Positions 1-64,000 of a DNA stretch of 64,000 bases are shown here, piece by piece. The stretch spans positions 5,863,524 through 5,927,523 of the forward strand of contig OY725488.1 of assembly GCA_963281255.1 (NCBI GenBank), written 5' to 3'. The notes beneath the pieces are model-generated. The model was not told the DNA's origin. It ran no database searches and worked only from the letters and a program-made list of their open reading frames with translations. The position numbers and the translations under genes are program-made. The number at the start of each line of letters is the position of its first letter. Position 1 is the stretch's first letter. The DNA comes from Aphrocallistes beatrix (Eukaryota > Porifera > Hexactinellida > Sceptrulophora > Aphrocallistidae).

Positions 1-74
1 CGAACCCGTTCGGATAACTGACGTCCTACTGTATAAGTTCCATACTTAGTTCTAATTATATGTGTGATATCTTG

Positions 75-84
75 CTATATAAGG
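75..84 (+). promoter_or_regulatory. possible TATA box upstream of the small Ig-like gene
   Basis: The sequence CTATATAAGG lies about 100 bases before the first ATG of the following gene. It matches the TATA-box consensus. The flanks are AT-rich, so a chance match is quite possible. The first 40 bases of the window resemble the end of a TA-inserting miniature element, and the same motif (TTCGGATAACTGACGT) recurs near 21,760. Confidence 0.25.
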
Positions 85-184
85 CAAAAATAATTTACAA
101 TTTATTGTATAACAACACAAATTCACTATTATACAAAATACTTTTGGATAAAATATAATTTACTATCATCTACTCTGTTATCAA

Positions 185-541
185 ATGGAACCCAAAGGAA
201 CAGTAAGACTCTACGCACCTATCGGATCATCCATCACTCTACCGACCCAATTGGACTCCCAGGACATCTCAGACTGTCTCTGGTGCAAGGGGAAGGAACC
301 TCTGGGACAGAGTAGTCCGTTCCTCACAATCCCCTGCACCCAGGAGAACTACGGCACTTACACGCTCTTGTTTCGGGATAATGAGGGGAGATCCTTCTGC
401 GAGGTATTTGAGCTCTATCCTCTGTCTCAGGACATCTACGGAAGAGAAGTCCTTGTTCACCTCCATCCATCCAACTACCAACAGCCTGATGACCTGGTGT
501 TTTATGTCTTCCGCAGGCTGATACGCTTGTCTCCTCACTAA
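185..541 (+). CDS. small protein with a possible Ig-like domain, 118 aa
   Basis: One open frame from ATG to TAA encodes 118 residues. I do not recognise the family. Residues 8-70 have an Ig-like pattern: GSSITLP, then a Trp-x-Lys (CLWCKGKEPLG), a hydrophobic LTIP strand, and an E-N-Y-G-T-Y segment like the D/E-x-G-x-Y motif before strand F. No signal peptide or membrane segment is visible, so it would be intracellular unless exons are missing. A TATA-like motif lies 100 bases upstream and AATAAA lies at 644-649, which fits a short single-exon transcript. Base composition is higher in GC than the flanks, as for other coding regions here. It could also be a terminal exon or a fragment of a larger gene. 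The Ig assignment is inference. Confidence 0.45.
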   Translation: MEPKGTVRLYAPIGSSITLPTQLDSQDISDCLWCKGKEPLGQSSPFLTIPCTQENYGTYTLLFRDNEGRSFCEVFELYPLSQDIYGREVLVHLHPSNYQQPDDLVFYVFRRLIRLSPH

Positions 542-889
542 CAGAGAAAGCAGTGGATCAAGTCTAGCATTAGTTCCCCCATTCATGCATGTATGCTACT
601 TGGTCCTTTACTTCATTATTATTTGTTGTGTGTGTTGATACAAAATAAAATTTAAAAATAAACAAGAATAAAGATCTTAGAAAACTAGAGGTGTTCCAAG
701 ATGCATCCATGGTATTGGTAGACTTTTAGCAGAAACGAGACACTGGATGAATGGAAATCAGGTCTTGCCACTAGCTGGCAAGCAATACCAATCAAATGAA
801 ATAACTTAATGAATTAACTAAGTTAAATTTAAAACTAATATTTATCCTAATATCCTTCTATATCAGTAAATCAAGATTAGTTAATCCGG

Positions 890-1255
890 CACAGCTTTAT
901 CGCACAAAAATCATCAAATTTGTCAATTTAAAATTTTTTTAAAAATGTGCAATGATGACGTCATAACAGCGTGATGAGCCATCATTTTTTGATAATAGTT
1001 GTATCATTGTGAGATATATTAATATACACATTCTATTAAAATTTCAGCCTTCTATCACTTAAAACTGCTGAGTTATGGTCGAAAAACTGAAATTTCTAAT
1101 TATAAAAAGGTGACAATGACGTCATAATTCCATGATGAGTCGACATTTTCGTCTGAGCTCAGAACTTAGTGGAGCCATAGCCAAAAGACTCCCACTGCCA
1201 AAAATCAGCTTTCTGTGCCTGGCAGTTTCTTCAATCAATTCGTTACACACACATA
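890..1255 (-). repeat. copy a of the CRE-bearing Helitron-like dispersed repeat
   Basis: This is a reverse-oriented copy of a family found at least nine times in the window. It carries TGACGTCA twice (about 957 and 1118). Its end reads through the conserved block GGAGCCATAGCCAAAAGACT and stops at CAATCAATTCGTTACA. The GC-rich hairpin end seen in full copies is missing. The 350 bases before it (542-889) hold the 3' untranslated region of the Ig-like gene and no further gene that I can see. Confidence 0.8.
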
Positions 1256-1277
1256 AATAAATATATATATATATATA

Positions 1278-1543
1278 GTCGAACCTGCTATAACGGCCAG
1301 AACCTGTCTTTAACGGCCATCACCTTGTTCACCTTTTTATGTGTTTATTACATGACCTGTTACGAACGATAAACAAGTTTCATGTAATTACTTCAAGTAA
1401 TGGATTTAAAAAAGCTTGATATTTATTGCACTACGCAGATATCTTTTGGGGATTAAGACAATTACCTGTATAAAACGGTCACCTGTGTATAACGGCCAAT
1501 TTTATCCAGTCCCTTGGGTGGCCGTTATATACAGGTTCTACTG
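1278..1543. mobile_element. TA-flanked miniature inverted-repeat element, 266 bp
   Basis: The ends are near-perfect inverted repeats: AGTCGAACCTGCTATAACGG at the left and CGTTATATACAGGTTCTACT at the right, both flanked by TA. TA target sites with CAGT-like termini are typical of Tc1/mariner/pogo elements. No transposase is encoded. Confidence 0.75.
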
Positions 1544-1606
1544 TATATATATACACAAACAAACATTAATCGAGTTTTAATAGTAAGGATATTACACGTC
1601 TCCATT

Positions 1607-2242
1607 CTAGTCGACCCTTAATCCCATTGGATAATTCAGCTGGCCTTCATTGCTCCCCTCACCACCAGCTCTGTTGAGTAGTTGGTGGATGTTCTTGCAG
1701 AACTGAAATAGCGTGTGATTATTATAGTCTGTTACGAAGATGTGATCATCACTGACTGATATTCCCCAAGGCCTGGATAGTACTTCCTCTCCGAAGTGAG
1801 ATAAGAATTCTCCTTGGAAGGACTGTACCTGTACACGACTATTCTCATAATCCGCTATATACACCTCATTCACTTCGTCTAGAGACAGTCCACATCCATC
1901 AAGCTGCTTAGCACCTTTCTCCTTCATTCCAGCGTTTAGGATGGGTTGTTGCTTTTGAGAGTAGTGCGCTGCTTTCAGTTGGACTACCTTCCCGAACTTC
2001 TATATCTGGGTCTGAAGGAGAGAGAGAGGGTGGGACAGGAGAAGAAGTTGGGGAGTGGGGTGGGAACACACAGCTGCTGCTTTGTCCGTTGGTACAATAT
2101 GCTCGTCTTGTTGGCAGAGAACGTCCCTCCTCTCGATCAGCTGATAGATCAGGGCATCGAAATCGAGCTCGATTCGAGCGGCGATTCGATGGAAATCCGC
2201 AATTGTGTCGTAAGGTGCGAAATCTTGAATATTGGTTACCAT
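1607..2242 (-). pseudogene. truncated NHL-repeat gene
   Basis: On the minus strand, ATG at 2242 opens a frame (MVTNIQDFAPYDTIADFHRI) that looks like the helical N-terminal part of a TRIM/NHL-type protein. A polypyrimidine tract then leads to candidate 3' splice sites (CAG, and TATAG just before AAGTTCGGG near 2000). After the second of these, a new frame runs to 1607 and encodes about 1.5 NHL repeats (EVYIADYENSRVQV, then GISVSDDHIFVTDYNNHTL). NHL proteins normally have five or six repeats forming a propeller. Here the frame stops in the middle of a repeat (QLNYPMGLRVD, then TAG). The terminal sequence of the dispersed repeat family (TTAATCGAGTTTTAATAGTA, minus-strand order reversed) starts within 50 bases, so insertion probably truncated the gene. 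It may be a fragment or a short transcribed remnant. Confidence 0.55.
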
Positions 2243-2342
2243 TGCTTATTACTTTAGAACACTTTTGTTGAATAGAAATATTATCTTCTAACTAAGACAC
2301 AATCTGCATCAAATGTAATACTAGAATACTTAGAGCGTCAAT

Positions 2343-2432
2343 GGTTGCTATGGAGACAGTCGAATAAATTTGTCTTTAATTTAACACTCGTTAAATTAAA
2401 GACAAATTTATTCGACTGTCTCCATAGCAACC
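2343..2432. repeat. perfect 42-bp inverted repeat with 6-nt loop
   Basis: Two perfectly complementary 42-base arms surround the loop CACTCG. Each arm ends with GTTGCTATGGAGAC, which fits the RFX X-box consensus RYYNYY-N2-RRNRAC. No protein is encoded. It may be a very small palindromic transposon or a real regulatory palindrome. Confidence 0.85.
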
Positions 2433-2724
2433 GTAATACAGCAATAAATTAATTTTGTTAAATGGATTGGATAAACACAAACAACATTTCAAGTGAATAG
2501 CTCATTTTGTGAGTTATTCGATAATTCATCCATGGGCCATGGCCTACTTAATACACGACCGTGTATGTCACTGAGAAGGCATGAAAAATAGAAGGCCAGT
2601 TTTAACACAGTCAAAATTTAATTAGACCAATAAATCAAAAACCGTTAACGAAAGACCCTTGAAATGTATTATTACCATATACAAACGTCAAAAAGTTTAT
2701 ATGTCATCATAGACTACTGTATAT

Positions 2725-3035
2725 AAGGCCTCACAGTAACTTGCAGATTTGGGACTAGGGATGCGGTAGAAGATGGTTGAACTAATACATGAGCTGCCTT
2801 AAATCATTAACAAAGCAGCACAATAGAGCTTAGAAATGTATTACCAGCATATATAAATATGGTGTCAAAGTACCCATATCCGTTGTTAAAATTTAGATCA
2901 GTCACCATATGGTTGCGGAATGGGTTATATTTGTGACAAATTTTGTGATTTTCGGAGGTCGTTTAAGGGCACTTCTAAGTGTTTTTATCATAATTTTTTT
3001 CCCATAGAACTGAGATGTGAATGGGTTAACTCACG
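2725..3035 (+). repeat. left-arm copy of the 904-bp palindromic repeat family
   Basis: The sequence closely follows 29,153-29,460, including GACTAGGGATGCGGTAGAAG, TGAGCTGCCTTAAAT and the block ending TGAGATGTGAATGGGTTAA. It differs from that copy by scattered substitutions and small indels, so it is an independent, aged copy. Confidence 0.8.
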
Positions 3036-4129
3036 CTTGCCACAGGAATGTGTTGCGTCATTTCCGGTTTAAGCCATTTTCAAAGGGGAAGCCATATAAG
3101 TTGGGGGCACAGTGGGCAAATTAGGGGAAATAGGATCTTTTTTTGAATCTTGAAATCGATGTTTGATATCAAATTTAGATTCTACACTGTCTGAAACCAA
3201 AGAATTCCAAATTGCAAAAAGAACAACTCATGCATACTCGAGTAATGTTGTGGTTAGCCGGAGTGATCAAGCATTTTGAATCCTTTCATTTTACACCCAA
3301 TTTTACTTGTCGCTTAGTTTCTAGAATATAGAAGCCAGCATAATATAATTTACAAGTTATCTTAATAACATGCATTAGATGATATATTCATGATACAAAA
3401 GCGTTACTTCCAGTAGTTTTTAAAAAATTAACATACAAAATGGTGATAAATTCGTTTTGCGAATCATGTCTATATTAGTGTAGGAACTTTAGAGGCGTGA
3501 TAAAAGCCGTTAACCAGAGTTACTTTATGCACTTCTGATTGATTTAAAATGCATAATACAACCGCACGGTACCGCACACAATCCGAAATGACATAAAAGT
3601 AGTCAATTGGGTTGAAAAAGTTCCACTTCAAAAGACAAATCTTTTAGTCATGGTTGCCAAAGATTAGCACAAATGAAGCATAACAATGATTAACAATTAC
3701 TAATTAGCATGAAATTGAACGGCAATGATGTCATTTATGGAGAGCTATATAGTTAAAAAGGGCATGATAAACAAATAAAATATCATCTCACATCTAAATT
3801 ATATACAACGAACAATATTGATGCTTGGAACTTGCTAACAAAAACAAAATGTTCGGGGAACTACAAAATTATTTTTGAAGATGCTATTTCAAAAAAAATT
3901 GTCACATGTCATCACTGACAAAAATAGAGGCCATACAAAAAAATTAGTTGGTCCTTTCGATTTCTCATACCCAATAACCCATATGCTCATAATACATATT
4001 ATGGCTCTATCTTGAACACAGATGCTTATTTCCTCTAAATCGACATTTTATATCCACTGTGTTGGGGCTACTACTACGTATAAATAGAAAAATCCCAAAT
4101 GCTTCCAAGGGTTTTAATTAATATGAAAA

Positions 4130-4370
4130 ATTTGGAATTTTTTCATGGAATGTTGCTACATTCCAGTGTTGCTATGGAAACGTGTTTTGGTCAGTTGGGA
4201 TCATATCTTGAAAACCGCAAGAGTTAGACATTCAAATGTAATTCCATTTGATATTCCAAATTTTTCATATTAACCCATTCACATCCCAGTTTTATGCGGA
4301 AAATTTTATGATAAAAACACTTAGAAGTGTCCGTAAACGACCTCTGAAATGTGATAAAATCCTAGATAAC
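4130..4370 (-). repeat. second part of a decayed palindromic repeat copy
   Basis: This block contains TGTTGCTATGGAAACGTGTT and AACCCATTCACATC, in the same order as the centre and right arm of the element at 29,153-30,056. With the copy at 2725 it suggests one element whose middle has been enlarged by later insertions. The X-box-like GTTGCTATGGAAAC is retained. Confidence 0.7.
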
Positions 4371-5143
4371 TCAGAGAATATTGAAAATAAACACGTGAAC
4401 AGTTTTATTATCATATGGGAAGTAATAGCTTTTATTAAATGGATTAAATGGATTTTTCTCAATGTCTACGATCTATACTTTTTTTTCTTAGCCGCTTGGT
4501 CTGAGATGGCTAGTAGGTGTGCAGTGATGCGGCTGGGGGAGGTTAATGGGTAGGCAGGGCGCACATGGCCGCCCCACTTTTGAGGAGCTTCCGACGGCAC
4601 TGGTCACCATTAATTAGGGCAGTGTTTCCCAACCCTTCCAATGCTTCGGCCCATAAGCACTTTTAAATGTTGAGAACCCTTGTTAGATCAGAAAATGGGG
4701 GTGAGTTTAGATAGGAAGGAGCAACTCAGTAATCTGAATCAAACTCGTTTGAAAAGCAATGTTGTTAGCGTTCGAGTCTCAGACAAAAATATTGACTCAG
4801 AAATTATGACATCATTGTCACTTTTTCGAATGGTTGTCCTTTCTATGTAATCTTGTCATCTTAGCTTCAAGATAATATTTACAATTCTAGATAGCAGTAC
4901 AGTACAATGTTATATTCAGCGCCCTCTATTTCCTCTCCTCTTCTCAAGGGTCCCGTTGGGTGCCACTGAATTACTGAATTACAAGATTTTCGATCATCTA
5001 TACAGGCTGACTCCACTTGTGAAGTCCAGGTATAGTAAATTATCTCAACAAAGTTTAATTTATGTATTTTGCACCACTTGATGCTACCATTTATCCAATG
5101 AAATAAACTACACACATCATGTACTTAGTTTCATAATATTTAA

Positions 5144-5260
5144 CTGTAGAATGCCCAGCATTTAAATGGCTTCGCACTTTTATGGCTTCAGTGCCATAGA
5201 AAATGGCTGGGAGACATCCGCGATATCGGGGACAATGTGTCCCCTCTGGGCATTCTACGG
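5144..5260. mobile_element. piggyBac-like miniature element, copy 1 (117 bp)
   Basis: The element lies between two TTAA sites (5140-5143 and 5261-5264). Its terminal inverted repeats are CTGTAGAATGCCCAG and CTGGGCATTCTACGG. A second copy at 40,373-40,471 has the same ends and the same TTAA flanks. TTAA duplication is the hallmark of piggyBac transposition. No coding sequence is present. Confidence 0.8.
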
Positions 5261-5264
5261 TTAA

Positions 5265-5821
5265 AGCACTGTTTTCCTAATCATATCTTTTGAGTATTAC
5301 TCAATATGTGAAATATTTGTGAATAAAGTATTAATAATGCATCATTCAAATATTTGTACAATATATTTATGCTTTGTTAGTCATGGTCTAACAATGTGGG
5401 AAGTGACAATTTGATTCAGTGACTGCTACGAACGACACTTCAGCAATTTTCCATTACGTGGAAATATGAATGCACTTACAATTAGATTAACAGATATATT
5501 TTGAGCTGACTTTTCAAAATACTAGCCAAAATACAAATTGATTACTAGAATTACTCTGCAAACTTCTACCAAGGATAGGTGCTACATCAGAAAAATTGAA
5601 CCATACAAATAGAACCTTAACAGCAAAAACTTTACAATAAAAGTAATAATTGCTAAAATAAGAATTTCCCTGAAATATTTTACAGAAGAACAAGAGTAAG
5701 TGAATAAGAATTGTTCTATTCTAGATATAGTAGCTGATAGCAGACCAACAATGAATTCCAATTCAATATATAAAATTCTTAGTTTTCATCTTGAGCTGCA
5801 AACTATATATACTATTTAATA
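5265..5821. other. gene-free AT-rich stretch
   Basis: I see no reading frame with protein-like character, no RNA gene and no clear repeat end in this interval. Confidence 0.5.
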
Positions 5822-6300
5822 CAGTACCCGGACAAAAGTATTCGACCACCATATAAACCGCCATACAAATAGTATTAAAGTGGGTCTATTCATAAAGGAA
5901 TATGTACTCAAACTGTAACGAATACTCTATTTTTTATTTCAAAATCGTAAACTAGACATCCTAATTATTCATAATTGATAGCCTCAGCTTAATTACTAAC
6001 TCCCAAGTTAATAAATATCAACATTTGATACTTGATGCAACTTGTCCTAAGTCACAGCCATTAAATATGATGGCGTTTAGTGACACAAAGTGGCATATGT
6101 TGATAATTTTCTACATAAGAATAAGTAATTGAGTTGAAACTCTCAATTATGAGTAATTAGAATATGCAGATTACGAATTCGAACTAAAAAATAGAGTATT
6201 TTCTAACTGTTTAAAGACAAGTTCTTTTTTTAAAAGATCTAATTTAATACTATTTGTATCGAGGTTTAGGTGGTGGTTGAATACTTTTGTCCGGATAGTG
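5822..6300. mobile_element. Tc1-like miniature element, 479 bp
   Basis: TA dinucleotides flank both ends. The terminal inverted repeats extend for about 60 bases: left CAGTACCCGGACAAAAGTAT, right ATACTTTTGTCCGGATAGTG. Inner parts (AATACTATTTGTAT) also pair. The CAGT terminus and TA target are typical of Tc1/mariner elements. The interior is AT-rich and non-coding. Confidence 0.85.
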
Positions 6301-6926
6301 TATGTTAACTAAACCTATTTTTAGATTATCCAGTTGTCATGGCAGTAAAAGAATCAGACAGTTTGGATTCATTATACCAAGGTAAGATTCTAATGAAACT
6401 AAAGATGATCAACTTCAAAGATCTAACAATTTAATTCAAAAACTTTATAATTTAAAATTAATGTATACCGTAGATAGTATTTTTTAAAATTGAATGACTC
6501 GAAAATCAGCCAAACAATTATCAGAGTTGCCCAAGATTGGGAATAACTTTAATCTTTTGGGAATTTCCATGTGGGGGAGTATTTATTAAGGAAATTGAAT
6601 TAAAATGCAAAAAGTTTAAAAAATTGTACGTGCGTATGTATATTTCATAGATAAAAAGTAAGCAAGAATTAATTGTCTAAAATAGGATTTCCAATGCGAA
6701 ATTATCCAGCCCTGTTAAGATATATTAAAAAAATGTCGGTCGACAGACCGACAGTGCAGCTCTAGTAAGTGGAATAGCACGTGAGATATGAATATCGTAA
6801 TTCATCGGGAACTTCTCATTTTATGAAAAATCAGAATATATATTCACATCATTACGGTTCAAAGTACGATAATCGGATTAAACACATTGAAATACGAGAA
6901 CGAGAACTTTTCAAAATGTAAATATA
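6301..6926. other. gene-free stretch with one shared short repeat
   Basis: No gene is visible. A motif at about 6730-6800 (ATGTCGGTCGACAGACCGAC, then GTGAGATATGAATAT) recurs in altered form near 41,380-41,430, so it is part of a dispersed repeat. Confidence 0.5.
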
Positions 6927-7095
6927 CAGTAGAACTCGGATAAGACGTACCCTTTCGGGGAGGAATTATTAGTACGTACTAACCGAGTTTGTACTACATG
7001 AAATCTATATTATAGATGGATTTTGGTTCAGAAAAATGAGTACGTACTAAACCGAAGAACGTATTATCCGAGTACGTGCTAACCGAGTTCGATTG
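6927..7095. mobile_element. TA-flanked miniature element, 169 bp
   Basis: Terminal inverted repeats CAGTAGAACTCGGATAAGAC (left) and GTACGTGCTAACCGAGTTCG (right, ending ATTG before TA) bound a short AT-rich core. Both ends abut TA. It is non-coding and belongs to the Tc1/mariner/pogo type by its target site. Confidence 0.75.
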
Positions 7096-7255
7096 TATGT
7101 TAATAACTCATATAATAGTCACAATATTACTTTTAAAATGCAAAAAAACGGATTCTACACATAGAAATACCATATATTAGCTGTTGAAACATCAATTCTA
7201 GTTTAAAATACAAATTTTAGGTGTGAAAAATGTAGATATACTACATATGTTAATA

Positions 7256-7553
7256 CAGTTGAAACCGGGTTTTTTTGACACCCCATTTGCACGCAAAAAT
7301 GTCAAAAAAACCCAGTGTTGCGCGCATTCCACAACGAAGAAAATATATTTTAGAGGTCATAGTAAGAATTATTAAGTAAGTAAAGGTTAATTTATTGACT
7401 CCGTAGTCCTTGACAATTGCCGTCAAAGGGTGACCCTTGTCGAGATGCAGGACTATCTCGTGCCTTTCCGTCAGTGTCAGACGTTTCTGTTTTGTTATGG
7501 ATGTCATTAACTAATTGCTGAAAATTGGGTGTCAAAAAAACACTTTTCAACTG
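7256..7553 (-). mobile_element. pogo/Tigger-like internally deleted element, 298 bp
   Basis: The ends are CAGTTGAAACCGGGTTTTTT and AAAAACACTTTTCAACTG, each flanked by TA. On the minus strand the interior keeps the start of a transposase: KRLTLTERHEIVLHLDKGHP followed by LTAIVKDYGVNKLTF. This is the CENP-B/Psq-type helix-turn-helix that opens pogo-family transposases. The frame then degrades, so only the DNA-binding N-terminus remains. Related TIR-like text follows at 7562-7620. Confidence 0.8.
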
Positions 7554-7650
7554 TACATAAAACTCAGATTTTTACACCAACAATTGTCAAAAAATACCGA
7601 TTGTCAAATAAACCCAGTGTCTACTAAAATTCATAAACATTTCGAACTGA

Positions 7651-9687
7651 GTGTTATATCCTACTACGAATACAGTCAATTCAATTAATCAGTTCTCATT
7701 GACTTTAGAGGAATTTGACATTGATTTTGATGACTTCAGAAGAGATATCGCAGAACTTAAAGGATTGACAGACCAGCAAATATCGAGTAGATTTACAAGT
7801 GAGGGATTCAATCTCCCTCAAAAAGGATTCGTAATTAAATTGCCTAGAATGACTCTTAGAGACAAAATAGCAGAATTTCATTCGAGAGCAGTTAACGTAG
7901 CTGAACGTTTTGGAGAACTGTTCGAGGCTGAGGATTTTAAAGATGGCGTGTCTAGCTCAGTTGTAGCAAGGAAAAAAGATCTAGAACCTGAAGTTGGAAA
8001 TTTCGTAGCAATGGCTGAATATCGGGAAAAAGAAAAATTTCTCAGAGAAATAAAAAAGCCTGAGATTGGAAATTTTAAGAACTGGGCTCAAACGCTGAAT
8101 TTCGATGTCCGTTATAAATACCCAACCAATGAAGACGAACTCAGACATATCTTGGAAAAATCAGCGAAAAATGTAGATGAAAAAATAGGCATAGTAGGGT
8201 CAGGCCATTCATGGGAGAACATCTTCACACCACCAAACGAAATATTAATAAACATGAATTACTTCTACCCATTTAAACCAGATCAGAAAGTACAGATACA
8301 GCCTGAGCATCGGCTAAAGATAGCAGCAGGCTGTAATATCATGAAAAAGCATGCAGAGTTGGGATGGGAGAAAGACGACTATGTGCTACCTAGTAATGTT
8401 ATCTATACGGATGTGCATTATGTAGGTATTGTCTCAGGAGGATGCCACGTGAGTTGATAATAATCCGAAGTATACTAAACTTATAAGGCGGAGAGCTAAT
8501 TTCTGTTTGTTAAAATTTGTCTGGTTAAAATAAGTAATAAAGCAGCAAACATCAAACATATTTTATTTTTCTAGGGTTGTCACTTCAAAGAAGGATCAGT
8601 CCCTGACAGAGTTGAAAACATAGTCTTATACACGGCAGAAGGGAAGAGAGTACAAATTCCCAAGGAAGAAATTCATGTTGCAGCAATCGGTTTCGGCTCA
8701 CTGGGAGTAATTTCAGAGATAGAGTTACGGATGGTGCCAGAACGGAGAGTCGTTGTTGAGAGTTATATGTGGACAATGCAAGAAATGATGGAAGCACTCA
8801 AAAACAACTACAAAAAATGGATTTCTTATGAAGTTTATTGGGTACCTTTCGGGGGTATAACACTTTGTCAAGCTCTTTGGTGCGCAGCAACAGGAACTTT
8901 ATCACCAGACTATAGTACAAACGATCAATATTACTGTCAAATAGTTCGAGAACATGAAGAAAAAGATGGTGACACTGACTCACATCTCATTACAGTAGTT
9001 CTACGAGACATCTGGAAAACTGTTTTACCAGAAATCCAAAAATCACAAGCCAAGTTGACTCCAGATATCAGGAATAGTACTCCACTTCTACAATTCATAA
9101 TTCAAAAGATCCTTAATAGGTTGGTGGCAACACTGCAATCTTTTGCGCCTATTGTTACGAGCGTGTACAATTCTATTCATTATTTGCCTCTCGTCGAATT
9201 TCTGCCTCTACAAGCTCACGATATTGAGCTGTGTTTTCGCTGTGGGAAGGGTGGAGGAGATTTTGAAAATATACAAAAGTCATTTGAAAGTCTAGAAAAG
9301 GAAGTCAGGGATAGAGCTGTCAGTAAGAAAGAATTTCCAGTGAATTTAATTGTAGAAGGCAGAATCTGTGCCAGCAGTAAATGTCCGCTATCACCATCAT
9401 ATGCAACAGAAGCAGATACATACTTTTTCTACTTTGAATGTCTTGCATTTCCAAATACAATCGGTTGGGAAGAGTTCTCCAATTCCTTTTTCAAAGCCAT
9501 GATGGAGATAGATGAAACTGTCAAACCTCACTTAGCGAAGGAATGGAAATTTATTAAAGAAATTGTTCCACACTTGAAGAAGGTTGCCGGAGAAGGAATC
9601 GAGAAGCTGAGGAATCTGCAAAAGATTTACGATCCTCACGGAAAGTTCATGTCTCCTGCGTTGGAACCACTCTTCAAAGACCTGTAG
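7651..9687 (+). CDS. FAD-linked sugar-lactone/alditol oxidase-like protein, two exons
   Basis: Exon 1 (to 8448) and exon 2 (8575-9687) join in frame across a 126-bp GT-AG intron, giving GGCHGCHFKEGSVPD at the junction. The protein fits the VAO/PCMH flavoprotein fold: an FAD-binding loop GIVGSGHSW, whose His aligns with the residue that covalently binds FAD in gulonolactone and arabinonolactone oxidases; the GCHGCH region; and a C-terminal ALO-like domain ending KIYDPHGKFMSP. Where family members usually have HWxK, this one reads KPHLAKEW, a Trp-to-Leu change. About 150 residues precede the FAD domain. The start is uncertain. A TGA lies directly before 7651 (a GTG), and the first in-frame ATG is at 7849, so an unseen upstream exon is likely. 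The substrate is unknown. L-gulono- or arabinono-lactone oxidation is the family default. Confidence 0.82.
8449..8574 (+). other. spliceosomal intron of the oxidase gene, 126 bp
   Basis: The donor is GTGAGT and the acceptor is TTTTTCTAG after a T-rich tract. Removing it restores one continuous frame through the conserved GCHGCH motif. The unspliced frame hits stops within a few codons. This is the clearest intron in the window. Confidence 0.88.
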
Positions 9688-10218
9688 GGTTTAGTGAGCT
9701 ATTCCAAAACCAGTAGGGTTGTGTTTGTGTGTTAGTTCTGATTAGCAGAAATAATGTCTCAACAATAGCGTTAGAAACACTAGAATTTCCTCAGTCGAGG
9801 CATTTGCTTGTACCTTTGTACTATGATACAAGTTTGTGATAATTCTGATTTTTGCAATTTAAAATAGGCCTAGCGAAGGTCGGGTTGTATAGTAACGGTT
9901 GGGGTGGATAGCCATACTGCAGTGACACGTATGCCGGGGGTCGCGGGAAAAGTGTATTAAAGTAGTTAGTTCTAGAGTCTTCAGAATTTCTGGGTATGGT
10001 AGAAATAGAGAAAGAAAAGAGAATAGACAGATGAATTCGTGAGACATAAGACCCTGTGAATAAATACACGAACCTGTTATCATATGATACTTGGTGTATT
10101 ACCAGTAGCATCTCACTTACTAGTGCTAGTAGAAAAACCTTTTTCGTTCTTATAAGATCGTGAGATTGTGTATAATCGTGACTGCCTACTTCGTGAAATG
10201 AGCTCGCTTTTTATTGGT
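9688..10218. other. gene-free stretch downstream of the oxidase
   Basis: It holds the 3' flank of the oxidase gene. Two overlapping minus-strand frames here have no recognisable protein character. No RNA gene was seen. Confidence 0.45.
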
Positions 10219-10535
10219 TACAAACGCGCTTCGCTTGCTTGCGCCAGAGGCGTCCTTTGGGGGCAAGGCTCACATTGATTAATTATAAGGTAGATAGCTC
10301 TTATAATTACTTCTGCCTTATTGTTACAAGTATAATCAGTATCACACTCAAAAATCACAAAAATTGTCAATTTTCGAATTTTTGATGCGTAATGATGACG
10401 TCATAACAGAATGATGAGTCGACATTTTCGTCTGAGCTCAGAACTTACTGGAGCCATAGCCAAAAGACTCCGACATGCCAAATATCAGCCCCTACGCCTG
10501 GCAATTTTTTCAATCAATTCGTTACAAATATATAT
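10219..10535 (-). repeat. copy b of the CRE-bearing repeat, internally shortened
   Basis: It starts with the GC-rich end in reverse (TTACAAACGCGCTTCGCTTG) and reaches GGAGCCATAGCCAAAAGACT and CAATCAATTCGTTACA. Only one TGACGTCA remains (about 10,398). The text jumps from the first to the second of two similar blocks, so the region between them has been lost, consistent with recombination between short direct repeats. Confidence 0.85.
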
Positions 10536-10608
10536 ATATATATACACATATACGTACTTGTATAAATATTAATCGAGTTTTAATAGTAAGGATATTCTTA
10601 GATATATA

Positions 10609-11108
10609 TCTGGAACGAATTGATTGAAGAAACTGCTAGGCATAGAAAGCTGATTTTTGGCATGTGGGAGTATTTTGGCTATGGCTCCAGTAAATTCTTA
10701 GCTCAGACGAAAATGTCGACTCATCATGGAATTATGACATCATTGTCACCTTTTTTTAGAATTAGAAATTTCAGTTTTTCGATCATAACTCAGCCGTTTT
10801 AAGTGATAGAAGGCTGAAATTTTAAGAGAATGTATATATTAATATATCTCACATATGATACAACTATCATCAAAAAATGATGACTCATCACTCTGTTATG
10901 ACGGCATCATTACACATCAAAAATTTTAAAAATTGACAAATTTGGTGATTTTTTCGTGCGATATCGATTATAACAGTAAGACAGACGTATTTAGAGATGT
11001 TATCCCCGTTATAATTAATTAATGTGACCCCAGGCGCCCAAAGGGCGCCTCTGGCGGACATAAAGTGTCCGCCAGCCGCGCAGCGCAAGCAAGCGAAGCG
11101 CGCTTGTA
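10609..11108 (+). repeat. copy c of the CRE-bearing repeat, near full length
   Basis: It runs from GAACGAATTGATTGAAGAAA to the three GC-rich hairpins at 11,032-11,104: GGCGCC-CAAAG-GGCGCC, GGCGGACA-TAAAG-TGTCCGCC, and GCGCGC-type pairing around AAGCAAGCGAAG. The two CRE-like sites are mutated (TGACATCA, TGACGGCA). It is followed at about 11,117-11,150 by TTTTAATAGTAAAGATAT, whose reverse complement resembles a Helitron 5' terminus (TC..TACTATTAAAAC). It is non-coding. Confidence 0.85.
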
Positions 11109-11613
11109 GATATATGTAAACAAACAAACAATAATCGAGTTTTAATAGTAAAGATATATAGACTCATCAAAAAGTTTTAATACTAAGGACTTCTTTACTG
11201 TTTTAATTTTAGAGTTGAATTTCTATATTTACTTCCTATTCTATGAATTTGAAGGTAATTTTAAAATTACGTACATGTATACACTCCCCTACCAAAGGTA
11301 TTCGTACACCACAATGTTTTCTATCCAAATAGTCTATTTCTAGTCTAATTATGAAGTCAATAACACCACGAAATTCGCTCGCTCGGAATCGGTTTCTCTC
11401 ATTTTGCGATTCTTTTCTGTTTTCCAGAAAATATAACAAAATATGACATTTTTGAGGTTGTTCAATCGTGCGATCACTTTCTGAAACTTGATTACCAATT
11501 ACCAAATTCATTACCAGTCCTTCAATCAATTCGAACGAAAGAGCTTTAATATGCGAGATGCTCTAGAGGTAATCACTATTTCAACCACGTTCTACCTACG
11601 TATTTGATAATAA
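11109..11613. other. gene-free AT-rich stretch
   Basis: Apart from the repeat terminus at 11,117-11,150 and an echo of it at 11,170-11,190, nothing recognisable is present. The 97-residue minus-strand frame at 11,236-11,529 has no domain or compositional support. Confidence 0.45.
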
Positions 11614-11760
11614 CCGGGCGTAGACAGTGGGGGCCCCAGCCACACCAGACTTTTGGGATCCTATGCAAGGCCTCTCTAGCCACCCCCTCAGGGGAGCAGT
11701 TACCCCCCTTTATTTTAAAAATAAGCTCTCCTCACTTTTAAAACCGTGTCTACGGCCCTG
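11614..11760. mobile_element. hAT-like miniature element, 147 bp
   Basis: The left end CCGGGCGTAGACAGTGGGGG and the right end CCGTGTCTACGGCCCTG are imperfect inverted repeats resembling CAGGGC-type hAT termini. The interior is C/G-run rich and non-coding. I could not find a clean 8-bp duplication, so the boundaries are approximate. Confidence 0.5.
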
Positions 11761-11918
11761 ATAACTGATACGTTACAGAGATCGTATGTTCATAAGAAAT
11801 GTAACTAAGGCCTTCTACTTCCAATATGCATATACGTAGTCTCTAGTATACTAATATATCATGTTTAGTAGTTTGGTATTTTTGTCTGACTACTCTTAAT
11901 CAAACTAAATTTTCTGTA

Positions 11919-12964
11919 ATGATAAATGAACGGATTACCAGCACCAGTGAAATGGAATTGCTTGATAATAAACTTAATCAAGAACCTAAAACACGGATAA
12001 CAACTCATCCAGGTGTTAAGAAGAAGTTAAAGTTAGGACGTAAGAAGGTTTGTATTAGTTTGAGCATCATTAGCATTTTAATAGTATGGCTAATACTTCT
12101 TACCCCATTTTGTGTAAGGCTTGGAACGATTAGCGATCTGGATCATGTGACTAACACCATATTCAATCTTCTCCCTCCCATTAATGTCACTTCGAACTAC
12201 TCTAACTATACAATAGAGCGTGTAGAGTGTGTAGATAACTTTGTTTATGTGCCTGGAGATGAGATGTGCTATCCGGAATGTGATTGGAATCCTTCAGGAG
12301 ATAAAAGTACTAAAATTATCCGATTGCTTTTAGATATTTTGAATGTTTTCAGTATTGTGCTGTGTACAGCTACACTGATAACCTGGTTACTGTTAATTGC
12401 ATTGATTGGAAGAAATTTCGATTCCATTACGATTTCCAACTTCCTCGTACTTCTCTGTACATGGTAGTGTTGACCAGTTTGTTTCTCGTAGTTATCCTCG
12501 CTTGTATTGATTTTGTGCAAAAAGATTTCTTCTTCTGTCAAATCACAAAAGAAGGGAAATCCTATCTTCTCGCACACCTCTTCTATTCAATCAGCAATGT
12601 GCACTATAGGAAAGTTGTTACGTTGGTGATTGGCGCACTTTACCAGTATTTATATTTAGTAACTCTATCTTGGATTGTATTTTCACTGATAAACATTAAT
12701 GTTGTCATTTTCTTTCCACATTTGAGAGAAAGTTTGCCAAAGCGGGTACTCCTTTTCTTGTTTCAATGTCTGATTTGCTTTGGACTAAATATAATCCCTG
12801 TGGCCATAGTGATTGCTGTGAATCCAGAGTCCCCATATATTGCCGCATATTTAATACATTTTTTCAATATGTTCAATAACTGGTGTGTCATATTACTTCC
12901 GTATCTAGGCTTACTCTTTTACACAATAGTGAAATACATACAGTCAAAACCGCTTCATAATTAA
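11919..12964 (+). pseudogene. Frizzled-like multi-pass membrane protein, frame-disrupted
   Basis: Two overlapping frames (11,919-12,467 and 12,362-12,964) read as one protein if the frame shifts by one base near 12,400. The join falls within LLLIALI then DWKKFRF, which resembles the Frizzled TM1-TM2 boundary (LIDxxRFRYPERP). The combined ~345 residues have an N-terminal hydrophobic helix (ISLSIISILIVWLILL), a short extracellular loop with Asn-glycosylation sites and four Cys (VECVDNFVYVPGDEMCYPEC), then about five more membrane helices. A Frizzled CRD is absent. The shift could be a sequencing error, a pseudogene lesion or a tiny unrecognised splice. The Frizzled likeness rests on the TM1-2 segment only and is moderate. 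Confidence 0.5.
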
Positions 12965-14253
12965 TATTTATTTATAAATATTGTGGTTACCTCAATATTA
13001 TCGGCTATTAACGCATCCCTAGTCTCAAAATCCTAAGCTTATTGTTAGGCATTATTACAGTAGGCTAGGGTTGACTCATTAGAAACCTATATGGAAGCAA
13101 TGTAACAGCTAAGTAAAATAAATTGAATCATTATATAATGATTATAGAAAATATATTGATATTCAGCATCAATTTCACACCAAAATTAGGCGGGCCCATT
13201 TTGTATTACAAACACTAACAAGCGGGCCCCATAATAGAGTGTTTGAAAAGAGTCGCGGGCCATCAAATTTAGTCTCGCGGGCCCCAGGTGTCCATCAGAA
13301 AATCGGATTATAAATTGTGAAATATTCTACATTAGTCGTTGAGATCTTACTTATATCTTTAAACAAAGCTTTGCAGTGGAAGTGTTAAAATATTAATATA
13401 CATTTATAGAAACTGTGAGGAGATTTTTCGAAAAAATATTGACGGTGCACGCTAACACCATAAAGGGATCCTACATGGGAAATTTGGTAAAAATCGGACT
13501 GTTAGATTTCGCAGTAGCGAGAGTACGAACATAAGAACGGACGAGATACTCCATGTCCATATCATAAGGGCATTGTAGGGTTTTATTTGAGGGAGGGGTC
13601 CCCCCAAATTTAGGGGGGACTCTCCTAAATTAACAAATTCATTGGAATATTTGGGCGGCTACCTCCATTGATATAACTCTGATTTCATTTGGGGGAGACT
13701 CCCCAAATTTATGAATCTATAAGAATATTTAGGGGGGTCACCATCATTTTAAAGGAGACCCTCTAATGAGGGCTAGAAAATAAGAATATAATAATCCGAT
13801 GAATATGGATAAATACAGCTTTAATCGCTGAAAAACAGAATTTTAAAAGATTTCAACCTTAGATTTATTACTAAAAATTAATACTCACTGAAACCACAAA
13901 TTGAAATTTAAACCCTACAGGAGCTGCACTAGAAAGGGAGGCACTCATTTCAGAAGTAGGCCACTATACATCTTATAGGAGGCAAACTAAAAAGTTGAAG
14001 TACCCCTGGCCTAGAGAAATTTTCTGCTTTTTTCAACCGATGAGACTAAATTTAATTAATTATTCCAATACAAATACCCTATGGCATTCTTTTCAAAAAT
14101 ATACAGGAAATATTTTGAAGTCGATTTAAGGAGAATATTACATATTTTAGCTAAATTTAAATCTTTACTTAACTAATTTAATTTGTTGTGTAGGAAGCAC
14201 ACTTAGAGAAAACTATCTCTTTTAAAGGCGTCTAATGTTAAATTATCAAAATA
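12965..14253. other. gene-free stretch with dispersed repeats
   Basis: It contains the 13,340-13,570 repeat, a G-run element (13,570-13,780) with repeated TTTGGGGGGA/TCCCCCCAAAT blocks like those at 41-42 kb, and a degenerate GCGGGCCC-rich block (13,185-13,290). Nothing coding is supported. Confidence 0.5.
13340..13570 (+). repeat. dispersed repeat shared with 23,672-23,905
   Basis: The two copies share AACAAAGCTTTGCAGTG, GGGATCCTACATGGGAAAT (GAGATCCTACACGGGAAAT in the other) and AATCGGACTGTTAGATTTCG, in the same order and spacing over about 230 bases. They differ by many substitutions. No ends or coding content could be defined. Confidence 0.7.
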
Positions 14254-14422
14254 CAGTCAGGGTCCCTTATTATGAACCACCAGGAGACAAAATAAGTTCA
14301 TAATAAAGAGACTTCATATTAAGCGAACTCAACTTAATACTGATCCTATGTAAACAGTAAAATTCGAGTCAAAAGGTTAGTTCATAATAAACGAATGTTC
14401 ATATTAAGCGGGGTCTTAATCT
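14254..14422. mobile_element. TA-flanked CAGTCAGGGTC element, copy 1 (decayed right end)
   Basis: The left end is CAGTCAGGGTCCCTTATTAT after TA. The right end (TTCATATTAAGCGGGGTC) is a decayed inverted repeat of it. Internal blocks TTCATATTAAGCGAAC and GTTCATAATAAACGAATG match the better kept copy at 24,047-24,215. A third left end occurs at 49,212. Confidence 0.7.
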
Positions 14423-14496
14423 TTCCGAGAAAGGCCCTTTATATAAAGCCAACCTGCCCTATTGGCAACTATGCGTTAAAATAAAAGAACTACTCT

Positions 14497-15021
14497 GCGT
14501 GATATCTTGAGATCGTAATATTTTGATATATCGTAGCATTGTGAGATTTTGTTTCCTGGCCTTGTGGTTCGATCGGTATCATCGTAACTTGATAACCACC
14601 GCCACCAAATTGTGGCACATGACACAATTTGATGACACGTGACACAATTTAGTGGCACGCGACACAATTTACTACGGTAGAACCCCATATGGTCATGGAT
14701 CAATTATATTATTAATTTATGGTCTATATGGGGTTCTACCATAGTAAATTGTGTCGTGTGCCAGGGCATGCCTAATTTACGGGACGGGACGGCATCCCGT
14801 CCCGTAAATTAGGTACCTAGATTTTACGGGACTATCCCGTCCCGTCCCGTAAATTAGGCATGCCCCGTGTGCCATCAAATTGTGTCATGTGCCACTATTT
14901 GGTGGCGGTGGTCATCAAGTTTCGATGAAACCGATTGAAAACACAAGGCCATTTGAGTAGGCGAAACAAAATCTCACAATGCTACGATATCTCAAAATAT
15001 TACGATCTCAAGATATCACGC
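14497..15021. mobile_element. 525-bp palindromic element
   Basis: The outer arms GCGTGATATCTTGAGATCGT and ACGATCTCAAGATATCACGC pair, and complementarity continues inward through TCTCACAATGCTACGATATC and the AATTTGTGTC/GACACAATTT blocks to a centre near 14,710. The right arm is interrupted by a 103-bp element (14,764-14,866). The sequence could fold into a hairpin of about 200 bp. There is no coding capacity. Confidence 0.85.
14764..14866. mobile_element. 103-bp hAT-like miniature element with 8-bp duplication
   Basis: GTGTGCCA occurs directly before (14,756-14,763) and after (14,867-14,874) the element. The ends are GGGCATGCCTAATTTACGGG and CCCGTAAATTAGGCATGCCCC-type inverted repeats, and the interior is made of GGGAC/GTCCC repeats. 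An 8-bp duplication is typical of hAT elements. Insertion into the 525-bp palindrome shows it is the younger of the two. Confidence 0.85.
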
Positions 15022-15109
15022 AACCAGAACTATGATATTACAATGCAAAACGTCAACACATATCTCTTTATTATATACATATGTACATAGCATGAACTGA
15101 TCAGATACA

Positions 15110-16339
15110 CTATTTGGCTCTGAGGATTAATCCTGTAATCTCCAAATTCAAACAATTTAATTTCAAGAAATCCTTTAAATTAGTTGTGAGAGGGATTGTA
15201 GCTATTTGTTTGTGGGACAAAATGCTAAATCTATATTCACCTTTCTGAATAACAACAATGGGACTCTTGAATAATAACGAATCTTTGCGGTCTCTATGGC
15301 AAATCAATCGCGTCATAAAATAAGCTCTGAAAGGCCATTCTAGAAGATCGGTGGAAGTCCCTTTAATGAAACTGAAATCAACGTATAAGACCTGATTCTC
15401 AGTGAGATGCTTCAGCTGAAACCGATAACCAGCGATTTCATGCTCTTCAGAAAAGGACAGGCTTGTTTTTCGGCGATTTGATTTGTCAATCACATCTTGA
15501 ATAGTCCACTTCACTGTAAAAGAAGTTCTAACGCAAATATCTTCAAGCATTTCAACTTTTTCGTTCAACATATCGTTCTCTCTATTCTTGATCCTCATCT
15601 CAGATTCCAAGGTCTCCACCCGTTTGCTTAGTTTCCAATTTTGTTCTTCTAATGCGTCGAGCCTCATGTCAATATGTAGATATCCAGTTGTCACCGTCTT
15701 GCTCCTGGGCTTCCCTAGCTGATTATTTACGGAGTTTTGATTACACTCACTTTCCTTATGAAATGCCATCTCTTCGCGACTCAGATGTGAACCACAGCCT
15801 CTTTCACACATCACCAGGACTTTACTGCATACTCGAACATGCTCTAGCATTTCGCACACTTTGTACACCTCCTCACAATGTTCACATTTCTCTCCACGTT
15901 CTATGCACTTTGACATGTGATTAATCAGCTCATCACGAGTTAACACAGCGCCACATGACAGCTGACACGAATCGTGGACGTAACCGCAGGTAGTCAGGTG
16001 ATCCTCCACACTCTCAAGCATCCCCAACCACTCACAGCCTCTTTTAGATAAAGGACAGGCGCACTTCAATGAGAGAATTATATCTCGAACCTGTGCATTA
16101 GGGATAGGCTGCTCGTTCTCATTTCTACACCAAACACACAATGGATCCCCTTTGTTGGTAAGAGAAGCATCTTTCATTATACCTTTACATCTGGGACAAC
16201 TGTAGGTACCCCTTTCTCTATCTGACAGGTTTTCAACTAAAATTTCATTCTTGTATCCCCCGAATGAACAATCTCCTGTTTTAACACGACATAACTCAGT
16301 GCCTATCTCTGGCTTCAACAAATCATCTTCAGTTGCCAT
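15110..16339 (-). CDS. TRAF-like protein: zinc fingers, coiled coil, MATH
   Basis: A single frame of 409 residues. Residues ~43-75 hold a CPRC...CVWC zinc-binding knuckle in place of a full RING. Residues ~90-205 contain repeated Cys/His spacing typical of TRAF-type zinc fingers (GCEWLGMLESVEDHLTTC, then CQLSCGAVLTRDELINHMSKC). A coiled coil follows at ~225-272 (heptads LDALEEQNWKLSKRVETLES). The C-terminus (~275-409) looks like a MATH/TRAF-C domain, including LLEWPF. TRAF proteins trimerise through the coiled coil and TRAF-C and dock on receptors or adaptors in innate-immune and stress signalling. The lack of a canonical RING suggests an adaptor rather than a ubiquitin ligase, but this is inference. 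Start: the first ATG after an AT-rich leader. Confidence 0.85.
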   Translation of the reverse strand: MATEDDLLKPEIGTELCRVKTGDCSFGGYKNEILVENLSDRERGTYSCPRCKGIMKDASLTNKGDPLCVWCRNENEQPIPNAQVRDIILSLKCACPLSKRGCEWLGMLESVEDHLTTCGYVHDSCQLSCGAVLTRDELINHMSKCIERGEKCEHCEEVYKVCEMLEHVRVCSKVLVMCERGCGSHLSREEMAFHKESECNQNSVNNQLGKPRSKTVTTGYLHIDMRLDALEEQNWKLSKRVETLESEMRIKNRENDMLNEKVEMLEDICVRTSFTVKWTIQDVIDKSNRRKTSLSFSEEHEIAGYRFQLKHLTENQVLYVDFSFIKGTSTDLLEWPFRAYFMTRLICHRDRKDSLLFKSPIVVIQKGEYRFSILSHKQIATIPLTTNLKDFLKLNCLNLEITGLILRAK

Positions 16340-17045
16340 TACTTCTTAATCTCGACTTCAAATATAATTTCTTCTCTCCAAACATTTATATGTAAGATAC
16401 TGATTATGGTTTTGTTAATTAATTAATTATGAAATTGGATATTAATTAATATGTGCACAGTTAATCAGTATACTCACTATGCACCTTAATATGTATGTGA
16501 AATACGCGAACATCATTCATATGCAATCAATTCAAACACGGATTAGTAGCTGATAATCGACAAATAGTTCCAGTCATGGTTTATAAATCCAACCCAGAAT
16601 TTTCCGAACTTGAACTAAATTATGTCAAATAAATCCAAAAGTTGAGATCTGTCCCTACAAACATTTTGTATTCCACAGTATGCATGCTCCCGTAAGCAAA
16701 ATTTGTGTTTTTGAAGTATTAGTTTTTCCATAATTAAATAGTGGTACACGTTCAATAATATTGTAGCTTAAATATATTATAGCCACGAAAACAATGCTAA
16801 AACAACAAAAACCAAGATAATAATATTAACAAAAAATGGAGTATGTATTTGTCAGACAGTTTAGTATGCATTTATACGTATATCTCTTTCTTGAAAAATA
16901 TTCGGTAACCCTCGATGATATTGGATCGTTCTCAAAGTTGATTATCACAATTAAAATTGGCCTTGGTCTCTGCCAAACCAAGTAAAAATCTTAAACCGAC
17001 CTTTTTAATTTTAAATACTTAATGTCCCACTCTTATGGATTACAT
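16340..17045. other. gene-free AT-rich stretch upstream of the TRAF-like gene
   Basis: It probably contains the TRAF-like promoter. The repeated AATTAATTAATTA tracts are compatible with homeodomain sites but are too AT-biased to call. No gene was seen. Confidence 0.4.
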
Positions 17046-17239
17046 CAGTGGTTCCCGACTGGTGGTCCGCGGTCCCGTGTGGGGCCGCAGGACTCAATGT
17101 ATGGAGCCATTTGATCACTTAGGAATTTATCTGCAATAATACATATTCATCATATAAAATTGAAAATCACTTTTTGGGGCCATCAATATCGCTGCAGGTC
17201 CAAAAGGGGCCTTCTGGCGGCGAACGTTGGGACCCACTG
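17046..17239. mobile_element. hAT miniature element, 194 bp, with 8-bp duplication
   Basis: GATTACAT flanks both sides (17,038-17,045 and 17,240-17,247). The ends are CAGTGGTTCCCGACTGG and GTTGGGACCCACTG, the CAGTGGTTCCC-type terminus common in animal hAT elements. It is non-coding. Confidence 0.9.
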
Positions 17240-17396
17240 GATTACATGTATATTACTTTTCTTCGTACCACCATGTCCTGCGAAATTCATCGCCGTATCC
17301 CTTTTGATCAATTAAAGAGGAACTGTAGAAAAGATGAATAAAAGTGAGCGTCCAGGAAATTCCGAGAGATCGATAAAGCATCAGATTAAGTACAGT

Positions 17397-17493
17397 AGAT
17401 ATTGGATATAGTGATATTGGATATACGTAGTGATATATTAGATATACGTAGTGATATATTAGATATACGTAGTGATATATTGGATATAGTGAT
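17397..17493 (+). repeat. short tandem repeat, ~22-bp unit
   Basis: About four imperfect units of ATTAGATATACGTAGTGATAT lie in a row, with the outer units shortened. The array is AT-rich and non-coding. Confidence 0.8.
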
Positions 17494-17539
17494 AATTTTG
17501 TTGTTTTCAAGGTGCCCCAGTCAATGACATTCCATACTA

Positions 17540-17738
17540 ATTTTCGCATCAAAATTTTTAAAATTGACAAATTTCGTGATTTTTCGTGCGATATCGATTA
17601 TAATAGTAGGACAGACGTATTTAGAGATGTTATCTCCCTTATAATTAATCAATGTAAACCTAGGCGCCCAAAGGGAGCCTCCGGCGGACACTTTGTGTCC
17701 GCCAGCCTCGCAGCGCAAGCAGCGAAGCGCGCTTGTAA
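17540..17738 (+). repeat. copy d of the CRE-bearing repeat, hairpin half only
   Basis: This copy starts near GCATCAAAATTTTTAAAATT and runs through TTTTCGTGCGATATCGATTA to the GC-rich hairpins at 17,663-17,735. The second hairpin here reads GGCGGACA-CTTTG-TGTCCGCC, so its loop is inverted relative to the CAAAG/TAAAG loop in other copies. The half with the CRE sites is missing. Confidence 0.85.
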
Positions 17739-18414
17739 TGTATATAATACGCTTGATATAAAAATCATTAATTAAGATATACCATTTGCTTCGCTGTTAT
17801 ATGAACGCAACAGCCATAGTACAGATGTACTGTTAATTATGAATTATAATCGTTCCCTGGAGACATCACTGATATGACCGAGTACTGGCTAGTTAAATCA
17901 TACATTTTGCAAAACTGAGCTGTTGATTGCACGTGCTTGAACTAATAAATTGTATCATTAATGAAGATATGCTAATACTGTATTTTATCGGGTGCCATAA
18001 ACTAATAGTTCGTTCGTGTCTAGCATTAGTGTAAATAATACCATGCAATAGTACTACCTACTACTATTTATGCATGTACAACTGCTTCATTGGAATAAAT
18101 CTCCAAGAAGAGAATCAATCCAAAAAGTAGAAGCTAATGCCAAATTCCTGATAATAGTTATGCGGGTATTACTCATCAATCTTCATCACGTTATGACAAC
18201 CAAATGCATTATCTAATACGCATGAAAATAATACTTTGCAAGATTGGTCCCTTTTAAAAATAATAATTTAAATAGTCTAAAGATGTAAAAACATTTTTAG
18301 ACTTATTTAAATTCTTTTTCAGAATTTTCTATACCGGCAGTGTCTGCCTATTATTATTGAACGAATATGTCAGATTCTAAAACTTATTAATAACTTTATT
18401 CGCTAGATATTGAT
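17739..18414. other. gene-free stretch upstream of FAXDC2
   Basis: No coding or repeat signal is clear. It probably includes the promoter and 5' untranslated region of the next gene. Confidence 0.4.
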
Positions 18415-19359
18415 ATGGAGATTCGCCTCTTATACGACAGCTTCAAGAAGGGAATATTCATAATTGGAACGCTGCTCCTAACCTTCGTAGCCATTCGCAA
18501 CTCATTTATGAGTTTAGCAGGACAGCTGTGGGGAGCATCCCAAGACTTCTGGAGTAATATTTGGTTATTCGCTCATCGCGCACTCTTGGGGAACGATTAC
18601 TTAATAATCATACTCGGCACTTTGTTCATTACCGTGTCTATATGCTTGACTGTGGGATTCGCATTCTTTTTAATAGACACTTTCCAACCGCCAGTACTAA
18701 TGCAGTATCGCGTCCAGACAGATCAACCCCCTGGTACCGTCGAAGACTATAAGAAGGTGGTACCCGTGATTACACTCAATACCTTATTCGGTGCCTTATT
18801 TATTACATGTTGTTACCCCATATTTAAGATGAGGGGGATGAGCACTGGGTTGGAGTTACCATCACTATTTCTCGTTGTAATCGAAATCTGCGTGTTCATG
18901 CTAGCACATGAATTCTCGTTTTATTACCTCCACCGACTAATGCATACACCAATGTTGTATAAAAGCATTCACAAAAAGCACCATGAATTCACTGCTCCCA
19001 TAGCAATCGCTAACATCTACTGTCATCCTACTGAGCATGTTCTTGTCAATGTCCTGCCTCTGGCGATTGGCCCATTAATAATGGGATCACATGTTACTTC
19101 GCTCTGGCTATGGTATTCAATGGCGATGTTCAACAGCCTCATTACTCACAGTGGCTACCACCTGCCTCTAATGCCATCTTCGGAGGCCCACGACTATCAT
19201 CATCTTGTTTTCAATGAGAATTACGGTTCGATGGGTATACTTGACCGCTTTTACGGAACAGACACGAAATTTCGGGCCTCACAGCGTTCTAAAAGGCATT
19301 CCGTTCTTTTGTCATTTTCTCCTATACGTCATTTCTTTCCTAACCTTGACAAGGAATGA
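18415..19359 (+). CDS. faxdc2: fatty acid hydroxylase superfamily, FAXDC2-like
   Basis: A 314-residue frame. The three His boxes of the fatty-acid-hydroxylase/sterol-desaturase superfamily are in order: HRLMH (~residue 179), HKKHH (~191) and HDYHH (~263). These ligate a di-iron centre used with O2 for hydroxylation or desaturation in the ER membrane. At least four hydrophobic helices surround them. The C-terminal [18 protein letters not shown] matches the FAXDC2 subgroup pattern (GxxGxLDxxxGTD). The length is close to vertebrate FAXDC2 (about 330 residues). FAXDC2 has been linked to sterol metabolism; the substrate here is inferred. It is intact, single-exon, and the start is the only nearby ATG. 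The HSD17B12-like reductase about 3 kb away is also a predicted ER lipid enzyme. Confidence 0.87.
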
Positions 19360-20191
19360 ACAATTGAGACGAAGTATACTCATCTCATCAGTTTTGGTTT
19401 TATTTTGTATACGACAGAAACTATTATTATTCTTAATTGTATAGTGATGTCATTAGTCTCATTAGTCCCTTACATCCTACGCCTAGAATATATTGTTTAA
19501 TCTATAGTTCCGTGGTTCTGAGTCGGGGGCACGCGTACCTCAGGGATCGAGAGTATGCGTTCAGGGGGACTTGGCTAGTTTCCTTTCCTGCCAATCATAA
19601 TGTCCCAAATATCCATCGCCTCGAGAGGAAGACATAACATCGTGTTGAGGCCCTGAATGGGTAAACGCATCCAGACCCTAATGGCGTATATTTTCGAAAT
19701 TTATTAGGGGGGGGTTGACGCTTGTTTGACGATGTTTTTGTGACACACCAAAAGGTTCCGAATAATTTGATAAAGGTGTCGGTAAATGGAACTGAACAAT
19801 CGTCTATTGACCGACATTTTTCATAAAGCCAAGTTGACTAATTCATTTAAAATTGGCCTTTCCCTGAATAAGCGCCCGGTGCTTATTTTTTCATGAACGT
19901 TAAACGGCTTATTTGGGAAAATACGGTATTCAATTTTAGAATAATAAATAATCTCAAAGATTAGTGCAAATTGTTTAAAAGCTTCACATCATATATACAT
20001 CTGATAATGGCCAGCGTATGAAAGAAAATATAATACTTTTTTGTGAATTTAAGCTTAAATATGGTATAATTCATTTGTTATTCATTGAATTAGTGAACTT
20101 AGAGTAAAAGTATGGCAATTTTTTTAATCTCAAAAAATATAAATTTTACAGGGAAAATGTCAGTCATACAAGTACTTCATAAAATCTCCTC
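19360..20191. other. gene-free stretch between FAXDC2 and the membrane-protein gene
   Basis: It holds the 3' flanks of two convergent genes. AAGTTGACTAATTCATTTAA near 19,831 matches the end of the AATTCGAATT-rich repeat at 61,197-61,533, so part of this is repeat-derived. Small frames here lack support. Confidence 0.45.
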
Positions 20192-21358
20192 TTAATTCAC
20201 TTGATGAGATAGGAGGTGGTGTTTAAGACTGGGTGTGTATCTGGTACGCACCTTTCCAAATCGATACCTTAACTTCTCGCGAAGTATTCTACCGAAAAAT
20301 ATAACAGTCGCTAATATGTACTCGATGCCTATTAGAAATGCTGCTAGAGTTGTAAAACGATTGTTGAAGTATCCTACGATGTTTCCACTGAGTGTAAAGA
20401 GTTGGAGTTGCTGCTGTGTATACACAAGTGGCTGGTAATAAGGAGTACCATATAGATAATTGAAAACACAGGGACCATAATAGCTACCTACGGCTATCAA
20501 GAAAAAATAATCTTCCAAAAATTCACTAATAATCAAGAATCCTAAAGAGAATGCCACAATACACATAATCAGTAGAAACTGGTAACGACTGATCACAGAT
20601 TTCCTAATAATCCAATCTCTTCCATCTCTAATTCTAAGTTCAACAGTCCGCCATTTTAAGGTTTGATTGAAAATCCAAATGTATTTCATGCAAATGCATA
20701 AATAGATTAGTGGAATAACCGGTCTGAGAAGTTTGTATAGGATTATTAGCTGAGGGACCGACCCCATGATAACAAGTACTACTCCTATGACAAATGTTAC
20801 CACGAGGAATAGTCTTATGAATCGATATGGACTATTGTTAATGTCATGGTAGGTGACATGGAGATATTTCAGAAGACAGGTGATCAAGGTTATTGATAAA
20901 ATAAGTCCTGCTTCTCCTATGGATAATAAAATAGAATTGATTGGATTCCCAACCATTAATTCGATTCCGGTAGAGTGAAAGTGAATGAGCTCTTTAATAC
21001 TGCAGTTAGGACTTGTAATTTTGTTGGGAAATAATACTTTTTCAAAGGACTTAGGTTCGCCAATAATGACAGAGTCTAATGAATATATTACCAATGACAC
21101 AAATTCAGTTATATTGCTTACCAGCAGAAAAACGTATTTAATAATTTCAGATTTAAGATGAAGTGCTACGACTGCGTAATTATCAAACGGATCTGATTTT
21201 CCTTTCTCAACGCATCTACGGTACAATGCAATGTAATGCATGATCTTCTTCACCAAGTACACATCCCAAATTAGGGACAACATCAGGCCTAGCAAAGGAC
21301 CAGAAACTAATGTATTGTAATGCAATGAATGACGAATTCTCTCGAAAAAGTTGAGCAT
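20192..21358 (-). CDS. multi-pass membrane protein, unknown, 388 aa
   Basis: One continuous frame of 388 residues from ATG to TGA. I do not recognise the family. Seven to eight hydrophobic segments can be read, roughly at 15-37, 75-99, 143-165, 181-203, 210-228, 262-300 and 340-362. There is a loop with one possible N-glycosylation site (SPNCSIKEL). The C-terminus is basic (REKLRYRFGKVRTR) and probably cytosolic. The layout is compatible with a seven-helix receptor or a channel-like protein. No Frizzled, rhodopsin or transporter motif stands out. It is AT-rich like its surroundings but lacks stops over 1.1 kb with strong hydrophobic periodicity, so I treat it as real. Confidence 0.7.
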   Translation of the reverse strand: MLNFFERIRHSLHYNTLVSGPLLGLMLSLIWDVYLVKKIMHYIALYRRCVEKGKSDPFDNYAVVALHLKSEIIKYVFLLVSNITEFVSLVIYSLDSVIIGEPKSFEKVLFPNKITSPNCSIKELIHFHSTGIELMVGNPINSILLSIGEAGLILSITLITCLLKYLHVTYHDINNSPYRFIRLFLVVTFVIGVVLVIMGSVPQLIILYKLLRPVIPLIYLCICMKYIWIFNQTLKWRTVELRIRDGRDWIIRKSVISRYQFLLIMCIVAFSLGFLIISEFLEDYFFLIAVGSYYGPCVFNYLYGTPYYQPLVYTQQQLQLFTLSGNIVGYFNNRFTTLAAFLIGIEYILATVIFFGRILREKLRYRFGKVRTRYTPSLKHHLLSHQVN

Positions 21359-22116
21359 CTTTCATCTAAAATCAGTTCAGATATGAAATGTTCAGGTTTG
21401 TTTATGGATTCATGTAATTACGTATTTATACAAATGCATACCAATCGAAGAGGATAGATTAATTCAATAGTTAAACTGGAGATTATCATTGCTTCCTGTA
21501 ATATGAGTGGATTGGATTATTCATGAATCCTGTGAGCTATTTGTGCATATAGATAATGCTATATTACATAAAGGTAATGCTATATTACATATGGACTAAA
21601 TGAAGAGTTTAATCAATCAACTTTCAGCAAAGTTCTCTTTGGTAGTAATGTGATTCATGACTCATCTCCTGGCACCTGGAAATTATAACAAATAGAACAA
21701 TTATGAAAGTTTACTCATTCTGTGGGATAACAAAATGCTTTTTTTTGTCCCATCATGTTCGGATAACTGACGTTCTAGTCTTTTAATATTTTAGAATCCG
21801 ACTTTCGCAATTTTGAAGCTATAATACGAATATTCCATGATTTCTTGAAAAAAAATTAATACGTATAATATGTTATTGTCCTTTGGATGTTGCACTATCT
21901 GCCTGTAAACCGAAATTTTCTCTGTCACTATGTTTGCTACAATTTCAGACTTGGCATCATAGCCTCAACACTTTAATTAACCATTCTACTCTCCCACTAA
22001 ATACCGCTATTACATAACATAGTTTTGGTAACCCACAAAGTAACAATTAATTAAACGGAATGAACAAAATCATATAAAAATCTAACATCTAGCAATGATA
22101 TTGATTAATAGAAAAT
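21359..22116. other. gene-free stretch
   Basis: It contains a direct duplication (ATGCTATATTACATA at about 21,557 and 21,577) and the motif TTCGGATAACTGACGT at about 21,758, which is also found at the window's left edge and is probably a transposon end. Otherwise nothing is recognisable. Confidence 0.45.
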
Positions 22117-23046
22117 TTATGAGTTTTTATTCTTAAGCAAAATCTTCTCAACAAGACGAAGGGTCAAATAATCAATGAGAAAGCTCGGTAAAAGGTTAAC
22201 AAAAAGAGAGAGGCATTTGTGAGGGAAGTATCCTTGAGTTTGAGAGAATCTGCCTATTGTTTTCAGGGCAGATTCAACATAGAGCGTGGGTAATGGGTTC
22301 ATTCTTGAGGGTGCCCTGCGTCCTGAAATCTTGGTAGAAACAGAGCCAGGTGCTAAGTATTGTATGATGATGTCCGATTCATGCTTATACTCGTATTGGA
22401 TGCTCCTTGTGAAATAACTCACGAATGCTTTCGAGGCACAATACTGGGCAAATAATGGGACAGTTATCTCGCCTAGCATCGACCCGATGTTAATAATAAT
22501 CCCTTTTTTACGGTCTAACATCTTTGTTAATACTATATGTGTCATTCTGGCAAGAGAGAGCATGTTCACTTGCAGCATAGTGTCTGCTATTTGAGATGAG
22601 AGCTCATGGAACGGATGGAAATGTGTGTAAGCCATCCCTACATTATTTACCAGTACCCCTACTTCCAATCCTTCCAACTCCAGAGATATATCATCATATA
22701 TATCCTCTCCAGAGAAGTCAGCAAGGATTAACTTAACATCAACCTTGTATTTCTCTCTCAATTCTCTTTCCAAATTCTCTAGCTTTTCTATCGAACGACT
22801 CACCAGTATCATATTCATTCCTTTCTGTGCCAGCTGTTCCGAGTAGGCCCGCCCGATTCCGTCAGTAGCACCTGTCACTAGCGCCCATTTTCCGTAACTT
22901 CTGAAATCTAAACTCTCCGAGAAGAAGAATACGTAGATACACCGTACCAGCCACAGTACCTTGGTCGAGATAAATCTGAGAAGGACGAGACTCCCCAAGA
23001 GCAATATGAGGATTGTCAACCAGCTATCTTCTTGATATAGAAACAT
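22117..23046 (-). CDS. very-long-chain 3-oxoacyl-CoA reductase-like SDR (HSD17B12/HSD17B3 type)
   Basis: A 309-residue short-chain dehydrogenase/reductase. After one N-terminal membrane helix (~5-45) come the NADP(H) loop TGATDGIG (~58-65), LVNNVG (~133-138), the catalytic Ser region (NIGSM, ~190) and the catalytic YCASK (~203-207). The C-terminus ends KNKNS, with Lys at -3 and -5, matching a KxKxx ER-retrieval signal. Family members reduce 3-oxoacyl-CoA in fatty-acid elongation or 17-keto steroids. Overall form and length (~310) fit the HSD17B12/HSD17B3/HSDL1 group, and the ER tail favours HSD17B12. The active-site residues look intact. Single exon, start at the first ATG. Confidence 0.87.
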   Translation of the reverse strand: MFLYQEDSWLTILILLLGSLVLLRFISTKVLWLVRCIYVFFFSESLDFRSYGKWALVTGATDGIGRAYSEQLAQKGMNMILVSRSIEKLENLERELREKYKVDVKLILADFSGEDIYDDISLELEGLEVGVLVNNVGMAYTHFHPFHELSSQIADTMLQVNMLSLARMTHIVLTKMLDRKKGIIINIGSMLGEITVPLFAQYCASKAFVSYFTRSIQYEYKHESDIIIQYLAPGSVSTKISGRRAPSRMNPLPTLYVESALKTIGRFSQTQGYFPHKCLSLFVNLLPSFLIDYLTLRLVEKILLKNKNS

Positions 23047-24046
23047 TTCTTTCTCTATAACAACATTTTACTAGTAATGCATTTTACTGTAATGCATTTT
23101 CTTAAATAGAAGTCATATTAGATTCCAATTATATAATGTATTAATTTTTATGAAAAATAAAAAGACTAAATAAGAAAAACTAATAAAGACATTAGAAAAT
23201 TTGGTTCCAACAATCAGTACCAACAACAGGGGCGGATCTGGGATATTCTTATGGGGGGGGCTGTCCAGGGCGTCGAGTTTGTTTGCCGCAAAAAAACAGC
23301 TGGGATTTGGGGTGCTGTAAGCCCACAATGGGGTCCAGGGGCAAAGCACCTGGAAGCTGAAGGTAATTTCATTATAATTGAACCAAATTCTTTCAATTTT
23401 GCTCGTTCTAGTTGGAACGTAGCATCCAGAAAATTCATTTCTACATAGTATATATGTTCAGAGGTCAGATTAAGTCTTAAAATATTAACTATCTGTAGTA
23501 TACTAAACCAGTACTAACTCTAGGTACTGAATTTCCGAAGTAGGGCGGATCTATCGAGGGTGTTGGGTTGGGTTTGTCCCTCCCCTCCCACCCCTCCACT
23601 GCAAACTCATTATTTCCGATCAAATTATTAGTTGATCAATTGCAAACCTGCCAGAGTTGATCAATTGCATCGCCTCGTTGAGATCTCATTTATAAATTGA
23701 AACAAAGCTTTGCAGTGAAGGTGTTAACATATCAATACGTAGACGGTTGTAAAACCGAAGTGATAGAATTTCGCAAACAATATGGACAGTGCACATCTCA
23801 TAAAGAGATCCTACACGGGAAATTAGGTAGAAATCGGACTGTTAAATTTCGTAGGAGCTCGCGTACGGACGTATATGAATACATACATATTCAAACTGCC
23901 ATGTCATAATATGAGGGCATTTCTCACCTCTCTGACCAATTAAATTAAGTAGAATGTGTTCGAAATCTAACTGGGCATCCTATTAATTCTTCAGCACTCC
24001 CATTGTTCGTTCATCAACAAAGTGTATAATTTATCATATACATATA
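23047..24046. other. gene-free stretch with two repeats
   Basis: A hAT-like fragment begins with CAGGGGCGGATCTGGGATAT near 23,228 and runs into G-rich text to about 23,350. The dispersed repeat 23,672-23,905 lies further on. No gene is supported. Confidence 0.45.
23672..23905 (+). repeat. dispersed repeat shared with 13,340-13,570
   Basis: See the partner copy: AACAAAGCTTTGCAGTG, GAGATCCTACACGGGAAAT and AATCGGACTGTTAAATTTCG occur in the same order. The 70-residue frame across it is not protein-like. Confidence 0.7.
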
Positions 24047-24215
24047 CAGTCAGGGTCGCTTATTGTGAACCACCAGGGGACCAAAAATATGTTCATAATA
24101 GAGATACTTCATATTAAGCGAACTTGATTCAATACAAATCCTATCTAAAAAATGAAATTGGGACCAGGAGGTTAGTTCATAATAAACGAATGTTCATATT
24201 AAGCGACCCTGACTG
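24047..24215. mobile_element. TA-flanked CAGTCAGGGTC element, copy 2, 169 bp
   Basis: Both ends are well kept (CAGTCAGGGTCGCTTATTGT and CATATTAAGCGACCCTGACTG) and abut TA. Internal GTTCATAATA and TTCATATTAAGCG blocks also pair. It is non-coding, and the Tc1/mariner type is inferred from the target site. Confidence 0.85.
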
Positions 24216-24619
24216 TATATCGTCGAGCTTGTATACCCCAAAACATATAATAATATTGCAACATATGATATATACGTACATGTGCGTAAGTAGTGAACTA
24301 AATTATTCAAGTTAAAGGTCGATCATTTGATAATTGATACTCAATAAGGATGGTAATAAACTGTAAGAGGTTACAAGGTTATCCAAGATGAAATCAAATT
24401 ATTATTACAAGCTAATTTAACGACATTGAGCAAGCTGAGTTCAAATTATAAGCCTTTATATACACATTCTAATCGGGAATTTAACTCAATAGTCAAATCA
24501 ATATGAAACATAATCGAAAATAGACTGTCTTGAGAGCCAAACCTTGACGAGTGAGATTAAGTAGTTAAAGAAGCTTAAAGAAGAAGGGAGTAGGAGCTAA
24601 CTTTGGTCTAAGACAGTAA

Positions 24620-26986
24620 TTAAATTAAAGATTTCACACATACATGATCTCCCAGCCCCTCGCGATTGTTTCCCCCCAGAATAAAGATCTGAGCCGTGCT
24701 GGGGCTTGTCTGCACCACCCCGGTGCCGCAGAGGGTGTGTCTGATTTTGAGGCTGCAGAGGAAGGTCCAACGGTGGCGCTCCATGTCGTAGACGAGCATC
24801 TCGGAGAAGGACTGGCGCACACAGGTCACCGCGAACAGGTAGTTGTCCCACTTGGCGAGTGCATAGGAAGGCTGCGCGATCTTGTCGTCTAGCAGGAACC
24901 AGACCAGGTCATCACTCCCCTCGTTGAGCACGGACAGATTGGCCCAGTAGATCACCGAGTACTTGTTGAGGGTCTGCTTGGTCTGAGCGCTGAGCAGCAC
25001 GTATGCATGGTCGTGGATAACGACGGCTGAGTCCACGAAGCGAGAAGTCTCGATGAAGTTAGCAGCTCGCGACCACGCATCCTTGGTCCCATTATACACC
25101 TCCACACTGTTCAATCCCGAGTCCCCGCCTATCACCACGATAAACTCGTGGTAAGAAAAAGCCACCGCGAACCGCCGATGTCTCAGCATTGAGGCGTACT
25201 TCTGGGTCCAGTTACTGTGGATGGGGTCGTAGTCCAGTGCGAACAGTTCCTTCCCGATGAAGGTGCTGCTGGGGTCCTTCTTGCCCCCCAGGACCACCAG
25301 TTGATGGTTGTAGAGGACAGGGGCCGCCCCCACGCGTGGACACTGCTGCACCTCAGACCACTTCTGCGCGTTGGTGTCGTAGGCGTAGGTGAAACCTTCC
25401 TGCAGGTCGTAGAGGAAGAGGATCTTGTCACAGGAGATCACTTCACACCTGTCGATCTTGTGCGGGAGAGACACGTGCTCGCTGGAGACAGCCTCCAGCT
25501 GCTGGGAGTTCTCAAGGTGCTCCGAGTACAGATCCCCTGCCAGCCCTCCCTCCAGCTCGTGCGGCATGGAGCCGAGAACCTCGGGCACTGGCTGCAGACG
25601 GATGCGGTCTTTGCGGGGGCCTAGGTAGCTGAAAGAGGGCACGTTAGGGAATGGCATGGGGATGTGCGGGCCCATGAAGGTGGGACCGAAGTTGGCTCGC
25701 TGGGAGAGTGGGAAGGGCGTGAATCCTGCTGGCGCGTAGTAGCCGGAGGGTCCTGGGAGGGGATTAGAGAACAGTTTGCTTTGCGGATCCAGCAGGTCTC
25801 CGTGCTTGTTCGCCTCGCTCCACATGGCAGACACGCTCTTGCTCGGCTCGGCAGGACTGGGGCTGTTCAGGAGGTTGCCGAGCATCAGCTTCTCCGTGGG
25901 GGTCATCGTCTCGTTGCCGCGCATCTGGTCAGAGGGCGGGGGGAATATGAAGGAATGCGGCAGCTCCGGTTTGGCGCTGTTCCCGGGGATGTTGTTCTTC
26001 CACTCGTGGCCTTTGTTCCGGAATATGTTGGCGATGAAGTCAGCGACCGGGCGCTGCTCCGGTTCGTCCGACAGACAGTGCTGAATGATCTCGCTGCAGA
26101 ACGGCTGGTCCTGGATCAGATTGAGGTACATCCGCCTCCGCTCTATCTCATTCTGAGACCGCTCCAAGCCGGCGTTCTGCGCACCGGCTTCGGGCAGGGG
26201 CGGGTCGGCGAGGGGCTGGGGGTACATCTCACAGAGCATCTCGAGGAACACAACGCCGAAGCTGAACACGTCCGTGGCCGTGGAGCAGTCCCTGTCCACC
26301 TCGGGCGGCATGTACGCGAGAATGCCCACGTGTTTGTAGCACTCCAGCATGTTGGAGTGGTTCTCGCTGAGAGTGCGCGCAAGTCCAGCGTCCGAGACCT
26401 TGGTGCGCAGCTGCTGGTCCAGGAGGATGTTGTCCGGGGTGAGGTTGCCGTGACTGAGGGCGGGACTGATGGAGTGGAGGTACGTGAGGGCGCAGATCAC
26501 GCTGTACGCAATGTTACACTTCTCAATGAAGGTGAGGGTGGGGTAGGCCACCGCGTTGATTCGGTGGCGCAGGGAGCAGTACATAAGCTCGGTCACTAGG
26601 ATCGGACAGGTGGTACGCGGGCGGAACACGCCGTAGAACTCGACTAGGTTGGGGTGACGTAGCGTCATCGCGCGCTCACAGTAACCAAGGAAAGCTTCAT
26701 CGCTGTCTCCAACCCGTGGAGACAAGCGGAACAGATTGATGCGCTTGCCAGCGCAGTAAGAACCGTACCAGATCACCTGGCTGATCTCACTGAAAGAGCC
26801 GGAGCCTACGGTGACACTGAGCAGCTGGACACTCTCTATCTCGCAGGCAAGATGCGGCAGGCAGGGACTGTCCTCTCTGCCTTCATGCTCGTACAGGTTG
26901 ATGGGCTCCACGCCTTTCTTAGTTAGCACCTTCTCCTCAGGAGTGGCATCGTCAGATTGGCTCTGTAAATCCTCCAAATGGTTCAT
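24620..26986 (-). CDS. pseudokinase-Kelch protein, 788 aa
   Basis: A single open frame, GC-rich relative to the flanks. Residues ~55-335 form a protein-kinase fold: glycine loop GSGSFSEI, a Lys in CAGKRI, an alpha-C Glu, and the F-helix motif TDVFSFG. The catalytic loop reads HGNLTPDNILL instead of HRDLKPxN, losing the catalytic Asp and Lys. DFG reads DAG and APE reads PPE. It should therefore be catalytically inactive or nearly so, but may still bind nucleotide or act as a scaffold. A Pro/Ser-rich linker follows (~340-500). Residues ~520-785 contain about five Kelch-type repeats (LVVLGGKKD, FIVVIGGDSGLNSVEVYN, IFILGGNN), predicted to make a beta-propeller for partner binding. I know no vertebrate protein with this order. 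A TKL-like ancestry of the kinase part is inference. Confidence 0.85.
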   Translation of the reverse strand: MNHLEDLQSQSDDATPEEKVLTKKGVEPINLYEHEGREDSPCLPHLACEIESVQLLSVTVGSGSFSEISQVIWYGSYCAGKRINLFRLSPRVGDSDEAFLGYCERAMTLRHPNLVEFYGVFRPRTTCPILVTELMYCSLRHRINAVAYPTLTFIEKCNIAYSVICALTYLHSISPALSHGNLTPDNILLDQQLRTKVSDAGLARTLSENHSNMLECYKHVGILAYMPPEVDRDCSTATDVFSFGVVFLEMLCEMYPQPLADPPLPEAGAQNAGLERSQNEIERRRMYLNLIQDQPFCSEIIQHCLSDEPEQRPVADFIANIFRNKGHEWKNNIPGNSAKPELPHSFIFPPPSDQMRGNETMTPTEKLMLGNLLNSPSPAEPSKSVSAMWSEANKHGDLLDPQSKLFSNPLPGPSGYYAPAGFTPFPLSQRANFGPTFMGPHIPMPFPNVPSFSYLGPRKDRIRLQPVPEVLGSMPHELEGGLAGDLYSEHLENSQQLEAVSSEHVSLPHKIDRCEVISCDKILFLYDLQEGFTYAYDTNAQKWSEVQQCPRVGAAPVLYNHQLVVLGGKKDPSSTFIGKELFALDYDPIHSNWTQKYASMLRHRRFAVAFSYHEFIVVIGGDSGLNSVEVYNGTKDAWSRAANFIETSRFVDSAVVIHDHAYVLLSAQTKQTLNKYSVIYWANLSVLNEGSDDLVWFLLDDKIAQPSYALAKWDNYLFAVTCVRQSFSEMLVYDMERHRWTFLCSLKIRHTLCGTGVVQTSPSTAQIFILGGNNREGLGDHVCVKSLI

Positions 26987-28087
26987 TTCAAATATTCGAC
27001 GTAATTAGTAACGAAATGTGTTTGCACCCAAGTGAGATTGTAGAAATTAAATTCGGATAACTTCGCTGATTCGAAAAAATAAAATCGAAGAATAGAAGCG
27101 ATATCGGTTGAGATTTTCAAACAAGATTCGTTCGTAGTTCGTGAAATTTTCGAAAAAAAGTGAATGCACGTCAAAAGCCAATCTTTAGCTAAATTGATAA
27201 TAAAAGAATGAATTAATGGTTAAACGGTGTAGGAAGAAACTATATATTTGCGCAATGACCTTGCTTACTATAACCAGAAAGTATAATGGCGAAAAGTCTA
27301 CTTGGGCAGCAATGAAGATAACAGAATATGGTAGGATTCTTTGCTCGTAGTTCCAATAGCTGAATAGCTCTAGTAGGTAATCTCAAGATTCTCAAAGGGA
27401 TACGTGTATATTAGTTGAAAACAAGCTGTGCACCACAAAGCCTACAAAATTAAATGAATGGCTTGTCACAGCATTACGTGGCGCTAATTCAGCTAAATAA
27501 TTGTCTGAGTATTTAATTAATATTGGTCAATAACATGGTCAACCGTGTAAACAGCTACAATAATCAGTAATCGTATCTATCATAGAGCTACATACAGGGT
27601 TTATCATAAGTGTTGTCGGATATTATAATTGAATTTAAAACCCAGAAATGTCTATCATGTAGTATACATTTTAAATTTATGCAATCTCCTCTACTCTCTA
27701 TTACTGAATCAATACGATTAAGCGCATACATTCGGATCAATGCTTGCTCAAGCCTTTTTACTTGAAAAAACAGGTGTTCGATTTTAGTAGCATTCTCCAT
27801 TTGACTGACACAAGTTCACCAGAATACTAAGCAATACCGAACTAATAAATGAAGACTACCTTATACAGTGAGCTATTTAGAAGTAAGTAGCGCATGCGCT
27901 ACATTTGAGTAGCGCATGCGCTGTATTTGAACTTCGGCATTTTTGCTAATGAAGGTGAAAGAAATGAATGTGAAGGCGGAACAATTCTAAATATAAAGTT
28001 GAATTAAAGAGACTTATATTTCCTAGTTGATTTTGACAAGACGGGTGAAAAGGCTGGTTAAATAATAGTCTGCAAATTAAAAGCCTG
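26987..28087. other. gene-free stretch upstream of the pseudokinase-Kelch gene
   Basis: It probably contains the gene's 5' region. Apart from the paired palindrome at 27,889-27,922, no gene or repeat was recognised. The short frames here are not convincing. Confidence 0.45.
27889..27922. promoter_or_regulatory. pair of NRF-1-like palindromes
   Basis: AGCGCATGCGCT occurs twice, at 27,889-27,900 and 27,911-27,922, with 22 bases between starts (about two helical turns). The core GCGCATGCGC fits the NRF-1 consensus YGCGCAYGCGCR. The pair lies in AT-rich DNA, 0.9 kb upstream of the pseudokinase-Kelch start. Function is inferred. Confidence 0.45.
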
Positions 28088-28370
28088 TTCTGTTATTCCC
28101 CGGACCAATATTCTCTGAAAAAAATGGTCCCCCGGACCAATATTCTCTGAACAAAAATGGTCCCCTGGACCAATATTCCCTGAAAAAAAAGGTCCCCCCG
28201 GACCAATTTTCCCTGAAAGAAATGGTTCCCCTGACCAATTTTCCCTGAAAGAAATGGTCCCCCTGACCAATTTTCCCTGAAAAAAATGGTCCATTGCAGG
28301 ACCAAAATTTTCAGGGGAGGGCCAATTTTCCATGAAAAAATTGGTCCCCCGGACCAAAATTTTCGTGACA
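28088..28370 (+). repeat. GGACC minisatellite, ~8 units
   Basis: Units of about 31-40 bases built on GGACCAATTTTCCCTGAAA and TGGTCCCC follow each other with drift. Each unit has a GGACC/GGTCC pair that could form a small hairpin. The overlapping minus-strand frames (rich in NWSG/GPG) are by-products of the repeat. A related array is at 41,140-41,610. Confidence 0.8.
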
Positions 28371-28391
28371 GGCCCACAAAAGTTCTAGCTC

Positions 28392-28960
28392 TTTTCAGTT
28401 CTTTAGTCGTCATGGGTCCTCTTTTCAAAAGGGTTCAGATCTGGACTTTGTGATGGCCATGGGAGTTGTTTAGGGATATTTTTTTCCAAGGAATTCCTTG
28501 GAAATCTTGGAAGTATGCTTGGGATCATTATCCATGGTAATTACCACGCCATTGGTCCTGGTGAAATACTTTGGCCTGAGTTAGTAAATGACCTTCTAGT
28601 ATCCGCACAGGCATCTCACTATTCATACTTATATTCTCAGTGAATATGCAGAGTAGAAGCTAAATGCTGCCCACACGTTAATTTTGGGAACATGTTTAGT
28701 CGTTGGAAATACTCGATTTTTATTGGATTTTGTCCACATTTTTATTTTGCCTCTGGAAAGCCAAATCGACATCTCATCTGCAAATACGGTTTGATACCAC
28801 AGCTTCTTAGGGTATTTGTGCTAACACGATTTTTTTCACTTACTAAGGGGGGGTTAGATGGATACTTCTTGCTATAGTTGAGGTGTTTTAAGGCACGCCA
28901 CATGGTTTCATATGAGATGGTTTACCTGGACAGATTAGCTAGAGAATGTAGAGATAAATA
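28392..28960 (-). pseudogene. Tc1-like transposase remnant
   Basis: On the minus strand, conceptual translation in two or three frames gives the core of a Tc1/mariner transposase: VFADEMSIWLSRG (first catalytic Asp), TKHVPKINVWAAFS, VVITMDNDPKHTSK (second Asp) and LPWPSQSPDLNPFE (catalytic Glu). Several stops and at least one frameshift, in an A-run just before IPKQLPWPS, break it. The N-terminal DNA-binding part was not recognised. It is clearly a dead copy. The 479-bp element at 5,822 is of the same superfamily, but a direct link is not shown. Confidence 0.85.
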
Positions 28961-29152
28961 ATTTTTGCTGTGCCAAACTTCCTTCGGGTTTAATTAATAA
29001 GCATTCCAGGTCATGAAGCACAATACACTATTTAGAGCAGGGAAAACATACAAGTATCACTACTCAAATGGAAAGTCATTGTCTAAATTAGAACTATGTA
29101 AATGATCGCATCATGATCACAGGATTGGTGTTGCCTCAGAATACCACGCAAC

Positions 29153-30056
29153 AGGCCTCACAGTAACTTGAGGATTTGAGACTAGGGATGCGGTAGAAGA
29201 TGGTTGAACTATTGCATGAGCTGCCTTAAATAATTAACAAAGCACAATAGAGCTTAGGAATGTATTACCAGCATAAATAAATATGCTGTCAAAGTACCCA
29301 TATCCATTGTTAAAATTTAGATTAGTCATCATGTGGTTGCGCAATAGGTTATATTTGTGACAAATTTGGTGATTTTCAGACGCCGTTTAGGGGCACTTCT
29401 AAGTGTTTTTATTAGGTTTTTCGCATAGAACTGAGATGTGAATGGGTTTAATACGGAAAATTTGGATTTTTTTCACGGAATGTTGCTACGTTCCAGTGTT
29501 GCTATGGAAACGTGTTTTGGTCGTTTGTTGGGGTTATATCTTGAAAACTGCAATAGCTAAACATTCAAATGTAATTCCATTTGATAGCGAATATACTACT
29601 TCCTATTAAGCAATAATATTATTTCGACGTCTAAATTCAATGGTTTACGAGATATTCGACAAATTACCAAATGTGACCAATATGATAAATTGTCGAATAT
29701 CTCGTAAACATTGAATTTAGACGTCGAAATTATATTAATCCAAATTTTCCGTATTAACCCATTCACATCTCAGTTCTATGCGAAAAATCTTATAATAAAA
29801 ACACTTAGAAGTGCCCCTAAATGGCGTCTGAAAATCACCAAATTTGTCAAAAATATAACCTATTGCGCAACCACATGGTGACTAATCTAAATTTTAACAA
29901 TGGATATGGGTACTTTGACAGCATATTTATATATGCTGGTAATACATTCCTAAGCTCTATTGTGCTTTGTTAATTATTTAAGGCAGCTCATGTATTAGTT
30001 CCACTATCTTCTACCGCATCCCTAGTCTCAAATCCGCAAGTTACTGTGTGGCCTTA
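29153..30056. mobile_element. 904-bp palindromic element
   Basis: The arms of about 300 bases (GCCTCACAGTAACTTGAGGA ... and ... AAGTTACTGTGTGGCC) are inverted copies, both containing GACTAGGGATGCGGTAGAAG or its complement and the AACCCATTCACATCTCAG block. The central part has its own inverted repeat (TTTCGACGTCTAAATTCAAT and complement, with ACGAGATATTCGACAAATT). It carries the X-box-like GTTGCTATGGAAAC. There is no coding content. Older relatives lie at 2,725-3,035 and 4,130-4,370. Confidence 0.85.
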
Positions 30057-30237
30057 AATATAGTAGGCTATGATCTAACATTATAAATTTATTTTTTAAA
30101 ACATAAAAATGTGAAAATATCAAAAAAAGTAGAATAATTACGTGACAAATATTTTCGACATCAATTCTCGCACAAAAAATATCCTACAAGGTAAAAGAGC
30201 TAACTAGATTATGAATTATTCAGTACATCTTGAGCTA

Positions 30238-30420
30238 AGTTGACTTGACTAAATGACGATGTCATAACAGAGTGATGAGTAATCATTTTTTATGATAGTT
30301 GTATCATTTGTGAAATTTATGAACATACACATTATATTAAAATTTCATCCTTCTATCACCTAAAAAGGACTGATTTATAGTTGAAAACCTGAAATTTATC
30401 CCTACTATTAAAACTCAATT
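30238..30420 (-). repeat. copy e of the CRE-bearing repeat, fragment
   Basis: It contains ATAACAGAGTGATGAGTAAT, the ATATTAAAATTTCATCCTTC block and an end TACTATTAAAACTCAATTAA. The CRE site is degenerate (TGATGTCA). The right end abuts the element at 30,431. Confidence 0.75.
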
Positions 30421-30430
30421 AATCTATATA

Positions 30431-30888
30431 CAGTGGATATCGGTTATAAGAACACCGGTTATAAGAACATGTCGGTTATAAGAACAATTTATTTGGGAAC
30501 GGATTCTTTTCTATTCATTACTATTTAAACAGAACCGGTTATAAGAACATCTAATATCGGTTATAAGAACATTATATCAATAATTTCTAGAACTACGTAT
30601 TAGTAGTAAAGTTCTCATTTTTTCATTCATACACAACCAATTTTGTAATTTCTTACATGTTCTTATAACCGATAATAGATGTTCTTATAAACGATAAAAA
30701 GAATAAAATATGTTCTTATATCCGATAATAGATGTTCTTATAAACGATAAAAAGAACATAATATGTTCTTATAACCGACATATCTGACTTCTTATGTCTG
30801 TTATAAGAACATGTTCTTATAACCGAAATACTGTTATAAGAACATTTTTTTCAACTCCCAACGATGTTCTTATAACCGGTTTCCACTG
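30431..30888. mobile_element. 458-bp TA-flanked element built of GGTTATAAGAACA units
   Basis: Ends CAGTGGATATCGGTTATAAG and CTTATAACCGGTTTCCACTG are inverted repeats flanked by TA. The motif GGTTATAAGAACA (or a one-mismatch form) occurs about five times in forward orientation in the left third and about seven times or more, mostly inverted, in the right half. The whole element could form a compound hairpin. It is non-coding and of Tc1/mariner type by its target site. Confidence 0.85.
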
Positions 30889-30894
30889 TATATA

Positions 30895-31270
30895 TCTGTA
30901 ACGAATAGATTGAAGAAACTGCCTGGCACAGAAAGCTGATTTTTGGCATGTGGGTTAGCATGTCTTTTGGCTATGGCTCCACTAAGTTCTGACCTCAAAA
31001 GAAAATGTCGACTCATCACGGAATTATGACGTCATTGTCACCTTTTGTAGAATTAGAAATTTCAGTTTTTCGACCATAACTCAGCCATTTTAGGTGATAG
31101 AAAGCTGAAATTTTAATTGAATGTGTATATTAATATATCTCACATATGATACAACTATCATCAAAAAATGATAACTCATCACTCTGTTATGACGTCATCA
31201 TTACGCATCAAAATTTAAAAAATTGACAAATTTGATGATTTTTCGTGCGATATCGATTATAGTAGTAGGA
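30895..31270 (+). repeat. copy f of the CRE-bearing repeat
   Basis: It runs from TAACGAATAGATTGAAGAAA to TTTTCGTGCGATATCGATTA and has both TGACGTCA sites (about 31,027 and 31,191). The hairpin end is missing because unrelated sequence starts at about 31,271. Confidence 0.85.
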
Positions 31271-31804
31271 CCAGGGCTTCATCTAGCCTTCACAAATATG
31301 CGCACCCAAAAGTGCGTGAAGTCTTCAGCCGCGCACTCGAGACATCTAGTCTCATAGTGCACTTGCTAAATTAGGCACACCATCTCAAAATTTTCCTAAA
31401 TTCGCACACCCTTAGTGTGTTGCTTTTTCCTGGCTGCACCCAATTTTTCTAAAATACTTATAAGTATATACAAATTTTACGCGATCCACACATTCCTCTA
31501 CGATCTCACTTTGTATTAAATTTTACTAGCTACGTATTGTTCTGAATTTAACAATGGAGGGCTCGCCCATCTCATTGCCTAACTTACTTTGTATTTACAC
31601 GAGTATAATATGAAGAAATGATGTCTTCACACCATTTCTGGGATTGATTCGAGTAACGTTATGCTCACCAACAATATTCTCGTGCACCTTCATTACGCAT
31701 TTCTGGATGCGCATTGTGCACCCAGAATCTGGGGACACAGTGCGCATTGCGAACCCAGATGAAGGCTTGTCTGGGTGTGCAATCCGCACCCAGATGAATT
31801 TATT
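31271..31804. other. interrupting block with internal short repeats
   Basis: This block separates copy f from the inverted copy g. It holds several forms of GCGCACCCA/CACCCAGATGAA, partly as inverted pairs (CACCCAGATGAAT against ATTCATCTGGG-like text). It looks like another decayed transposon starting near CAGGGCTTCATCTAGCC, but I could not fix its ends. The 64-residue minus frame is a by-product. Confidence 0.4.
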
Positions 31805-31985
31805 TTCGCTTGTAATTATTTAAAAAAAGGTGACAATGACGTGATAATTCCATGATGAGTCGACATTTTCGTCTGAGGCCAGAACTTAGTGGAGCCATAG
31901 CCAAAAGACTCCCACATGCCAAAAATCAGCTTTCTGTGCCAGGCAGTTTCTTTAATCAATTCGTCACAGATATATATCCTTACTA
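31805..31985 (-). repeat. copy g of the CRE-bearing repeat, fragment
   Basis: Reverse copy with GACAATGACGTGATAATTCC (CRE mutated at one base), GGAGCCATAGCCAAAAGACT and CAATCAATTCGTCACA, followed by ATCCTTACTATTAAAACTCG, the Helitron-like terminus. Confidence 0.8.
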
Positions 31986-32039
31986 TTAAAACTCGATTAA
32001 TGTTTGTGTATATATATATATATATATATACATATATAT

Positions 32040-32650
32040 ATCGGCACGTGGGAGTCTTTTGGATATGGCTCCAGTAAGTTCTGAGTTCAGACCAAAATGT
32101 CGATTCATCATGGAATTATGACGTCATTGTCACCTTTTTTTAGAATAAGAAATTTCAGTTTTTCGACCATGACTCAGCTATTTTAAGTGATAGAAGGCTA
32201 AAATTTTAATAGAATGTGTATATTAATATATCTCACATATGATACAACTTTCATAAAAGAATAATGACTCATCACTGTTATGACGTCATCATTACGCATC
32301 AAAATTTTTAAAATTGGCAAATTTGGTGATTTTTCGTGTGATATCGATTATAACAGTAGGACAGACGTATTTAGAGATGCTATCTCCCATATAATTAATC
32401 AATGGTGATCACAGGCGCCCAAAGGGCGCCTCCGGCGGATACAAAGTGTTCACCAGAGTCCCAGGGGCGCCGAACTTTTCGAAATCTAAGGACAATTTCG
32501 GGGTTCCAGGGGGGGCTCAGCCCTAAATTTTGTATTGTGTCTATGGGGCATCTTCGAATCCAGGGGGGGGCTCGAGCCTCCCCAGCCCCCCCGGGTTCGG
32601 CGCCTATGCACCAGACGAGCAGTGCAAGCAAGCGAAGAGCGCTTGTATAT
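32040..32650 (+). repeat. copy h of the CRE-bearing repeat, with nested element
   Basis: Near full length. Both TGACGTCA sites are intact (about 32,119 and 32,281), then TTTTCGTGTGATATCGATTA, the first hairpin GGCGCC-CAAAG-GGCGCC, and the last block AAGCAAGCGAAGAGCGCTTG. A 150-bp element sits between the second and third hairpins. The start of another copy follows at 32,660-32,730. Confidence 0.85.
32459..32608. mobile_element. 150-bp miniature element nested in copy h
   Basis: CACCAGAG (32,451-32,458) and CACCAGAC (32,609-32,616) flank it, an 8-bp duplication with one mismatch. Ends CAGGGGCGCCGAAC and GTTCGGCGCCTATG are inverted repeats. The interior is rich in CCAGGGGGGGCTC. The 8-bp duplication suggests a hAT element. 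It also splits the short reading frames seen here. Confidence 0.75.
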
Positions 32651-33013
32651 ACGTATATAACAAATTGATTGAAGAAACTTCCAAGCACAGAAAGCTGATT
32701 TTTGGTATGTGGGAGCCTTTTGGCTAAAAAGAATTTGTCCCCTATACACTCAGAGGCCAGTTTAGAAATGTAATTCGCTTATAAAAGATAAAAAATTAAT
32801 GTTTCTTATTCTTTTTGCTATCAAAACTATAATATACACAAATCGGGTATAAACGAACTGGTGATTTTCCAAATAAGGGATCTGAGAGCTAGTAGGTTTT
32901 TCTTGGACTATTGTTCAAAGTGTTGTATGGATACTAAGTAGATAAGATACACAATATAAATGTAAACCTTCAGGGGGGCTATAGCCTCTGTGGTTCCGCC
33001 GCCTATGCCCTCC

Positions 33014-33383
33014 AGCGAGTACGAATATACTACCGTAAACTGGGGCGACTTTGGCCCTAAGAGGTTGCTTTGTCCTACAATAGCAATTTTAATAAAATAT
33101 ACTCAAACTTAGAAATATTGCGGTTTAAATACCTTTGGATATATATTGAGAGTTTCATAAGTTTGAGTATATTTTATTAAAATTGCTATTGTGGGACAAA
33201 GCAACCTCTTAGGGCCAAAGTCGCCCTAGTTTACGGTAATTAGAACGCTCTAATATACTATATGTGGAGTATATTGAGGTATTGTGGTATATGACATTGG
33301 CAGGTATGGTGGAATGTGGTAAAACCTCAATATATTTCACATATGATATATTAGAGCGTTCTATTTGTATATTCGTACTCGCT
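33014..33383. mobile_element. outer palindromic element interrupted by another
   Basis: AGCGAGTACGAATATAC at the left pairs with GTATATTCGTACTCGCT at the right, and GAACGCTCTAATATA with TATATTAGAGCGTTC. The left arm is split by the element at 33,033. Without that insertion the arms are about 60 bp and the element about 165 bp. Confidence 0.8.
33033..33236. mobile_element. inner 204-bp palindromic element at a TA site
   Basis: Arms of about 80 bases (CCGTAAACTGGGGCGACTTT and its complement AAAGTCGCCCTAGTTTACGG) flank a short centre, with TA on both sides. It is almost a perfect palindrome and sits inside the outer element, so it inserted later. Confidence 0.85.
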
Positions 33384-33774
33384 GAACCTAGCCGAGAAAA
33401 ACTAGGGGTTACTCGATATGGTTACTTCAAAATTTGGAGATCGGAATTTTCACATTCCTGGCCGTTGCTAGGAAAAAAATCACTAAATATGGTCAATATA
33501 TATCACATCTCTGGAAATTTAATGCTGGACACGAATCCAACAATCAAAATATGATCTAGCATGATTAAAAGAAGTTATTGATAGTGGACAATTCCGGCGA
33601 ATACTATCGGACGGGTCATTTTGGGGCAGCTGTCATAGGTAGAATGTCTAGGAAGATCTTCGTTATAAATGCGGATTCGGATTCCTGAGCAAATTCCGGT
33701 CTAGAAAAATCATACCATTGGATACTTTCAACACAAATAAAAGTGCCTGGGCTCTTGGATTGCTCATAAAGTTC

Positions 33775-35036
33775 AACTTAGTCATAAACTCCTTTGAGTA
33801 AGGACTCAATCTCGGGTCCTGGAATTTGTGCCATTGGTCATGTTACCTTACCTCAACTATGTATGGAATGTGAGTTATGTGGTTTTTACACCTGTTTTTC
33901 ATAGATTTAAGTTAAATTTTGGCGATATTCTGACCTGTTTTAAGCACATTTTAAGGCATTATTAATGTATGATTTTCAGAGAAAATCAAGGTGGGAACAG
34001 GTTGGTCCGAAGAATTTGAAAATTTCTAATGGAACGTTGTTACATTCCAGCGTTGGTATGGAAACGAATTTTTGCCATTTGAGCCTATCTCTTTAAAACC
34101 GTTATGGTTAGACATTGAAATTTGAATGTATTTGATAGGCAATAGACTATTTTATATTAGTTCCTAATAGATTTTGTGACATCAAATATTATTCATAAAA
34201 TATATTGCATCATATCTCGAAAACCTTAGGATCCCATGTTACAAAATGTACTAGGAGCTAATAGAAAGTAGCCTATTGCCTATCAAATACAGTCAGATTT
34301 GAATGTCTAACTATAACGGTTTTAAAAACATAGGCCCAAGTGATAAAAATGCGCTCCCATTAGCAACGCTGGAATGTAACAGCATTTATTAGAAATTTTC
34401 AGATTTTTCGATTCAACTCGTCAGCATCACGAGTGTTATCTTAGCAGCGGATTCAGCGGCACCAAGTACACACCAAGGCTGAAATAAACGTAGTTTAAAG
34501 GAAAAGTTTTTATCATAAATATTTCATGAGATATTAGCCAAAAACTGAGATCTAAATTTGATGTGTCACTGCTAACTTATTTTGTGAAAATTTAAAAATT
34601 TAAACTTAAAATACACCAACTCTCTTCTTTCCACTGGTATAATTATTTTTGATCTTGGACAATACTTTTCGAGTTATAAGCGATTAAGTGTGACTTCGAA
34701 TCCGCTGCTAAGATAACACTCGTGTCAGCATCTTGATTTTCTCTGAAAATCATACATTAATGACGCTTTAAAATGTGCTTAAAACAAGTCAGAATATCGC
34801 CAAATATATATCTTAAATATGTGAAAAACAGGTTTGTAAACCACATAACTCGTATTCCACATATAGTTGAACAACGGACTCCAAAAATTATACTTCCAAT
34901 TTAACAATAATACATTTTCAAGTCTAACTTGAGCGGATTACGAGATATTAATAATACACAATTGATCCAAGTTCCAGGACCCGAGATTGACGGCTACAGT
35001 CCTTACTTAAAGGAGTCTATGGTTATAGTAGAGTCA
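33775..35036. mobile_element. 1.26-kb palindromic element with nested insertion
   Basis: The left outer arm (CTCAATCTCGGGTCCTGGAA) pairs with the right outer arm (TTCCAGGACCCGAGATTGAC). Further inward GATTTTCAGAGAAAATCAAG pairs with its complement, then the blocks around CATTCCAGCG pair across 34,200. Arms are 200 bases or more with mismatches. A 295-bp element interrupts the right half. It resembles the 904-bp family in one motif only. No coding content. Confidence 0.8.
34429..34723. mobile_element. Mutator-like miniature element, 295 bp, 9-bp duplication
   Basis: GTCAGCATC occurs directly before (34,420-34,428) and after (34,724-34,732). Ends ACGAGTGTTATCTTAGCAGC and GCTGCTAAGATAACACTCGT are perfect inverted repeats, with pairing over about 26 bases. 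A 9-bp duplication is typical of Mutator-like elements. It is non-coding. Confidence 0.9.
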
Positions 35037-35286
35037 ACAACAACTTTATAAGAGTTATAAGAGAGATCATACTGGGATTTAATGCGCATAGCCATGGTAG
35101 AAGGTAAATTACTATGTTACAGAATTGAAAATGTAAGACTGAATAGTCAACTTTCCAAATACAATACATACATCAGGTACAAGTAAAATAATCCTATAAA
35201 AATTCAATCGGATCTAACATGGTGGGCTCAAAAAGGTGTGATTGGATGCAAGCCAGATCAGAAAATAATGTGTGAAAACTGCCGAA

Positions 35287-38200
35287 TCAGTAGTAACTGC
35301 TCCTAGTTTTAACTTTGTTCTTTGAAACTACAGTCCATTCTGAATCAGAATTTCGTTCCGCCCCTTCCGATTCCTTTCTTTTGTCACTATCCTTCGCCTT
35401 ATTTTCCATATTTTCTGCGACACGATCACCCTTCTTGTCATCCCTCCTCACCTCTTTGTCATTCTGCTCCCATGACCTATCCTCTCTTCTGACATAATAG
35501 TTTTTCTTGTCTTCCCTTTGAAATCCCCTCTCATCACCTCTCCGAAAACCTCTATCACTATCCCGACGATATTCCCTCTCATTATCCTGACGATATTCCC
35601 CCTCATTGTCACGACGATACTCCTTCTCATTGTCACGGCGATACTCCTTCTCATTGTCACGACGATACTCCCCCTCATTGTCACGGCGATACTCCTTCTC
35701 ATTGTCACGACGATACTCCTTCTCATTGTCACGACGATACTCCTTCTCATTGTCACGGCGATACTCCTTCTCATTGTCACGACGATACTCCTTCTCATTG
35801 TCACGACGATGCTCCTTCTCATTGTCACGACGATACTCCTTCTCATTGTCACGACGATATTCCCTATTATTATCGCGACGATATTCCCTATCATAATCTC
35901 GTGTTTGTTTTTTTCGGTCTCTATAATATCCCTTGCGATCTTCCCTCCCACCCCTCGCCTCTCTACGCGTGTAACTATCTCGCCGAGATAGCTCTCGGCT
36001 GCCTCTGTATGACTTTTGGGAGGAAGAGTCTACCGAAGTGCTGTCACTGCTGTACTGATGGGTGTCTTCTCTCGGACTACGTCCATTCTGCACACCTCCC
36101 ACTGCACTCAAGATGTGATCTTCCCTGCTACTGGTGCTCATGTTATCATCATTATTACCCTCTACGTGAATTTCCACACTCTCAGTTCTGATACCTGTGC
36201 TAAAGGGAGTAGTGGTAGAATTTCGATGTGGGGTCTTTTCTGGGGAAAGCATATTACTTTTAACCGGTAAGGAGAACCGTTTGTTGTACGGCCGTCTGTT
36301 GACCGAAGGGGAAATGGGTCGGTATGAATTTGAGTTTGAACCGCGGAACGGAGGATTTGATGGATTAGGGGTGCGAGGGGAAGAGAACTGGGTGTTTAAG
36401 TTGGCGGGGGAGGAGGGGCGGCTAGTAGAAGACAAGCGCGGAGAGATGTGGGAGAGGCTGGACTGAGAGCGGAAAGAGGAATTCGGGTGGAGACTGCTCG
36501 GACTGTTGTTGAAGTTGGGCATCGGACCAGCAATGACGATTGTCTTCGGACAAGTCTGGCTGGAGATCATCCTAGCTAGACTCCCGGGGCCTTTATTGGC
36601 CCAGTCTCCTTTCAGTGCAGGGCCGTTGAAGTCCTTCAAACTAGAGGAAGAGTTGCGAGGAATGTCGTTCGAGCAGAATTCGAATGTGTTGGCGGAGAGA
36701 GAGGAAACGCTCTTGAGAGGATGCTGGTAGTCTGAACCTGAGAGTGAGTTCTGGGGCGTGATAGCCGTTGTGCTAGTGGATTTGATTCTGAGCTCGACTT
36801 TGCACTCAACAGGTTTCCCGCCTATCTCAGGGGTAAACAGATAGTCAACATCTACAGGTGTCACAACGATGAGATCGTCAAAGTTGACCTTACACTCCAC
36901 CATCCCCGGAGTGTCCACAACTAGCCACTTATTCATGACGAATGGCGGTCTATTCAGTTCGATCTGCATATTCTTCTCGTTGAGATTGAATGTTATCGAC
37001 TGTACAGTGGGAATAGCACACTCGTCTCCATCCAGCTCCAGGTACAGCTTCCAACGGTTCTCCTTAGGAATGTCAGGATTGGGGCGGCATATATTCCCGA
37101 ATATGAGCACCAGCTCTGCCAACTTCAGCGTCTGCTGGTGCATCAGTAGAGGCGTGGTTTCGATGACAGTCGCCGCGAGGGGAGGGAAATTCATCAGACT
37201 CTGGTTGGACTCTCGTAGCTCCTTGATAGCGTCCAGGAGGTCTATCCTCTGCCCGAGCCCGGTGATGTTCATCTTAACCAGGTCTTCCTCTCCGAGCAGC
37301 TTGAGGGCTTTCCCGTCAATGCTCTCCGCATAGAAGCGGTTAGCCAGCTCGATGAACTGATCCTCCAGCTCATCTCCGTCCCCCTTCCTCAGCTCCTTGA
37401 CCCACTGGTACACCTGGCGCGGGGTCCACTTCTCCAGGGAGTGGTAGGTGCTGCGCGACTGCTGGCGATGTTCCTTCTGCCGCAGCATCTTCTCCTTTAT
37501 CATCAGCTGTCGCTCCCAGATCTGAAGCTGTTTCTCCTTATCGGTTAGCTCGTTTCCCTGCTTCATGAGTTTCTCATTCTTGTTTCCGATGTCCACTTGC
37601 CATTTTCCAGGATTATCTAAAAAGACGGCCGTCTTTTTCTCCAGGTCTTTATCTTGCTTCAAGTCCTCCAGGTTCTTCACGAGGAATTGGAAGTCAGGTC
37701 GCTCTTTAGGATTCTCTTTCCAGCAGGACTGAATCAATACTTTGAATTTGTGCGGGCATTCCGCAGGGAGATGCGGTCTCTCTCCTTTCATGGCGACCAG
37801 CCAGGCCACCTGGAGATTCTCCAAGCTGTGGTAGGGCACCTTACAAGTCAAAAGTTCCCAGAAAACGATGGCGAACGAGTAAGTGTCCGATGCTTCAGTC
37901 ACCATAGACTCCTTTATCACCTCTGGAGCCATCCATGCCATCGTCCCTGCAATCGTGCTGGCCTCCTTCAGTGTGTTCTGTTGGAATTTGGAAGATCCGA
38001 AATCGCATAATTTGCAAGAAAGCTTCGAATTGATGACAACATTCTTAGACTTGAGGTCTCTGTGAATAACAGTTTGAGGCGCCTGGAAATGAAGGTATTC
38101 CATACCTCTTGCGATGTCCAGTGCCCACATCACGACGCGTCCATAGTCCAGCCTCTGATTCAGACCATTCTTCTTGCCCAAGTAATCGTAAAGAGATCCG

Positions 38201-38454
38201 AATTCTGCAATTTCTGTCACTATCCCATATCCGTTATTGTCATTTACTATCCCGAAGAATTGGATGACATTCCTATGTCTAAGAGAGGTGAGTACTTGTA
38301 CCTCTCTGTCTTCAGGGTTCAGTGTAGGCAAACGCTTGATGGCCACATCCTTACTCTTGGTTTTCCAATGTGCACGCATTACAGTGCCAAACGTGCCCGC
38401 CCCGATAGGACCCAAGTAGTCGAACTCTTCCTGCGTGAGATGGAAGAAGGTCAT
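35287..38454 (-). CDS. ZAK/MLTK-type MAP3K, 1055 aa, with C-terminal RRDNEKEY repeats
   Basis: One frame. Kinase domain ~10-270: GAGTFGTV glycine loop, VAIKRL Lys, HRDLKSKNVVI, DFGSSK and APE all intact, so an active Ser/Thr kinase of the mixed-lineage type. A leucine-zipper-like coil follows (~300-345), then a SAM domain (~352-425, WTPRQVYQWVKEL). Order and spacing fit ZAK (MAP3K20), which activates JNK and p38 and in vertebrates senses stalled ribosomes. Residues ~430-580 are probably globular, in the place of ZAK's post-SAM region. Ser/Pro-rich text (~600-830) comes next. The tail has about fourteen 8-residue units (YRRDNEKE) of alternating charge, encoded by a 24-bp minisatellite, and ends EWTVVSKNKVKTRSSYY. 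Vertebrate ZAK-alpha is about 800 residues. The repeat tail is unusual. Confidence 0.88.
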   Translation of the reverse strand: MTFFHLTQEEFDYLGPIGAGTFGTVMRAHWKTKSKDVAIKRLPTLNPEDREVQVLTSLRHRNVIQFFGIVNDNNGYGIVTEIAEFGSLYDYLGKKNGLNQRLDYGRVVMWALDIARGMEYLHFQAPQTVIHRDLKSKNVVINSKLSCKLCDFGSSKFQQNTLKEASTIAGTMAWMAPEVIKESMVTEASDTYSFAIVFWELLTCKVPYHSLENLQVAWLVAMKGERPHLPAECPHKFKVLIQSCWKENPKERPDFQFLVKNLEDLKQDKDLEKKTAVFLDNPGKWQVDIGNKNEKLMKQGNELTDKEKQLQIWERQLMIKEKMLRQKEHRQQSRSTYHSLEKWTPRQVYQWVKELRKGDGDELEDQFIELANRFYAESIDGKALKLLGEEDLVKMNITGLGQRIDLLDAIKELRESNQSLMNFPPLAATVIETTPLLMHQQTLKLAELVLIFGNICRPNPDIPKENRWKLYLELDGDECAIPTVQSITFNLNEKNMQIELNRPPFVMNKWLVVDTPGMVECKVNFDDLIVVTPVDVDYLFTPEIGGKPVECKVELRIKSTSTTAITPQNSLSGSDYQHPLKSVSSLSANTFEFCSNDIPRNSSSSLKDFNGPALKGDWANKGPGSLARMISSQTCPKTIVIAGPMPNFNNSPSSLHPNSSFRSQSSLSHISPRLSSTSRPSSPANLNTQFSSPRTPNPSNPPFRGSNSNSYRPISPSVNRRPYNKRFSLPVKSNMLSPEKTPHRNSTTTPFSTGIRTESVEIHVEGNNDDNMSTSSREDHILSAVGGVQNGRSPREDTHQYSSDSTSVDSSSQKSYRGSRELSRRDSYTRREARGGREDRKGYYRDRKKQTRDYDREYRRDNNREYRRDNEKEYRRDNEKEHRRDNEKEYRRDNEKEYRRDNEKEYRRDNEKEYRRDNEKEYRRDNEGEYRRDNEKEYRRDNEKEYRRDNEGEYRQDNEREYRRDSDRGFRRGDERGFQREDKKNYYVRREDRSWEQNDKEVRRDDKKGDRVAENMENKAKDSDKRKESEGAERNSDSEWTVVSKNKVKTRSSYY
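35560..35900 (-). repeat. 24-bp coding minisatellite in the ZAK-like gene
   Basis: About fourteen direct units of TCATTGTCACGACGATACTC plus four bases (CTTC) lie in tandem. The 24-base period keeps the frame as the octapeptide YRRDNEKE. Units differ by synonymous or mild changes (cggcgatac/cgacgatac; CTTC to CCCC giving E to G). Frames seen on the other strand here are by-products. Confidence 0.95.
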
Positions 38455-38703
38455 GGCCTTAGTTCGAGATTATTTGAAATTCTTAGACACTCTGATAGCG
38501 GGCTTAGGTCATGAGCTAATTACAAAACTATATATACGACCTGTAGAAACTCTAAAAGTCAGTTTATAATAAAAGCTGATATCTCAAAAGTATAGATGAG
38601 TAAGTAATTAATTAAGGGCCACAGAGGCTAGAGAATATACAAAATATACAAGGAAGCCTGCTAGAGACTAATAAAATTTCACTGTGTCTTGTTGGTCTAG
38701 TCA

Positions 38704-38783
38704 GTACAGCTTCTCTACCACTTGAATACAGTGCAACTTCTCTACCACTTGAATACAGTGCAACTTCTCTACCATTTAGAAGC
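38704..38783 (+). repeat. 27-bp tandem repeat, ~2.7 units
   Basis: Units of CTTCTCTACCACTTGAATAC plus AGTGCAA occur in a row, almost identical. It lies 250-330 bases upstream of the ZAK-like start codon. No function is evident. Confidence 0.85.
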
Positions 38784-38996
38784 TCCACATAGGATATAAT
38801 TATTATGAGAAGCAATTAAGCATTCAATTGAGTATTATATTAAAATCGCTATTTTAGAGGGCTATGTAAAGAGATTTTTTTAAAATCAATGAAGGAGTTA
38901 CAAATAAATTAGAAAGACTTAATTAAATGAAGTCTAGTCAGTCACTCCCTAAGAAGAAAATTCAAACCGCGAGTTAAAGCTTAGAAATAATTAGCA

Positions 38997-39099
38997 CAGT
39001 GGTTCCCAACCTGGGGTCCATGGACCCCTTAGTGGTCTACAGAAGATATCAGGGGGTCCACAGAAAATAGGAAAATTGCTATAAGGTTGAAAACCGCTG
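38997..39099. mobile_element. hAT-like miniature element, 103 bp
   Basis: Ends CAGTGGTTCCCAACCTGGGG and AAGGTTGAAAACCGCTG form an imperfect inverted repeat of the CAGTGGTT type. The flanks (AATAATTAGCA and AATTATTAGCA) are similar but do not give an exact 8-bp duplication at the expected position. Confidence 0.65.
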
Positions 39100-40372
39100 A
39101 ATTATTAGCATATACGACTTCACTATTCTAAACTAATAAACCGATAAAACAATCTAAGATCTCCCAAATGACTGGTCTAGGCATAATCTTTCATTATAAT
39201 CCATGATCTTCCATTTTTATAAAATACGGTTCGTTGGATAGTGTTGGTAGTATTCAAGTGCTAATTAGAGATGAACGAATTATTCTAAATATTAATATAA
39301 TGACATAGATATGGAGTAGTGTGGCTGTAATGGTCGAAAAATGAACAAAAAAAATTATCCATAATTATCCAATTTTTGTACGTTTTCGCCCATTTTCAGC
39401 CATTTTGACCATATTTCATCATTTTTTAAACTATTTTCGAACGCAATCAGTGTAGTAGTGGGTACACTTGAACAGATGTAAGCCGCATGTCACTAAGCCA
39501 CTGGACACACATAGCATAGCAACGACTGCGGTCATGGGAATGAGGCAAAAACAATGGGACCCGACGAGTTGACACACGGACACAGGAAGAGGCACCGGAA
39601 GAAGGAACGCCTGACCCCTGAGAGAGACACACATGCCATGAACTCGATTATTGATAGTCCAACCTGATATTTAAAAATCTTAAGTTTATTAGTAGAACAT
39701 AAGGACGGATTTGAGTCTATAACTTTTTCACAACAAGCGAAATCTCGAAACGATGCTTTCCAAATCATGTGCTGAGGTAAGGCAGAAAGTCTTTTAGTTT
39801 CGGGATTATATTTAAATTAAATTGCGCACACAACTCGGCGAATTCTCTAATCAATATGTGTTTATTTTTTTTAACTTTTGAAGAGGCGTGACGTCAGTAG
39901 ATAGGGGGCCAGAGGGGACGGCTGAGTAGGAACAGGGGCACGATAAGGGGTAGGCAGGTGAAGCGAAAGGTTAATCATATTTGGAGAACCGGGAAGAGGG
40001 TGCCACAATTCATTTTCGCACCGAAAAGGTGTTATAGCACGACTCCCTGCATTTGATGAAATCATGGATCCTAAAACGAAATGAAGTAGAATTGATTATT
40101 ACAGTCGAAATCGGGGGTTTTGCCCCCTTGATGTAGGGAAATGGTTGCCTATAAACTCAACTACGCATATAGTGAGTGTACTTAAGATAAGTCTATGCAT
40201 TATCTGATAGGCTGGGTCAAGAAATGTACAAATGGTCGGATCAACTTCTACCTAAGGTAAAAGTTGCCTTTACACCTTTCGAGGATTATAAGAAATTTAG
40301 ATCCGAAAAAAATTGATTTGACCCTTGCGGTTTTATAGTTTTGATGTGTCACTTCCACACCATTGACTTTAA

Positions 40373-40471
40373 CTAGAATGCCCAGCATTTATATGGCTTC
40401 GGTGCCATATAAAATGGCTGGGAGACATCCGCGATATCAAGGACACTGTGTCCCCACTGGGCATTCTACGG
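40373..40471. mobile_element. piggyBac-like miniature element, copy 2 (99 bp)
   Basis: TTAA on both sides (40,369-40,372 and 40,472-40,475). Ends CTAGAATGCCCAG and CTGGGCATTCTACGG match copy 1 at 5,144. The interior shares GGCTGGGAGACATCCGCGAT. The difference in length comes from the region between the two ATGGCTTC repeats. Confidence 0.85.
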
Positions 40472-40862
40472 TTAAATCGTCCGAATTGTCAAAATCCTTT
40501 GACTTACCCCCTTCAAATATATTAATTGGTAATAGTAAGTCACCAATTTGCTGTCGAATGGTATTAGTATGCAAGCAATGGAGACTTACAAAAACAATGA
40601 ATAACAAAGAATAACAATACTTATTATGATAAATTACCAAGTAAAAATAGGAAGTCCAACTCATAACACGACAATTCGTAACAGACAATTCGTAACAACG
40701 ACATCTCGTAACATGACTACTTGTAAATTCCGATTGGTCTTTCAATTCAAAAATTAAATTTTACATTATTTATTTCTATCGTTCATAGTGTGGAAGTCAT
40801 CATATAAATATTTCTTATGTCACAGTCATTTATTAATCCGACTTCACTCATAATTATTGATA

Positions 40863-40997
40863 ATGGCAGAATCTACTTCTCACTCACTCAGGTTAACCAG
40901 TTATATTAATTGTAAGCATAGGAAGGTTGGAGAGATTGCACACTGGTTGTGCGAACAGAGAGGATATTGTAAGGCGAGATACACACCAAAGGTATAG
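40863..40997 (+). pseudogene. FLYWCH-type zinc finger remnant of the MULE
   Basis: From ATG at 40,863 the frame reads about 44 residues to a stop, including CKHRKVGEIAHWLCEQRG then YCKARYTPKV. The pattern WxC-x6-CKAR is the core of FLYWCH fingers, which are commonly found N-terminal to MULE transposases. The downstream His pair would be in the following, frame-broken text. Confidence 0.65.
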
Positions 40998-41110
40998 AAA
41001 TTATTAAAAGAACCAGCGAACACCCTGCATCAACCAGCTGAAAAGGCAGTTAGTTGATGTGTAGTGAAGGCAAACATAAAACGAAAGGCATTGTACTTGC
41101 TAGATAGTCA

Positions 41111-42252
41111 TGTAGGGTTTAATTTGGGGGGGCCTGTCACGAAAAAATTGGTCCAGGGGGACCAATTTTGGCAGGCCAAAACTGGTCCGCCCCTGCCAAA
41201 ATTGGTCCGAGTTAAATTTTGTGTCATTTTATTACGTACACTAAAGTAGTCCTCTCGTCATAGGATGTGCTGACATTACAACAAGTATGTAGAAGTTTTA
41301 CTATTGCGTCCCGCCATTTCCCTTCAACGCTGTGCCCGCTTTGATCATGACTCAAGTTGGCATTATTCATGTTAAAAAAATGTCTGTCGGTAGACCGATA
41401 GTGCAGCTGACTTGGCATGTGAGATATGAATGAGATATGAATATGCCAAAATTGGTCCGGGGACCAGTTTTAGCAGCCAAACTGGTCCGGGGGGACCAGA
41501 TTTAGCCAGGGGGGACCAATTTTGGCTGCCAAAACTGGTCCCCGGACCAATTTTGGCGACCAAATCTGGTCCCCCGGACCAAGTTTGGCCCGGACCAATT
41601 TTGGCCTGACAGGCCCCCCCAAATCAAAAATCCTGTTATTATATTTGGGGGGGGGGGGCTTCCAATTTGGGGGTCCTCTCCAAATCCTCTTTTATCTTTT
41701 ATGTGGGGTTAAAAGTTATCAAATATAAAACAATCAAATTATATCGCTATAGTTTCATATTTCATTGGAAATATACGATTGCTAAATCCGATCATCCGAA
41801 GTTGAAATGTAGCAAATTTTACAAATTTTGCATTAAAATTCATTCAACATTGTATAATAATGTTCTTACACTACAAATAAGTACGTTACCACTAGCGTAA
41901 AAAGAGAACATTAATGGGAAGTCTGACTAGTTACTTTGGTGGGATATCTAGGGCTTAATACTTTGCCCTTTGACCAGTCTTGAGGCTACAATTCTATTTT
42001 AAAATATATACTCTAAGATACCAATTCTTTTCAATATAAAATCTCTTTTGATTTTGCGGCCCTTGTAATTTTTTAGGAGGACCTCCCCAAATAAGGTGGT
42101 TGAAAAATGGGGAGGCCCCTAACTTTTTGGAGCCCCATACATATAATAATAGAAGAGGATTTGGGAAGGGGGCCCCAAATAAAATAACAGGATTTTTGAT
42201 TTGGGGAGGACCTCCCCAAATTTGGGGGGAGCCCCCCAAATTAAACCCTACA
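41111..42252. mobile_element. G/C-run-ended element nested in the MULE
   Basis: TAGGGTTTAATTTGGGGGGG at the left and CCCCCAAATTAAACCCTA at the right are inverted ends. Inside, the left half has a GGACC minisatellite (41,140-41,220 and 41,440-41,610, units like CCAATTTTGGC), and the right half has repeated TTTGGGG/CCCCAAA blocks. A similar left end is at 13,572. No transposase or duplication was found. Confidence 0.6.
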
Positions 42253-42299
42253 AGTCACACCACATTGTGGTAGAATGCCTTCAAACTGTATCAGAGGGT

Positions 42300-42672
42300 A
42301 CTTGCAATGTTGCACAAACTGGACAGTCTCAAACGTAGCATCCAGCTTCAGCGAATCCGCAGCCTAACAGCTCCAGTGCAACCTGTTTCTTTGGAGGAGC
42401 TCACTCTACCGGACATATGCAAGCGAACATCCAAATACGAATAGTTCCTCCTTTAAGGAAACACAGAGGATCTTCATATTCGGTACGCAAAGAAACCTGG
42501 AGATGTTGCAGTTGTCCAGGGTGTGGTTGGCTGATGGCACCTTTAAGATGGCTCCTTTACTCTACACGCAGTTATACGTGATACATGCACTTCGTGGAGG
42601 TCCTGACATGATGAAAGATGGTCACTTATTGCCAAGTCTCTTTATTCTAAGAATGTCCAGATGCTTTGTTAC
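42300..42672 (+). pseudogene. MULE transposase remnant
   Basis: One frame gives IFIFGTQRNLEMLQLSRVWL followed by ADGTFKMAPLLYTQLYVIHA, the hallmark W-x-D-G-T-F (catalytic Asp) and QLYVIHA region of Mutator-like transposases. Upstream, other frames give LQRIRSLTAPVQPVSLEEL and LPDICKRTSKYE, matching the usual preceding segment, with stops and shifts between. The rest of the transposase is absent. Confidence 0.8.
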
Positions 42673-43191
42673 GAGTTGTCGTTGTTACGAATTGTCGTTG
42701 TTATGATTTGTCTGTTACAAATTGTCGGACTTCCGTAAAAAACCCGCTAGGATTTCTATACACAAGTTCAACGAAAAACATCATGCACGGGAAATGAGGC
42801 AAAAACGGGGAATCGATTGTACTATACATACTAGTAGGTTTTAAATCGCTTCATTCTTCTAACAAGTGATGAAAGATATGGTTCACTGTTGAAAGTTCAT
42901 ATTTTTACCAGAATCCAGGATAACAGAATACGTAATTAGAACCATTACGAAATAAAAACTTAGCACGACTGGACTATATATGGAAATGCAAATCATTTAC
43001 TTTTAGCGATTATTTAGCGTTTCAGTGATTGTGAAATATGCTTAGCTGAGATTGTAGAAAGAAAGCAATTTAACTACCACAAATCATTTACGTAAACCAG
43101 GGGTACATATCAAGATAGACGTAGTAATACACTCTGACTGGTTATCGGAATGCTTTCAGGGCAACGACTAAGTCATTGAATCCGTATTAAG

Positions 43192-43510
43192 TAGGGCATT
43201 AGTCGATCGTGAAAAAGAAGATTGCGATCTCGATAAATTTTCCGATCGTTTTTTTTTCGGAACAAAATTTGAAATACTCAATCAAGCCTAATTAGCTATA
43301 TATAAGAATACGTAATTGTCTTTTTGTGCTGGAAGAAGAGTCAAATTGGTAGCAGCATAGAAAAACAGAATAAGTTAATGATAATCAGGAGAAAATACAA
43401 TAAATACAAATCTCCATCGCGATCTTCCATTCGATCATTAAAAAAAAGATCGCCGATCCTCATTTGATCGTCAAAATAAGACCGTGATCGTGATGGATCC
43501 TAATGCCCTA
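43192..43510. mobile_element. hAT-like miniature element, copy 1, 319 bp
   Basis: Ends TAGGGCATTAGTCGATCG and ATCCTAATGCCCTA are inverted repeats. Flanks GTATTAAG and ATATTAAG are an 8-bp duplication with one change. The interior has CCGATCGTTTTTTTTTCGG and many GATC sites. A second copy is at 49,782. Confidence 0.85.
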
Positions 43511-44378
43511 ATATTAAGCTATAGCGTCCCCTTCCCCCCACTGAGGTAGGAAATAATTCCTTATCCTACAGAGTAGTACGATACGGGAATTCTCAAAGCC
43601 ATTCCATGCATGGTTAATAATGCAGCTTTGATGGCATCAACAAATGAGAACATTTGTCAAGCACTGGTGATTTGAAAATTACAACATGATTTGAAAAATA
43701 TTATTTATACATATAAAATTTAGAAGGATAATCAACGACTATTAAACAAACTACTAGTTCAGGATCATTTTAGTAATTAACATACTAATAATGATTACAA
43801 CTCGAATAAGAAATAGAAAAAATGCATTCCTGGGAAATATACTGTACTTGTAATTCAGACCGAGTATATTCTGCAAAATTGAGTTCAGCTAAATATATAA
43901 TGAGGGTTTGTTCTGATAAATTCGTTTCATATGAATTCAGTGCTGTTTACGTCGTGATTATGTCTGCAAAATGCAAAACACAAAATTCGTAGAGGTATGA
44001 TATATCAAGATTACTGACATAGTATTTCTCAGAAAAAATAAATAAATTCTAATTAAAATTAACCGTCATAAGTTCTGAGGTGTGCTTTAAAATCAGTACT
44101 ATTATTATTATCAATCCGAACACCTCATTCTTAAAATCCGAACACCCAAAATATAATTTTATTGGCCTCTATGCTTTGAATAGACGTTTATAAACTTAAA
44201 TCTATCAATAAGATCGAGAAACCTTGTTAAATAAGCAATCATAGCGAAATAATATCCTTAATATTTAACAATACAAATTTATTATAATTAATGCTCTATT
44301 GAATTGGTGTTATTTCACTAATCCGAACGATTTTTTCGAACATTGGAACAGAGCTGTTCGGATTAGCGAGGGTGTACT

Positions 44379-44488
<110 letters not shown>

Positions 44489-44684
44489 TTTATGATGATG
44501 ATAATAATAGTGGAGAAACATGGCATTTCGATACAATAAAACACACAAATTTTATACATACAAATAGAAATATTGACTTGAGAAAGAACAATAATCAATT
44601 ACACCTTCAGCAATTAAGATCAAAATAATTAAAAGCTTTCCTTGAACAAATTATACACAGCTCAATATGAAGCAGATATTCTTC

Positions 44685-47285
44685 TTAGTTCTCCTTGCCA
44701 AGAGGTCGTGAGAGAAACACATCGATCAATTTGTCTCCAGATTCTTTATAAGATGCAATCGGTGTCTTCTGAAAATGTTGTATAATTTCGCTGAGAGCAT
44801 GCACGCGGAAATTCTCACCAATACAATACCAGGTATCATCCTGTTTAATGTTGAAGTGATGGATGCGGTAGTGGTAGCGCATCGAGAGCACAAGCTCTCC
44901 TTCTCGATTGGGACTCTCGCGAAAAATGAATTCTCCTTGCTTGGCCCTTTTAAGCAAGAGGACTTCACAATCCTTGCGAGACATCTTCCCCCACAGATAC
45001 TGCTCCAGGTCAGACTTCTTGGCTTGTAGCTTCGAGTGGTCTCTTGGCATAGGGTGCACAGGCGTGGTCCCCCTGGGGGACTTCGATCTGCAGGGCACTC
45101 CGGGAACGTCGGGAACATTATTGGAGGCTGGAGGAGAGTGAACGGCAGGAGTAGTGATTGACTTGGAAATGCTCCGTGAAGGCGGAACGGGCAGGGGGCC
45201 TCTCTCTGAGTTGGTCAGCTTACGGGCGGGCGCTGTAGGAAGTGCAGGGGGATCAAGGGGAGACCTTTGGGAGAGGTCTGGGGAAGGTGTCTTGTTGGGA
45301 ATGATAGCGGGAGTGGTCTTGTTCGGAGTGACCGATTTGGAAGGGCGAGTGGGTTTTATACTGGGGGGTGGCATTATTCCAGGTTTTTTCATCACGAGTG
45401 GTTTCCAATACTCAGAGGGAGTCCACCCTTCATGATCATTAACTCGCACGAAGAACCAGATCCCATCCTCACTCTTCTCTATCAGCATAGCTCTGTCTCC
45501 AGCCTTGAACGAAATGCAAGAGTCATTCTGAGCGCTGTACTCATCAATCGCTTCAAAAATTTTGCTGGAAGTTGGCGCCTGGTCAGGAATGGAGGTAGGC
45601 TGGCGGATAGAGAGGTGTGAAGTACGGTGCTTCGCGAACGGAGCACTGATCGCGTACTCGTTCACGTCTTCCACATTGATCGGGTCTATTGAGGGCATCC
45701 AGTTGATGTAGTCTATCTCCCCGTCGTCTCTGGACGCGCTCCGTTTGTCTCGGTTCATTTTGATAGAGTTCCGGTCAGTCCCATTGATGGGTCGACTCAG
45801 GATGGTGGTGCGGTGAGAGCGCTCGAAGTTCATGTACTCATCAGGAAAGGAGGGAGTGCTAGGGGAGCGGTGGAGGCTGCTCTTGTTTTGCATCTCTTGC
45901 GGGTTTACGTATCTCCGGGGAGGCTTAGGCGGCTTGGGCAGCTTCTTATTCGCTGGAGGGAAGAGAGAGTTCGACAGATTTATCCCCTTCACCAGTTCAT
46001 CGGACATCTCGTAGTTCATACCAACGTCAGGGTTGGCTTCAAGACTGATGTCTAGCATGTTCTGAATCATCTCGTCCAGCTGCTCCGCACTCTCCAGTTT
46101 CTTGTCACTCTTCTTGCTCTTCTTGACGTGTGCGTACTTGGCGCTGCTCTTCTTCAAAACTTCGCCTGGCAATTCGTCCAGGACTGAGTACACGGACACA
46201 ATCTGCTCCTTGCGTTTGAAGGTTCCTCTCCTTGGAGGGGGCCTGAAGGTGTTGGAGGGAGTGACATACAGCTCTCGATTACTATTCCTCTCTAGGGTCT
46301 CCTTCCTCTGCTTGTGCTCGGATTCTGTCAGATAGAGAGATGGGACGATGCCAGTGGCTTCCCCTATCTTGACTCGCCACCATCCATCATAAGACTTGAA
46401 AATCACTTCCACTTTCTGATCTTTCTTCAGACTGAGTTCGTCAGGATTGTCTGCTTTGTAATCAGCATTCACGACGTAATGCTTGCAAGAGAAGTTCTCT
46501 ACCTTCTCCTGGTTCTTGATGCCCTCTAGCGGCTGTAGCAGGGAAGCGGGGAGGTAGCCTTGTTCCGTGTCTGAGAGGCAAAGCCACCAACCACTCAGTC
46601 GTCTCTCCAACACTTGCAGCTTTGAGCCGGCCGTAGCGGTGATCTGGTGCATATTGGCTGGATCGTAGTCTGCTATCGCGATGAACTCGGTTGGTTCGGG
46701 GTCCTGCTCGTCTTCAAATGAGTTATCAGATTGAATGGATTCCGAGGCGGGTTCTAGAGCCAGGTCGTCTGGCCAGAGGGTGAAGAACTTCGTCACGACG
46801 TCAGAACAGACTAATTCAGAAGGGAGTTTGAGAATATTCCCACAGAATTCCTCAAGTCGCTCCTTTCGTTTCTGGGCCACCTGTTTCACATTGAAACGCC
46901 CGATAGCTTTCCCCGGGAGAGTCGGCAGGATTGCTTCTCTTATTTCATTGCTGCTCCCCAATCCGACCAACAGGGCGTGATGTGTAATCAACTGCATTTG
47001 GAGCTCGAAGAAGTTGGAGTAGCGTCTGAAAACGCACAAGTTGCTACCACAGGACCAGCCGACCACCACTTCGTACGCGTAGTGCTTGCTTGGTTCTCGT
47101 CGCTTGTGAATCTGCTTCACCTCGAGGGAGACAACGTGTCCTTCTGGGAGGACCTGGGCGTATATGTTGGAGGGAAGCTGCGGGGGAGGCAGCGGCTTTT
47201 TAATATGTGGAATTATTGATTGCGTTGCGGAGCACATCTTTCCACGAATTAATTTGAGTCCCTTGTTAACCTTGCAATGAGACAT
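44685..47285 (-). CDS. PX-SH3-SH3-SH3-SH2 adaptor protein, 866 aa
   Basis: One frame. A PX domain at ~50-172 (FRRYSNF at 86-92, the phosphoinositide-binding Arg-Arg-Tyr region). SH3-1 at ~200-255 (AIADYDPANMHQIT, SGWW) resembles the p47phox/Tks type. SH3-2 at ~269-322 (NADYKADNPDELSL, DGWW, GIVPSLYL). A Pro/Ser-rich linker with several PxxP motifs. SH3-3 at ~585-640 (AIDEYSAQNDSCISF). SH2 at ~765-860, with the phosphotyrosine Arg in FIFRES and WYCIGENFRVHALSEIIQHF like the Nck SH2. The order reads as a Tks/p47phox-like front and an Nck-like SH3/SH2 back. It should link phosphoinositide membranes, proline-rich partners and phosphotyrosine. Roles in actin or NADPH-oxidase control are inferred from families. 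Start at first ATG; no introns seen. Confidence 0.9.
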   Translation of the reverse strand: MSHCKVNKGLKLIRGKMCSATQSIIPHIKKPLPPPQLPSNIYAQVLPEGHVVSLEVKQIHKRREPSKHYAYEVVVGWSCGSNLCVFRRYSNFFELQMQLITHHALLVGLGSSNEIREAILPTLPGKAIGRFNVKQVAQKRKERLEEFCGNILKLPSELVCSDVVTKFFTLWPDDLALEPASESIQSDNSFEDEQDPEPTEFIAIADYDPANMHQITATAGSKLQVLERRLSGWWLCLSDTEQGYLPASLLQPLEGIKNQEKVENFSCKHYVVNADYKADNPDELSLKKDQKVEVIFKSYDGWWRVKIGEATGIVPSLYLTESEHKQRKETLERNSNRELYVTPSNTFRPPPRRGTFKRKEQIVSVYSVLDELPGEVLKKSSAKYAHVKKSKKSDKKLESAEQLDEMIQNMLDISLEANPDVGMNYEMSDELVKGINLSNSLFPPANKKLPKPPKPPRRYVNPQEMQNKSSLHRSPSTPSFPDEYMNFERSHRTTILSRPINGTDRNSIKMNRDKRSASRDDGEIDYINWMPSIDPINVEDVNEYAISAPFAKHRTSHLSIRQPTSIPDQAPTSSKIFEAIDEYSAQNDSCISFKAGDRAMLIEKSEDGIWFFVRVNDHEGWTPSEYWKPLVMKKPGIMPPPSIKPTRPSKSVTPNKTTPAIIPNKTPSPDLSQRSPLDPPALPTAPARKLTNSERGPLPVPPSRSISKSITTPAVHSPPASNNVPDVPGVPCRSKSPRGTTPVHPMPRDHSKLQAKKSDLEQYLWGKMSRKDCEVLLLKRAKQGEFIFRESPNREGELVLSMRYHYRIHHFNIKQDDTWYCIGENFRVHALSEIIQHFQKTPIASYKESGDKLIDVFLSRPLGKEN

Positions 47286-49781
47286 GTAAAATACAATTGT
47301 TCAAAAATTCTGAATATTTTTATATGAAGACTTGAATAATAATATTGTAACATTTTGAATGAATTTATACTTAAAAACTGCCATGTTGACGAGATTCTAA
47401 ATCCATACAAAGTACATACAGATAAGTGCGTGAAGCAAATTTACTCCTAAATTAAACTGTTTACTATGAAACGTTGTATAATACTAATGATCCTGGCAGT
47501 TAATGGAATTGAATGAAGATTAAATGCTTCATACATTCTCTTCTAGATTCGTACATCATGTATTATTTCTGGAATGTAGAGCAAGGCAATTTCAAGCGAA
47601 CAACCTTTTACGGATTTGCCAGATGCAAGGTGTTGATAATTGTTTAGCTACAGTCAATTGCACAAGTCATAAATCCAGGGATTAATATCAAGTATTGAAG
47701 AGATTGAAAAATAATGAGTTAATTTAACGAGAAGTAATATTACGCTTCTGATCTCAATTAGGTTATTTAAACTGTCAAGGCAGCTGGGGGTAATCAAGTT
47801 CAAATTCGACAAAAAAATTTAAAAAATAGCATGTCAAGTAGAGATATTAATTCTATAACACATCTTATAAGGTTTAAATTGCAATCAAATAAAACAATCA
47901 AATAAAACAATCGTCCTTTTTTGGTAATATTTCTTAGTGAATTCAATTGTTTGCCTTTCGCGCAGACGCCTAGAAAAATCCTGATCCTCCTATTTAGTGG
48001 TCTAACTACAAGTGAGAGGATGCTAGTTCTAAAACTGTATCGCCTACAAGATTGGCATTCTACCGCATAGTTTCTCTCCGAATTGTGCTATCGTAGACTA
48101 CAGATTGGCTCATTCAATAAAATATTGTCAAACCTCCTAAAGGAAACATTTCACTTTTTGCCAATACCAAAACTATCTTATTAGTGGTTTTCAAAATATT
48201 ATCAACCCAAAAAATTACTCTCTAATTCAAGTCGGGTCAAGTTAAAGATCAACCCTATTACGAACTGCAAATTGCGTCCAGAAAACCGGTCTTTCACCAC
48301 CTTCCTCCCAATTAAAGAGGTTAATTTGAATGAGAAAATAATTTCTGAAATTTCAATCTCTCCCATTCCACACTTCCCCACTTATAGAGGTTCATTTGTA
48401 TGTAAACGAATAAAAATGACCTACATTTGCCCCACATACGTAGAGTGGTTCCCCAAATATAGAGACCCCACTTAAAGAGGTTCTACTGTAAAAGCTCCCA
48501 ATTCTTCGAGAACCATTCGCCCAGCTGTAGGGAAGCAGGAGATCCCTCCGAAGGCTAAAAATTTCGATGTCCCCTGAGACCAAACATGCACTGGCCAGAC
48601 CAATTAAATCACTGCTACCAATTATTAGAATGCTACATTCATCTCACATGATACAGACGTAAATGTACTTAGCAAGTTATCTAAATTAATCAATCTACCA
48701 AAGAATCCACAAGAATGCCTAAGGATTGAGGCTGATCTATGTTAAAACCTGCAGTCTTACTGCGGAAATCTTAACACGTTAACGGAACTTTTTGAACTGT
48801 CCGGATTAAAATGATTTTGCTGGAATAAATTTCAAGTTCTTTTTAAATGCAACATCGCTAATTTAATATGGGTAATGTGTGGCTATTAACTCAATACTAG
48901 GATACATAATGAAATTAATTAAATGTCCATCATCTGTTTGGGTTAATTACTTCTAGACGAAGTGTTTTCAGATCAATATTGAATCATCTCATTATCATCT
49001 GACAATTCAAATTTTGTTTCAAGAACAGTTTTTGTATAGTGTTTCAGGTCTGATATATTTCAGTTCTTACCCATAACGGAAGAAAACATATAGTACTGTA
49101 CTTCTGCAAAAATTAGTACTTATGGTGTTTAAAAGCTTTTAACCATATCTGGAAATATTTTTTACAGAATAGATTAAACACTTTCAATAGCTGAGATATT
49201 TTTATCAAGTACAGTCAGGGTTGCATACTTATTATGAACTCGTTTTTAATATGAACATTCGTTTATTATGAACTACGTAGTTCTAATATGTAGCTAAAGC
49301 TTAATTCGTGAAATGTCTACTGGAGGATGCCAGTTTCGTTTATTTGTAGTTAATCCTAAGTATAATTTGTCTTTTGATTTGCAAAACAAATATTCTAGCA
49401 AGGATCAGTCATCCATTCAGCGAAATTAGATCTAGTCCGAACTGGAACTAAAATATTTTCACGAAAACTGTACCATAAGCTTTATTGTTAAGTAATATAT
49501 CAATTAAGATTAGGTATAATTTGTCTATAAAATATTTAATAACATCTAACACAACCTGAACAGATTAATGAATGCATGTAATGGATAAGTATTAAAAATT
49601 AATCCATTTTTGTCGAGTCGTTTGGGGTTGATCCAAACGTTCCATGTGCTTGCACATTTAGATCTAACTACTAAGACTTCTTTTATTTGAAAATAAGAAG
49701 GATTATTTGTGCTGTTATTCAGCATTCCAATTGCCTGTATCCCACGATTTATTTGATGAGGTGGGTCATATGTATTAGGTG
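47286..49781. other. gene-free stretch upstream of the PX-SH3-SH2 gene
   Basis: It contains a decayed TA-type element (about 48,127-48,491) whose right end is ACTTAAAGAGGTTCTACTGT, with related AAAGAGGTT blocks at 48,315 and 48,387, and a partial CAGTCAGGGTTGCATACTTA element end at 49,212. The rest is AT-rich with no visible gene. The 86-residue minus frame at 49,546 has no support. Confidence 0.5.
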
Positions 49782-50065
49782 TAGGGAAATAAGATCGCTC
49801 GATCACGATCTTTTTTTAGCCCGATCATTTTTCCGATCATTTTTGGAAATTTGAACTCTTTTCTCGCCACACCATAATTTAATCATTCATGCTTCTATGC
49901 TGCTACAAATTTGAGTCCTCTTCCAGCACTAGAAGACTATTACGTATTCTGATAGCTAAGCAAGATTAGTTTTTCAAATTTTAGTTCAAAATTGTGTCAA
50001 GTAGCAAAAACGATCGGAAAAATGATCGAGTCGGGATCTTCTATTCACGATCGACTAATGCCCTA
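49782..50065. mobile_element. hAT-like miniature element, copy 2, 284 bp
   Basis: ATTAGGTG occurs on both sides (49,774-49,781 and 50,066-50,073), an exact 8-bp duplication. Ends TAGGGAAATAAGATCG and CGATCGACTAATGCCCTA match copy 1 at 43,192. The interior shares GATCATTTTTCCGATCATTT-like text. Confidence 0.9.
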
Positions 50066-50494
50066 ATTAGGTGATCAGAATGGGCAAGTCGTAGAGATAT
50101 GAATTGGTATGTAGGTGTCAAATGATGAATCTACAATTAAATTCGAAGATCTAAGCGAAATTTCCACACCTCAAAATGGAGAACAATTTTTCACACCTTT
50201 CTATACAGTATATATGACTTCATTCTCACAATAGAAATCATTGTACGGAACTACAAATAACAAATCAAAGCAGCAACTTATATACGTAGATATCATAATT
50301 TTATTATAGTATACTATATAGCAATAAAAAAGGTTACCGTATGTGGATATTTTCTCACCTTTATATACATATTTCATCATTTGAGACTAGTATCCAACGG
50401 TTGACTTGGAGTTTTTAGGGGTGTAGATTCCAAATATCGTATTTTCGGTCTGATATTGATAATTTGTTTGGATTAGTGATAGTAATCAATATTT

Positions 50495-50580
50495 GGTACC
50501 CGTAGGACTGAATTTGTTGATACTCCCAGGCGCCCGCAGGGCGACTCTGCGAATACGAAGTGTTCGCTGGCCGCGCTTGT
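50495..50580 (+). repeat. remnant of the GC-rich hairpin end of the CRE-bearing repeat
   Basis: AGGCGCCCGCAGGGCGACTC and GCGAATACGAAGTGTTCGC then GGCCGCGCTTGT follow the three-hairpin end seen in copies c, d and h. The second hairpin has changed on both sides of the stem (GCGAATAC/GTGTTCGC) and still pairs for the most part. The remaining repeat body is not recognisable. Confidence 0.65.
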
Positions 50581-51461
50581 TATTAATTAAAAACTGGATA
50601 TTATAAGATACCATCAATATACTATGTATACACTAGAACTCAAAATTGATGTAGTAATATTCATGGCACATTAGTTGGCTAGTACTTTCATTAGAAAATT
50701 CACGCAACTCCGAAAATGCAAAGAAATACACGATCAGTAATATAGACAGCAGATGCTGTGCAGCGTTTTGTGATTTTATTATTTTGCTTATAACTCGAAA
50801 ACTATTTGAGATATCAATTCCAGATTAATACCAAAGGTGCACCATGAATGTCTCTGTAATATGATGCTAACGTCATCAAGATGAGGTCATGGTGAGTCAA
50901 CGCAAAATCTAAAATCGGGGTACACTGACTCAACACCATAACATTTCATGTGTTTTACCACAAGTTGGAAGCACACTCCCATCACGTCTGTCGCTTTTTT
51001 TTGTCTGAAATAACCGATCTCAAATCAGCAGGGTGTTTTTCAGTAATTATATTATTACCAAAAAAATCGAAGCAAAAAATATAATTAACATAAATTGCCC
51101 GGAAATACTTTTGATCCTACTTTGCTCGGGATAATTTTAAATAGTATAGTGATTGTAGATTTGGAGAAAACTTAATTAAGCAAGCATTAGTATTAGAGTG
51201 GCAAGCTTTGATGATTTCATGCAAAATGGTTGACTACCACGAAACTGGATGAATAAAGCTGTTGGGGAAAAGAAAAAGTTTAACATTTTATTGGAATAAA
51301 GTATCCTATGTCACAGACTAACTGAATATATGACTGCTACGACACTGACCTAGATTATATTCAACAAAATCATCATTATTCAACCTACTACATTAGTCAG
51401 GTGTACAAGCAACAAAGTAAGCATGTTAATAACCCGATGGATATCCTAAATCGTATACCTT
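50581..51461. other. gene-free stretch downstream of prolidase
   Basis: No repeat end or gene could be identified. It probably includes the prolidase 3' untranslated region (AATAAA motifs occur at 51,252 and 51,295). Confidence 0.45.
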
Positions 51462-52916
51462 TCAATCCTTTCCACTCATCCATGACTCGATCTCATCTAT
51501 TTCACGAGGAACTTGCGTCATTAACTCGATGCCACTCTCAGTTATCACCACATTATCCTCAATACGAACACCGCCAAACGTCTCGAATTTTGCTATTTCG
51601 TCCCAAACTAGGAATTTAGAGAGATTAGGATCAGATTTAGCTGAATTCAACAAATGCTTGATGAAATAGCAACCAGGTTCAATCGTGATAACCATTCCTG
51701 CTTTAAGAGTCCTAGCAGTGCGCAGAGACCTCTCACCAGGAGGTTTGGGCCGGTCTGGACACCCTTCCAAGTAACCACCTACGTCGTGTGTGTCGCAACC
51801 CATGAAGTGTCCGAGCCCATGGGGTTGAAAAACCGCGCCCAAGTGTGAGTTCATCATAGCGTCTATGTCCCCCTTCAAGAGGCCAGCAGCCGTGAGGTCC
51901 TCCAAGATCACTTTCTCTGCTGTCCGGTGCATGTCCACCCAAGACACCCCCGCCTTGGCCTGGGACATCACCGCTCGTGAAGCACGCAGCACTGCCTTGT
52001 AGACGATGCGCTGCTTGGGGGAGAACTTCCCGTTAGCAGGAAACGAACACGTGATATCTGAGGTGTAGCAGTCGTACTCTCCACCCATATCGAAGAGACA
52101 CATGTCCCCGTCCTCAATCGTCTTGTCGTTGGGAGCTCCTGCGTGACCGTAGTGCAGTGTAGAAGCGTTACAGCCACTGGCCGCGATGCACGCATAGCTG
52201 ACGTGTCTGCATCCGCCCTCATTGTAGCAAACGTGTTGGAACAGAGACTCCAGCTGGTACTCCTTCATACCAGGGCGGACAGCCCGCATGACGGCTTTGT
52301 GTGCACGGCTGCTCACCTGGTTCACGTAGCGGAGCAACGAGAGCTCAGCTCCACTCTTGATGACACGACACTCAGCTATGATAGGGTGCAGGAGGGTGTT
52401 GTTGACCTTGAACTCAGTGATTCCGGGGAAACTTGCCTCCCTACAGTAAGAACCGCTATCCGTGTTTCGCCCGTATAGAGTGAGGATAAGGGATGGATTC
52501 TGCTGCTTGAAATAGTCCGCTATCTGGTCGGAGAAGAGCACCTCTTGGAGAGAGTACTTGTCTTGGAAGTGGGAAGGGGGGTGTATCGTTCCCATCCAGG
52601 TGGCATATTCCGGAGGAAGCCGTGGAATAAACAGCACAGCACGTCCTGTATCTACATCTATAGCCGCAAGACAATCAGCCTCTGTAATGCCAAAGCACCA
52701 GTGGAAGTAGGACTCCTGTCTGAAAAGCACGTCTCTGTCCGTGCAGTAGAGAGTGGTCTGCTCGCCACCCTGCAGCAGGATTTGAGAGCGGGCGGGAAGT
52801 TTCTCGAGGGATTGCTCCTTGAGAGAGGAGCAGAGACGCATCCTATTCTCAGCATGAAGCATCATAGGGACTGAGTACGCGCCGAGATTGAAAGAAGCTG
52901 TTGATTGCTCAGCCAT
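51462..52916 (-). CDS. pepd: Xaa-Pro dipeptidase (prolidase)
   Basis: A single frame of 484 residues, close to the human enzyme (493). It cleaves dipeptides with C-terminal proline, acting in the cytosol in the last step of collagen and dietary peptide breakdown. The pita-bread metallopeptidase ligands are visible in order: Asp in FDMGGEYD, Asp in TSDITCSF, His in GLGHFMG, Glu in TIEPGCY and Glu in GGVRIED. The N-terminal domain ([16 protein letters not shown], then [14 protein letters not shown]) is typical of animal prolidases. Nothing is disrupted. Animal prolidase genes usually have many introns, so a one-exon gene is notable. Start at ATG 52,916, with family-typical spacing. Confidence 0.95.
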
Positions 52917-53228
52917 GAACTATTTGCAGATGAAAAATAAAAAGTTTATTCCAAGCAAAAATGACGCATAAATACGATCCCAATATTGCTCTAGTCTTTA
53001 ATTTAAGAGGTTGAAAATGAGTAGCTGGATTTTGCACCAAGTGTCTGAATGTGCCTAAACTCTCGGGGTTGGAATGCATCCATAATCGCAATGCAACTTT
53101 GGAATTTGTCCCAATTAAAAAAATGACACTTGTCCTTATTATAAAATTGCAATTTGTCCTAGTAATTACTATGCTGGAATCTAACCTGTTTAATACATGC
53201 ATTACGTACAAAACGTTATATACGTATA

Positions 53229-53347
53229 GTCGACTCCGCGTTTATTAATAGGCTAGAACCCTACTAATCGAAAATATTTTGTATCAGCTTGGCTCGATTA
53301 AACGGTTGACCCGATTAAACAGTGACCCTATTAAGCGGAATCGACTG
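53229..53347. mobile_element. TA-flanked miniature element, 119 bp
   Basis: Ends AGTCGACTCCGCGTTTATTA and CCTATTAAGCGGAATCGACTG are imperfect inverted repeats flanked by TA. The interior repeats ATTAAACGG/ATTAAACAG. It is non-coding. Confidence 0.7.
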
Positions 53348-53404
53348 TATATTCAACTACATAAACCATAATTTGTTATTTATTTACAAGTAGACGAAGA
53401 GTCT

Positions 53405-53625
53405 AAACCAAGGTTGCAACCGAATAGTTCAATATTCGGTTAGACAAATACTATTTGGTAAATACGTAGTTTGGCATTCAGTTGGGAACCGAATATCAAT
53501 ATTCGTATTCTGTTCGAGTAACCGAATGATTATTCATATACGGTTGGAGTAGCCGAATACTATCAGTATTCATATTGGGTTAGGGAGCTATTCATGAATA
53601 CTGATATTCGGTTCAATCGGTTTCA
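53405..53625. repeat. palindromic CCGAATA-rich repeat
   Basis: AACCGAATAGTTCAATATTCGG opens the block and similar ACCGAAT/ATTCGGT units recur about eight times in both orientations up to TGATATTCGGTTCAATCGGT. It looks like a transposon with subterminal repeats, but the ends are not clear. Confidence 0.55.
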
Positions 53626-53825
53626 ACGCAAAATCAATTGTATGATTTTCAAATTTATGACAAATTAATGTCTACTTCAATAACAAATAACTATTAACGA
53701 ATAAATGTGGAATATAGTGAAAATCTAACAAAACGAACTAAAGTAATAAGAATTGTTCTAAGAGACAGGGGTGGGTGAGATGTAGAGAGTCAGGTAGTGC
53801 CGAGTTGGAAATGCCGAGTTGAAGA

Positions 53826-56420
53826 GTGCCAGTCTTCGAAGTTAAGAGTTCATGTTCACACGATCAGAGAAAGTACCAGAAGAAGAAGAAGAAGGAAGAA
53901 CCGTTGGATGGAACGAGGCCTACACCTCTCCATATTCCCGCACCCCTCTGGGATGCTGCACACGGGACACGTGCATGTGTACACCATCAGCAACACATTG
54001 GCACGGACCACAGGGCTAGAGGATCACACGTGCTACATCCCATGGGGTGGGATGCGTTCGGACTGCCATCAGAGAATGCTGCTATCGAGAGAGGATTGAG
54101 TCCAGCCGTGTGGACGCACTCTAATATCTCACAGATGCGAAGACAGTTGGATCAGCTGCACTTCCAGTTCGACTGGGAGAGAGAAGTGGTCACGTGTGCA
54201 CCGGACTACTACCGATGGACACAATGGCTGTTCATTCAGCTGTACCAACGAGGACTAGCCTACCAAAAGGAAGCCTACGTGAACTGGGATCCTGTGGACG
54301 AGACGGTGCTGGCCAACGAGCAGGTGGATGCTGAAGGGAGGTCGTGGCGGTCAGGTGCCAAGGTGGAGTGGCGACGCTTGAATCAGTGGTTCCTGCGTAT
54401 CACCCACTACAAGCGTGCACTGTTGGAGGGACTGGTCGGGCTCGAGTGGCCGGATAAGGTGAAGCAGATGCAGGCAAACTGGATAGGTCGATCCAGTGGT
54501 TATCTGCTGGATTTCCAGTTGAGGGAGGAAGGGGAGGGAGTGGGGGGAGGAGAGGAGAGGGTGGGTAAGATTAGAGTCTACACGACGAAGCCGGAGAAGG
54601 TGTTCGATGTTGCATTTCTTGCAGTCTCAGCTGAGCACGAGGTGAGTGAGAGGTACGGGAGTGAGGTTCTGGCGCCCATTCCTCTTAGCAGCAGCAGCAG
54701 CAGCAGCAGTAGCGGCAGCAGAGGCGAGAGTGTAGACGAGACAGGAGGAAAGCACAGTGAAGGTGTGAGGGGCTGCGTCCTGCCCGTCCGGGCTGTCCAC
54801 CCTATCACCGGTCAACTGTTGCCTGTGTTGAGGATGGACTATGTGCAGCAGACGGGCGGGACAGGAGCGATGATGGGTGTCCCGGCACTCAACAAAAGAG
54901 ATGCTCTCGTGGCAGACCGCTGGCACTGTGACATCCCCTGTCTCCTCTCCTCAGACCGAGCCCGTGTCCTGGCCCCGGGACACATGAACGGAATGAGTTG
55001 GGAGGAAGCGAAGACTGCTCTCCACTCGGAGGACTGGATCGAGGGGAAGGAGGAGTTCCGTCTACGAGACTGGCTCATTTCCCGTCAACGGTACTGGGGA
55101 TGTCCCATCCCAGTGGTGCACTGTCCATCTTGTGGCAGTGTTCCGGTGGAGGAGCAACAACTGCCTGTCCGACTTCCACCTGACCTCCACCTCACAGGTA
55201 GAGGTCACTCCCCGTTACGCACGTGTGAAGAGTTCCTCACCACTGTCTGTCCACGCTGTGGCAGCACGCACGCACGGCGTGAGACGGACACCATGGACAC
55301 CTTCATCGATTCGTCCTGGTACTATCTGCGCTACTGCGACCCACACAACTCAAGCGATCTTTGTCGAGCGGAGGAAGCACGTCGCTACCTCCCCGTGGAC
55401 ATCTACATTGGAGGGGTGGAGCATGCTGTACTGCACTTGCTGTACGCACGCTTCATCAGTCACTTCCTCCACGAGCTTGGAGTGACACCTCATCCGGAGC
55501 CTTTCACCCGACTGCTCACACAAGGCGTGGTGACGGGCAAGACGTACCGAGTGGTAGGCTCCCAGCGCTACCTCTCCCCTCAACAGGTGGAGGAGGAGGG
55601 AGGAGAAGGGGGCAAGCTGGTGGAGAAAGAGACACAACAACAAGTGGAGGTGTTCTGGGAGAAGATGTCCAAGTCTAGGTACAATGGGGTGAGTCCTCAG
55701 GCTATGGTGGAGAAGTACGGTGCAGACGTGGTCAGGTTGTTCCTGTTTCACAACGTATCTGTGTCACAGGATCTACAATGGGACGAGAAGAATATCTCTG
55801 CTCTCCTCCGATGGAAAGCGAGGTTGGAGGATCTGCTCTGCTCACACTCCCACCTCTACCACAACAGCCAGCGGCCACCCCAGGAGGCTGCCACGGGTGG
55901 AGAGGGAGAGGCAGCCTCTGCACTGCTGGCCATTGTCAGGAAGGCAGTGTCAATATCCACCACCTCCATGGAAAGCAGGTTCAACTTCAGTGTTATCATC
56001 ACCCAACTCATGAAACTAACCAAGGCTCTCCAGAGGTGTCGACAGGAGCTGTCAGGTAGCCAGGTCTACCATGACGCCCTGAAGGTCCTACTCGCCCTCA
56101 TGCACCCGATGGCTCCCCAAATCTCCATCCAGTTATGGAAGGAGTTAGGCGAGGAGGTTCACTCCTCTGGCAGCCCCATCAGCTGGCCAGACGTTGCAGT
56201 AAGCCAACAACAACACAGCCGAAACGATAGAGGGAGCACCACTGAGTACTTAGTCAAGTTTAATGACCGACGAGTTTGTTCCATCTCAGTATCCTCAACT
56301 GGAGGAGGTGCCGAACTTCAGGTGCGAGAAGTAGCCCTAGCCAACCCTCGGGTGCAGGACCTACTGAGGCAACATCAATCTGCAACTCAGGTAGTTATAA
56401 AGTCTAAACTGGTCACATGA
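53826..56420 (+). pseudogene. mitochondrial leucyl-tRNA synthetase, disrupted plus-strand copy
   Basis: This copy matches the minus-strand gene at 56,805-59,597. From about 54,010 to 56,310 the translation is identical and the DNA appears so where compared. The 5' part is diverged: the frame open from 53,826 has no ATG, and the HIGH-motif region is in another frame (PHPSGMLHTGH instead of PYPSGELHMGH). A one-base deletion (CACGGACCACAGG against CACGGTACCACAGG, near 54,006) separates it from the body. The 3' end differs too (GGGAELQVREVALANPRVQD; then VIKSKLVT). KMSKS is intact. As assembled it could not give a full enzyme. Either it is a pseudogene whose core was recently converted, or the core was wrongly copied during assembly. 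Confidence 0.8.
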
Positions 56421-56459
56421 TTCCAAAATACTAGAACTAGTGATTATCTAATCTAGAAC
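56357..56459 (+). repeat. 103-bp contig-end duplicate, left of the gap
   Basis: Identical base for base to 56,660-56,762 on the other side of the N run. It begins GGACCTACTGAGGCAACATC and ends ATCTAATCTAGAAC. Confidence 0.95.
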
Positions 56460-56659
56460 NNNNNNNNNNNNNNNNNNNNNNNNNNNNNNNNNNNNNNNNN
56501 NNNNNNNNNNNNNNNNNNNNNNNNNNNNNNNNNNNNNNNNNNNNNNNNNNNNNNNNNNNNNNNNNNNNNNNNNNNNNNNNNNNNNNNNNNNNNNNNNNNN
56601 NNNNNNNNNNNNNNNNNNNNNNNNNNNNNNNNNNNNNNNNNNNNNNNNNNNNNNNNNNN
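56460..56659. other. assembly gap of 200 N
   Basis: A run of exactly 200 N, a conventional placeholder length. The same 103 bases lie on both sides, so the two contigs overlap and the gap is probably not real. The frame reported across it is meaningless. Confidence 0.98.
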
Positions 56660-56762
56660 GGACCTACTGAGGCAACATCAATCTGCAACTCAGGTAGTTA
56701 TAAAGTCTAAACTGGTCACATGATTCCAAAATACTAGAACTAGTGATTATCTAATCTAGAAC
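56660..56762 (+). repeat. 103-bp contig-end duplicate, right of the gap
   Basis: Identical to 56,357-56,459. Beyond it, about 40 bases (GAGTGTGGAATGCTCAATTC...) separate the two LARS2 3' ends. Confidence 0.95.
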
Positions 56763-56804
56763 GAGTGTGGAATGCTCAATTCTAGATATTCAATCAAGGT
56801 CCAG

Positions 56805-59597
56805 TTATTTTGAAATCAAAACCAGTTTAGACTCTAGATTAACTACCTGAGTTGCAGATTGATGTTGCCTCAGTAGTTCCTGCACCCGGGGGTCGGCTAG
56901 GACTACTTCCCGCACCTGAAGTTCGGCATCTCCTCCAGTTGAGGATACTGAGATGGAACAAACTCGTCGGTCATTAAACTTGACTAAGTACTCAGTGGTG
57001 CTCCCTCTATCGTTTCGGCTGTGTTGTTGTTGGCTTACTGCAACGTCTGGCCAGCTGATGGGGCTGCCAGAGGAGTGAACCTCCTCGCCTAACTCCTTCC
57101 ATAACTGGATGGAGATTTGGGGAGCCATCGGGTGCATGAGGGCGAGTAGGACCTTCAGGGCGTCATGGTAGACCTGGCTACCTGACAGCTCCTGTCGACA
57201 CCTCTGGAGAGCCTTGGTTAGTTTCATGAGTTGGGTGATGATAACACTGAAGTTGAACCTGCTTTCCATGGAGGTGGTGGATATTGACACTGCCTTCCTG
57301 ACAATGGCCAGCAGTGCAGAGGCTGCCTCTCCCTCTCCACCCGTGGCAGCCTCCTGGGGTGGCCGCTGGCTGTTGTGGTAGAGGTGGGAGTGTGAGCAGA
57401 GCAGATCCTCCAACCTCGCTTTCCATCGGAGGAGAGCAGAGATATTCTTCTCGTCCCATTGTAGATCCTGTGACACAGATACGTTGTGAAACAGGAACAA
57501 CCTGACCACGTCTGCACCGTACTTCTCCACCATAGCCTGAGGACTCACCCCATTGTACCTAGACTTGGACATCTTCTCCCAGAACACCTCCACTTGTTGT
57601 TGTGTCTCTTTCTCCACCAGCTTGCCCCCTTCTCCTCCCTCCTCCTCCACCTGTTGAGGGGAGAGGTAGCGCTGGGAGCCTACCACTCGGTACGTCTTGC
57701 CCGTCACCACGCCTTGTGTGAGCAGTCGGGTGAAAGGCTCCGGATGAGGTGTCACTCCAAGCTCGTGGAGGAAGTGACTGATGAAGCGTGCGTACAGCAA
57801 GTGCAGTACAGCATGCTCCACCCCTCCAATGTAGATGTCCACGGGGAGGTAGCGACGTGCTTCCTCCGCTCGACAAAGATCGCTTGAGTTGTGTGGGTCG
57901 CAGTAGCGCAGATAGTACCAGGACGAATCGATGAAGGTGTCCATGGTGTCCGTCTCACGCCGTGCGTGCGTGCTGCCACAGCGTGGACAGACAGTGGTGA
58001 GGAACTCTTCACACGTGCGTAACGGGGAGTGACCTCTACCTGTGAGGTGGAGGTCAGGTGGAAGTCGGACAGGCAGTTGTTGCTCCTCCACCGGAACACT
58101 GCCACAAGATGGACAGTGCACCACTGGGATGGGACATCCCCAGTACCGTTGACGGGAAATGAGCCAGTCTCGTAGACGGAACTCCTCCTTCCCCTCGATC
58201 CAGTCCTCCGAGTGGAGAGCAGTCTTCGCTTCCTCCCAACTCATTCCGTTCATGTGTCCCGGGGCCAGGACACGGGCTCGGTCTGAGGAGAGGAGACAGG
58301 GGATGTCACAGTGCCAGCGGTCTGCCACGAGAGCATCTCTTTTGTTGAGTGCCGGGACACCCATCATCGCTCCTGTCCCGCCCGTCTGCTGCACATAGTC
58401 CATCCTCAACACAGGCAACAGTTGACCGGTGATAGGGTGGACAGCCCGGACGGGCAGGACGCAGCCCCTCACACCTTCACTGTGCTTTCCTCCTGTCTCG
58501 TCTACACTCTCGCCTCTGCTGCCGCTACTGCTGCTGCTGCTGCTGCTGCTAAGAGGAATGGGCGCCAGAACCTCACTCCCGTACCTCTCACTCACCTCGT
58601 GCTCAGCTGAGACTGCAAGAAATGCAACATCGAACACCTTCTCCGGCTTCGTCGTGTAGACTCTAATCTTACCCACCCTCTCCTCTCCTCCCCCCACTCC
58701 CTCCCCTTCCTCCCTCAACTGGAAATCCAGCAGATAACCACTGGATCGACCTATCCAGTTTGCCTGCATCTGCTTCACCTTATCCGGCCACTCGAGCCCG
58801 ACCAGTCCCTCCAACAGTGCACGCTTGTAGTGGGTGATACGCAGGAACCACTGATTCAAGCGTCGCCACTCCACCTTGGCACCTGACCGCCACGACCTCC
58901 CTTCAGCATCCACCTGCTCGTTGGCCAGCACCGTCTCGTCCACAGGATCCCAGTTCACGTAGGCTTCCTTTTGGTAGGCTAGTCCTCGTTGGTACAGCTG
59001 AATGAACAGCCATTGTGTCCATCGGTAGTAGTCCGGTGCACACGTGACCACTTCTCTCTCCCAGTCGAACTGGAAGTGCAGCTGATCCAACTGTCTTCGC
59101 ATCTGTGAGATATTAGAGTGCGTCCACACGGCTGGACTCAATCCTCTCTCGATAGCAGCATTCTCTGATGGCAGTCCGAACGCATCCCACCCCATGGGAT
59201 GTAGCACGTGTGATCCCCTAGCCCTGTGGTACCGTGCCAATGTGTCGCTGATGGTGTACACACGCACGTGTCCCATATGCAACTCCCCAGATGGATACGG
59301 GAACATGGAAAGGATGTAGACCCCCTTTCCCCCAACGGTTTCGACCCCCTTCTCTTCTTGGCACTTCTCTTGAATTGTGTGAAACATGGATGAACTCGGC
59401 TGTAGTAGGTTTCTGTTAGTGGGCACTAGTATTGGATGTTGGTTGCGGCAATGTGGCAATGATTGACGCAGCATGAACTTCATTAGACTGAAGTGATGTG
59501 TGTTTTGGAGACTCCCTGCACCCCATACTCCCTGAATCTGTCTTTGGTAGAGAACGTGGCGATACAGGGCAACGAGAGGAGTTGAGAGTTGATGCAC
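56805..59597 (-). CDS. lars2: mitochondrial leucyl-tRNA synthetase
   Basis: One frame of 930 residues, close to human LARS2 (903). It charges tRNA-Leu in the mitochondrial matrix. The N-terminal ~60 residues are basic and hydroxyl-rich with few acids (MHQLSTPLVALYRHVLYQRQ), as in a mitochondrial targeting peptide. The class-I motifs are intact: HMGH in PYPSGELHMGH (~106) and KMSKS (~674). GLPSENAAIERG and the DTMDTFIDSSWYYLRYCDP region are typical of bacterial/organellar LeuRS. An inserted editing-like region lies between, with a poly-Ser run (~358). The anticodon-binding helical domain is at the C-terminal end. A nearly identical inverted copy sits tail-to-tail at 53,826-56,420, but only this one keeps the start and the HIGH motif in frame. 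No introns. Confidence 0.95.
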   Translation of the reverse strand: MHQLSTPLVALYRHVLYQRQIQGVWGAGSLQNTHHFSLMKFMLRQSLPHCRNQHPILVPTNRNLLQPSSSMFHTIQEKCQEEKGVETVGGKGVYILSMFPYPSGELHMGHVRVYTISDTLARYHRARGSHVLHPMGWDAFGLPSENAAIERGLSPAVWTHSNISQMRRQLDQLHFQFDWEREVVTCAPDYYRWTQWLFIQLYQRGLAYQKEAYVNWDPVDETVLANEQVDAEGRSWRSGAKVEWRRLNQWFLRITHYKRALLEGLVGLEWPDKVKQMQANWIGRSSGYLLDFQLREEGEGVGGGEERVGKIRVYTTKPEKVFDVAFLAVSAEHEVSERYGSEVLAPIPLSSSSSSSSSGSRGESVDETGGKHSEGVRGCVLPVRAVHPITGQLLPVLRMDYVQQTGGTGAMMGVPALNKRDALVADRWHCDIPCLLSSDRARVLAPGHMNGMSWEEAKTALHSEDWIEGKEEFRLRDWLISRQRYWGCPIPVVHCPSCGSVPVEEQQLPVRLPPDLHLTGRGHSPLRTCEEFLTTVCPRCGSTHARRETDTMDTFIDSSWYYLRYCDPHNSSDLCRAEEARRYLPVDIYIGGVEHAVLHLLYARFISHFLHELGVTPHPEPFTRLLTQGVVTGKTYRVVGSQRYLSPQQVEEEGGEGGKLVEKETQQQVEVFWEKMSKSRYNGVSPQAMVEKYGADVVRLFLFHNVSVSQDLQWDEKNISALLRWKARLEDLLCSHSHLYHNSQRPPQEAATGGEGEAASALLAIVRKAVSISTTSMESRFNFSVIITQLMKLTKALQRCRQELSGSQVYHDALKVLLALMHPMAPQISIQLWKELGEEVHSSGSPISWPDVAVSQQQHSRNDRGSTTEYLVKFNDRRVCSISVSSTGGDAELQVREVVLADPRVQELLRQHQSATQVVNLESKLVLISK

Positions 59598-60611
59598 CCC
59601 TTGTGTAAGGGTGTAGGTGATATCAAATGGACTATCTACTGATATGTGTGAATTTAAACGTATACAAAATGCAATTGAGTACGATCATAAATAATTAGAT
59701 ACATGATAAAATAATCCAATAAGATGAGGTTTGATTAGAAGGCGATGTACATACTTTGCATGATAGTAAGAGTCAAGAAGAAGAAAATATTTGATTGGGT
59801 ATATGTAACTACGTATGTAGGATATTCTGTGTAGCATTTGTATAGTACGTAATTTTATGCAATTTAATTGGAATTGGGGTACGTTCTATTTATAGTTTGT
59901 ATCTCGAATTTGTATGACTTGTCTAAATGGGTTAATTAAATTAGTGTTGTTATAGCTAAGATCCTTTCGAATATTCTACATTCTACTTTCGAATATTCTA
60001 CATTGCCGTCGGAAGCTCATAAAAAGTGGTAAGGCCATTGCCATTATGTTATAATCAAAGTTATGAGACTCATTCACCTTATCGCCTATAGGACTAATGC
60101 AGTGTGGGGCATAAGTTCTGCCCCCAGCATAATTGTTTTTCCTCGACTCCCATAATAATGGCTAGATATTGTAGATAGAATATCTGAACGATTTCGTGAG
60201 AGTTTATCCAATCTAGAACCTTGAACTACAATTGGAAGACAAACTTTGTGAAAAAAAGACGCAGTTAAAATCGAGAATATGGATCCACTTATCTCTCTCG
60301 ACTCCCTACATTCTGGAGAAATTTAGCTCAGACATTTCCATCAAACATACAAAAGTTGTAGAGATAAATTTAGATTCATATCTGGATATAATGGCAAACA
60401 TTTGGTGATATGAAAGTGTCTGGTGTGGTATTGTCTAAATGTAGCTGATTTCAATTCGCCATTGAATTGTCAGCTACCTCTATAGAACTAAGTTCAATGG
60501 ATTTCTTTGAAAATTCAATTTTTTAACAAAAGATTTGGGCGCAATCCAGCCCCGAATACTACTGATGCTGAAGAGATAGTTGGGAAAGCAGTGGGTCTAT
60601 ACATCTGCTTT

Positions 60612-60800
60612 ACTGTTATAAACGAAATCACAAAATTTGCCAATTTTTGAATTTTTGATGCGTAATCATGACGTCATAACAGAATGATGAGTCATCATTT
60701 TTTATGAGAGCTGTATCATATTTGAGATATATTAATATGTATACACATTCTATTAAAATTTCAGTCTTCCATCACCTAAAATGGCGCAATTTATAATTTT
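60612..60800 (-). repeat. copy j of the CRE-bearing repeat, fragment
   Basis: Contains ATGACGTCATAACAGAATGA, one intact TGACGTCA (about 60,670), the ATTAATATGTATACACATTC block and ATTAAAATTTCAGTCTTCCA. The hairpin end and the second CRE half are missing. Confidence 0.8.
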
Positions 60801-61196
60801 GGACATACATGATAAATTGGTCTATAAATATAAAACTATGATATTTAGAGAGACAAAGTGTATTATTGGTGAATAGAAAGTCGCCTATTGCCTACCTAAT
60901 GGTACCATTTATTGGCGTCTAGCATTTGTTGCAAATTTCGAGATGTAGTCCAAATTAGTCAATACATTTCCCTAGCAACGCAGGAATGTGCCAACATTCC
61001 GATGAAAATTTCCACATGTTTCTAAACAACTGGTCCAGAGTAAGATTTCCTGTGATAATTAGATATTAATGATGAATTATAACTGTATAAACAGGTGAGA
61101 AAATTGCCTAAATTTCTTCAAAAAAGGGCTCGTTGCGAAATATGATGAGGACAATGCACATTTTGATTACGGATTTGGGGACTCTGATATGTGGTT

Positions 61197-61533
61197 TATA
61201 TCTAAGTTGACTAATTCATTCAAAAATGACAAAGAATTAGTCAATCATAAGCTAAGTTGACCAATTCATGAATTAATGAATAATTCGAATTATTCATAAT
61301 TCCTGAAATATGAATAATTCGAATGATTCATAATTCGAATTCATTATTCAGGAATTACGAATTATTCGAATAATTCAGAATCCTGAATTATGAATTATTC
61401 GAAAACTTCATTCATATAATTTATGATATTTTCTTGCAAAAAAGTTTAAATTCGAATAATTCTTATCAGGCTTGATGAATTATGAATTATTCGAATTATT
61501 CATTAATTCGTGAATTAGTCAACTTAGGTTTAT
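61197..61533. mobile_element. palindromic AATTCGAATT-rich element
   Basis: CTAAGTTGACTAATTCATTC near the left edge and ATTAGTCAACTTAG at the right are inverted ends. An inner arm (GACCAATTCATGAATTAATG) pairs with CATTAATTCGTGAATTAGTC. The centre has many ATAATTCGAATTAT units. A related end lies near 19,831. No duplication was determined. Confidence 0.65.
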
Positions 61534-62233
61534 ATATGCTGGTAATACATCTTTAAAGTCTATCATGGCTAGAAAAAAACTTTTAGGTTCATGTTGTGAA
61601 ATTCCCCAACTATACTAGTCCATCCCTGGTCCAAGTTTTTTTTGAGTGCGGTAGTGCCTTATGTATAGATTGCTATGGTTTGCTCTAAAACATACAGGAG
61701 TGAGCTGAAGATAGCTTTGACCCGAGAATGGAGAAAATTCCCGAAAATAACGTGCGTGCGTGCTAGTGTCGACTCGTTCATTATCCGTCTAAACTCTAAA
61801 GGATTGTATTCATGCTAAAGGAGATGTATTTGAGTTATATTATATAAATACAAGTATAATCTTAAGAATAGTATTTTAGATTGAATAGCTAATGAAAAAG
61901 GTAACAGTATTTATTTGTCACCCTGTATATATACATTTATAAACTTGTAACTGAGCTTAGAGTTGCCATCATGCTTCCTACAACACTCCACCCTCTCCAA
62001 CAAGTACAATTCCAGTACAATAATTAACTCTGATATCAGCTGCATTACGAATTGATATGTACGGTTTAATCAGATATAAATTAATATTTCAGTAAGTGGC
62101 ATGTTTCAGAAGTGCAGTGCATTGTTTATTGGCAACAAATATTTACTGTGCAATAGGCTCACATTGTTGAATTGATAATTACAATTCTTGAATTGAGAAG
62201 TGGAATCAAGTTCGCGTTCTGAGATACGGTACA

Positions 62234-63961
62234 CTATAAGTTAGGTGAGAGAGGGAGTGGGTGAGAAGGTCTGTGCGAATTTATCGGGTTATTAGTCCTC
62301 ATTTCGATATTCTTTTTATGGGTATTCCAATTGTTGAAGTTCCTGAGTTTTCCAATCGTTTCAATTTGTTTCGCTTGTTGCTGTACTAGACCCGGATCGG
62401 GAAAGGTGAGGTTTAAGTTTGATATTTCCGTATCTTTAGGAGAGGTTGGAATATTGAAATGATCCCGACCAGTGCTATCCAGCTGATATCTCTTCGGCTC
62501 TTGTGAATCGTTGACAGTTTGGCGCACTTGATAGAGAGAAGAGTCGAACTTGACGTGGTTTCGCTTTATCCGCATCTTAGTCATCTGTTCATTCGAAGGA
62601 GAGCTGTTGCTCTTATTGGACGTATTCTCCAGCGAACAGCTGAACGAGAGCTGATGGTCTCTCTGCTTAATTCTATTCTTGTACTGAGTCTGAAAGAGGG
62701 GGCTCTGCTCCCAGTAAGAACTGCCGATCCCAGAGTCCCCCTCCAGTGAGTGGGTTGCCTGGAGTTTGTCAGATATCGAGTACATGTCTGAGAGCACGGG
62801 GGGAGCCGGGTCCTCCTGATAGTTCCCCAGGAGAACCTCTCTAACCGGGGAATGCGAGGGCGACTGCTGCAAGGACCGGGGATCCTCTGGACAGCAAACG
62901 GGGGAGGAGAGAATCGGGAGTATGGTGAGGCGACGGGGTGGAGGTGTCTTGGTATCCAAGAGGGGAGTAGAAGTGGCTTCGTACGACCTTGAGAGGGTTC
63001 GAAGGGGGGAATGTTGGCAGTAGGTGATGGGGGACATTGGGATAGGTTGATTAGATTGAGGCAACGAGTTCTCGTGCTCAGAAGCGGGTTTTGGAGTTGA
63101 GCATACTCCAGGACTTTCCTCTCCTTTTCTACTTACATTCTTCTGAGAAGTGATGGGGGACACACAGTTCTGTTGAAAAGTGATAGGGGAGACAGGGTTC
63201 TTCTGAAAGATAATAGGGGATACAGGATTTTGCTGAGACCTGATAGGGGATGCAGAGATCTCCTGAGGGATAATAGGGGATACAGGATTTTGCTGAGACC
63301 TGATAGGGGATGCAGAGATCTCCTGAGGGATGATGGGAGATACAGAGATCTCCTGAGGGATGATAGGAGATACAGAGATCTCTTGAGGGATGATGGGAGA
63401 TACAGAGATCTCCTGAGGGATGATGGGAGATACAGAGATCTCTTGAGGGATGATGGGAGATACAGAGATCTCCTGAGGGATGATGGGAGATACAGAGATC
63501 TCCTGAGGGATGATGGGAGAGACAGAGATCTCCTGAGGGATGATGGGAGATACAGAGATCTCCTGAGGGATGATGGGAGAGACACAGGGCAGGTCACCGA
63601 TTGAAGAATTAATATCTGAGCATTCCAATCTCCCAGACATAAGTGAGTAGAGGAGACCTGGGGTGGAAGGGGTTATGTCTAAGGAGGAGAAAGGGTGTCG
63701 TTTGATCGAAATTTTGCGCGACCTCCGCGACTTTTTTGACTTTGGCAAAGGATGTTTGATAGATTTCGCAGTTTTGGGTGTCTCTTGAGTATCTAAGAGA
63801 GTTGTGGAGCATGGGAAGGTTTGTCGGGGTAGAGCCTGTGTGGAGTTGGATCCGAAAATTGGAGTCTGCGACCAGGGAGCTGGGGATTCCAATAGACGAC
63901 GGCCGGAGCGGGGAATAGGAGAAGTGGGAGATTTTGAATGAAGACCTGGAGACCTGAACTG
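62234..63961 (-). CDS. Ser-Pro-rich protein with decapeptide repeats (5' end uncertain)
   Basis: The minus-strand frame ends at 62,234. It can be read upstream through VQVSRSSFKSPTSPIPRSGR to a strong 3' splice site (TTTTCCCATTGTACAG) near 63,961, so earlier exons probably lie beyond the window. I do not recognise the family. Near the start is a basic cluster (KSKKSRRSRKISIKR), a possible nuclear signal, then TPSTPGLLYSLM. Then come fifteen 10-residue units, nine of them identical VSPIIPQEIS and the rest variants (ASPIRSQQNP, VSPIIFQKNP), and a Ser/Pro-rich tail (many S-P and T-P sites, e.g. SPLRTL, STPLLDTK). Such density suggests a target of proline-directed kinases (CDK or MAPK). This is inference. 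No folded domain is visible. Confidence 0.7.
   Translation of the reverse strand, partial: QFRSPGLHSKSPTSPIPRSGRRLLESPAPWSQTPIFGSNSTQALPRQTFPCSTTLLDTQETPKTAKSIKHPLPKSKKSRRSRKISIKRHPFSSLDITPSTPGLLYSLMSGRLECSDINSSIGDLPCVSPIIPQEISVSPIIPQEISVSPIIPQEISVSPIIPQEISVSPIIPQEISVSPIIPQEISVSPIIPQEISVSPIIPQEISVSPIIPQEISASPIRSQQNPVSPIIPQEISASPIRSQQNPVSPIIFQKNPVSPITFQQNCVSPITSQKNVSRKGEESPGVCSTPKPASEHENSLPQSNQPIPMSPITYCQHSPLRTLSRSYEATSTPLLDTKTPPPRRLTILPILSSPVCCPEDPRSLQQSPSHSPVREVLLGNYQEDPAPPVLSDMYSISDKLQATHSLEGDSGIGSSYWEQSPLFQTQYKNRIKQRDHQLSFSCSLENTSNKSNSSPSNEQMTKMRIKRNHVKFDSSLYQVRQTVNDSQEPKRYQLDSTGRDHFNIPTSPKDTEISNLNLTFPDPGLVQQQAKQIETIGKLRNFNNWNTHKKNIEMRTNNPINSHRPSHPLPLSPNL
63130..63590 (-). repeat. 30-bp coding minisatellite, ~15 units
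   Basis: Units such as GAGATCTCCTGAGGGATGAT plus GGGAGATACA are tandem. They encode the SP-decapeptide repeats of the gene that spans them. The right-hand units are nearly identical, and those at the left edge (63,130-63,310) are more diverged, so expansion was probably at one side. Opposite-strand frames (RDLLRDDGRY) are by-products. Confidence 0.95.
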
Positions 63962-64000
63962 TACAATGGGAAAAGAGATGTTTTCACCTGAAGGTGCTGA

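Follow-up and report, generated by a model that had tools for sequence, protein, structure and literature searches.

A gene on the minus strand of the window, that is, the whole stretch of 64,000 nucleotides analysed here, joins, in one predicted protein of 866 aa, the membrane-lipid and docking domains typical of p47phox/Tks scaffolds to an SH2 domain of the kind that reads phosphotyrosine. Lipid/docking scaffolds and the reading of phosphotyrosine are usually divided between partner proteins. An earlier note on this DNA had placed a PX domain, three SH3 domains and a C-terminal SH2 in one open frame at 44685-47285, and both the coordinates and the order are confirmed by ORF reading and by a Pfam domain search of the kind it proposed (Table 1). 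The frame runs without a stop over 44685-47300 (871 open codons); the first ATG, at 47285, gives the 866-aa protein, and the second ATG is codon 17. All three domain types lie above their whole-protein cut-offs: PX with 53.9 bits (cut-off 21.6), SH3_1 with 100.3 bits over three stretches (cut-off 22.9) and SH2 with 54.3 bits (cut-off 21). Pfam SH3_3 and DUF7145 gave weak extra matches, both below cut-off. We think it rather probable that the protein is an organizer scaffold related to p47phox that resembles Tks/SH3PXD2 in its third SH3 and whose C-terminal SH2 acts as a built-in phosphotyrosine reader.

Table 1. Features of the gene and its 866-aa product, with positions in the window
Feature	Residues and motifs	Position	Strand	Evidence
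Coding sequence, one open frame, PX-SH3-SH3-SH3-SH2	866 aa + stop	44685..47285	-	ORF reading, Pfam, codon score
PX domain	46-176	46758..47150	-	Pfam PX 81-169; p47phox PX match; PX tree
SH3A	200-256; GWW 232-234	46518..46688	-	Pfam; p47phox alignment
SH3B	268-322; GWW 301-303; acidic DE 282-283	46320..46484	-	Pfam; p47phox alignment
Autoinhibitory-region-like segment NTFRPPPRRGTFKRK	345-359; core PPPRRGT 349-355	46209..46253	-	Motif match (PMC12730246)
Linker stretch with candidate pYxN sites	YVNP 459; YMNF 484; YINW 526	45699..45911	-	
SH3C	574-630	45396..45566	-	Pfam; PDB search
Pro/Ser-rich linker	640-745; PxxPxK/R at 645, 683, 699, 728	45051..45368	-	
SH2	759-866; FIFRES 786-791; Nck-alignable C-terminal extension	44688..45011	-	Pfam; PDB search; SH2 alignment

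The PX domain, the tandem SH3 pair and the oxidase parts of the genome

Residues 59-322, which span the PX domain and the first two SH3 domains (SH3A and SH3B), align collinearly with human p47phox (8wej_C; 126.8 bits, 6.9e-36, phmmer against PDB), and p47phox is the best PDB match. By this alignment, the p47phox/Tks signature claimed in the earlier note holds for the PX-SH3A-SH3B part. A PDB search with the PX domain alone also had p47phox at its top (8.5e-12), followed by p40phox, PI3K-C2alpha, Bem1, a designed CISK PX and NOXO1. Within the domain, FRRYS (86-90) and LPTLP (120-124) lie at what we take to be the basic pocket and PxxP loop positions.

The p47phox-related organizer family is described as having an N-terminal PX domain followed by one or more SH3 domains (PMC7663256), an order that is present here. 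For the tandem SH3 pair, the account in PMC12730246 names as signatures a GWW in both SH3s, an acidic pair in the second SH3, a PxxPhiL element (Phi being aromatic) at the end of the first SH3 and a short acidic inter-SH3 linker, and gives the autoinhibitory motif as [PAVIL]PPR[PR][^DE][^DE]. A GWW is found in both SH3A and SH3B, at 232 and 301, the double-acidic DE in SH3B, and the strong form of the motif, PPPRRGT, shortly C-terminal to SH3B. When the whole protein was shuffled 20000 times, 1.6% of the shuffles contained the strong motif; for shuffles of residues 323-573 the share was 0.6%. The aromatic residue of PxxPhiL is absent at the SH3A end, where PASLL (246-250) has Leu in its place, and the SH3A-SH3B linker is one residue off the p47phox length, with a mixed charge that is less acidic than in p47phox. 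Judged from these motifs, PPPRRGT, the GWW pair and the SH3B acidic pair support a clamp of the p47phox type.

Relatives were sought in the same genome (100.5 Mb in 28 contigs). Searched with the whole 866 aa, it returned only the protein itself at full length among the 16 matches listed, the next match being a Tks-like PX at 67.6 bits; in prokaryote and viral contigs there were 14 + 2 pattern matches and no relatives by tblastn. At least 21 Pfam PX hits (a lower bound, as the split PX on contig C14 is left out) and 62 SH2 hits were counted, and of these hits only the PX and the SH2 of this gene lie within 25 kb of each other, with 2 kb between them; 25.9 kb separates the next closest pair. 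The Tks-like locus, on contig C16, comprises L044, where one exon carries the PX and others SH3A and SH3B, and L047, a frame of 517 aa that holds four SH3 stretches and has an SH3 at its end, with no SH2 hit within 93 kb; these are exons at one locus, and their union in one transcript is putative. An RRM-type gene (U1-70K-like by eye) lies on the opposite strand between the Tks-like exons (L044, 2276-3124, plus strand) and is probably nested there.

Further organizer-type PX loci were found on C16 at 944 kb (L096; a 225-aa frame with a PX and no SH3 by eye) and on C14 at about 108-111 kb (L106; PX exons, then SH3 exons). A PX tree was built from 15 rows, with human p47phox and the C14 PX added to 13 sequences taken from the 21 Pfam PX hits. 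It places the window PX in the organizer group at 85/87, and in 84% of 200 bootstrap trees; the tree has long branches, no branch attains the 95/80 mark and the organizer group itself lies below it. The identity of the window PX is highest with the Tks-like PX of the genome (37%).

The protein could also be the working p47phox of the animal, that is, the organizer of a NOX2-type oxidase, with its SH2 aiming superoxide at tyrosine-phosphorylated sites. We consider this role possible but do not favour it, at odds that we would put as clearly unlikely. Besides p47phox being the best PDB match, it is favoured by the presence in the genome of a NOX2-like protein (L011; 569 aa, no EF-hand match), of two p22phox genes (L009 and L010) and of a p40phox-like PX-SH3-PB1 protein on contig C17. 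The human p22phox site has the core PPPRP in the account of PMC12730246. The tail of the L010 p22phox, PTEPPPRMDKN, is similar to the human site and carries Met and Asp at the two positions that call for Pro/Arg and a non-acidic residue, while the L009 p22phox has no PPPR; neither of the two tails contains the strong or the weak tandem-SH3 motif, which speaks against the oxidase role. The PTEPPPR tail was accordingly rejected as a conserved docking site, as it lies outside the published motif. Also against this role, no p67phox was recognised among the six PB1 hits of an exon-by-exon genome search, a search that is weak as a negative, and the other organizer-type loci of the genome could serve the oxidase instead. 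Because both p22phox tails are without the published docking motif, a Tks-type role in actin organization or adhesion is favoured over that of an oxidase organizer and appears somewhat likelier.

The p40phox-like gene (L046, 3239-4336, minus strand) is present here in a probable sponge genome; in the account of PMC2121648, p40phox appears in vertebrates and was detected in neither Ciona nor sea urchin.

The third SH3, the linkers and the Nck resemblance of the SH2

Among the best 60 of 170 PDB matches of the third SH3 (SH3C), p47phox is first by total score, with 45.4 bits summed over two SH3s and a best single value of 28.0, and the best single-domain matches are myosin IB (35.1), Tks5 (34.5 and 33.7) and Abl (30.3); no Nck SH3 is found among these 60. 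In the linker that precedes SH3C, YVNP, YMNF and YINW are, from the name of the motif, presumably possible Grb2-type pYxN sites. Asn stands at +2 of three of the eight Tyr in residues 323-573, and three or more YxN are seen in 1.3% of 20000 shuffles, for a pattern that was picked post hoc.

The SH2 domain retains the phosphotyrosine Arg, as the earlier note had read from FIFRES: R789 lies in a pocket column that is invariant in 24/24 aligned SH2s, the window SH2 included, chosen from the 62 SH2 hits. By the usual nomenclature, we take the domain to have the alphaA2 Arg and the betaD4 His as well. Its best single-SH2 match among the best 60 of 193 in PDB is Nck1/2 (52.2 bits), followed by RasGAP (48.1); SHP2 comes first at 63.4 bits as the sum of two SH2s, and the single-SH2 entry 4jeg scores 39.3. 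For comparison, 56 SH2 rows were assembled, five of them human and 51 from the genome itself (drawn from 73 profile hits, with repeats and pieces shorter than about 60 aa dropped). In pairwise comparison with the window SH2, human Nck1 scores 51.1, the SHP2-like C-SH2 of the same genome 38.9 and the human SHP2 C-SH2 37.5, in a set where only five rows are human and other families could outscore Nck. The Nck SH2 of the same genome gives 33.1 bits, behind five others besides human Nck1.

In a tree of the same 56 rows (95 columns), the window SH2 has no supported placement, and the genome Nck and human Nck1 are joined at 94/79. Constraining the window SH2 into the Nck clade improved on the free search by 4.79 log units (p-AU 0.633), whereas constraining it with human Nck1 alone was 1.28 log units worse (p 0.466) and with the SHP2 C-SH2 19.5 log units worse (p 0.169); none of the three constraints is rejected. 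The exact sister of the window SH2 is the two Nck in at least 31 of 300 bootstrap trees and human Nck1 alone in at least four of 300, both counts being lower bounds with the trees treated as rooted per file. Only the SH2 part of the protein thus appears Nck-like, by pairwise score, and its Nck origin is putative. The Nck features announced in the earlier note are therefore retained for the SH2 pairwise score and not for SH3A and SH3B, which are p47phox-like, nor for a Nck grouping, which bootstrap does not support. Of the separate PX and SH2 trees that it called for, the former gave the organizer group and the latter no supported position.

A Nck-like actin adaptor that gained a PX domain secondarily, with its SH3s acting like those of Nck, would account for the order of three SH3s followed by an SH2 and for Nck1/2 being the best single SH2 match. 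We hold this for very improbable, as p47phox shows the PX, both tandem SH3s with their spacing and the PPPRR motif that follows in the same linear arrangement, and as the genome has a separate Nck on contig C18 with three SH3s and an SH2 in one frame (L045; 332 aa from the Met used).

Integrity of the gene and its genomic setting

Codon scoring of the 866-aa frame was carried out in nine segments, with residues 257-265 left out. Frame 0 is free of stops in all nine and has the top codon score in eight; only in the Pro-rich linker 631-760 does it fall short, with -0.08 against -0.14 and -0.06 for the other two frames. In this linker frame 0 is open and the other frames carry five and four stops, and the stretch stays stop-free in 2.65% of 2000 base shuffles. 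GTRAG occurs once in residues 631-765, at 688, and a scan of the whole ORF found no GTRAGT. An intron between SH3C and SH2, a less probable alternative, was judged unneeded. A single exon is the simplest reading of the gene. That the PX-SH3 and SH2 parts belong to two transcripts, or were brought together by an assembly join, is suggested by the weak codon signal of the linker and is highly improbable, given that the SH2 follows in the same frame, open through the linker and all 866 codons, that the linker has a single GTRAG and that the genome has further long one-frame genes.

Single-frame genes in this genome include Nck, the p40phox-like, NOX2-like and p22phox genes and several genes of the window. 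The mitochondrial COX1 (contig C28) has 11 in-frame TGA codons, read as Trp, and AGA codons at sites where Ser is expected, for example in NNISFWLLPP; an AGA=Ser code is common to glass sponges and bilaterians. The 80 Mb genome of Aphrocallistes vastus is reported to have 19,578 genes, with 12,409 transcripts of a single exon, and 2,432 genes that are nested (PMC10282587), and the one-frame and nested-gene anatomy seen here resembles that account. By its mitochondrial code the genome is very unlikely to be that of a vertebrate, the group with which the earlier note had compared the protein. Together with the genome size of 100 Mb and the many one-frame genes, the code points to a glass sponge as the probable source, a bilaterian being less likely.

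Other genes of the window deserve a brief mention. A leucyl-tRNA-synthetase-like gene (by eye) occurs in two copies in inverted orientation, at 53823-56420 (plus strand) and 56805-59684 (minus strand); the copies are 97.8% identical over 2.6 kb, and the plus-strand copy is without the 5' part of the minus-strand frame. On the minus strand lie a one-frame kinase with a SAM domain (35290-38469; MLK/ZAK-like by eye), which has roughly a dozen YRRDNEKE-type repeats near its C-terminus, a protein kinase with Kelch repeats in one 794-aa frame (24623-27004), and a frame with a run of SPIIPQEISV repeats and no Pfam match at 1e-5 (62237-64000).

Proposed function and place in the organizer family

The function of the protein would follow from its family membership. 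At rest, PPPRRGT would lie in the SH3A-SH3B groove and the PX domain would be covered. Phosphorylation near T355, whose context is basic (RRGTFKRK), may open this clamp, after which the PX domain would be available to phosphoinositides and the SH3s to proline-rich partners, and the SH2 would fix the scaffold onto a tyrosine-phosphorylated receptor or scaffold. The idea of the earlier note that one adaptor could couple phosphoinositides, proline-rich partners and phosphotyrosine is thus supported at the level of the domain order, the function being predicted by analogy. Mammalian Tks5 recruits Nck1/2, acts jointly with Nck in invadopodia and has been linked to local oxidant production there (PMC8391121); it thereby acquires its phosphotyrosine reader from a second protein, whereas a single chain holds both parts here; in the account of PMC7663256, it binds GRB2 and NCK, and its PX docks on membranes. 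Tentatively, and with more doubt than confidence, the protein may be a natural fusion (a Rosetta-stone protein) that unites a Tks-type scaffold with a phosphotyrosine reader of the Nck type. It would have arisen, or been retained, in a sponge lineage where separate Tks-like and Nck genes also persist, and would couple tyrosine-kinase signals to a phosphoinositide-gated actin or superoxide machinery.

With Tks4/Tks5 (SH3PXD2B/A), as described in PMC7663256 and PMC12730246, the protein has in common the N-terminal PX, the tandem SH3A-SH3B pair, a PPRR-type autoregulatory segment and a further SH3. Tks4/Tks5 have four or five SH3s (PMC7663256), whereas three and a terminal SH2 are present here, and, in contrast to Tks4/5 in the account of PMC12730246, position 6 of the motif is not acidic in PPPRRGT. 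The collinear PX-SH3-SH3 and an autoinhibitory motif whose core is followed by a phosphorylatable residue are shared with p47phox (NCF1), from which the protein differs by the third SH3, the SH2, about 45 residues N-terminal to the PX and the absence of a fitting docking motif in the two p22phox of the genome. Nck1/Nck2 share the three SH3s followed by an SH2, the latter being the best single PDB match with its C-terminal extension aligned; they differ in that here a PX is present, SH3A and SH3B are p47phox-like, the linkers are long and the SH2s are not joined with support.

The p47phox-like proteins of Monosiga and Nematostella are described as having more in common with SH3PXD2 than with vertebrate p47phox and NOXO1 (PMC2121648) and are early members of the organizer family, like the 866-aa protein; the term SH2 does not occur in that paper. 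No PX-SH3-SH2 protein was recognised among the papers listed on this domain architecture and on the early-animal organizer family, a scope that covers the literature and no eukaryotic protein database, and further sponges or protists may have the same order in genes that are as yet unannotated. As far as this literature goes, the protein would be a previously undescribed variant within the p47phox-related organizer family, as judged from its predicted sequence. If this is true, it would be independent evidence that coupling of the Tks5-Nck type goes far back or was favoured by selection on more than one occasion. It would also offer a compact single protein in which phosphotyrosine, phosphoinositides and autoinhibition can be tested in combination, and would enlarge the set of early animals in which NOX2-, p22phox- and p40phox-like parts occur.
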